Shown: positions 1 through 35,102 of the stretch, piece after piece | How the letters are laid out: every line of letters begins with the position of its first letter | How positions within the stretch are numbered: the stretch's first letter is position 1 | Assembly: GCA_015663065.1 (NCBI GenBank) | Contig: DQSX01000032.1 | Span: 1-35,102, forward strand | Direction of reading: 5' to 3' | DNA from: Sulfurovum sp. | GTDB lineage: Bacteria; Campylobacterota; Campylobacteria; Campylobacterales; Sulfurovaceae | DNA length: 35,102 nucleotides | Notes under the pieces: generated by a model | Databases searched by the model: none | Seen by the model: only the letters and a program-made list of their open reading frames with translations | Told to the model about the DNA's origin: nothing | Translations under genes and position numbers: made by a program

Positions 1-164
1 TCATGCGCATCCAGATAAATCTGTTTGATCTGTGAAAACTCTTTGTCGAACAGATCTTTAAATTTTGGTCTGAGTGCATGGCAGACATTGCAGTTCTCTC
101 CTGAGAAATAGAGGAGTACACCTACTTCACTTCTTATAGTTGTTTGTAGTTCTTCTAGTGTCAT
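1..164 (-). CDS. Thioredoxin-fold protein, 3' part outside the window
   Basis: Partial gene read leftwards from an ATG at 162-164; it runs off the window after 54 codons. A ribosome binding site (GAGGAG on the coding strand, about 171-177) supports the start. The visible part begins with a short helix, then a hydrophobic strand (VGVLLYFSG) followed by Cys25-Asn-Val-Cys28, the CxxC layout of a thioredoxin-fold redox centre, and then a helix and a second strand (QIYLDAH). There is no signal peptide, so a cytoplasmic thiol-disulfide protein is likely. It lies 34 bp downstream of selO on the same strand and is probably cotranscribed. The CNVC dipeptide is not the CGPC of classical thioredoxin, so the substrate cannot be named. 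Confidence 0.8.
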   Translation of the reverse strand, partial: MTLEELQTTIRSEVGVLLYFSGENCNVCHALRPKFKDLFDKEFSQIKQIYLDAH

Positions 165-198
165 ATCACACTCCTCAAAAATTTAAAAATTATAACGA

Positions 199-1635
199 TT
201 ATGAGCTACAAGAAAGCTTCCTGTTCTTAAACTCATCCGGTGTAGCTTCTGCCCATGGTTCATGTTCTTCGTGCTCAGCATAGGGATTTTGTGCAATATC
301 AAAAAGGTCGTTGACTAAAGTATAGTCACCCTCTTCTGCTTTATCTATGGCTTCCTGGAGCATGTAGTTCTTAAGTACAAACTTTGGATTGGTCTGCAAC
401 ATCTTTGCCTGTCTCTCTTCTTCTGTGGAGCTGTTCTCTTCGAGTCGTTCATCGTAGTCATGCAGCCAGTCATTCATCGGTGTGTGGTAAAGTCCCAGTT
501 TCAGCAGCTCCTTTCTGTCACCGTTGTATCGGCTTAGTGTTCTGAAAAAGAGTGTATAGTCTATGGAGAGTCCCTGCATCATTCCCAAAAGGTGTTTGAT
601 CAGATTCAAGTCTTCATCTTTATGTTGATCAAAACCAAGTTTTTTTGTCATGAGATTTAAATAGTGTTCCGTGTAAAACTTTGAATAATGCCCCATGACC
701 TTTTGCAACTCATCACTCTTTACCAATGGTGCCAGCGCTACCATCAAGGCACGCAGATTCCACTCTCCCACATTAGGTTGTGAACCAAAACTGTAACGTC
801 CGTACTGGTCTGTGTGGTTACAAATGAAAGCAAAATCATAGTCATCCAAAAAGGCATACGGACCGTAGTCAATGGTGAGTCCGGCTATGGACATATTGTC
901 AGTATTCATCACTCCATGGTTAAAGCCGACTGCCTGCCACTCTGCCATGAGTCTGGCCGTTTTACCAACCACTTCTGCAAAGAAATAGAAGTATTTATTT
1001 TCCTCATCCGCCAAATGAGGATAAGACTCAGCAATGGCATAGTCTGCCAATGCTTCCAACTCTTTGTACTTCTTTTTATGGGCAAAGTACTCAAAGGTAC
1101 CAAAACGCACCCAGGAAGGGGAAACACGAAGTACCATGGCCCCCTTCTCCCATGTTTGTCTATAGACTTCATGTTTGGAACCCATGAGTGCCAATGCTCT
1201 TGTCGTCTCAATGCCCAGTCCATGCATCGCTTCAGACATCAGATATTCACGGATCGAAGAACGTAAAACAGCACGTCCGTCTCCGGAACGGGAATATTTA
1301 GTCTGCCCTGCTCCTTTAAGTTGCATATGTAAATTATTAATGGTTCCTATATTGATAGCTCTACCATCACCCAATCTCTCTACAAAAAAACCAAACTGAT
1401 GCCCGGCATAACACATGGCAAAAGTATCGGATCCTTCCAAAGCCAAAGCACCGTTGGCAAAAGCTGCAAATGATTCTGTATTGAGCTCCTCTACATCAAT
1501 ATCCAGCATCTTTGCCACTTCTTCATTGGCATGAATGAGAAATGCATTTTTAAGGGGTGCAGGCTTTACTCTGTCATGGCACTCATCAGGCAGATTTAAA
1601 TAGGGGTTTGTTAGTTTTAATTCGTTTAATTTCAT
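199..1635 (-). CDS. selO: Protein adenylyltransferase SelO (YdiU family)
   Basis: Full-length (478 aa) SelO/YdiU pseudokinase. The family transfers AMP from ATP to Ser/Thr/Tyr of target proteins and is linked to redox homeostasis. Family blocks visible in order are CYAGHQFGFFVERLGDGRA (about 75-93), LKGAGQTKYSRSGDGRAVLR (106-125), VLRVSPSWVRFGTFEYFA, GFNHGVMNTDNMS and IDYGPYAFLDDYD (the catalytic and metal-binding part), and QPNVGEWNL. The protein ends in SCSS, with Cys476 where eukaryotic SelO carries selenocysteine and E. coli YdiU a redox-active Cys. The start gives the usual N-terminus, but its ribosome binding site is weak. A CxxC thioredoxin-fold gene follows 34 bp downstream, which fits a redox role. 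The gene is divergent from yebC. Confidence 0.95.
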   Translation of the reverse strand: MKLNELKLTNPYLNLPDECHDRVKPAPLKNAFLIHANEEVAKMLDIDVEELNTESFAAFANGALALEGSDTFAMCYAGHQFGFFVERLGDGRAINIGTINNLHMQLKGAGQTKYSRSGDGRAVLRSSIREYLMSEAMHGLGIETTRALALMGSKHEVYRQTWEKGAMVLRVSPSWVRFGTFEYFAHKKKYKELEALADYAIAESYPHLADEENKYFYFFAEVVGKTARLMAEWQAVGFNHGVMNTDNMSIAGLTIDYGPYAFLDDYDFAFICNHTDQYGRYSFGSQPNVGEWNLRALMVALAPLVKSDELQKVMGHYSKFYTEHYLNLMTKKLGFDQHKDEDLNLIKHLLGMMQGLSIDYTLFFRTLSRYNGDRKELLKLGLYHTPMNDWLHDYDERLEENSSTEEERQAKMLQTNPKFVLKNYMLQEAIDKAEEGDYTLVNDLFDIAQNPYAEHEEHEPWAEATPDEFKNRKLSCSS

Positions 1636-1711
1636 AAGAACAATATACTGACCGAAACTTTAAAGTGACTTAGGAGTATAATAACGCCAATATTATACGA
1701 AGGAAAGAGAT

Positions 1712-2449
1712 ATGGGTAGGGCATTTGAATACCGTAAAGCAGCAAAAATGAAACGATGGGGAACTATGTCAAGAGTCTTCCCTAAACTGGGCAAGATCAT
1801 CACTATGGCAGCCAAAGAAGGCGGCATGGACCCGGACATGAACCCTAAACTTCGTACTGCCATTTTGAATGCAAAAGCACAAAATATGCCAAAAGACAAC
1901 ATCGATGCCGCTGTTAAAAGAGCAGCAGCAAAAGATCTTGCAGATATTAAAGAGCTTACTTATGATGTCAAAGCCGGTCACGGTGTACAGATGATCATCG
2001 AATGTGCCACAGACAACAACACAAGAACCGTTGCCAATGTTAAAGCCATCTTGGCACGTAACGGTGCTGAGATGCTCACTTCAGGGTCTTTAAACTTCAT
2101 GTTCACAAGGAAATGTGTCTTTGTATTTAACAAAACAGATGAAATGGACTTAGAAGAGTTAGAGTTGGAACTCATCGATTTTGGTCTTGAAGAGATAGAA
2201 GAAGATGTTGAGCCGCAGGAAGATGGTGAAGATATCAACATCGTTAGAATTTACGGTGACTTTACATCATTTGGTGAACTTTCCAAAGCGTTGGAAGATA
2301 TGAATATTGAAGTAAAAAAAGCAACACTTGAGTACATTGCCAATACACCCATAGACCTTCCAGAAGAGCACCTAGAAGAGATAGAAACCCTCATTGACAA
2401 ACTAGAAGACGATGAAGATGTACAGACAGTCTTTACAAATATAAACTAA
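1712..2449 (+). CDS. yebC: YebC/PmpR/TACO1-family protein
   Basis: 245 aa. The N-terminus [20 protein letters not shown] followed by [16 protein letters not shown] is the signature of the YebC family; the later stretch [30 protein letters not shown] is its second conserved block, and the C-terminal domain is very acidic. Family members are described as DNA-binding regulators (PmpR) and more recently as ribosome-associated factors that relieve stalling on proline-rich stretches; the sequence cannot decide between these. A good ribosome binding site (AAGGAAAGAG) precedes the ATG, and TATAAT (1677-1682) or TATTAT (1691-1696) may serve as -10. It is a single gene divergent from selO, with no partner downstream other than degraded toxin-antitoxin sequence. 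Confidence 0.93.
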
Positions 2450-2533
2450 ACTAAATTTACTCATAAAGGCATCATTGACTTCTCATTATATTTCAGTCTA
2501 AAATTGGCAATATATTGTACTAAAGGATGTCCT

Positions 2534-2668
2534 ATGCAAGCTGTCAATTACTCTCATGCAAGAAACAATCTGAAATCTATTATAAAAGATGTGCAAGAAG
2601 CTTTAGCGCAAGCAGACCGTGCTGACTTAATGGATATAGACGAAGTATTCGATAAAGTTTTTTGGTAA
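2534..2668 (+). pseudogene. Remnant of a YefM/Phd-type antitoxin joined to foreign sequence
   Basis: A 44-codon reading frame. Its first 20 residues (MQAVNYSHARNNLKSIIKDV) are the classic opening of YefM-type antitoxins, which bind DNA through this region and are normally about 80-90 aa. The rest of YefM is missing. After residue 20 the frame continues as QEALAQADRADLMDIDEVFD, which resembles the C-terminus of a different small antitoxin, and then stops. The expression signals look intact: TTGACT (2475-2480), 18 bp, TAAAAT (2499-2504), and AAGGA six bases before the ATG. I read it as a deletion remnant that may still make a short peptide. No toxin gene is adjacent. Confidence 0.6.
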
Positions 2669-2777
2669 CAGTGCAGAGTTCTGGATGCATTTACAAAATG
2701 AATTTGATTTAGAAACAGTTAGAGACAATTTAGCAGAGAAAATAGATGAAGAGGTAACGCTTTATCAAGCATCCTAA
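2640..2777 (+). pseudogene. Remnant of a HigA-type antitoxin C-terminus
   Basis: A second frame, overlapping the previous remnant, encodes KFFGNSAEFWMHLQNEFDLE and runs on to a stop at 2775-2777. FFGNSxEFWxxLQxxxDL is the conserved end of the XRE helix-turn-helix in HigA-family antitoxins. The frame is closed upstream by TAG at 2637-2639, so the first half of HigA is gone. No HigB toxin is present. The end overlaps by four bases the convergent flavin-reductase-like gene. With the YefM-like fragment this accounts for nearly all of the 324-bp gap between yebC and the next gene. Confidence 0.6.
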
Positions 2778-3364
2778 TGTATGACCGGTGGTGTGATCTT
2801 CTCTCCGAGTTTTGCATAAGACTTTCCAATGCGTGCGATGGCATCTAACTCTAAACTCATTTTTTCACTATCTGTGATGATACTCTCATCAATATAAAGA
2901 TGTTTGATCTCTATGATCACAGGGATGGTTTTGCTTCCTTCTAAGTCTACTTCTTGCAAATATTCACAAAAAAACGCTGCTTTGACACCTGCGACCATCG
3001 GAGGAAAATCATCAAATACCTTCTGTGTGGCTATATCGAACACTTCAGCTTCACTTTGACTTGCATCTAAACCTTTAGAACTGTAATGCATTGCTTCCAG
3101 ATACGATTCATCTACCATGCATACTACACATTTTTTAGTTTCACGCAAATTTCGCAGTGTATCTTTTGCTGTCCCATCAGGGCGATGGCCAATAGATACG
3201 ATCATCGTAGGAGGATTTGAGGAGAGACCTGTAAAGTAAGAGAAAGGAGCGATGTTAATTACTTCCCCCTCAGTGACTATCCATGCAATAGGACGAGGGA
3301 TAATAAGCTGTGCCATGAGATTATATTTCTCATTCAGCACTCTATCTTTAAAATCTATTAGCAT
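2774..3364 (-). CDS. Flavin reductase-like, FMN-binding split-barrel protein
   Basis: 196 aa. The opening (LIIPRPIAWIVTEGEVINIAPFSYFTGLSSNPPTMIVSIG, residues about 21-60) is typical of the flavin-reductase-like / flavoredoxin family: RPIAW followed by NxAPFSYF and the PP-hxxS strand, which together form the FMN phosphate site in the split barrel. Later, DTLRNLRETKKCVV and a long second half with E-V-DLEGSKTIPVIIEI complete the barrel. Members bind FMN and act as NAD(P)H:flavin reductases or electron carriers; the actual substrate cannot be told here. The gene sits 17 bp after the ABC-F gene on the same strand and is probably cotranscribed with it. Two cysteines (KKCVVCM) lie in a strand and form no obvious metal motif. 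Confidence 0.82.
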   Translation of the reverse strand: MLIDFKDRVLNEKYNLMAQLIIPRPIAWIVTEGEVINIAPFSYFTGLSSNPPTMIVSIGHRPDGTAKDTLRNLRETKKCVVCMVDESYLEAMHYSSKGLDASQSEAEVFDIATQKVFDDFPPMVAGVKAAFFCEYLQEVDLEGSKTIPVIIEIKHLYIDESIITDSEKMSLELDAIARIGKSYAKLGEKITPPVIH

Positions 3365-3381
3365 CTCTACTCCTTTATATT

Positions 3382-4995
3382 TTAATGTCCGTGCTGCTCT
3401 ACAAAGGCTTCATAGTCACCTTCAAAGTCGATCACTGTACCATCCTCATTGAATTTAATGATACGGTTGGCAAATGCATCGATGAGTTCTCTATCGTGAG
3501 AGACACAGATCACTCCACCCTTATAGTTATGCAGTGCTTCACCCAATGCAACGATCGCTTCAAGGTCAAGGTGATTGTTCGGCTCATCCATGACCAGGAA
3601 GTTTGATGAATCCATCATGATCTTGCTTAGCATAACACGGTGCTTTTCTCCACCTGAACAGGCATTGATCTTTTTCTTTTGCTCTTCCCCTGAGAAAAGC
3701 ATACGGCCTAGTGTTTTACGAATGTCATCAATGTGCCATTTTACGTCAAAGCCCTGTATCCACTGTGGCAACTCTTCATCGCCTACTACAAGGTCTGTCG
3801 TATTCTGTGGAAAATACGAGTGGGTAATGGTCTGTCCCCATTTGAATTTTCCGGCATCTGCTTCTATCTCTTCCATGAGGATTTTAAGCAGTGTGGTTTT
3901 ACCTACACCGTTGGTACCGATAAGAGCAATTTTGTCACCCTTGTTGATCTTGAATGTCAGGTTTTCAAAGACAGTCTCACCATCATACGATTTAGAAAGA
4001 CCTTCCACTTCAAGCACTTCATTTCCAATGTCTCTGTGTGCTTTGAACATGATGGACGGGTCACGTCTTGACGAGAGTTTAATGGCTTGCACATCGAGTT
4101 TATCCAGTTGTTTTTGACGAGATGTTGCCTGCTTTGCTTTGGAGGCATTCGCAGAAAATCTTGCGATGAACCCTTCAAGCTCTTCTTTCTCTTTAAGTGC
4201 TTTATTTCTATCTGTTTCTGCCTGTTTTGCTATGAGGTTTGCAGCAATGTACCACTCGTCGTAGTTTCCTGTAAATTCACGGATATTCTGGAAGTCAAGG
4301 TCAAGAATGTGTGTTACGACACCGTTAAGGAAGTGTCTGTCATGAGAGATGACCATCAGTGTACCTTCGTGACGTTTCAACTCATTCTCAAGCCATGAGA
4401 TCGTCTCCATATCAAGGTTGTTCGTAGGCTCATCGAGCAGCAATACATCCGGCTTAAGGAAAAGAACCTGTGCCAGCAAGATCTTGAATTTGTCACCACC
4501 TGTCAATGAAGACATAAGCTCTCCATGCTGATCAACAGGAAAACCTAATGACTGAAGCAGTTTTTCTATTTTGACATCAGACTCATAGGTCGGGTCTTCG
4601 TCGGCACAGATCATTTCAAGTTCACCCAGACGGTTATTGACCGCATCGTCTTCAAAGTCACCCTCCATATAGAGTTTCTCTTTCTCTTTTTGTGCATCAT
4701 AAAGCTTTTTATTACCGTAAAGTACGGCATCTGTCAGAGTATACTCTTCAAACGCATACTGGTTTTGAGAAAGCATTCCCAGTTTCAGTCCCGGCTGAAG
4801 CTGTACTTCACCGTCACTTGGTTCAAGTTCTCCTGCAAGGATCTTCATAAAAGTTGATTTACCCGCCCCATTGGCACCGATGAGCCCATAGCGTTTCCCC
4901 ACATCCATTGTCATGTTGATCTTGTCAAAAAGTACTCTCTTTCCGTAACGTTGTGTTAAATTTACTGTACTTAGCAAATGATATCCTTCTGTCAT
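3382..4995 (-). CDS. ABC-F family ATPase (YbiT-like)
   Basis: 537 aa with two ABC domains, no transmembrane segments, and a linker, as in ABC-F proteins that act on the ribosome. Domain 1: Walker A GANGAGKST (40-48), signature LTGGD (164-168), Walker B VLLLDEPTNNLD (184-195). The linker region has the family stretch RFSANASKAKQATSRQKQLD (279-298). Domain 2: Walker A GTNGVGKTT (360-368), signature CSGGE (446-450), Walker B FLVMDEPNNHLD (466-477). Length and linker match E. coli YbiT better than EttA or Uup. Oddities are LTGGD and CSGGE in place of LSGGE, and Asn in place of Thr in the second DEPTNHLD. The catalytic glutamates are kept. It is the first gene of a two-gene unit with the flavin-reductase-like gene. 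Confidence 0.92.
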   Translation of the reverse strand: MTEGYHLLSTVNLTQRYGKRVLFDKINMTMDVGKRYGLIGANGAGKSTFMKILAGELEPSDGEVQLQPGLKLGMLSQNQYAFEEYTLTDAVLYGNKKLYDAQKEKEKLYMEGDFEDDAVNNRLGELEMICADEDPTYESDVKIEKLLQSLGFPVDQHGELMSSLTGGDKFKILLAQVLFLKPDVLLLDEPTNNLDMETISWLENELKRHEGTLMVISHDRHFLNGVVTHILDLDFQNIREFTGNYDEWYIAANLIAKQAETDRNKALKEKEELEGFIARFSANASKAKQATSRQKQLDKLDVQAIKLSSRRDPSIMFKAHRDIGNEVLEVEGLSKSYDGETVFENLTFKINKGDKIALIGTNGVGKTTLLKILMEEIEADAGKFKWGQTITHSYFPQNTTDLVVGDEELPQWIQGFDVKWHIDDIRKTLGRMLFSGEEQKKKINACSGGEKHRVMLSKIMMDSSNFLVMDEPNNHLDLEAIVALGEALHNYKGGVICVSHDRELIDAFANRIIKFNEDGTVIDFEGDYEAFVEQHGH

Positions 4996-5097
4996 TAATT
5001 AATGCGATTTTATCATAATGTTCTGAAAGTGAAAATATGACGAAAAAATTAGTTATTTTTAGTATAATTCTTCTATGACAAAAAAAGGGGGGAATGC

Positions 5098-6303
5098 ATG
5101 GAACGAAGAGATTTTTTTAAAAAAGCACTGACAGTAGCGGGGAGTGCTGCTGTAGGAAGCACTACTGTAGGGGCTGCCCAAACGGTACATCCTGTGGACA
5201 ATAGAAAAGTCTCAGACATTGCATTTCCCCAAAAAAGACCCCTCATCACCTACTCTGACAGACCCCCATTACTTGAGACACCAAGAGAGGTATTTACCTC
5301 TGCACTCACACCCAATGACCTCTTTTTTGTACGTTGGCACATGCCTGTCATCCCTACCTACATCAACCTAAATACATTTTTCATACATATCAACGGAGAG
5401 GTGGAAAAAGAGATCAAAGTCTCACTGAAAACACTTAAAACAGAATTTGAAGCCGTAGAGCTGACTGCTGTGCTGCAATGCGGTGGGAACAACCGCACTG
5501 CCTTTCAGCCCACTGCGGGAGGGATACAATGGGGAGTTGGTGCCATGGGTTGTGCCAAATGGAAAGGGGCAAGACTCAAAGATGTACTTCAAAAAGCAGG
5601 TCTCAAAAAAGAGGCCGCATGGATAGGCTTTAATGGTGAAGAAAAAGCTGTCTATGCTGAAACAGCCAATTTTGTACGTGAACTTAAACTTGAAGAGATG
5701 CATGACGATATCATCATCGCCTATGAAATGAACGGTGAAGATCTGCCTTACCTTAACGGATACCCGATCAGACTGATACTTCCCGGTTTCTACTCAGACT
5801 CCTGGATCAAGATGCTCTGCAATATTACAGTGACCAAAGAGAGACAGAAGCTGCACTTTATGGACCATGCCTACCGCATACCGGACAATGACTGCGAGTG
5901 TGAAACACCGGACAGTTTAGCGCAAAAGACCAAACCCATTGAAGAGATGAATGTTAACTCTCTCATAGGCTATCCTATAACCAGTACAAAGGTAAAAAAA
6001 GATGCTGATCTTGTGGTACGGGGGGTTGCATTTGACGGAGGTCACGGCATTGCAAAAGTAGAAATCTCTACAGACGATGGCGCCAGCTGGACTAAGGCAG
6101 TGCTTGATGACGGTAAAGAGGGTAAATATGCATACAGAGCTTTCACCTACTCTTTCAAACCACAAAGCTACGGACAACAAAACATTCTCTGTAGAGCCAG
6201 CAATAAAAAAGGTGAAGTACAACCTTTTGCCAAAGATATACAGTGGAATCGCGGCGGATACAAATACAACGGTATTGATGAAGTTAAAGTGGAGGTCGTG
6301 TAG
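5098..6303 (+). CDS. sorA: Periplasmic sulfite:cytochrome c oxidoreductase, molybdopterin subunit (SorA-like)
   Basis: 401 aa. A twin-arginine signal (MERRDFFKKALTVAGSAAVG) predicts Tat export of a folded molybdoenzyme. The body is the sulfite-oxidase fold: FFVRWHMPVIP (76-86), then AVLQCGGNNRTAF with Cys128 as the expected molybdenum ligand, GAMGCAKWKGARLKDVL (148-164), a PYLNGYPIRLILPG block, and a C-terminal Mo-Co dimerisation domain (VRGVAFDGG...KVEISTDDGASWTKA). Sulfite oxidases normally read C-x-GNxR; here it is CGGNNR, so the Cys is conserved with one shift. It would oxidise sulfite to sulfate and hand electrons to the haem protein encoded next, as in Campylobacter SorAB. A -10 box TATAAT lies at 5063-5068 and a G-rich ribosome binding site precedes the ATG. 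Confidence 0.88.
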   Translation: MERRDFFKKALTVAGSAAVGSTTVGAAQTVHPVDNRKVSDIAFPQKRPLITYSDRPPLLETPREVFTSALTPNDLFFVRWHMPVIPTYINLNTFFIHINGEVEKEIKVSLKTLKTEFEAVELTAVLQCGGNNRTAFQPTAGGIQWGVGAMGCAKWKGARLKDVLQKAGLKKEAAWIGFNGEEKAVYAETANFVRELKLEEMHDDIIIAYEMNGEDLPYLNGYPIRLILPGFYSDSWIKMLCNITVTKERQKLHFMDHAYRIPDNDCECETPDSLAQKTKPIEEMNVNSLIGYPITSTKVKKDADLVVRGVAFDGGHGIAKVEISTDDGASWTKAVLDDGKEGKYAYRAFTYSFKPQSYGQQNILCRASNKKGEVQPFAKDIQWNRGGYKYNGIDEVKVEVV

Positions 6304-6614
6304 TGAAAAAATTATTATTTATACTTGTTTTAATAAACGTTACACTCTTTTCCCAGTCCAATACCGGCATCACCATGCCTTACGTAGACTTCCCCATGAA
6401 AGAAGGCAAAGGGATGTACTCCACCAAAGGAAAATGCAACATGTGCCACTCATGGGGATACACGGTCAATCAAGGCTTACAGTCTAAAAAGTTTTGGCGA
6501 GAAAAAGTCATGAAGATGATCGTAGTCTTTAAAGCGCCCATTAAAACCCAGAAAGACATCGACACAGTTGTAGATTACCTCTTTGAAAATTATGGGAATG
6601 GGAAGTTGGAGTAA
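6303..6614 (+). CDS. sorB: Monohaem cytochrome c subunit of sulfite oxidase (SorB-like)
   Basis: 103 aa. It starts with GTG whose G is the last base of the sorA stop (TAGTG), so the two genes are translationally coupled. An N-terminal signal peptide (KKLLFILVLINVTLFS) targets the periplasm. The single haem site is Cys45-Asn-Met-Cys-His49. The second half has several Met residues (KVMKMIVVF), one of which is probably the distal ligand, then a helix and the short C-terminus typical of small c-type cytochromes. It would accept electrons from SorA and pass them to a terminal oxidase via soluble cytochrome c. Its stop lies 16 bp before the convergent arsC stop. Confidence 0.88.
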   Translation: MKKLLFILVLINVTLFSQSNTGITMPYVDFPMKEGKGMYSTKGKCNMCHSWGYTVNQGLQSKKFWREKVMKMIVVFKAPIKTQKDIDTVVDYLFENYGNGKLE

Positions 6615-6630
6615 TGATGGGAAATCCCAC

Positions 6631-6984
6631 CTATGCATCTAAAAGAGATATAATATTCTCTATGGGTCTGCCTATCGCTGCTTTTCCGTCTTTGATGACG
6701 ATCGGTCTCTCTATGAGTTTTGGGTTCTCTGCCATGGCATCGATGAGTTTTTCTTCATCATTTTCATTTTTAAGATCCAGTGTTTTGTAGATCTCTTCTT
6801 TGGTACGCATCAACTCACGTGCTGAGATACCAAGCATCTTTAACACCGCTACGATCTCTTCTCTGCTTGGCGGTGTATCGAGGTACTTGACCACTTCAGC
6901 GTTTATGCCTTTTTCTTCTAAAAGTGTTGCTGCAGATCTTGATTTTGAACATCTTGGGTTATGCCATATCTTTACATTTTGCAT
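6631..6984 (-). CDS. arsC: Glutaredoxin-type arsenate reductase ArsC
   Basis: 117 aa, the normal ArsC length. The active site HNPRCSKSR has Cys12, and the three arginines that bind arsenate in E. coli ArsC are matched by Arg60 (ELMRTKE), Arg93 (IERPIV) and Arg106 (IGRP). These favour a true arsenate reductase (arsenate to arsenite, with glutathione or another thiol donor) over the related Spx/YffB proteins. Its ATG lies inside the end of ppk2, with a 26-bp overlap, and has a good ribosome binding site (AAAGGAAAA). No arsenite pump or ArsR repressor is nearby; it is the last gene of the lolA / coiled-coil protein / ppk2 / arsC unit. Confidence 0.9.
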   Translation of the reverse strand: MQNVKIWHNPRCSKSRSAATLLEEKGINAEVVKYLDTPPSREEIVAVLKMLGISARELMRTKEEIYKTLDLKNENDEEKLIDAMAENPKLIERPIVIKDGKAAIGRPIENIISLLDA

Positions 6985-7807
6985 AATATTTTCCTTTATT
7001 GTGAAATTTGACTATCTTTTTATCTACACCGGTGACCACAGAGTCATCTTTGCCTTCATAGTCTATATTGAAAAGCAGATACCTCACCGCGTTGAGCCTG
7101 GCTCTTTTTTTGTCATTGGCATCAAGTTCGCACCAGGGGGCATAGTCGGTCCCTGAAAGGGTGAACATCTTGTCTCTTAACTTCTCATACTCCGGGTAAG
7201 CTGCATGTGACTTGTAATCCATCTCAGAGAGTTTCCAGCTTTTGAGCCTGTCATCTTCTCTGTCTTTTATACGGTCTGCCTGCGTTTCATAAGAGATGTT
7301 CAAATAAAATTTGAAAAAGTATATCTTGTCATCTACCAGCATCTCTTCTACCCCATTGACCTGTCTGTAAAAGTGATCGTGCTGCTCTTGTGTACAAAAA
7401 CCAAAGATCTGTTCAATACCTGCCCGGTTGTACCATGAACGATCAAAAAAGACGATCTCTCCGGCATTGGGTATCTGTTTGAGGTGTCTTTGGAAATACC
7501 ACTGTCCAAGCTCTTTGGAGTTAGGCTTAGGCAATGCTACAGAACGTGCTTCTCTGGGGTTTAGGTAGCTGTTAAACTCTTTAATGGTTGAGCTTTTCCC
7601 TGCCGTATCCATCCCTTCAAAAATGACCAGTACTCTTTGCTCATTGTCTATGACCCATTTTTGAAGCTTTACCAACTCGTACTGGAGTTTTAAAGACTCC
7701 TCTTCATAAAATTTACGTTCTATTTTTCCGGATCTTTTAAAGACTTTGGATGCTTTTTCCTGGTACTCCCCAATCTCTTCACTGTAGAAGATACGCTGCT
7801 TTTTCAC
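6959..7807 (-). CDS. ppk2: Polyphosphate kinase 2
   Basis: 282 aa, single-domain class I PPK2. Walker A is FEGMDTAGKSSTI (63-75), in place of the more common EGRDAAGKGG. Walker B and lid region: EIVFFDRSWYNRAG (117-130), then RIKDREDDRLKSWKLSEMDY, the conserved family stretch. It moves phosphate between polyphosphate and nucleoside diphosphates, usually in the direction of making GTP or ATP from polyphosphate. The start overlaps the upstream coiled-coil gene by one base and the end overlaps arsC by 26 bp, so the three are tightly coupled. It is cytoplasmic, with no signal or membrane segment. Confidence 0.93.
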   Translation of the reverse strand: MKKQRIFYSEEIGEYQEKASKVFKRSGKIERKFYEEESLKLQYELVKLQKWVIDNEQRVLVIFEGMDTAGKSSTIKEFNSYLNPREARSVALPKPNSKELGQWYFQRHLKQIPNAGEIVFFDRSWYNRAGIEQIFGFCTQEQHDHFYRQVNGVEEMLVDDKIYFFKFYLNISYETQADRIKDREDDRLKSWKLSEMDYKSHAAYPEYEKLRDKMFTLSGTDYAPWCELDANDKKRARLNAVRYLLFNIDYEGKDDSVVTGVDKKIVKFHNKGKYYAKCKDMA

Positions 7808-8349
7808 TAGGCATCACCGCTGTTTTGTTTTTTTCCCATCTCTGTAGCAAACCGTGCTTCACTCTCAAGTTTCATGAGAAGCCGTGCATTATTGACATGC
7901 AGTTTATTGTTGTCTTCCTGTAGTGCTTCAAATTTTTCCCTGATCGTTCTGTGCTCTTCAGTCAGTTTAGCCAGCGTCGTTGATGTATGGTCCAGTTCAG
8001 ATCTTGTTTCAGCCTGCAGCTTTTCAAGTGCGGCACTTGTTGTCTGCAGACGTTCCAGTTTACTTTCAGTCTCTTCGAGTATTTTTTTTGTCTCTGCAAA
8101 ACGCTGAAGTTCCTGTTCGTTTTTTGCATTTTTTATCTGCAGTGCTTTCAGCTCTTCCTGCAGGCTGGAGATGAGTGCATCTTTCTCCTGGTTGTCTATC
8201 TGTATATTGATAAACCTGTCTTTATAGCTTTTAATACGCATACTTGAGGTCACCACCATCAATACCACAAAAAGCAGGATCACGATCGCAATGGCTATAA
8301 GGACCATGAAGCCTGAATCATCGTTTATTTTACAAAGCAGTTCATCCAT
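7807..8349 (-). CDS. Single-pass membrane protein with long coiled coil, function unknown
   Basis: 180 aa. One transmembrane helix (MVLIAIAIVILLFVVLMVV, about 15-33) is followed by about 130 residues rich in Leu, Glu, Lys and Gln in heptad pattern (LISSLQEELKALQIKNAKNE, LEETESKLERLQTTSAALEK), predicting a long cytoplasmic coiled coil. This layout recalls the N-terminal half of RmuC, but the nuclease-like domain is absent and I do not assign it. The gene starts one base after the lolA stop and ends overlapping the ppk2 start, so it is a fixed member of this operon. A scaffold or tether at the inner membrane is conceivable, but that is only inference. Confidence 0.72.
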   Translation of the reverse strand: MDELLCKINDDSGFMVLIAIAIVILLFVVLMVVTSSMRIKSYKDRFINIQIDNQEKDALISSLQEELKALQIKNAKNEQELQRFAETKKILEETESKLERLQTTSAALEKLQAETRSELDHTSTTLAKLTEEHRTIREKFEALQEDNNKLHVNNARLLMKLESEARFATEMGKKQNSGDA

Positions 8350-8350
8350 A

Positions 8351-8875
8351 TTATCCCCTTATTATGTCATACGATTTCGGATAGCTACAGGTCATTTTTT
8401 TAGAAGAGAGTTTACCTTTTCCGTATTTGACTTTTCTAAATGCAATTTGCACTTTATTATCCAGGTCATCAAAATAGGCCACTGCCTGTAGTCTGTTGTT
8501 TTTGTCAACCTGTATCGTGTATTTTTTCCCGTCATAGTCTGCCAGATAGAGTTTCTTGCTGTGATACTTTGCTTTTTTCAATATTTCGCTCAAATTAAAA
8601 CCTTTGGAGATATTGTATTTGGAGACCTGTTCTAGATCGTGGTCAACCACCAGAAGCTCCAAACCATTGGTACAAACCTCTTTTTTAGTCGGTTTCTTAT
8701 ATTCCCACTTCAATTTTGATGCCTCTGAAAAATAGACTTTTCCAGAATAATTGATGACTTTTTTCTTAGGGTTTGTGATCATTTGTGTAAAATTTGCCTG
8801 AAAATTCTCTGGAATATTGATAGATTTAGCAAAGATAAATATACTTAGTGTAAAAATCAATAAAAGTTGTCTCAT
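8351..8875 (-). CDS. lolA: Outer-membrane lipoprotein carrier LolA
   Basis: 174 aa with a Sec signal peptide (MRQLLLIFTLSIFIFAKS), predicting a periplasmic protein. The following FQANFTQMITNPKKKVINYSGKVYF, SKLKWEYKKPTKKE and LELLVVDHDLEQVSKY reproduce the LolA beta-sheet order (F-x-Q ... G-x-V-x-F ... L-x-W-x-Y-x-x-P ... D-x-x-L-x-Q-V). LolA carries lipoproteins from LolCDE across the periplasm. It is divergent from secA and a LolC/E-type permease lies after secA; the same trio is, as I recall, adjacent in Helicobacter, which supports the call despite low overall similarity of epsilon LolA proteins. It is the first gene of a four-gene reverse-strand unit. Confidence 0.86.
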   Translation of the reverse strand: MRQLLLIFTLSIFIFAKSINIPENFQANFTQMITNPKKKVINYSGKVYFSEASKLKWEYKKPTKKEVCTNGLELLVVDHDLEQVSKYNISKGFNLSEILKKAKYHSKKLYLADYDGKKYTIQVDKNNRLQAVAYFDDLDNKVQIAFRKVKYGKGKLSSKKMTCSYPKSYDIIRG

Positions 8876-8895
8876 ACAAATCCTTCGTATAATAT

Positions 8896-8991
8896 AAAAG
8901 TGTTTATTATATATTAAATTACCAAAAACACCACTTTACATAACAGTGATTATGGCAAAAAATCGTGTATCAACAGTGTATAAACACTTTT
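8896..8991. repeat. Inverted 12-mer pair in the lolA-secA divergent promoter
   Basis: AAAAGTGTTTAT at 8896-8907 recurs exactly as its reverse complement at 8980-8991 (ATAAACACTTTT). The two copies face each other 72 bp apart, one close to each start. The second is also part of a smaller palindrome AGTGTATAAACACT (8975-8988). Two copies at the two promoters could be sites for one regulator coordinating lolA and secA, or chance in AT-rich DNA. Confidence 0.35.
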
Positions 8992-9034
8992 TAGATAAAA
9001 TCATTGCCATTAAACCATAACTAGGCAAATAAAG

Positions 9035-11674
9035 ATGATAAAAAGTGTTCTAAAGCTCTTTGGCACCCAAAATGACAAAATTGTTAAAAACTACCTCAAA
9101 AAAGTAAAAAACATCAATGCACTTGAAGCAGATTATGAAAAGTTAAATGATGATGAACTTAAAGCAGCATTCAACACACTGAAAGAAGCGGTAAAAAGTG
9201 GCGAGAGGACTTTAGACTCTGTACTTTATGAATCATTTGCTATCACCAGAGAAGCGAGTAAACGAACACTGGGACTTAGACACTACGATGTACAGATGGT
9301 CGGGGGGATGACCCTCAATGACAGCAACATTGCGGAAATGAAGACCGGTGAAGGTAAGACACTTGTTGCCACACTTGCCGTTGTCCTCAATGCCATGACA
9401 GGTAAAGGAGTACATGTAGTAACAGTGAATGACTACCTGGCAAAAAGAGACTCCGAAGAGATGGGTAAGCTTTATGAGTTTTTGGGCTACACGGTAGGAT
9501 GTCTGACTGCTGACATCCATGACGATATGGGCAGACAGGCACAATATGCTGCAGACATCACTTACGGTACAAACAATGAATATGGTTTTGACTACCTCCG
9601 TGACAACATGAAAGTACGTGAAGAAGAGAAAGTGCAGCGCGCACACTACTATGCCATCGTCGATGAAGTAGATTCCATCCTCATCGATGAAGCGAGAACA
9701 CCGCTTATCATCTCCGGACCGACACAAAGAGACCATAACTATTACGCCAGAGCAGATGCCATTGCAAAACAAATGCAGCGCGGAGAAAAGATAGAGACAA
9801 AAGCAGGTGAAGATGAGCAGACTACGGGTGATTTCATTGTAGATGAGAAGAACAGAACCATTGTCATGACCGAAGAGGGACTTCAAAAAGCACAAGATCT
9901 TTTTGAAGTTGATAATCTTTACTCTCTTGAAAATGCAGCACTTTCACACCACCTGGACCAGGCGCTCAAGGCTCACTATATTTTTGAAAAAGATGTGGAT
10001 TATGTGGTACAGAATAATGAGATCATCATTGTTGATGAGTTTACGGGAAGACTCTCTGAGGGACGCAGATACTCAGAAGGGCTGCACCAGGCACTCGAAG
10101 CCAAAGAGAATGTAGAGATACAGGAAGAGTCGCAAACACTCGCTGAGATCACTTATCAGAACTATTTCAGACTCTATGAAAAACTCGCCGGTATGACGGG
10201 TACAGCACAAACTGAAGCCACAGAATTTTCACAGATATATAACCTCGAAGTGATCTCCATCCCTACCAATGTACCCATTGCAAGAATTGATAAAAATGAC
10301 CTTATTTACAATACAGAACGTGAAAAACTCGATGCAGTAGTAAAAAGGGTGAGAGAGCTTAATGAAAAAGGACAGCCTGTACTCATTGGTACTGCTTCTA
10401 TTGAAAAATCTGAAATGATCGATGCGAGACTTAAAAAAGAGAAGATCCCGCACAATATGCTCAATGCAAAAAACCATGAACATGAAGCAGAGATTATTAT
10501 GAATGCAGGGCAAAAAGGTGCAGTAACCGTGGCTACGAATATGGCCGGCCGTGGGGTTGACATTAAGATCGATGATGAAGTCAGAGAGCTTGGGGGACTG
10601 ATGATCCTGGGAACAGAGCGTCATGAGAGTAGACGTATCGACAACCAGTTAAGAGGTCGTTCAGGTCGTCAGGGTGATCCGGGTGAGAGTCAGTTCTTTC
10701 TAAGCCTGGATGACAACCTTCTGCGCATTTTCGGTGGAGATAAGATCAGAAATATCATGAATAAACTCGGTGTTGAAGAGGGTGAATACATCGACTCCAA
10801 GATCGTAACAAGATCTGTTGAAAAAGCACAGAAAAAAGTAGAGAACCAACACTATGAGTCCAGAAAACACATTCTTGAGTACGATGATGTTGCCAACCAC
10901 CAGAGAAAAGTGATCTATGCATTCAGAAATCAGCTTCTTGATAAGGAATTCGATATTGATGCGAAAATCAAAGAGAATCGGAAAGAATATATTGAGTATC
11001 TTCTGGCTGAGTGTGAAATTTTTGACGGTATGCCAAAAGAAGACTTCAACATAGAAAAACTCGGAGAACTTATTAAAGAAGAACTTCATACAGAAGTGGA
11101 TCATCAGCATTTTACAGACAAGGAACCTGAAGAGCTTGCAGAGATGATCATGGAGATGATGGAGAATATTTATGAAGAGAAGATGTCCCAGCTTGACCCT
11201 GAACAGAGAAAAGAGATTGAACGTATCCTGTACCTTCAGGTACTTGATCCGCAGTGGAGAGACCACCTCCATGAGATGGATGTACTCAAAACCGGTATCG
11301 GGCTGAGAGGGTACAACCAGAAAGATCCGCTTACAGAGTACAAGCAGGACTCTTATAAACTCTTTACAGACCTTGTAGAACGTATTAAGCGTGAAGCGGT
11401 AAAAGTACTGCACCTTGTACAGTTCGACTTCAACTCTCCAGAAGAAGAAGAGGCAGCCATCGAGCAGATAAGAGAAGAGTTGGAAAGTGATGTAGCTGAT
11501 GCACAGCTGAACCAGTCTTATGAAGAGGGTGTGATCGCAGAAGATTCTGCAAAACTAAAACCGATCTCCGGCACAAAAAAACCAAAAAGAAATGACCCTT
11601 GTCCTTGTGGTTCAGGGAAAAAATATAAAAACTGCTGTGGGCAGAGCGGACCAAAGAAAGGTCTGTTGGCATAA
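9035..11674 (+). CDS. secA: Preprotein translocase ATPase SecA
   Basis: 879 aa, full length. Nucleotide-binding domain 1 has the Walker [15 protein letters not shown] and Walker [21 protein letters not shown]. The preprotein cross-linking region and domain 2 follow ([53 protein letters not shown]), then the helical scaffold ([19 protein letters not shown]). The C-terminal zinc tail [14 protein letters not shown], which binds SecB or ribosome, is intact. SecA drives post-translational export through SecYEG using ATP. The stop TAA shares its last base with the ATG of the next gene (TAATG), so translation is coupled. No protein upstream resembles SecM. Confidence 0.98.
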
Positions 11675-12894
11675 TGTCCAGAGCCCTCTCCAAACCTAAC
11701 AAGAAATTTGTTAGGCACATCATCAAACACTATCTAAAATACGATAAAGAAAACCCCTTTATATTTATTTCAGCCGTACTTGCATTTTTAGGTATTGCTG
11801 CGGGTGTGATGGTACTGATGATCGCCATGGGGATCATGAACGGTACGCAAAAAGAGTTTTCAAAAAAACTTTTTGTTATGAACTACCCGTTGACCCTGCT
11901 CCCTGTTGAAGAAAACTCTGTCAATGATGACCTTGTAAACACCCTTCAAAAAGAGTTTCCGCATTTTAAATTTTCACCCTACTACAGCACACAGGTCATT
12001 ACTAAGAATGAAGGTTCGGTTCAAGGTTCTTTACTTTATGGGGTTGATTTTGACAAAGAAGCTGCCATTAATCATATTTTTAAAGAGGCACGTGGAGAGT
12101 CTAACAATAAGTTCAGAGTGATCGTGGGAGATTCACTCTCTTATGAAATGAATGCAGCCAAAGGGCAAAAAGTCACACTCTACTTCTCTGAGCAGACGGC
12201 TGTGGGCTTTGGTACCATGCCGCTGCAAAAACGTTTTATGGTAGACGGTCTCTTTGACTCCGGTCTCAAAGCCTATGACAAAGCCATTATGTATACCTCT
12301 TTGGAAGCTTTTGAAAAGCTGCTTAAACGACAAGATGGCGTCTATGACGGTTTACACATTTACACTGAAGACCCCATGAAAGAGATAGACAAAATACGGC
12401 AAATAGTACCTGAAACAGTCATTGTGGAAGGCTGGTGGCAGCAGAACGGAAACTTTTTTGCCGCCATGGAGATGGAGAAGAAAGCCCTCTTTCTGGTCTT
12501 GCTGCTTATCATTCTTGTCGCTTCTTTGAACATCATCTCCTCTTTGCTTATGACAGTGATGAGCAGACGCTCCGAAATTGCATTGATGCGAACACTGGGT
12601 GCCAGCAAAACTGAGATAAGGTCTATCTTCTTCAAGCTGGGACTTATCATAGGGTCAGCAGGTATTTTGGCAGGTGCACTGCTTGGAAGTTTCGGTATCT
12701 GGCTCTTGACCACGTTTGACATTATCTCCATGCCTGCAGATGTCTACGGCAGCAGTAAACTGCCTGTTGATCTGAGCATGGGTGATTTTGGACTTATTAT
12801 TCTGGGAACATCAGTGATCATTCTTCTCTCGGCACTCTATCCGGCAAGAAAAGCTGCACAGACAAACCCTTTAACTGTGTTAAGGAATGAATAG
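11674..12894 (+). CDS. LolC/LolE-type ABC transporter permease
   Basis: 406 aa with the FtsX/MacB topology: an N-terminal transmembrane helix (FIFISAVLAFLGIAAGVMVLMIAMGIM), a periplasmic domain of about 230 residues, then three helices (LFLVLLLIILVASLNIISSLLMTVMSRRSEIALMRTLGAS is the conserved cytoplasmic coupling motif after TM2; IIGSAGILAGALLGSFGIWLL; FGLIILGTSVIILLSALYPARKAA). NGTQKEF and the N-terminal VRHIIKHYLKYDKENPFIFIS match LolC/E, which with LolD extract lipoproteins from the inner membrane. One permease gene rather than two suggests a LolF-like homodimer. No ATPase LolD is in the window. It overlaps the secA stop by one base. Confidence 0.85.
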   Translation: MSRALSKPNKKFVRHIIKHYLKYDKENPFIFISAVLAFLGIAAGVMVLMIAMGIMNGTQKEFSKKLFVMNYPLTLLPVEENSVNDDLVNTLQKEFPHFKFSPYYSTQVITKNEGSVQGSLLYGVDFDKEAAINHIFKEARGESNNKFRVIVGDSLSYEMNAAKGQKVTLYFSEQTAVGFGTMPLQKRFMVDGLFDSGLKAYDKAIMYTSLEAFEKLLKRQDGVYDGLHIYTEDPMKEIDKIRQIVPETVIVEGWWQQNGNFFAAMEMEKKALFLVLLLIILVASLNIISSLLMTVMSRRSEIALMRTLGASKTEIRSIFFKLGLIIGSAGILAGALLGSFGIWLLTTFDIISMPADVYGSSKLPVDLSMGDFGLIILGTSVIILLSALYPARKAAQTNPLTVLRNE

Positions 12895-12900
12895 TCTTTT

Positions 12901-12920
12901 TCGCTCTGTTTAAGGAGCGA
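12901..12920. terminator. Weak hairpin between convergent genes
   Basis: TCGCTC at 12901-12906 pairs perfectly with GAGCGA at 12915-12920 across an 8-base loop, in the 15-bp gap between the permease stop and the AsmA-like stop, overlapping the latter. There is no clean U-tract after it on either strand, though the forward side is U-rich further on. Confidence 0.35.
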
Positions 12921-15615
12921 TCTTGTTGAATACTTTTGGTTGTTTTTCTATTTTTTTCTTTTTTGAAGCCTTTTCCCTGGCTTCTTTTTGTTTCTCTTCT
13001 TCCGTTTTATTCACTATGTGCCCCGGTGACTGAAAGGTTCTTTTTATCAGATCAAGAGGAAGTTTCAATAACTCTTTGGTCGCTGATGTTTCTACGATTG
13101 GTTTGGAGAGAGAACCTGTGATCTTCAATCCTACAGTCATACTTTTGTCATCGCCCATCAATATATACCCGAGCAGAGGAATACTTCCTACGACTTTTCC
13201 CAGCTCCCTGGCTGTCTGTATGGCCAGTTTCATATTGATACTGTTCTTCTCCAAATCTATGACTCCTTTACCAACAAAACTGGCTGATTCTCCTTTAATA
13301 ACAATAGAGTCAAAAATGATCTTCTGTCCTATTTTTCGGTATTTTGCCACACCTTTTTCAATGTGAAAACCTTGTTTTGAATACCCGGGACTGTGCAAGG
13401 TCGCCAGTGCCGGAAGGGTATTAATGAAGGCAAGTGTATTGTTGTAGGCTTTAAAATCACGCATCACTCCCCCTTCAATACCTACCTCTCCATAGATCAC
13501 TTTGTCAGGATCTCCTGATGCTTTAAAACTGTAGCGTCCCTGATGCAAGCCATTAAAATTGATAAGAGGATGCAGTAGACGGTCTTTAATGCGATTGGCT
13601 TCTATTTGTATATTTTTGCCAATTTTTTTAAGGCTTACCTTGTCACTTCCAAGCTTCCCTTCAGCATTGATGTTACCATTGGGTGCAATGGCAATATTAT
13701 AGTTGTCTGTCACAAGTGTAAATTCTTTATACCTGAGGTTACTTTTTTTACCAAAGATACGCAATGTTTTATTTTGTGTTTTTTTCATCGTGCTTGTTCT
13801 TTTTCGTTCACGTGACTGAAAAAGTGCTTTAAGGTCAACATTCAAATGGTTTACATGTATCGTAGCTTTAGTGACATCGACCGTCAGACGGTCTTTGAAA
13901 GCAGAGAGGTAGAGACCTTTCTTGGAGATCTTTCCTTTGCAGGGTATCTGTGTATGACAGACATTCTCTTTGTCATAGAAGAAACAGGCATCTCTTTTTA
14001 ACATACCGGCATAGCTGTATTGCAGGAAATCACTGGTCTTTATATCCAGATGACCTCCATCTATCTGAATGTCTAAGTTTTTCAAATAGGGTTTGATCGT
14101 TTTAAGGTCTGAAAGTGTGATCGTAAATGTTTTCTCTTTACGCTGGATCTTTGTTTTCAAGGCAGGTATTTGCATCTGCAGTTTTTCATAGTCAAGCTTC
14201 ACATCCAGTGCTTTGTTCTTTAACACAAAATATTTATTTTTGCCCTCCCCTATAGAGAGCTCTTCAACATTCATCCTCAAGTCTGCTTTTTTTGAGTTAA
14301 GATAGACAGCTCCGTTCAACACCCCTTTATACCAACGCTCTTTTAAGTAGACATCTTTAAGCGTGATCTTGCCATTTTCATAATGCAGATCACCTTTGAG
14401 CACAGGCAGTTTTAGCTTTTTATTGATGGTCACCTCTCCTTTTGAAAAACTTGCATCTACCGCTACGTTTACTTTATGTTTTGCTTTCTCCTGAGCAGAT
14501 TTAAATTTTTTCAGAGGAATACGTAACTTGATATTTGCTCTGATCTCTTTTCCTTTCTGAGTGACAGGGACCTTCACTTTATAGGCCTGAAGTATTTCAT
14601 GAATAACAGCATCTAACTTACTTTTGATATGAAGATCAAGATTTAAATATGGGATCTTGCCTTTTTTTATCTTTCCAATAGAGAGTGTAGAACCCTGCAG
14701 ATCTCTTTTACGATAACTGGGATCTTTAAGATCAAAATAGAGTGTGTTCTCTTTGTAAAGCAGCTTTGCTTCTTTTACCAGAACAGGGGCCAGTTCCTTT
14801 TTGTATTTGATCTTGACATCTTCCAGAGTGGCTTCTCCACGCAATGAAGAGAGGTCCGGTTTCAAAGCATTGTCAACAATGTTCGCTTTGCCTACAAAAG
14901 AGTGCAGTTTGTAACTTTTGGCAAGCACTCTATCTGTTATCCAGATTTTTACTGTATCTTCAAGAGGAAGATGTGCCGTGAGGGTTTTAAGATCATAAAA
15001 CTCATCACTTTTAACGGCAAAAGAGACAAGGTCATCCTCCTTCATCGCCGCAAAATTCCCTTTTATATTGAAGCCTTCAAAAGCCCCTTCGGTCTCCAGT
15101 CTGTCTTTGTTTAAAAAATACTTTAGTTTCCCGACAATGTTCACTTTATGTTTCTTGAGGTACAAGAGTGAGACATCTGCGATCAGCCGGCTTCCCTTTC
15201 TCTCTATATTCCCTGCAACCTCGTAAGCATCAGTGCTGATATAGAGTACATCATCAGCAAAGAGAAATTTTAATTTATTGTTTTTAAAATGGATCTGCTG
15301 CAGGTCGATATAGTCAAAATAGGTAAACAGGTATTTTATCCTGTCAAAAGTTTCATCTATGTTGTCAAAGGAGGGTCTCTCTTTTGTTTTAGGTAAAATG
15401 ATCTTGTCTGCTTTGAGTGTAAGCTTTTTATCGAGTTTAATGTATAATCCCTCAATTTCATACTGACCCAATGTTAATTTGTCAGCATGTACCCCATAAT
15501 ACAACCAGGCAAAGAGAGCCATAAAAAGGACGATCAGAAAGATGAGTAGATCACGTAAAATGACATGGAGAACATGGATGGTATGGGCAGAAAACATTGC
15601 CGTAGTTTTGATCAT
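12910..15615 (-). CDS. AsmA/YhdP-like membrane-anchored protein
   Basis: 901 aa. An N-terminal transmembrane helix (LLIFLIVLFMALFAWLYYG, about 23-41) anchors a long periplasmic part of repeated amphipathic beta strands (for example NKLKFLFADDVLYISTDAYE, KGDLHYENGKITLKDVYLKE), the pattern of the bridge-like AsmA/TamB/YhdP lipid-transport family. The C-terminal part (GRYSFKASGDPDKVIYGEVG, then AFINTLPALATLHSPGY, FDSIVIKGESASFVGKGVID, GSIPLLGYILMGDDKSMTVG, VGLKITGSLSKPIVETSATK) is the conserved YhdP/DUF3971-type end. A charged lysine-rich tail closes it. Likely role: phospholipid transport to the outer membrane. The 5' end overlaps the divergent mltG by 74 bp. The ATG at 15615 has AAAAGAG before it; an ATG at 15597 is an alternative. 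Confidence 0.8.
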   Translation of the reverse strand: MIKTTAMFSAHTIHVLHVILRDLLIFLIVLFMALFAWLYYGVHADKLTLGQYEIEGLYIKLDKKLTLKADKIILPKTKERPSFDNIDETFDRIKYLFTYFDYIDLQQIHFKNNKLKFLFADDVLYISTDAYEVAGNIERKGSRLIADVSLLYLKKHKVNIVGKLKYFLNKDRLETEGAFEGFNIKGNFAAMKEDDLVSFAVKSDEFYDLKTLTAHLPLEDTVKIWITDRVLAKSYKLHSFVGKANIVDNALKPDLSSLRGEATLEDVKIKYKKELAPVLVKEAKLLYKENTLYFDLKDPSYRKRDLQGSTLSIGKIKKGKIPYLNLDLHIKSKLDAVIHEILQAYKVKVPVTQKGKEIRANIKLRIPLKKFKSAQEKAKHKVNVAVDASFSKGEVTINKKLKLPVLKGDLHYENGKITLKDVYLKERWYKGVLNGAVYLNSKKADLRMNVEELSIGEGKNKYFVLKNKALDVKLDYEKLQMQIPALKTKIQRKEKTFTITLSDLKTIKPYLKNLDIQIDGGHLDIKTSDFLQYSYAGMLKRDACFFYDKENVCHTQIPCKGKISKKGLYLSAFKDRLTVDVTKATIHVNHLNVDLKALFQSRERKRTSTMKKTQNKTLRIFGKKSNLRYKEFTLVTDNYNIAIAPNGNINAEGKLGSDKVSLKKIGKNIQIEANRIKDRLLHPLINFNGLHQGRYSFKASGDPDKVIYGEVGIEGGVMRDFKAYNNTLAFINTLPALATLHSPGYSKQGFHIEKGVAKYRKIGQKIIFDSIVIKGESASFVGKGVIDLEKNSINMKLAIQTARELGKVVGSIPLLGYILMGDDKSMTVGLKITGSLSKPIVETSATKELLKLPLDLIKRTFQSPGHIVNKTEEEKQKEAREKASKKKKIEKQPKVFNKIAP

Positions 15616-16495
15616 CTCTTTTGCCTTTTACACTACTATCCCCGTGAAGACAACGCAAACGTTATTCATACCACAAGGCTCTATTGGAAATATTATATCA
15701 CAACTGACTAAAAAAGGTTACAACCTCTCTTTCATTGACAGCTATATTCTGCGTTTTATGGGAAGCCCTCAAAGCGGGTGGATACACATAGGAAAAAATG
15801 AACTCAACCGTATTGATTTTCTCCATAAACTCACTTCTTCCAAAGCGATGATAAGCAAAGTCACGCTTATTCCGGGGGAAACATCAGAAATATTCTTTAA
15901 AACACTTGCCAAAGAGCTGAAACTGGACAAAGACAAACTTGACAAATACTATCATCAATTTTCTGTCTATCCAGAAGCGGGTATCTATGCAGACACTTAC
16001 TATGTACCCTACGGCATAAAAGAGAAACATCTCATGAACTTTCTCGTACGTGAATCAGAAAAAAAATACCGATCTATTTCAGAAAAGATTTATGGAAATT
16101 ATGATGAGAAACAGTGGTTAAAAGTACTGGTCACGGCTTCCATCATACAAAAAGAGGCTGCAAACAATAAAGAGATGCCTATGGTCTCTTCGGTCATTCA
16201 CAACCGTTTAAAGAAAAAGATGCGTTTACAGATGGATGGTACTTTAAATTACGGAAAATATTCCCACGTCAAGGTCACTCCGGAACGCATCAAAGATGAC
16301 AACAGTACCTTCAATACCTACAAATTCAAAGGACTGCCACCCTCACCTATTGGTGCAGTAAGCATTGCTGCCATTAAGGCAGCCATTAAACCGGCAAAAT
16401 CTGACTACCTTTACTTTATGAAGAACAAAGAGGGTGTACACGACTTTTCAAAAAGCTACAAAACACACAGGAAGAACATTCGAAAATCCAAATAA
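15542..16495 (+). CDS. mltG: Endolytic murein transglycosylase MltG
   Basis: 317 aa. One N-terminal transmembrane helix (AVVLIISFAFYTTIPV, 20-35), a LysM-like region (TLFIPQGSIGNIISQLTKKG), and the YceG catalytic domain: VTASIIQKEA with the expected catalytic Glu205, VSSVIHNRLKKKMRLQMDGT, FNTYKFKGLPPSPIGAVSIA, YLYFMKNKEGVHDFSKSY. MltG cleaves nascent glycan strands and sets their length. The start is open to doubt. The ATG at 15542 has a spaced AAGGA and leaves Arg/Lys residues ahead of the helix, as needed for an inside N-terminus; the ATG at 15578 has a better-spaced GGAG (15567-15570) but no positive charges. I keep 15542. The gene overlaps the divergent AsmA-like gene at its 5' end. Confidence 0.92.
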   Translation: MSRSRKMTWRTWMVWAENIAVVLIISFAFYTTIPVKTTQTLFIPQGSIGNIISQLTKKGYNLSFIDSYILRFMGSPQSGWIHIGKNELNRIDFLHKLTSSKAMISKVTLIPGETSEIFFKTLAKELKLDKDKLDKYYHQFSVYPEAGIYADTYYVPYGIKEKHLMNFLVRESEKKYRSISEKIYGNYDEKQWLKVLVTASIIQKEAANNKEMPMVSSVIHNRLKKKMRLQMDGTLNYGKYSHVKVTPERIKDDNSTFNTYKFKGLPPSPIGAVSIAAIKAAIKPAKSDYLYFMKNKEGVHDFSKSYKTHRKNIRKSK

Positions 16496-16498
16496 ATA

Positions 16499-16999
16499 TT
16501 AACTCATTTTATTCTTCCAGTAATTCATCCAAACTTGTCGTAATCTTTTATTGCTTATGTGTCTGTATTTTTTAGGCAAGTTTCTTCTCAGTTTTTCATA
16601 AGAATACGCAGTCATTCCTTCATTGTTCACAATACACTTAAACCCTGTAGCACCCTGCTGATGACAACCATAAACAGTAAAGGCATTGACATCCATACCA
16701 TTCTTTTTTAAACTTTCTACATTATCGGACAGTAAGGCCATAAAGATCTTGTCCTGGTTTTTAGGGTGTTTCCATGTCGAGTAGTTCATGTTTAGTTTTC
16801 TTGTATAGTGCTTTGCTGTTTTAGGCATGATTTGATAGCGGCCATAAGCACCGGAACTTTTATTGACCGTGGTATATTTTCCGTTGGGGGTTTCCACTTT
16901 GACTATTTTTTTTGAAATGTCAGTCATGGAGGGTTCTCCGCACCCCTGCATCAGCAAAGCCAAAATAACTATTATCAGTACATTAAAATATTTTTTCAT
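16499..16999 (-). CDS. Lysozyme-like lipoprotein (putative lytic transglycosylase)
   Basis: 166 aa. The signal peptide ends in a lipobox, LMQGC, with Cys20 as the lipidation site. The mature part has Glu35 (KVETPNGKY) followed by SSGAYGRYQIMPKTAKHY (48-65). A Glu about 15 residues before a G-x-Y-G-x-Y-Q-I-M block is the arrangement of lytic transglycosylase/lysozyme-like enzymes, where the Glu is catalytic. DNVESLKKNGMDVNAFTVYGCHQQGATG (about 93-120) resembles the later helical part with HQQG. It is much shorter than MltC or Slt, and no extra domains are seen. The gene faces mltG tail to tail, three bases apart, so two murein enzymes sit together. A peptidoglycan hydrolase is likely but not proven. 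Confidence 0.7.
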   Translation of the reverse strand: MKKYFNVLIIVILALLMQGCGEPSMTDISKKIVKVETPNGKYTTVNKSSGAYGRYQIMPKTAKHYTRKLNMNYSTWKHPKNQDKIFMALLSDNVESLKKNGMDVNAFTVYGCHQQGATGFKCIVNNEGMTAYSYEKLRRNLPKKYRHISNKRLRQVWMNYWKNKMS

Positions 17000-17108
17000 T
17001 TTTTTCTCCCCACAGCAATATAAGTATACATATTAATATTAAAGTATATTAAAAATATAGTATAGTAAAAAACTTAGACAAAAATAAAATAACCTAAATT
17101 TTACTAGA

Positions 17109-18737
17109 TCAGAACAATATTTGCACAATATTCAGAATAAACATTACAATAAAACCCACTTTATAGACCATCATTTCATTTCTTTCAATGAACGAGAGAT
17201 TTTTATCGAAGTACGGTTTTACTCTCTGTGGATTATTTATTTCGTAGAGCATTTCGGAGTAGTTATGGTAGCGTTTGTCTGTATTGGTCTCAATAGCACG
17301 TAAAATGACACTCTCAAACCAGTCAGGTATTTTGGCATTCATTTTTGTCGGATGTATAGGTGTTTTTTCAAAAGAGGGATTTTGAAAAGGTTCTATCTCC
17401 CCAAAAGGAAATTTTTGGGTCAAAGCTTCATAGAGCGTCACACCTATGGCATACACTTCTGTCTGTTCGCTAATAGGTGCCTGTTCAAAACGCTCCGGTG
17501 CCAAATAGGATGGGGTACCCGCCCTTGACACATTGGTATACGCTTCTGTAATGGAACCAAAATCAACCATTTTAAATACAAACTTCTCTTTGCGTTTTGT
17601 CACAATGATATTTTCAGGTTTTATGTCACCGTGTACAAGGTCAAGTTTGCTCAGGAACTGTGACATATTAAGCAGAAACTGTGCCAACGCTATAGACATA
17701 TCGACCGTAATCGGCTTTTTAGCCACAAACTCTTTCAACGATACTCCATCGACATAAGACATGATGTAGTAACGGTGTGTACGCTTTTTGGGAATGACTG
17801 CTTTTGGGAAAAAACCTGCTTTGAGCCGTTTTGCCATCCAGACTTCTTTGACAAAAAAGTCTAAGATACTTTCATCTTCTATGGCTTCAGCAGGGGAAAA
17901 CTTAATAACATACTGTACTCCTTTGTTCACAGCAAGCCAGGTACGGTTGTTTTGGATCAGAGCCTTAACAAGTTTATAACCATCTATGACATCCCCCACT
18001 TTATACTTCTCTTCTATGATCAGATCGGACTGTTTAAGCTGCAGTCTGGGGTCAAGTTCTTTGATCTCCAGAACCACTGCAGTGGTATCATCGGGTAGTT
18101 TGTCATCATACGCTTTAGAAGCTTTTTTCACTAAAAAAGAGGCTCCCATATGTAGTCCCTCTGCCAGAACCTTTTCTGACAGTACCGTATAGAGACCGTC
18201 AGAACAGAGCAGTATCTGGTCTTTTGCCTGAAGATTGTTCTCAAAGTAGTACGGGTCTACAGTTGTTTCAAGGCCTATGGCAGCGGTCAGTACACCTTCC
18301 ATGCCCTCTTCTTCCATTGCATGATCATAAGAGAGTTGTGTAAAGCCTTCCTTTCTTTTTAAATAGATACGGCTGTCTCCCACATTGGCACCATAGAGTC
18401 TGTCACCTTCTATGACCACCAGCGTCATGGTTGTTACCAACTCTTCACGTTCATACTCTTCCATAGACTCAAGGTAAAGCACCCTGTTGATGTTTTCAAT
18501 GAAGTGTTTGATGGATTTTTCCATACTCCAGGACCTGGGTCTGTTCTTTAAAGAGTGCACCAAAAAATGGGAGACACGTTTTGCAGCTTCAGCACCCTGC
18601 ATAGCAGAGCCCACACCGTCGCAAACTACTGCCACAGTAATGTTCTCCAGGACTTTGACTTCAAAAAAATCATCTCCTTTGAGCTGTGTACCTTTTGCTA
18701 AAGTAAATCCTGATGTATCTATGGTTTGTTTGGACAT
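17109..18737 (-). CDS. PP2C phosphatase / Ser-Thr protein kinase fusion with C-terminal membrane anchor
   Basis: 542 aa in three parts. Residues 1-225 are a PP2C phosphatase: VVCDGVG (38-44), GANVGDSRIYL (116-126), LCSDGLY (177-183), PDDTTAVVLEI (215-225) carry the metal-binding Asp residues. Residues 250-510 are a Hanks-type kinase: VIKF with Lys279, catalytic HGDIKPEN (369-376), VDFG with Asp392, GTPSYLAPERF (407-417). The HRD motif reads HGD, and the glycine-rich loop (LVKALIQNNRTWLAV) lacks its glycines. A transmembrane helix ends the protein (VGFIVMFILNIVQILF), leaving both domains in the cytoplasm. The same fusion accompanies assimilatory nitrate genes in Pseudomonas, as I recall (PA1782 with nasA and nirBD). 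Its substrate is unknown; the nitrate transporter is a candidate. It appears to share the nitrogen palindrome of its neighbours. Confidence 0.9.
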   Translation of the reverse strand: MSKQTIDTSGFTLAKGTQLKGDDFFEVKVLENITVAVVCDGVGSAMQGAEAAKRVSHFLVHSLKNRPRSWSMEKSIKHFIENINRVLYLESMEEYEREELVTTMTLVVIEGDRLYGANVGDSRIYLKRKEGFTQLSYDHAMEEEGMEGVLTAAIGLETTVDPYYFENNLQAKDQILLCSDGLYTVLSEKVLAEGLHMGASFLVKKASKAYDDKLPDDTTAVVLEIKELDPRLQLKQSDLIIEEKYKVGDVIDGYKLVKALIQNNRTWLAVNKGVQYVIKFSPAEAIEDESILDFFVKEVWMAKRLKAGFFPKAVIPKKRTHRYYIMSYVDGVSLKEFVAKKPITVDMSIALAQFLLNMSQFLSKLDLVHGDIKPENIIVTKRKEKFVFKMVDFGSITEAYTNVSRAGTPSYLAPERFEQAPISEQTEVYAIGVTLYEALTQKFPFGEIEPFQNPSFEKTPIHPTKMNAKIPDWFESVILRAIETNTDKRYHNYSEMLYEINNPQRVKPYFDKNLSFIERNEMMVYKVGFIVMFILNIVQILF

Positions 18738-18767
18738 GTGCTGCCTTATGGTTTTGTCTATAGAACG

Positions 18768-18821
18768 ATTATACCATTCTATGACATATTTTTTTGTATT
18801 TCTTTGATTAAAATATGTTCA
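18768..18821 (-). promoter_or_regulatory. Kinase/phosphatase promoter with imperfect nitrogen palindrome
   Basis: Read on the reverse strand, TGAACA-N5-TAATCA (18821 to 18805) has one perfect and one 4/6 half-site. Its first base is 48 bp upstream of a perfect TATAAT (18773 to 18768). That spacing is the same at narK, nirA and amtB. The expected transcript start near 18761 leaves a leader of about 24 bases. No good -35 is seen. Confidence 0.6.
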
Positions 18822-18902
18822 GTTGGACTATAAATAATTTTGATGACAATTCCGTGACATTTCTATGTTACACTGTTTACATAACTTTTCTAGGGGATCT
18901 TC

Positions 18903-19121
18903 ATGACGGTATATAAAGTGATCTATTTGAACCACTATGGTGAACAAGTTGCAGAGTTTGGTTATTATAAAGATAAACTTGATGCTGAAAAAAGAGTATT
19001 TGACGTAAAATTAAAAGCATCTCAAAACGGGAAAGTGGAAATTCAAGATGTTTTTGTACATGAAAGTTCTTATGAGACAAACGAAGACAAGGTCGTGAAC
19101 GATGTCTATGGCTTTAAATAA
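18903..19121 (+). CDS. Small protein of unknown function in the nitrate cluster
   Basis: 72 aa. I do not recognise the family. The sequence reads as strand-helix-strand: MTVYKVIYLNHYGEQVAEFG, then a charged helix (KDKLDAEKRVFDVKLKASQ), then KVEIQDVFVHES, and an acidic tail. There is no signal peptide, membrane helix or cysteine. A real gene is supported by the AGGGGATC ribosome binding site before the ATG, sensible amino-acid composition and lack of a longer competing frame. It lies between the kinase/phosphatase gene and narK, both on the opposite strand, and shares its upstream region with the kinase promoter. A role in nitrate assimilation is suggested only by position. A possible -10 is TACACT at 18869-18874. 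Confidence 0.65.
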   Translation: MTVYKVIYLNHYGEQVAEFGYYKDKLDAEKRVFDVKLKASQNGKVEIQDVFVHESSYETNEDKVVNDVYGFK

Positions 19122-19147
19122 CATAAAGGAGAAAGCCTTTATGCAGA

Positions 19148-20428
19148 TCAGATCATTCCTCCGGCACTTGCTCCCCATGTTGTTCTCCATCGTGTCTTCA
19201 CAAAGCTGAGTCCTGCGATCGCCACAAGTACCACTGCTGCAAAGATAAGAAAACCGATCATGTAGCCGTCAAAAGCACCTTTTGACCAACCTAAGGTTTT
19301 AATCAGCGCTGTACCGCCGAGACCACCTGCAGCCCCGACAATCCCTGTCATAATACCGATATCTTTACCAAAACGCTGCGGTACCAGTTGAAAGACCGAA
19401 CCGTTTGCCATACCCAAACTTGCCATAATGAGAAAAAGTACTGCAATAGCAACAAAAAATGGTAGTTTTGCTATTGCCAGCAGTGTCACAAGTGCAGCAA
19501 CTGCTCCGTAGAAAAAGTAAAGTGCTTTAACGCCACCTATTTTATCGGCGATGCTTCCCCCTACAGGTCTGAGTACAGCTCCCGCAAAGATGGTCAGGGC
19601 ACCAAAGTACCCGGCGATGACTTTTACGTTAGGTTCAGAAAAGACATCCAGCCCAAAAGCTGACATATCTGCCTGGTAAGTATTCATCAAATAGACTTTC
19701 ATATACCCTGCAAATCCTACAAAACCACCAAATGAGATGGCATAAAAAAGATTGAACCACCAAGTATCTTTGTCTTTGAGTAATTTTCCATAATCTTTTA
19801 GTTTTTTAGGTCTTACTTTATAGACAGACTCCGGAGCATTTTTCGCGATGAATGCATAGGCAATAAATACTACGATCGCCATAATGGCACCAACTAAAAA
19901 TACAGACTCCCAACCCCATTTTTCAGCGATCTTAGGCGCAAAAAGGAAATCGATAACCACACCGATATTACCAGCCCCCGCAATACCAAGTACGACTCCC
20001 TGAAGTTTTGGCGGGTACCACTGTCCTGCCTGTGGCAGCGCCACAGCAAAAGAGGCACCGGCAAAACCAAGTCCCAATGCAACAAGAAGTAAAGCATTAT
20101 AGGTAATGCTCTCCCCCATGAAGTATGCGGTTAAAAGTGCTACTATCACCACTGACTGTGCCATCAGTGCTGTTGCTTTTGCACCCAGTTTGTCTACACC
20201 AAAACCAAGCAGTATCCTTAAAAATGCTCCGGACAAGATAGGAAGAGAAAGCAAAGTCGCTTTTTCACCTGCTGTCATGATGTACCCTGTTACTGCCAAG
20301 GCTTCTGCGATCTCAGTAGAGAGTGGACCCAACATCGTCCATACCATAAAACTCATATCGAAATATAAAAATGCCATAAATAAGGTAGGTGCATGTCCCT
20401 GTCCTTTTAATGCTTTAAATCCTGCCAT
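19148..20428 (-). CDS. narK: Nitrate/nitrite transporter, MFS family (NarK/NasA type)
   Basis: 426 aa with about 12 predicted transmembrane helices. Nitrate/nitrite porter features are visible: FMAFLYFDMSFMVWTMLGPL in helix 1, RILLGFGVDKLGAK after helix 2, GAGNIGVVIDFLFAPK (nitrate signature 1) and GIVGAAGGLGG (signature 2), with GMANGSVFQLVPQRFGKDIG between. It would bring nitrate into the cytoplasm. Its partners are on the other side of a shared 233-bp promoter region: nirA, the quinol-linked iron-sulfur fusion and nasA. These point to assimilation rather than respiration. A strong ribosome binding site (TAAGGAG) precedes the ATG. Confidence 0.93.
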   Translation of the reverse strand: MAGFKALKGQGHAPTLFMAFLYFDMSFMVWTMLGPLSTEIAEALAVTGYIMTAGEKATLLSLPILSGAFLRILLGFGVDKLGAKATALMAQSVVIVALLTAYFMGESITYNALLLVALGLGFAGASFAVALPQAGQWYPPKLQGVVLGIAGAGNIGVVIDFLFAPKIAEKWGWESVFLVGAIMAIVVFIAYAFIAKNAPESVYKVRPKKLKDYGKLLKDKDTWWFNLFYAISFGGFVGFAGYMKVYLMNTYQADMSAFGLDVFSEPNVKVIAGYFGALTIFAGAVLRPVGGSIADKIGGVKALYFFYGAVAALVTLLAIAKLPFFVAIAVLFLIMASLGMANGSVFQLVPQRFGKDIGIMTGIVGAAGGLGGTALIKTLGWSKGAFDGYMIGFLIFAAVVLVAIAGLSFVKTRWRTTWGASAGGMI

Positions 20429-20458
20429 TGTATCTCCTTAAGATAATTTATTTAAGGA

Positions 20459-20512
20459 AGTATATAATATTATTAAGCCACACAAAACTTTTTATTGATT
20501 AATTTTTAATCA
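20459..20512 (-). promoter_or_regulatory. narK promoter with exact nitrogen palindrome
   Basis: ATTGATTA-N5-TAATCAAT (20494-20514) is a perfect 8-bp-arm palindrome containing the TGATTA-N5-TAATCA core at 20496-20512. On the reverse strand the core starts at 20512, exactly 48 bp before TATACT (20464 to 20459), a good -10. The predicted leader is about 24 bases. The centre would lie near -52, a usual position for an activator upstream of RNA polymerase. Confidence 0.72.
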
Positions 20513-20574
20513 ATCATACATTGTCCTTATTCCCTTGCCTTGTATCTATATTCCATTAAAAATAAATTTTGCAT

Positions 20575-20628
20575 TGATTAAATTTTAATCATACTGTTTC
20601 TATTTTAACGTCTTCTTCCTGCTATAAT
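20575..20628 (+). promoter_or_regulatory. nirA operon promoter with exact nitrogen palindrome
   Basis: TGATTA-N5-TAATCA at 20575-20591 is followed, 48 bp from first base to first base, by a perfect TATAAT at 20623-20628. No -35 is recognisable in the expected place, consistent with activator dependence or the weak -35 habit of this phylum. Together with the narK site, each arm of the divergent region has its own operator at the same distance. Confidence 0.72.
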
Positions 20629-20661
20629 AAAAACAACAATATATACGAAAAGAGAAAGTCA

Positions 20662-22581
20662 ATGGAAGCATTACAAAAAGCACGTGAAGCAAGATCTAAA
20701 AAAGTTAATAAAGTAGAAGCAACCAAAGCACTCAAATCCCCTATGGATGTCTATGAAAGACTTGAAGAGATCGCAGCAGCAGGGTATGAAAACTTAAGTA
20801 AAGAAGATTCGGCCTACTTTTTAAAATGTTTTGGACTTTTTGACAAAGGTGAGTACTTCATGCTAAGAGTACGTGTACCTGCCGGACAGCTTAGCAATGA
20901 CGAAGCCATCCGCATCGCAGAAGTAGCTAAAAAGTATGGTGATGACTACATCGATATCTCCACACGTATGCAGATCGTTCTGCGATATATCAAGATAGAG
21001 AACATAGCCACTGTCCTGAAAGAACTCAAGGAAGTGGGTCTAACGACCTTTCAAACCGGTGCAGACAATACAAGAAATACAGTATCTGACCCACTGGATG
21101 GTTTGGCTTACGACAATATCATTGAGACCAAACCTCTCATTGATACACTTGAAAACACTTTTATAGAAAATCCAGAATGGATCTCTACACTTCCCCGAAA
21201 ATTCAACATAGGTATATTGGGTTCTCTTTCAAACTCCTGCAATATCTTTGGACATGACTGCTGTTTTGTACTGGCACAAAAAGAGGGTATTTTTGGTTTT
21301 AACATTTTCCTTGGGGCACGTGTGGGTGTGCAGGCAAAAGATGCCAACCTCTTTGTCACAACAAATGAAATACCTGCCTTTTACACTGCGTTACTGAATG
21401 TCTATAAAACCTACGGGTACAGAGACAACCGAAACAAGAACCGTCTACACTTTTTACTCACAGACGTAGGCATACCCACTTTTGTAGAAGCAGTAAAGAA
21501 AGAGGCAGGATTAGACTTTGCAGATGCCGGAGTAACCATGGTTCAGTCACAGAACATTGCCCTTGGAGCTAACAAAGTCCTGCTGAAAGACGGTACTTTT
21601 GCCTACAAGATCATTGTACCCTCAGGGATCTTTTCAGGGACGGATCTTATCGCATCTGCAAACACAGCAAAAACATTCGGTTCGGGGGACATTAGACTCA
21701 CTTACGACCAGAACCTCTACCTCATCAATGTACCTTCTGAACAACTCTCTGCACTTGAAGAGAGTGCACTGGTAAAGAAATATGCCCAGTATCATAACCT
21801 CTATTTTCAGGATATGATCGCCTGTGCAGGTACCAAAACCTGTTCTTTTGCTGTCATTCCCAATAAATCCGATGCCATTGAGATGGCACACTTCCTCAAC
21901 TCTGAAGTACCTTTGAACAATGCCGTTATTCGTATGAACTGGTCAGCCTGTCCTAAAGGCTGCGGTATCCACGGCATTGCCGACATTGGATTTGAGGGGT
22001 GTAAAGCCAAAGATGCTGAGGGAAAACGTGTGGACGGTGTGCATATTTTTGTGGGTGGCAAGATCACCCGTGAAGCCAAAGAGGCACATACCCTGCACAA
22101 ATCACTTCCTATCACAGAAGCGAAACATCATGTGAAATATCTGCTGAAAACCTACGCTGACAACAAAGAGAGAGCAGAAACCTATGAAGCATTTGATGAC
22201 AGATTTTTAAGCCGAAATTACAGTTTTCAGGCACTGGGTTTTTTCACAAAGATCAACTACATTTTAAATGACAAACTGAATCTCAACATTCCGTTTGAGC
22301 TTGAGAAAGAACCGACGACCTCCAAAAGAGAAGCGTATGAACTTTTTGCCTTTGGACTCAAGCTCTTTAAACTGCTTAGCGGTGAAAAACGTTTTGAATC
22401 TGTAGACGGACTGCTTCCTACCCTTGTAAAACCAAGAAAGATCACACGTGATGAAATTTCCAGGATCAATCCAAAAGTACCTCTAAAATTATCTGAAATC
22501 ATATATAATATGACCCATGAGAACAAAAATGAAAGAGCACAGGTATTTTCAGAATTGCTAGTGGCTTTAAAAGAAGTATAA
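20662..22581 (+). CDS. nirA: Assimilatory nitrite reductase (sirohaem/4Fe-4S, ferredoxin type)
   Basis: 639 aa. It reduces nitrite to ammonium by six electrons on a sirohaem coupled to a 4Fe-4S cluster. The cluster ligands are visible as Cys388-x5-Cys394 (ACAGTKTCSF) and Cys430-x3-Cys434 (SACPKGCG). Arginines for the substrate and sirohaem are in DISTRMQIVLRYI (98-110) and NTRNTVSDPLDG (136-147). The duplicated ferredoxin-like half domains typical of the family are present (LRVRVPAGQLSNDE and FAYKIIVPSGIFSGTD). It is longer than the usual 510-590 aa; the extra part is a helical C-terminus of about 90 residues with no motif I know. A sulfite reductase is possible in principle, but the operon with nasA and narK argues for nitrite. 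It starts the operon, one base ahead of the next ATG. Confidence 0.9.
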   Translation: MEALQKAREARSKKVNKVEATKALKSPMDVYERLEEIAAAGYENLSKEDSAYFLKCFGLFDKGEYFMLRVRVPAGQLSNDEAIRIAEVAKKYGDDYIDISTRMQIVLRYIKIENIATVLKELKEVGLTTFQTGADNTRNTVSDPLDGLAYDNIIETKPLIDTLENTFIENPEWISTLPRKFNIGILGSLSNSCNIFGHDCCFVLAQKEGIFGFNIFLGARVGVQAKDANLFVTTNEIPAFYTALLNVYKTYGYRDNRNKNRLHFLLTDVGIPTFVEAVKKEAGLDFADAGVTMVQSQNIALGANKVLLKDGTFAYKIIVPSGIFSGTDLIASANTAKTFGSGDIRLTYDQNLYLINVPSEQLSALEESALVKKYAQYHNLYFQDMIACAGTKTCSFAVIPNKSDAIEMAHFLNSEVPLNNAVIRMNWSACPKGCGIHGIADIGFEGCKAKDAEGKRVDGVHIFVGGKITREAKEAHTLHKSLPITEAKHHVKYLLKTYADNKERAETYEAFDDRFLSRNYSFQALGFFTKINYILNDKLNLNIPFELEKEPTTSKREAYELFAFGLKLFKLLSGEKRFESVDGLLPTLVKPRKITRDEISRINPKVPLKLSEIIYNMTHENKNERAQVFSELLVALKEV

Positions 22582-22582
22582 G

Positions 22583-24190
22583 ATGACAATAGAACCTTTA
22601 AGCAAACATACTCCTCTGGAGAGTTTCATCAAGCACAAAAATGAGACCGGTATGCAGTGTGGTAATTACAGCATTGACATTCCTGAACTGAAAGAGGGAG
22701 AGCAGTATCGTTTTCACTTCGATGCCACTGCCTGTGTAGGCTGCCACTGTTGTGAAGTCGCCTGTAATGAGCAGAATGCAAACCCTGACGACATCAAATG
22801 GCGACGAGTAGGCGAGATGGAGATGGGAGAATTCCCTGACACCCTGCAACTCTTCAACTCTATGAGCTGTAACCACTGTATAGACCCGGAGTGTCTTAAA
22901 GGCTGTCCTACAGAGTCATACATTAAGCTAGACAACGGCATCGTCTGGCATGACGATCCAAGCTGTATCGGTTGTCAGTACTGTACCTGGAACTGTCCTT
23001 ATGAAGTGCCTACGTTCAATCCTGACCGAGGCATTGTGACCAAGTGTCATATGTGTGTAGACAAACTTGAAGCAGGTCAGACTCCTGCCTGTGTACAAGC
23101 CTGTCCTGGCGGTGCCATAGAGATAGAAAGCGTCAACATAGAGCAGTGGCTTGCAGAAGATATGGAAAAAGAGGGTGTTGCGCCACATCTTCCAAGCATC
23201 GACATTACCAAACCCACTACGCGATATACACTACCTGAGATCAAAGAGGGAGAAGAGATACGTCCTGCGGATGAACACCTTTTAAAACCAGCACACACTG
23301 AGTTGCCTCTTGTCTTTATGACTGTACTGACACAAGTCTCACTAGGTGCATTTTTTGCCCTCTTTTTAGGGCAACTCCTGTACTCTTTAGGATTTAATCT
23401 ACCTGAACCAAATCTGACTATGGCTATTTTAGCCTTTTTACCTGCTGCCATCGGTCTGCCACTCTCAGCCCTGCACCTTGGACGCCCCATTAAAGCTATG
23501 TCTGCCATGAAGAACTGGAGAAGCTCCTGGCTCTCAAGAGAAGCCATTGCTTTAGGTGCCTACACAGGTCTTGCTACCCTGGTAGCAGCACTCTACTTTT
23601 TTAAGCTCAACGGCTTTGCACTGCTCTTTGTGGAAGCAGTGACGTTAAGCATTGGTATATTCGGCATTTATGCCCAGTCCATGATCTACCGTATTAAGGC
23701 ACGTCCTGCATGGAACAGAAAATCAACCACTAAAAGATTTTTTGGTTCAGGCTATGTAGGCTTTTTACTCATCGCCATGGTCCTACTCATTTCCAATGGT
23801 TCTCAGGGTGCCATTGTCCTCTTGGCAGTGACCCTTCTCACAGGAATGGGACAGGTTCTAGTGATCTTTGAAGAAGTCATGTTCTACCGTCATTTAGACA
23901 AAGAAGATCCACTCTACTACCAATACAACAGAACAAGGATCCTGCTTCAGGAGCATTTTCCAAAAGTCAAAAAGTTCAGGGTTTACTCTTTGGCACTGTT
24001 TGCTTTGACACTGCCACTCTTCGCCATACTCTTCACGGCTAGTGGATTGGCCAACCTTGCAATCGTAACTTTGACTGTAGCAACTGTAGGTGCGTTTATC
24101 TCTGAACTGGCAGGACGCTACCTCTTCTACAGAACCGTAGTACCGTTAGGACTGGCTGGGAATTTCTTTGCCGGTAATCAGAGACATTAG
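22583..24190 (+). CDS. Fused DmsB-type 4Fe-4S protein and DmsC-type quinol-oxidising membrane anchor
   Basis: 535 aa joining two usually separate subunits. Residues 1-220 are a four-cluster ferredoxin domain: Cys51/54/57/61, Cys96/99/104/108, Cys128/131/134/138 and Cys155/158/170/174. Residues 240-535 are a DmsC-like membrane domain with about eight helices and the family motif SAMKNWRSSWLSREAIALGA. DmsC-type anchors oxidise menaquinol and the ferredoxin part passes electrons to a molybdopterin enzyme. The next gene, eight bases on, is the nitrate reductase, so this fusion probably supplies it from the quinone pool. No Tat signal is present, so the iron-sulfur part should face the cytoplasm, as an assimilatory enzyme requires. 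Nitrite reductase might draw on the same source. Confidence 0.85.
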   Translation: MTIEPLSKHTPLESFIKHKNETGMQCGNYSIDIPELKEGEQYRFHFDATACVGCHCCEVACNEQNANPDDIKWRRVGEMEMGEFPDTLQLFNSMSCNHCIDPECLKGCPTESYIKLDNGIVWHDDPSCIGCQYCTWNCPYEVPTFNPDRGIVTKCHMCVDKLEAGQTPACVQACPGGAIEIESVNIEQWLAEDMEKEGVAPHLPSIDITKPTTRYTLPEIKEGEEIRPADEHLLKPAHTELPLVFMTVLTQVSLGAFFALFLGQLLYSLGFNLPEPNLTMAILAFLPAAIGLPLSALHLGRPIKAMSAMKNWRSSWLSREAIALGAYTGLATLVAALYFFKLNGFALLFVEAVTLSIGIFGIYAQSMIYRIKARPAWNRKSTTKRFFGSGYVGFLLIAMVLLISNGSQGAIVLLAVTLLTGMGQVLVIFEEVMFYRHLDKEDPLYYQYNRTRILLQEHFPKVKKFRVYSLALFALTLPLFAILFTASGLANLAIVTLTVATVGAFISELAGRYLFYRTVVPLGLAGNFFAGNQRH

Positions 24191-24198
24191 GAAATAAA

Positions 24199-26523
24199 AT
24201 GAAGATGATAGATAAAATAAAAACCTTTTTAGGTACCGATATAAAAGAAGGGCAGTATGCACTTGTCGATGACCCCATCTTTGGAAAAGTGGCAAAAGCC
24301 AAAGCACCGGACAAATGGGTTCGTTCCACCTGTGGCTACTGTGGCGTGGGCTGCGGGATGTACATTGGGGTTAAAAACGGTAAAGCCGTTTACTCCAAAG
24401 GAGACCCTTTACACCCCGTCAATATGGGTACACTCTGCCCCAAAGGTTTGAGTGAACATAAAATGGTTGAGGCAGACTCCCGCGTACCAAAACCTCTGCT
24501 CAAAAAAGAGGGGAAACTGCAGCCAGCTTCCTGGGATGAAGTCTTTAGTAAAACCTCAGAGGAGTTCAAACGTATCCAGGAGGAACACGGCAAAGGCGCG
24601 GTGGCAGTCATCTCTACGGGACAATTGCTCACTGAAGAGTTTTATGCTTTAGGAAAGTTCACGCAACTGGGTCTTGAGACCAACAACTACGACGGGAACA
24701 CCACACTTTGTATGGCTTCGGCAGTGATGGGCTACAAACAGACTTTTGGTTCAGACGGACCAACAGGCTGTTATGAAGACTTTAGCAAAGCAGATGTGAT
24801 TCTTTTGATCGGTGCCAATATTGCAGACAACCACCCTATTTTGAAACTGCATATTGCTAAAAACCAAAAAGAGACAGGGAAAAAACCAACACTCATCGTG
24901 GTAGATCCTCGAAAGTCAAAAACTTCACAAATGGCAGACATATTTGTACCCCTCTCCCCTCGTTCAGACCTTGCTCTGCTTAATGGACTTTGTTACATCA
25001 TTATGGAACAGGGTTGGGAAGATGAGAAGTTCATAAAAAACAGAACCAACGGGTACAAAGCGTTTAAAAAACATATTTTAGCCAACTACCCGCCTCAGGA
25101 AGTAGCAAACATCACGGGCTTAGATGTTAAAGAACTTTACAACCTGGCAAAGGTCTATGCCGCTGCAGACAAAGCCATGTCAGCCTGGACCATGGGAGTG
25201 AACCAGAGTTCCATTGGTACAGATACCGTCTCTGCCATCTGTAACCTGGCACTCATTACGGGAAATCTTGGAAAAGAAGGTGCTGCACCTATGTCCATTA
25301 CCGGTCAGTGTAATGCCATGGGTACGCGAGAGTTTGGTTTTACCTCATCCATTCCCGGTTACAGGAACTATGCCTCTCAAAGTGACAGAGCAGACTTTGC
25401 CAAGATCATCAACGTGCCTGAAGCGCTCATTCCTACAGCACGTGGTTATGCCTACCCACAGATCATCGATGCCATCAACCGTGGTGAGATCAAAGCGCTA
25501 TGGGTGGTTGCTACCAACCCTCTGGTCTCTTACCCGGACCAAAACGCATTGAGATCCGCACTGAAAAAACTTGACATTCTTGTGGTGCAGGATGCCTTTA
25601 TGTCTGATACTGCTCAGATCGCCGATGTGGTCTTTTCAGCAGCCACCTGGTCTGAAAAAGAGGGTTGCTACACCAACTCGGAACGTCGCTGTAACTATGC
25701 CAAAAAAGCCATAGAACCTTTGGGTGATACAAAAAGTGACTTAGACATCGTTTTGGAATTTTCAAAGTATTTTGAAGGTAAACATGAACTGCTGTTTAAA
25801 GATCTCTCAACCCCAAAAGATCTCTTTAACGAGATCAAACGTGTCAGCAAAGGACAACTCTGTGACTACTCGGGAATGGACTATGCACTCATAGAAAATC
25901 TTGGCGGGATCCAGTGGCCCTGTAATGAGCATGCTCCCAAAGGAACCAAACGTCTCTACTCAGAAGAGATGAAATGTAAGACGGCTGACGGCAGAGCCAA
26001 TCTGCTTCCTGTAGACTGGAAACCTCTCTCTGAAATGGCCTGTGAAGGTCTGCCTCTCATACTTAACACAGGACGAACAGTAGAGCAGTTCCACACCAGA
26101 ACCAAAACCGGTACCATTGGCATACTTGACGCTTTGGCTCCTGAAGCCTGGGTGGACATTCATCCCAAAGATGCACAAAAACTCAAAGTCAAAAGCGGAG
26201 ACCGTATTGCACTCTCAGGAACACGCGGTCGTGTAGAAGATGTCATCGTCAAAGTGAGTCAAACGGTAAGAGAGGGAAATGTCTTTGTGCCTTTCCACTT
26301 TAACGAACAGCTCATCAACAACATTACCATCCCGGAGTTTGACCCAAAATCGTTTGAACCCAACTACAAACAGTGTGCAGTACAGTTGCACTCAGAAGCA
26401 GTACCGGAAGGCATTGCCTATGAAGAAGTGGAGATATCTGGTTATTTGGAAGGGGTGAAGGTGTATCACGATGAAGAAGTAGTCGATGAAAAAAGTGAAA
26501 TATCTCACGATGTAGCACGGTAA
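24199..26523 (+). CDS. nasA: Assimilatory nitrate reductase, molybdopterin catalytic subunit
   Basis: 774 aa. The N-terminal 4Fe-4S site is Cys45-x2-Cys48-x3-Cys52 with Cys80 (STCGYCGVGCG ... LCPKG). The molybdenum ligand is Cys171 in NTTLCMASAVMGYK, and FGSDGPTGCYEDF matches NarB/NasA. Later blocks typical of the family are MGVNQSSIGTDTV, GQCNAMGTREFGF, VFSAATWSEKEGCYTNSERR and NTGRTVEQFHTRTKTG. It lacks a Tat signal and is therefore cytoplasmic, unlike NapA. It reduces nitrate to nitrite. There is no C-terminal ferredoxin or flavodoxin domain, so electrons must come from another protein, most likely the fused iron-sulfur/membrane protein upstream. AGGAAA lies before the ATG; a second ATG is at 24205. 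Confidence 0.92.
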   Translation: MKMIDKIKTFLGTDIKEGQYALVDDPIFGKVAKAKAPDKWVRSTCGYCGVGCGMYIGVKNGKAVYSKGDPLHPVNMGTLCPKGLSEHKMVEADSRVPKPLLKKEGKLQPASWDEVFSKTSEEFKRIQEEHGKGAVAVISTGQLLTEEFYALGKFTQLGLETNNYDGNTTLCMASAVMGYKQTFGSDGPTGCYEDFSKADVILLIGANIADNHPILKLHIAKNQKETGKKPTLIVVDPRKSKTSQMADIFVPLSPRSDLALLNGLCYIIMEQGWEDEKFIKNRTNGYKAFKKHILANYPPQEVANITGLDVKELYNLAKVYAAADKAMSAWTMGVNQSSIGTDTVSAICNLALITGNLGKEGAAPMSITGQCNAMGTREFGFTSSIPGYRNYASQSDRADFAKIINVPEALIPTARGYAYPQIIDAINRGEIKALWVVATNPLVSYPDQNALRSALKKLDILVVQDAFMSDTAQIADVVFSAATWSEKEGCYTNSERRCNYAKKAIEPLGDTKSDLDIVLEFSKYFEGKHELLFKDLSTPKDLFNEIKRVSKGQLCDYSGMDYALIENLGGIQWPCNEHAPKGTKRLYSEEMKCKTADGRANLLPVDWKPLSEMACEGLPLILNTGRTVEQFHTRTKTGTIGILDALAPEAWVDIHPKDAQKLKVKSGDRIALSGTRGRVEDVIVKVSQTVREGNVFVPFHFNEQLINNITIPEFDPKSFEPNYKQCAVQLHSEAVPEGIAYEEVEISGYLEGVKVYHDEEVVDEKSEISHDVAR

Positions 26524-26535
26524 AGCATCTATATA

Positions 26536-26564
26536 GGGCGTTTTTTGTAAAAAACTCCTTTTTT
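26536..26564 (+). terminator. Likely terminator of the nirA-nasA operon
   Basis: GTTTTTT (26540-26546) pairs with AAAAAAC (26549-26555), and GG (26537-26538) with CC (26557-26558), followed by a six-T run (26559-26564). It begins 13 bases after the nasA stop. The stem is AT-rich, so efficiency is uncertain. Confidence 0.55.
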
Positions 26565-26627
26565 GGCTAAGATATACTTAATTCATTATAATGCAAAAAT
26601 AAGAAAGAGAAGTGCCATCATGCTATT

Positions 26628-26647
26628 TAGCACGCCTGTGCTATAAT
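26628..26647 (+). promoter_or_regulatory. thiI promoter -10 overlapping a palindrome
   Basis: TAGCAC-GCCT-GTGCTA (26628-26643) is a perfect 6-bp-arm palindrome that runs into TATAAT (26642-26647). The predicted start of transcription, near 26654, leaves under ten bases before the ATG at 26662. The palindrome could be an operator over the -10. Confidence 0.45.
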
Positions 26648-26661
26648 GCCACTTATTAAAC

Positions 26662-28140
26662 ATGAAGGTCATCTCTTTGGAAACTCCTGCAGTAAAAACT
26701 CAAAAATTCATCTTAAAACTTTTCCCTGAGATCATGGTAAAAGGCTCTTCAGCCAAAAGACAGATGGTTGGACAACTCTACAATAACCTTGTGAAACTTT
26801 TAGAGAGATTCTCTACAGATATTCATATCAAAAAGTTCTCAGACAAAATAGAAGTACTTACTCCCCTTGACGTAGTAGTGGAAGTGAGACAATGTCTTTT
26901 GGACACCCCGGGTATTGAGCAGGTGCTTGAAGCGCTGCAGTTTAATGACATGGACTCTCTTGACAAGATCAAAGTCAAAGTTGCAGAGATGATGACACAT
27001 AAGATAGAGGGGAAAACCTTTGTAGTACGTGTCAAACGTTCCGGAAAACATGAGTACAACTCCACAAAGATCGAACAAACCGTCGGTGGTTACATGCTGG
27101 CGCACTCTTCCGCCAAAGGTGTTGACCTGCACAACCCGGAAGTGACCATTAGAATAGAACTCATTAACGACCAGCTCAACATCATTACTACCAAACATGC
27201 GGGACTCAGCGGTTTTCCCATCGGTACTCAGGGAGACATCCTCTCTTTAATGTCAGGTGGGTTTGACTCTACCATCGCCTCTTACCTGACAATGAAACGA
27301 GGGTTAAAAACACACTTCATCTTCTTTAACCTTGGCGGTATAGCCCATGAGATAGGTGTAAAACAAGTAGCACTGTACCTCTGGTCTAAGTTTGGTGCTT
27401 CACATAGAGTGAAGTTCATCTCCGTGCCTTTCGAAGCTGTAGTAGAAGAGATTTTCCGTTCTACCCATGAGAGCTATATGGGAGTGACCCTCAAACGTCT
27501 TATGCTCATGGCCTCTGAAAGAGTAGCCAATGAACTGGAAATTGATGCCTTGCTCACCGGTGAATCTGTAGCACAGGTTTCCAGCCAGACACTGCGCAAC
27601 CTGGCACTCATTGACCAAGTGACCAATAAACTTATACTCCGTCCGCTTGCCACTATGAACAAACCAGATATCATCAACATTGCCAATGACATAGGGACCA
27701 AACGTTTTGCTGAAAATATGCCTGAGTATTGTGGTGTGATCTCTAAAAATCCCATTATCCATGGTTCATACAAACGTATGGAGAGAGAAGCGAAACGTTT
27801 CAACTATGAAGTCTTAGACAAAGCGGTAGAAGATGCACAACATCTTTATGTTGATGAGATCATTGATGATGTAGCCTCTGCTTCTCCGGTGGAGGTGATC
27901 AAAGATCTAAATGATGATAACAATTTTGTCGTGATCGATATACGTGCAGAAGATGAATGTATAGAAACATCTTGTAAAAGCATCAAAATACCTTTCCATC
28001 AACTCAAAACAGAGTTTAAAAAACTTCCTAAAGACAAAGAGTACCTGCTCTATTGTGAAAAAGGGATCATGAGTCAACTGCATGCCCAGTATCTACGTGA
28101 TGCAGATGATGTGAAAAATGTGCGGGTTTACAGACCTTGA
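26662..28140 (+). CDS. thiI: tRNA 4-thiouridine synthase ThiI with C-terminal rhodanese domain
   Basis: 492 aa. Domain order is N-terminal ferredoxin-like and THUMP (15-175), PP-loop pyrophosphatase with SGGFDST (198-204), then rhodanese (415-492). Key residues are Cys357 in MPEYCGVISKNP and the persulfide Cys465 in YCEKGIMS, the pair used by E. coli ThiI to move sulfur onto tRNA uridine-8; the rhodanese domain also serves thiazole synthesis. The ATG at 26662 has almost no ribosome binding site and would sit under ten bases from the TATAAT-predicted transcript start. A TTG at 26677 (Leu6) has AAGGT at a good distance and may be the real start. The gene is monocistronic, ending before an inverted repeat. 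Confidence 0.93.
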   Translation: MKVISLETPAVKTQKFILKLFPEIMVKGSSAKRQMVGQLYNNLVKLLERFSTDIHIKKFSDKIEVLTPLDVVVEVRQCLLDTPGIEQVLEALQFNDMDSLDKIKVKVAEMMTHKIEGKTFVVRVKRSGKHEYNSTKIEQTVGGYMLAHSSAKGVDLHNPEVTIRIELINDQLNIITTKHAGLSGFPIGTQGDILSLMSGGFDSTIASYLTMKRGLKTHFIFFNLGGIAHEIGVKQVALYLWSKFGASHRVKFISVPFEAVVEEIFRSTHESYMGVTLKRLMLMASERVANELEIDALLTGESVAQVSSQTLRNLALIDQVTNKLILRPLATMNKPDIINIANDIGTKRFAENMPEYCGVISKNPIIHGSYKRMEREAKRFNYEVLDKAVEDAQHLYVDEIIDDVASASPVEVIKDLNDDNNFVVIDIRAEDECIETSCKSIKIPFHQLKTEFKKLPKDKEYLLYCEKGIMSQLHAQYLRDADDVKNVRVYRP

Positions 28141-28146
28141 CATTCT

Positions 28147-28210
28147 TAGGAACCTTGAACTTGTTCAAGTCTTTAAGCCAACATAGCCTTAAACGAGTTT
28201 AAGGTTCCTA
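28147..28210. repeat. REP-like palindromic element A between convergent genes
   Basis: 64 bp between the stops of thiI and the truncated DUF234 gene. TAGGAA (28147-28152) pairs with TTCCTA (28205-28210). Inside are two perfect hairpins: CTTGAAC/GTTCAAG (28154-28169) and CCTTAAAC/GTTTAAGG (28187-28204). The halves can also pair with each other as one long imperfect hairpin. Its first 24 bases resemble element B at 32467. It may also work as a two-way terminator. Confidence 0.55.
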
Positions 28211-28216
28211 TTTATT

Positions 28217-29122
28217 TTAATCCAAAAGAATTTTAAGGTCTTCCAAATCAAAAAGAAGCAGTTTTTCATCTTTCAAAGAGAGCAGTTCATTGGAAAACCC
28301 GCTTTTTGAAAAAAGTGCATAGATATCTACGGCTATACCTGACTGAAGGGCTTTCTCTTTAAGCTTATTGAGCTCATTTTTGCATATTTTCCGATCTTTG
28401 TATTTACACTCGCCCAGTATCAGTTTCTTATCTTTTGTAATGGCGAGGATGTCAAACTCACTATGTTGGTTCCAGTAAGACCCAGAGCTTAAAAGTGCTG
28501 TGCTCTTTTCATAATATTTCACAAGAAGATCATTACAAAGCTGTTCGTAGATCAAGGTACGCAGTCGTTCATAATGTTTTTCAAAGTTTTCCAGAAAATC
28601 ATTACCCCTGCCTTCTATCAGCTCTTTTCTATAGTACGTCACAAATCCAAACCAAAAACGCATAAAAGGCTGTACAAAACGCAATTTGTCCTGTACCCTG
28701 TAGGAACGTAGCTCTTTTTTAAGTTTATGTTTGGGATGTATTTTCAGTGGCTGTTCTCGGGTAGGTTCGATATAGAGTATATTTAAAGCGATAAGTTCAT
28801 CGATGATCGCTTCACCGCTACCTTCACTTAACCTTGCTTTTCTTAATACAGAGTAGAACTTTCCATCACCTCTTGCCACCGCCATCAATACATCACGATA
28901 GGGACTTTCAAGCAGGTAAGAGGGAGAAACAAGTGTTTGGAACTTGACAAAATCTTCTACAAAATTACTTTGCACCATAGAGAAGACATTGTCAAAAAAG
29001 TCCAGCTCTATATTCTCTTCTATTCCACCTAGAATTGAGAAGTGTTCAACCGACTGTTCCAGTGTTAAATGGGGGTTGTAATGACAAAAGTAGTTAAATG
29101 CATTTTTTATGGGACGTTTACC
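28217..29122 (-). pseudogene. 5'-truncated archaeal-type ATPase with DUF234 / PD-(D/E)XK-like C-terminus
   Basis: The open frame runs from a TGA at 29123-29125 to 28217 (301 codons plus stop). Its first residues, RPIKNAFNYFCHYNPHLTLE, and SILGGIEENIEL match the part that follows the P-loop domain in this ATPase family, well upstream of the first ATG (28978). The C-terminal half is DUF234-like: SPSYLLESPYRDVLMAVARG, then RFVQPFMRFWFGFVTYYRKE, and SEFDILAITKDKKLILGECK with the D-x(n)-E-x-K layout of a PD-(D/E)XK nuclease. The whole N-terminal P-loop ATPase (about 150-200 residues) is missing, and nothing like Walker A or B remains. A 253-aa product from 28978 is possible but would lack the ATPase. 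Some relatives act as defence or mobile-element proteins. Confidence 0.7.
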
Positions 29123-29170
29123 TCATTTTTTTATTCATAGTGTTCAACTATAAGTTTAACATAGATTTGA

Positions 29171-29208
29171 TATAATACCTTATAGAATAAATGGCTATTT
29201 TTTAATCA
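29171..29208 (+). promoter_or_regulatory. Promoter and possible autorepression site of the NtrC-like gene
   Basis: TATAAT at 29171-29176 predicts transcription from about 29183. Just downstream, TGGCTA-N5-TAATCA (29192-29208) is a 10/12 match to the nitrogen palindrome with the exact N5 spacing, ending 15 bases before the ATG. A site here would block rather than activate transcription. No clear -35 is seen. Confidence 0.5.
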
Positions 29209-29223
29209 TTATAAAGTACGACT

Positions 29224-29958
29224 ATGCAACAATTTTTCACCAAATCTGAACAGGTACACAATATCATCAAAGGATTTAACCTTACAAAAACCCTCTTTGT
29301 CTCCTCTATCATTATAGGGGAAGAGCATATTGGGAAAAAGCTTTTTGTAAAACATCTTTTTCCTGATGCTCCTGTAGTATCCGGAGAAGATCAGGGAGCT
29401 GTGGTAGACGCGTTAAGGGAGTATGATGAGCTGATCATCACCGACTTTGAAAAACTGCGTAATCAGGAGTCGCTGGAGCTGGACAATAAGCGCATCATTG
29501 CCACAGCTTCTTATATAGGCAATCAAACGATCATTGATGATATGTTTGCATTTATCTATACCCTGCCCTCGCTCAAAGAACGTCCTGAAGATGTTGAATA
29601 CATTAAAGCACTCTTTATCAAAGAGGCAGCGTCAGACTTGATGCTGACAAATACAAACTTTGACATCACTGCAATCCCTGTCAACCTGACACAAAACACA
29701 AAAAGTCTTAAAAGTACTATATACCGATATCTTATGATACATTCAATGAGTAAAAATGAGATACAGGATGCTGTCTACTCATATGTTTCGGAAAAACTTG
29801 AGGGAAATAACGGATACAAGGAGCATCTTGCACTTTACGAAAAACCACTGATAGAAGCCGGATTGAAAAAATTTGGTTCGCAACTGCAACTTTCCCAAAT
29901 ACTGGGGATCAATAGAAATACCCTTAGGAAGAAGATACATGAACACCACATCGACTGA
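29224..29958 (+). CDS. NtrC-like regulator without receiver domain or sigma54 loop
   Basis: 244 aa. The C-terminus is a Fis-type helix-turn-helix (YEKPLIEAGLKKFGSQLQLS, then QILGINRNTLRKKIHE, 205-240) like the DNA-binding domain of NtrC. Before it is a shrunken AAA+ domain: a ruined Walker A (GEEHIGKK, 32-39, where NtrC has GExGTGKE), DELIITDFEKL (68-78) at Walker B, RIIATASY (90-97) at the sensor, and LPSLKERPEDVEYIKALF (114-131), a clear match to the LPPLRERPEDI motif. The GAFTGA loop that contacts sigma54 is absent, as is a receiver domain. It should therefore bind DNA without opening sigma54 promoters. It overlaps the NtrB-like gene by 20 bp and lies upstream of amtB-glnK, so I propose it as the nitrogen regulator recognising TGATTA-N5-TAATCA. 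Confidence 0.75.
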   Translation: MQQFFTKSEQVHNIIKGFNLTKTLFVSSIIIGEEHIGKKLFVKHLFPDAPVVSGEDQGAVVDALREYDELIITDFEKLRNQESLELDNKRIIATASYIGNQTIIDDMFAFIYTLPSLKERPEDVEYIKALFIKEAASDLMLTNTNFDITAIPVNLTQNTKSLKSTIYRYLMIHSMSKNEIQDAVYSYVSEKLEGNNGYKEHLALYEKPLIEAGLKKFGSQLQLSQILGINRNTLRKKIHEHHID

Positions 29959-30658
29959 GTCTGAAAACACCATAGATTTTCAGAGTTTTCTGGACTGGGA
30001 CAACAGTCCTTTTATACTCTTTAATGCTGCTGGCAAGATCCTCTATCTTAACAATGCTGCAGAAATTCTTTTTGGTTATGTCTCCAAAAAAGAGCTGTAT
30101 GACCTTGCACTTGCCTATGCCCCTCATGACTTTGGGTACACAACCACCACACTGGCACTCAATTATGATGCCTTTACCTTTTATGCCATCACGGTAGGGT
30201 ATGAGAATGAAGATCAGATCTCTATTCGTTTTTACAATGCGCCACGGATCAAATCCAATGTACCTATTGAAAGAGACAAACTTGTGGAGACAAACATCAA
30301 CCTTCTGCTTGAAGCCAATATTGTTCTTTTTAAAACAAAGAACAGTAACCATCTTCAACTCCTGACCGATCATGATATACCTACATTTAAAATAGACCAG
30401 AACAAATTTTCAAAACTGCTTAGAAAGACACTTGAATCATTCAGGTCATCAGACTCCATCCATATTACACTCAAATTATTGACCGGTGAACATGTGATCA
30501 TTGCAGGAAAGAAAAAAGCCATTGCCCAACTCAGAGTTGAAGCAAACGGCCGATACACTGACGCAGATGAGGAGATCAAAAATATTGCTATGCACTGCCA
30601 CATTACACACATTCTTAAAGAGAAAAGTATCAAACTAGAAATACCACTCATTGATTAA
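29939..30658 (+). CDS. NtrB-like PAS protein with degenerate kinase domain
   Basis: 239 aa from ATG 29939, chosen because AGGAAGAAG precedes it; an upstream in-frame TTG at 29873 is not supported. Residues about 14-105 form a PAS domain (FLDWDNSPFILFNAAGKILY, LNNAAEILFGY) placed as in NtrB. The remaining part lines up only loosely with a histidine kinase: no phosphorylatable His in an H-E-x-x-N/P motif, a residual DQNKFSKLLRKTLESF where the N-box helix should be, no N-box Asn and no DxGxG, then an end KEKSIKLEIPLID like the last strand of HATPase domains. It should not be an active kinase. It overlaps the NtrC-like gene, and its stop codon lies within the amtB operator. A sensory or PII-binding partner of the NtrC-like protein is my inference. 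Confidence 0.7.
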   Translation: MNTTSTESENTIDFQSFLDWDNSPFILFNAAGKILYLNNAAEILFGYVSKKELYDLALAYAPHDFGYTTTTLALNYDAFTFYAITVGYENEDQISIRFYNAPRIKSNVPIERDKLVETNINLLLEANIVLFKTKNSNHLQLLTDHDIPTFKIDQNKFSKLLRKTLESFRSSDSIHITLKLLTGEHVIIAGKKKAIAQLRVEANGRYTDADEEIKNIAMHCHITHILKEKSIKLEIPLID

Positions 30659-30705
30659 AAATTAATCACTCTGCCGATAAAATATACTTCATTAAATGCT
30701 ATCAT
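30652..30705 (+). promoter_or_regulatory. amtB promoter with exact nitrogen palindrome
   Basis: TGATTA-N5-TAATCA at 30652-30668 overlaps the stop codon (30656-30658) of the NtrB-like gene. TATCAT (30700-30705) is 48 bp from first base to first base, as at nirA and narK. The predicted leader is about 27 bases and contains AAAGGAA ahead of the amtB ATG. Confidence 0.72.
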
Positions 30706-30738
30706 ATCCCTTGAAATAATAAAACAAAGGAATAAAGC

Positions 30739-32046
30739 ATGAAGTTAAAACTTTTCGCTCTACTGGCAACACTCTTGCCAATTGCTGCATTTGCAGAAGA
30801 CAAACTTGATTCGGGTGACACAGCATGGATGATGATGTCCACAGCACTCGTTCTACTAATGACACCGGCAGGACTGGCACTTTTTTATGCAGGTATGACA
30901 CGATCTAAAAATGCCTTAAATACCTATGCAATGGTGATGGGTGCATTTGTACTTGCATTTGTTGTGTGGATCGTTGCAGGATACTCCATAGCATTCGGTA
31001 CTTGTGAAAATGCTACATTACAAAATGTATTTGGAGGACTTGGAAATGTACTTCTTTCAGGTACAAAATGGACTGACCTTTCAGGTTCTTACCCCACATA
31101 TGTGTTTGTTGCATTCCAGGGAACATTTGCTGCTATTACAGTAGCGATTGCATCTGGTTCAGTCATCGGTCGTATGAAGTTCTCTACATGGATGGTGATC
31201 GTTGCCCTATGGGGTCTGGTTGTATATGCTCCTATTACTCACATGGTATGGGGTGGAGACGGTGCACTTCTTTTTGATGCTGGTGCACTTGACTTTGCCG
31301 GTGGTACAGTGGTACACATGAATGGTGGTTTGGCTGGTCTTGTACTTGCCATCCTGGTAGGTAAAAGAACAGGCTACAACAAAGTACCTATGAAACCTTT
31401 CAGTATTATCTTTACAGCAGCAGGTGCTGCACTACTATGGTTCGGTTGGTATGGATTTAACGGCGGTTCTGCATTTGGTGCAAATGCCATTGCCGGTCTT
31501 GCTGTACTTACTACCACTGTTGCTACTGCAGTTGCAGGATTGACCTGGGTACTGATTGAGTGGTTTGTGTTTAAAAAGCCTACACTGCTTGGTATCGCAT
31601 CTGGTATCATTGCCGGTCTTGTGGCTATTACTCCGGCAGCAGGATTTGTTTCTGTTGGCGGTGCATTCATCATTGGTATCTTCGGATCAGTGATCGCATT
31701 CTTCGGTGTTGTGACACTTAAAAAGAAACTTGGTTATGATGATTCACTGGATGCTTTTGGTATTCACTTCCTGGCTGGTCTATGGGGGGCACTTGCAACC
31801 GGTTTCCTTGCACTAAATGACAAAGATCTTCTATGGGATGGTCCACTTAAAGAGTCTGGAGACAGAATGGGACAATTCATGGTGCAAGTTGAATCCGTAG
31901 TCATTGTGGGTCTGTGGACCTTGATCGGTACCGTCGTTGTCTATTATGTGGCGTCTGCATTGACAGGTGGTGCCAGAGTCGACGCCGAAACTGAAGAGAT
32001 GGGCCTAGATGAAGCTGTACACGGTGAAAAAGGCATGAATCTGTAA
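30739..32046 (+). CDS. amtB: Ammonium transporter AmtB (E. coli type)
   Basis: 435 aa. A cleavable signal (MKLKLFALLATLLPIAAFA) is followed by 11 predicted membrane helices, the usual Amt layout. The twin pore histidines are His193 (VVHMNGG) and His343 (AFGIHFLAG); Asp185 (LDFAGG) matches the conserved residue near the outer site, and FQGTFAAIT carries the Phe gate. The cytoplasmic tail ends ETEEMGLDEAVHGEKGMNL, the conserved stretch that docks GlnK. It imports ammonium when scarce. It is followed by glnK after 76 bp and preceded by the regulator pair. Confidence 0.95.
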   Translation: MKLKLFALLATLLPIAAFAEDKLDSGDTAWMMMSTALVLLMTPAGLALFYAGMTRSKNALNTYAMVMGAFVLAFVVWIVAGYSIAFGTCENATLQNVFGGLGNVLLSGTKWTDLSGSYPTYVFVAFQGTFAAITVAIASGSVIGRMKFSTWMVIVALWGLVVYAPITHMVWGGDGALLFDAGALDFAGGTVVHMNGGLAGLVLAILVGKRTGYNKVPMKPFSIIFTAAGAALLWFGWYGFNGGSAFGANAIAGLAVLTTTVATAVAGLTWVLIEWFVFKKPTLLGIASGIIAGLVAITPAAGFVSVGGAFIIGIFGSVIAFFGVVTLKKKLGYDDSLDAFGIHFLAGLWGALATGFLALNDKDLLWDGPLKESGDRMGQFMVQVESVVIVGLWTLIGTVVVYYVASALTGGARVDAETEEMGLDEAVHGEKGMNL

Positions 32047-32057
32047 GTAGACGTGAT

Positions 32058-32071
32058 CAGGCAAAAGCCTG
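32058..32071 (+). other. Small hairpin between amtB and glnK
   Basis: CAGGC (32058-32062) and GCCTG (32067-32071) form a GC-rich 5-bp stem with AAAA loop, 11 bases after the amtB stop. It has no following U-run, so partial attenuation or RNA processing is more likely than full termination; the effect is unproven. Confidence 0.35.
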
Positions 32072-32113
32072 TTGCGTTTGTGGTGTAAAATTTATAGTAT
32101 ATAGAAACAATAA

Positions 32114-32464
<351 letters not shown>

Positions 32465-32466
32465 AG

Positions 32467-32521
32467 TTTAGGAATCTCGAACTTCTTCGAGATAAACGCG
32501 AAGAACTTCGCGTCTCCTAAA
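32467..32521. repeat. REP-like palindromic element B between glnK and amtB2
   Basis: 55 bp. An outer stem TTTAGGA (32467-32473) / TCCTAAA (32515-32521) encloses two perfect hairpins, ATCTCGA/TCGAGAT (32474-32493, 6-base loop) and ACGCGAAG/CTTCGCGT (32496-32513, 2-base loop), a three-way-junction shape. Its start resembles that of element A (28147): AGGAA, then CT, GAACTT, TTC, AG at the same places. It may also separate the two amt units transcriptionally. Confidence 0.55.
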
Positions 32522-32531
32522 TATACTCTCC

Positions 32532-32548
32532 TGATTAATAATTAATCA
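32532..32548 (+). promoter_or_regulatory. Exact nitrogen palindrome upstream of amtB2
   Basis: TGATTA-ATAAT-TAATCA, a perfect match, 116 bp before the amtB2 ATG. Unlike the other exact sites, no -10 lies 48 bp downstream. A poor 8/12 match (32585-32601) does have TACACT at that distance (32633-32638), so a second weak site may be the working one. TCTCCTGATTA occurs at 32527-32537 and again at 32618-32628. Confidence 0.55.
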
Positions 32549-32664
32549 CATTTTTCTATCATTTTCCCCAAAAAACCCATTTCTTGCATATTTTTTCAAC
32601 AATACATTTACACTATCTCTCCTGATTACTGATACACTAAGAGTACAAATTTTTAGGAGATCTT

Positions 32665-33840
32665 ATGGAAATAAATTACGTCATCGATACTTTCTTTGCT
32701 ATCTTTGCCATGACCCTCATCATTTTAATGGTGCCGGGCTTTGCCATGCTTGAAGCAGGACTGGTACGAACAAAAAACGTGACATCTGTACTAACAGTCA
32801 ATGTCATGATCTACGCAGTAGCCTCTCTCTCTTTTATGCTTATAGGGTATGAGTACGCATTTGGCAGCTGGGACCATCAGGACGGTATGAGTAAATATGC
32901 TTTCTTTATGTTTCAGATGGCTTTTGTAGGTAAAGTGGTCAACATTATGTCCGGCGGGGTCAGTGAACGTTCACGTATCTTGCCTTTGGCACTCTTTACC
33001 GTAGCCGTAGGTGCTTTCATCTACCCTACCATTGTGAACATTACCTGGGGAGCAAACTTGCTAGACGGCACCTTTTTAGACATTTCAGGTATGGCTGACC
33101 TTGCAGGATCAACAGTCATTCACTCCACAGGTGGCTGGGCCCTGCTTGCTGCTATACTCATCATGGGTGCGAGACGTGGCCGTTTTAAAAAGAACGGCGC
33201 TATTCAGGTCATCCCTGCTTCGAACATCCCTCTTGTGACCCTGGGTGCTTTTTTACTCTGGATAGGCTGGTTCGGATTTAACGGTGGTTCTGTTGGAGCC
33301 ATCTCAAGCAAAGAGAATGCAGATGCTGTGGCACTTACCATTATGAATACCAACACAGCCGGTCTTGCCGGTGCCATTGTCGGGTGGCTCTTAACCTACT
33401 ACCGCTATAAAAAATTCGATATTACGATGATCCTGAACGGTGCCTTGGGTGGTTTGGTTGCAGTTACAGCAGGACCTGACCAGTATGACATCTATACCCC
33501 TATACTCATAGGTGCCATAGGTGGCGCACTGGTTGTTCTCTTTGTACCGATCTTTGACAGACTCAAAATGGATGACCCTGTGGGTGCACTCTCAGTTCAC
33601 CTGGTAAATGGTATCTGGGGGACACTGGCTGTTGGTATTTTTGTATCAGAAGTGAGTATTTTGACACAACTTAAAGGTATTGTTGTGGTGGGTATCATCG
33701 TATTTCCAATAGCCTATGCTACAATATATATGATCAACAAGATATTCAACTTGCGTGCCGGAGATGAAGAGCAGTTAGAAGGAATAGACGTTACAGAGTG
33801 TGGTATAGAAGCCTACCCGGAATTCAAACGTTCATTCTAA
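32665..33840 (+). CDS. amtB: Ammonium transporter, second and different type
   Basis: 391 aa. It lacks the signal peptide of the first copy and starts directly with helix 1 (INYVIDTFFAIFAMTLIILMVPGFAMLEAGLVRTKN), the opening of the Amt1/cyanobacterial-type branch. Twin pore histidines are His153 (TVIHSTGG) and His312 (ALSVHLVNG). GGVSERSRI and LWIGWFGFNGGS are conserved family blocks. The C-terminal tail GIDVTECGIEAYPEF is the GlnK-binding stretch of this branch. It is too different from the upstream amtB to be a recent duplicate. A strong ribosome binding site (TTAGGAG) precedes the ATG. glnK2 follows after 21 bp. Confidence 0.93.
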   Translation: MEINYVIDTFFAIFAMTLIILMVPGFAMLEAGLVRTKNVTSVLTVNVMIYAVASLSFMLIGYEYAFGSWDHQDGMSKYAFFMFQMAFVGKVVNIMSGGVSERSRILPLALFTVAVGAFIYPTIVNITWGANLLDGTFLDISGMADLAGSTVIHSTGGWALLAAILIMGARRGRFKKNGAIQVIPASNIPLVTLGAFLLWIGWFGFNGGSVGAISSKENADAVALTIMNTNTAGLAGAIVGWLLTYYRYKKFDITMILNGALGGLVAVTAGPDQYDIYTPILIGAIGGALVVLFVPIFDRLKMDDPVGALSVHLVNGIWGTLAVGIFVSEVSILTQLKGIVVVGIIVFPIAYATIYMINKIFNLRAGDEEQLEGIDVTECGIEAYPEFKRSF

Positions 33841-33858
33841 TAAAAAATATAAGGATAA

Positions 33859-34203
<345 letters not shown>

Positions 34204-34207
34204 TCTA

Positions 34208-34234
34208 TAGGGTGTTTGAGAGTACAGCACCCTA
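34208..34234. terminator. Hairpin between convergent glnK2 and yigZ
   Basis: TAGGGTG (34208-34214) pairs with CACCCTA (34228-34234) with a 13-base loop, beginning four bases after the glnK2 stop and overlapping the yigZ stop. No long U-tract follows, so it may be a weak bidirectional terminator. Confidence 0.45.
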
Positions 34235-34783
34235 CCCGTTCTTAAATGTCTCTATTTTCTCTTCAGAACTTCTAATGATCCAATCCACACCCTCTACACC
34301 AAAATCACGTTTATAATCTAAAATACCTATCTGCTTCAGTGTATGCAAGGTCTTATCTACTTCAGAATAAGATGTAGAAAAATCATAGGCTACCTGCTTC
34401 TCATAAGTAATCAATGTGGAAACCTGTAACACATCTTTCACAGCCAAAGCATAAGCCCTTGCCATCCCACCGGTACCCAGCTTAATACCGCCAAAATAAC
34501 GTACGATCAATACAGCACAGTTGATCATCTCTTCACCGCGAAGGACATTCAATGCAGGTGTTCCTGCACAGCCTTTGGGTTCACCGTCATCTGATGAATT
34601 TTCAACAACTTGATCATATTCATTCAGGTAACGCAGTGCATAGACCACATGATTGGCTTTAGGATGTTCCTCTTTCAGTCTGTTTTGCAAACCTTCATAC
34701 TCAGAGATGGGTACCAGATGGGTCAAAAATTTTGAACGATTGACTTCTGTCAGAGATTCAAAAGAAGATTCAACTGTTTTCAC
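34232..34783 (-). CDS. yigZ: YigZ / IMPACT family protein
   Basis: 183 aa. The N-terminal UPF0029/IMPACT domain is clear: RSKFLTHLVPI, then HPKANHVVYALRY, NSSDDGEPKGCAGTPALNVL and RYFGGIKLGTGGMARAYA, all conserved family blocks. The second domain (about 130-183) is the short ferredoxin-like YigZ C-terminal domain. In E. coli and eukaryotes these proteins bind RNA or modulate translation, but the exact bacterial role is not settled. It overlaps the upstream VanZ-like gene by 14 bp, so both are cotranscribed. Confidence 0.9.
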   Translation of the reverse strand: MKTVESSFESLTEVNRSKFLTHLVPISEYEGLQNRLKEEHPKANHVVYALRYLNEYDQVVENSSDDGEPKGCAGTPALNVLRGEEMINCAVLIVRYFGGIKLGTGGMARAYALAVKDVLQVSTLITYEKQVAYDFSTSYSEVDKTLHTLKQIGILDYKRDFGVEGVDWIIRSSEEKIETFKNG

Positions 34784-35102
34784 AGATAGCTTCCAGTTTT
34801 TTATATGCTAAGTACAAGAGTAACCCTATAACGATACCAATACCATCAGCAACAATATCCAGCAATTCTGCACAGCGATTGGGTGTGAAGTATTGGGAAA
34901 ATTCAATAAAGCAGGCATAGAGTAAAAGAGCGACTACACTCTTCCACCATGCCATTCTATACGAAAGATTGTACAAAAGTGCCAAAATGGCAAAAGCAAT
35001 AAAATGCAGTGTTTTATCCGTAAGGTTTCCAATTTCAGGAGCCATCTCCTGTGGAATGATCGCCAAAACATACGACCCTATCAAGGCAAGCCAAAAGAGA
35101 AA
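34770..35102 (-). CDS. VanZ-like membrane protein, 5' end outside the window
   Basis: The frame stays open to the last base of the window (FLFWLALIGSYVLAIIPQEM...), and the upstream residues continue the first membrane helix, so the true start lies beyond 35102; a TTG at 35084 could only act as an internal start. At least three membrane helices are visible, with the VanZ family traits KTLHFIAFAILALL and ECSQ-like IEFSQYFTPNRCAELLDIVADGIG (the E-x-x-Q and D-x-x-x-N/D-x-x-G pattern). VanZ relatives occur as small membrane proteins of unclear function; the name comes from teicoplanin resistance, which is not implied here. Confidence 0.78.
   Translation of the reverse strand, partial: FLFWLALIGSYVLAIIPQEMAPEIGNLTDKTLHFIAFAILALLYNLSYRMAWWKSVVALLLYACFIEFSQYFTPNRCAELLDIVADGIGIVIGLLLYLAYKKLEAICENS

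Follow-up and report, generated by a model that had tools for sequence, protein, structure and literature searches.

A conserved operator at nitrogen genes of sulfur bacteria, probably read by a stripped-down NtrC relative

Enterobacterial NtrC recognizes the consensus TGCACC-N5-GGTGCA, and TyrR is a degenerate member of the sigma-54 activator family that is used with sigma-70. NtrC proteins without the GAFTGA motif act on sigma-70 promoters in Rhodobacter capsulatus and Caulobacter, and so does VspR, another relative of the sigma-54 activators (PMC10274813). For the Campylobacterota, the Arcobacter butzleri genome paper remarked on an apparent lack of NtrB/NtrC and RpoN (PMC2147049), and a review of respiratory regulation in this group does not mention NtrC. 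Here we analysed a 35,102-nucleotide contig of Sulfurovum sp. (DQSX01000032.1; hereafter the window), in which a repeated palindrome marks nitrogen genes. It is probably a switch read by an overlooked, stripped-down relative of NtrC. We found no description of this operator or its candidate regulator, RegC, in the open-access literature, in line with the initial annotation, which knew of no described regulon with such a site.

Operator sites and promoters in the window

The window holds four exact copies of TGATTA-N5-TAATCA, at narK, nirA, amtB1 and amtB2 (Table 1), compared with none in 100 dinucleotide shuffles (mean 0.00), bearing out the earlier proposal of a repeated operator at nitrogen genes. 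Matches with up to two mismatches numbered 11 against 3.2 expected.

Table 1. Genes, operators and -10 elements discussed in the text
Feature	Position	Strand	Remark
PP2C phosphatase-protein kinase fusion	17109..18737	-	Adjoins narK; possible regulon member
Kinase/phosphatase gene -10, TATAAT	18768..18773	-	Preceded by TGG; 48 bp from weak site
Kinase/phosphatase gene operator, TGAACATATTTTAATCA	18805..18821	-	Weak, 10/12; tentative; not conserved
narK, nitrate/nitrite transporter	19148..20428	-	
narK -10, TATACT	20459..20464	-	48 bp from first base of site
narK operator	20496..20512	-	Exact palindrome; motif search, shuffles, sequence reading
nirA operator	20575..20591	+	Exact palindrome; motif search, shuffles, sequence reading
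nirA -10, TATAAT	20623..20628	+	48 bp from first base of site
nirA-like assimilatory nitrite reductase	20662..22581	+	
Fe-S subunit	22583..24190	+	3' of nirA
nasC/nasA-like assimilatory nitrate reductase	24199..26523	+	
regC -10, TATAAT	29171..29176	+	Conserved; 5' of regC operator
regC auto-operator, TGGCTATTTTTTAATCA	29192..29208	+	Probable, 10/12; 3' of predicted start site
regC (working name)	29224..29958	+	Degenerate NtrC-type AAA+ protein, Fis-type HTH; proposed binding protein
regB (working name)	29939..30658	+	PAS + NtrB-like ATPase fold; proposed sensor partner
amtB1-glnK1 operator	30652..30668	+	Exact palindrome; overlaps regB end
amtB1 -10, TATCAT	30700..30705	+	Preceded by TGC; 48 bp from first base of site
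amtB1, ammonium transporter	30739..32046	+	
glnK1 (P-II)	32123..32464	+	
amtB2 distal operator	32532..32548	+	Exact palindrome; 101 bp from -10
amtB2 proximal operator, TGCATATTTTTTCAACA	32585..32601	+	Degenerate, 8/12; 48 bp from same -10
amtB2 -10, TACACT	32633..32638	+	
amtB2, ammonium transporter	32665..33840	+	
glnK2 (P-II)	33862..34203	+	

The initial annotation had also described a constant 48 bp between site and -10 at four promoters. This distance was confirmed at narK, nirA, amtB1 and the kinase gene, but the kinase site, the weakest of the four, was conserved in none of the three relatives whose upstream region could be read, and its promoter is doubtful; a site with up to two mismatches and a -10 at 48/49 bp arises by chance about 0.28 times per shuffled window. 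The four exact copies do all lie beside nitrogen genes as claimed, but the fourth (32532) was missing from that spacing table: amtB2 combines this exact site, 101 bp from its TACACT, with the degenerate site at 48 bp. In the relatives L092 and L097, a better second amtB2 site lies 53 bp 3' of the first. The probable operator at regC recurs in many relatives, either exact or with one mismatch. A conserved TTTAAC was dropped as the regC -35, lying only 10 bp from the -10.

Beyond the window, the same genome (1.7 Mb, approximately 81% complete), searched by pattern only, yielded just two further exact sites. One precedes a porin gene and has TACTAT exactly 48 bp away. The second, close to yqeY, is probably a chance occurrence, given a G in its spacer and the lack of a -10 at 48 bp.

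Spacing and promoter type across relatives

In relatives from many families, the site was found 5' of amtB, glnK, glnA, narK, nirA/nas, NrtA-like and porin genes. Tabulating distances to the -10, a check that the initial annotation had suggested, we observed that 48 out of 54 promoters of the same family (shuffle mean 3.7) and 31 out of 41 promoters of nine other families (shuffle mean 2.7) have an extended -10 at 48/49 bp. The constant spacing is found at approximately 75–90% of regulon-gene promoters in ten families. A further class has 38 bp. The paired narK and nirA sites, 76–79 bp apart, are kept in relatives, and the amtB1 operator sits at the same place in nearly all relatives of the genus. 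The consensus can be written TGATTAA-WWW-TTAATCA and is probably an order-wide nitrogen-assimilation operator. Most families of the order, whose sulfur and deep-sea bacteria are mostly free-living, have the site in common, together with its promoter spacing. In relatives, some exact sites adjoin genes without an obvious tie to nitrogen (chemotaxis, EAL). The distant amtB2 site, the regC operator, the 38-bp class and the porin and glnA targets had gone unnoticed in the initial annotation.

An extended -10 (TGN) without a -35 characterizes the target promoters. The site, 31 bp 5' of the -10, falls beyond the core promoter and keeps a fixed helical phase (48/49, 38 and 101 bp). The earlier suggestion of one activator bound near -52 with a sigma-70-type polymerase is supported by the recurrence of the spacing in ten families, by the extended -10 and by complete genomes that lack sigma-54.

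RegC and RegB as candidate regulator and partner

RegC comprises 244 amino acids, with a P-loop region near residue 37 and a Fis-type helix-turn-helix at its C terminus (HTH_8 in 27 of 31 relatives; the NtrC model matches residues 167–240). Pfam Sigma54_activat was matched by 14 of the 31, but not by the protein of the window. Fold searches returned NtrX, ZraR, NtrC1 and PspF, with TM scores of approximately 0.5 for NtrX, NtrC1 and PspF; a VpsR structure was also among the matches. GAFTGA is absent from all 31 aligned sequences, and no receiver domain with a phosphorylatable aspartate was seen in Pfam, alignment or model. By the Pfam and fold matches, the AAA+ sigma-54 interaction domain appears reduced but related. 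Membership of RegC in a nif cluster in Sulfurimonas and Sulfurospirillum was rejected; the gene sits between slyD and fabD.

RegB (approximately 240 amino acids) is modelled as a PAS domain, one helix and an ATPase-like fold, the last matching the NtrB ATPase domain (1r62; TM 0.62 on target) without a Pfam HATPase match. The model contains no histidine phosphotransfer (DHp) helix pair, and no HisKA match was obtained. RegB was present in all 25 RegC-positive genomes checked and in none of five RegC-negative ones. In Sulfurimonas, the protein encoded two genes after RegC is unrelated and was rejected as RegB.

Site abundance tracks the presence of RegC, even inside one genus, in correlations that are affected by shared ancestry. 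Within the genus of the window, 22 RegC-positive genomes carry 80 sites (reversed control, 0) and a RegC-less relative has zero; two further RegC-positive sets gave 136 sites in 45 genomes (control, 8) and 94 in 44 (control, 3), whereas two RegC-less families yielded 19 in 90 genomes (control, 7). The NtrC-like gene at which the initial annotation had hinted is the best candidate for the binding protein.

In one large family, the operator changes to TGTATA-N5-TATACA together with the recognition helix. In lineages where RegC carries NRIT or NRAT in this helix instead of NRNT, the altered palindrome stands before the same set of genes at comparable spacing. Family f8 had 182 such sites in 32 RegC-positive genomes (control, 35) versus 5 in 13 RegC-negative ones, and within one genus the counts were 7, 3, 7, 8, 4, 5 and 4 with RegC versus 0 (eight genomes) and 1 without. 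A one-residue code is insufficient to explain the switch: one family with the helix NRVT retains TGATTA sites.

Weighing these results together, we consider it very probable that RegC binds the operator and, with sigma-70 polymerase, runs an order-wide nitrogen-assimilation regulon. Direct repression by RegC at all target genes when ammonium is plentiful is an unlikely alternative reading; the regC operator, 3' of the predicted start, does occupy a repressor position, and geometry at the targets alone does not decide against it, but their layout, with a phased site outside the core promoter, an extended -10 and no -35, is of the activator type. We regard it as quite improbable that a different regulator (CRP/FNR-like, Fur-like or other) owns the sites and shares the distribution of RegC by chance. 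In its favour, the co-occurrence comparison covered only some of the regulators in these genomes, and FNR-type sites likewise contain TTGAT...ATCAA. In the CRP/FNR-type consensus TTGAT-N4-ATCAA, however, the half-sites are 4 bp apart, against 9 bp between TGAT and ATCA in the present motif; moreover, sites occur at the promoter of regC itself, loss of RegC within a genus is accompanied by loss of sites, and the operator change coincides with that of the RegC helix.

Fold and Pfam matches tie RegC to the sigma-54 activators, and it might accordingly be an ordinary enhancer-binding protein whose -10 spacing is coincidental. The likelihood of this is very slight, and for genomes without sigma-54 it is refuted: sigma-54 (PF04552) was not found in four complete genomes with RegC and sites (G152, G235, G291 and G398), sigma-54-like elements occur at just 2 of 95 promoters, GAFTGA is missing and the fixed spacing far exceeds chance. 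A sigma-54 mechanism was therefore rejected. Slighter still, and likewise refuted, is the idea of a chance or AT-rich repeat element: the core is AT-rich, but zero copies are expected in the window, the motif occurs 2–11 times per genome where the reversed pattern gives approximately none, and sites stand at orthologous promoters.

Proposed mechanism and relation to known systems

In the mechanism that we propose, RegC would bind TGATTAA-WWW-TTAATCA through its Fis-type helix-turn-helix, probably as a dimer. Its ancestry would lie among NtrC-type sigma-54 activators, with receiver domain and GAFTGA loop since lost. Positioned at approximately -52, rarely at approximately -42 and at some amtB2 genes also at approximately -105, on one helix face, it may recruit sigma-70 RNA polymerase to extended -10 promoters without a -35, and thereby activate genes for ammonium transport, glutamine synthetase and the uptake and reduction of nitrate and nitrite. 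Autorepression of regC is probable because its operator lies just 3' of the predicted start. RegB most likely relays the nitrogen signal by protein contact rather than phosphorylation, perhaps from the P-II protein GlnK. On balance we lean towards a broader view, that a decayed NtrB-NtrC pair serves as the general nitrogen control of the order, having lost both phosphorelay halves and sigma-54 dependence, with contacts from P-II to RegB to RegC, action on sigma-70 promoters from helically phased positions and, in some lineages, the switch from TGATTA to TGTATA with the recognition helix.

These bacteria, abundant at vents and in sulfidic sediments and groundwater, thus gain a concrete candidate nitrogen regulator, with an operator and a list of targets predictable for any genome. 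The coupled shift in operator and recognition helix offers a natural experiment in transcription factor-site coevolution, and RegC suggests how a sigma-54 activator can turn into a sigma-70 activator.

The genes that carry the site overlap those that enterobacterial NtrC controls (amtB-glnK, glnA and nitrate assimilation), and the palindrome has the same 6-5-6 geometry, but the RegC system differs in its proposed use of sigma-70 rather than sigma-54, its lack of a receiver, its operator sequence and its predicted promoter-adjacent action. RegB resembles NtrB (GlnL) in a PAS domain followed by a fold that matches the NtrB ATPase domain, but its model lacks the histidine-bearing helix pair and it is only approximately 240 amino acids long. 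As proposed for RegC, VpsR/VspR and TyrR are degenerate sigma-54-family activators paired with sigma-70; they are larger, use other operators and are not nitrogen regulators. Among the closest systems are the NtrC proteins of R. capsulatus and Caulobacter, which control nitrogen genes via the housekeeping polymerase, as proposed for RegC, and, like it, lack GAFTGA and carry a Fis-type helix-turn-helix (PMC10274813). RegC differs from them in its lack of a receiver (the whole protein has 244 amino acids), its operator, its single site at a fixed position near -52 and its proposed partner, which has no phosphotransfer helices, and in occurring in several genomes that lack sigma-54 entirely.

Exact copies of a probable operator and their distance to the −10 element

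A pattern search of the 35,102-base window returned four exact copies of the palindrome TGATTA-N5-TAATCA (the site), and each of 100 dinucleotide shuffles of the window returned none. The initial annotation had reported a constant 48 bp from the first base of the site to the first base of the −10 at narK, nirA, amtB1 and the kinase gene beside narK; recounting gave 48 at all four. The site at the kinase gene is imperfect, and it is doubtful that this promoter belongs to the regulon. At amtB2, TACACT lies 101 bp from the exact site and 48 bp from a degenerate copy. The window is one contig of a 1.7 Mb genome, approximately 81% complete, in which the same search found two further exact sites. 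One precedes a porin-like gene and stands 48 bp from TACTAT; the other, between yqeY and a small gene, contains a G in its spacer, lacks a −10 at that distance and is probably a chance occurrence.

Features of the window and of other loci discussed in the text
Feature	Position	Description
PP2C phosphatase–protein kinase fusion (kinase gene)	17109–18737	also at L090, L098, L100, L244, L250, L265, L376
Exact sites	20496; 20575	adjoin narK and nirA
nirA	20662–22581	Fe-S and NasC-like nitrate reductase genes downstream
Fe-S protein gene	22583–24190	535 aa
DUF234 gene	28217–28978	divergent neighbour of regC across same-genus relatives
regC site	29192	two mismatches
regC	29224–29958	Fis-type HTH and AAA+ remnant
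regB	29939–30658	PAS domain and ATPase-like fold resembling that of NtrB
Exact site	30652	adjoins amtB1-glnK1
Exact site	32532	adjoins amtB2-glnK2
yqeY exact site	L001:1501–1517 (C63)	
Quinohemoprotein amine dehydrogenase gene	L348:2110–3711	f8; TGTATA site 5′

Scanning related genomes and tabulating the distance to −10, as the initial annotation had proposed, placed sites at orthologous promoters, with 48 or 49 predominant. Same-family relatives carry them at amtB1 (directly after regB), narK/nirA (a divergent pair usually 76–79 bp apart), amtB2, the porin gene and regC itself. In other families, exact sites precede amtB, glnK, glnA, narK, nitrate reductase, porin and NrtA-like binding protein genes, and a minority lie at genes of unknown function or without an evident nitrogen role. 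The compiled site reads TGATTAA-WWW-TTAATCA, and in 109 of 112 cases its spacer consists of A and T alone. Exact sites also occur 5′ of genes for a Cache-domain protein, a chemotaxis receptor and an EAL protein (L242, L258, L260), hinting that nitrogen status possibly reaches motility or c-di-GMP.

Using the gene-nearest site and −10-like hexamers (TAnnnT, at least 4/6 of TATAAT), we found that 48 of 54 same-family promoters have a −10 whose first base lies at 48 or 49, against a shuffle mean of 3.7 (maximum 12 in 2,000). For nine other families the figure is 31 of 41 promoters, against a mean of 2.7 (maximum 9). Because the promoters are related and shuffling retained nothing but base composition, these counts are strong but not independent. 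Same-family exceptions are mostly amtB2 genes, several with a −10 at 101–103, and outside the family 10 of 41 promoters form a second class at 38, nearer by roughly one turn of the helix. With the first −10 base set to −12, sites centre near −52, −42 and −105. Site-bearing promoters lack a −35 and carry an extended −10, with T at 0.67 and G at 0.68 in front of the hexamer.

In several families the PP2C phosphatase–kinase fusion lies beside or downstream of narK, often by a few bases, and this adjacency suggests a role in nitrate assimilation. The Fe-S protein matches known families over its first ~185 residues only, and nirA carries a C-terminal extension of more than 100 residues; the two may be fusions.

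RegC as candidate binding protein, and RegB

The candidate binder, judged from sequence, is RegC, a degenerate NtrC-type protein encoded by 275 of 399 genomes from the order. Sigma54_activat matched 14 of 31 relatives, and domain search and alignment found neither receiver nor GAFTGA in RegC. Its model (mean pLDDT 92) matches the folds of NtrX, ZraR, NtrC1 and PspF. Exact sites numbered 80 in 22 same-genus genomes (reversed-pattern control, 0), 136 in 45 of family f16 (8) and 94 in 44 of f20 (3), and 14 in 45 and 5 in 45 in the RegC-less families f10 (3) and f13 (4), which we infer to be probably Helicobacteraceae and Campylobacteraceae; shared ancestry affects these correlations and those given below. 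G242, which belongs to the same genus and lacks RegC, has zero exact sites, and in those RegC-less genomes that were examined no amt gene has a site with up to two mismatches within 300 bp.

Many relatives carry an exact or near-exact site 31–43 bp before the regC start codon. A conserved TATAAT begins ~20 bp upstream of this site, which puts the site just after the predicted start, where a repressor site would lie; RegC therefore probably represses its own gene. In Sulfurovum, regC sits with regB and amtB, unlike its homologues between slyD and fabD, a housekeeping cluster, in Sulfurimonas, Sulfuricurvum and Sulfurospirillum (L149, L151, L157, L161). The DUF234 gene may share the regC intergenic region.

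RegB, the proposed sensor partner, was present in 25 of 25 RegC+ genomes tested and 0 of 5 RegC− genomes. The genes overlap by 20 bases in the window and are often unlinked elsewhere. Neither domain search nor model revealed a histidine-bearing helix pair in RegB. The P-II proteins encoded next door would be the obvious source of a nitrogen signal.

A probable second operator, TGTATA-N5-TATACA

In f8, which we infer to be probably Arcobacteraceae, RegC is present and TGATTA sites are not in excess (29 versus 34 in the control). There the recognition helix reads NRITLRKK, in place of NRNTLRKK, and TGTATA-N5-TATACA was found 5′ of amt genes. Across 399 genomes, this pattern occurred 182 times in f8 RegC+ genomes (control, 35) and 5 times in the 13 f8 RegC− genomes (control, 8). 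Within one f8 genus, genomes had 7, 3, 7, 8, 4, 5 and 4 sites with RegC versus 0, 0, 0, 1, 0, 0, 0, 0 and 0 without (p = 0.0002). The f8 sites precede amt, glnA, regC and an NrtA-like gene. Of 45 orientations, 19 place a −10 at 48/49, whereas shuffles gave a mean of 4.3 and never more than 11. TGTATA also occurs at amt, glnK and regC in an f18 genus with NRAT and in f11 with NRIT. Because f15, with NRVT, retains TGATTA at glnK-amt and narK, the operator code involves more than the NRNT/NRIT residue. One f8 site precedes a quinohemoprotein amine dehydrogenase gene, making amines a possible nitrogen source.

Sigma factor usage and known NtrC systems

Sigma-54 (PF04552) is absent from G152 (same genus), G235, G291 and G398 (f8), single-contig genomes of 99–100% completeness that carry both RegC and sites; sigma-54 activation is therefore excluded in those genomes. 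The authors of the A. butzleri genome noted an apparent lack of NtrB/NtrC and RpoN (PMC2147049). We found no paper on RegC or the TGATTA-N5-TAATCA site in the open-access literature. NtrC proteins without GAFTGA work with sigma-70 in Rhodobacter capsulatus and Caulobacter (PMC10274813). RegC falls outside the NtrC response-regulator family, whose defining receiver it lacks; its mode of action is probably similar to that of these GAFTGA-less proteins.
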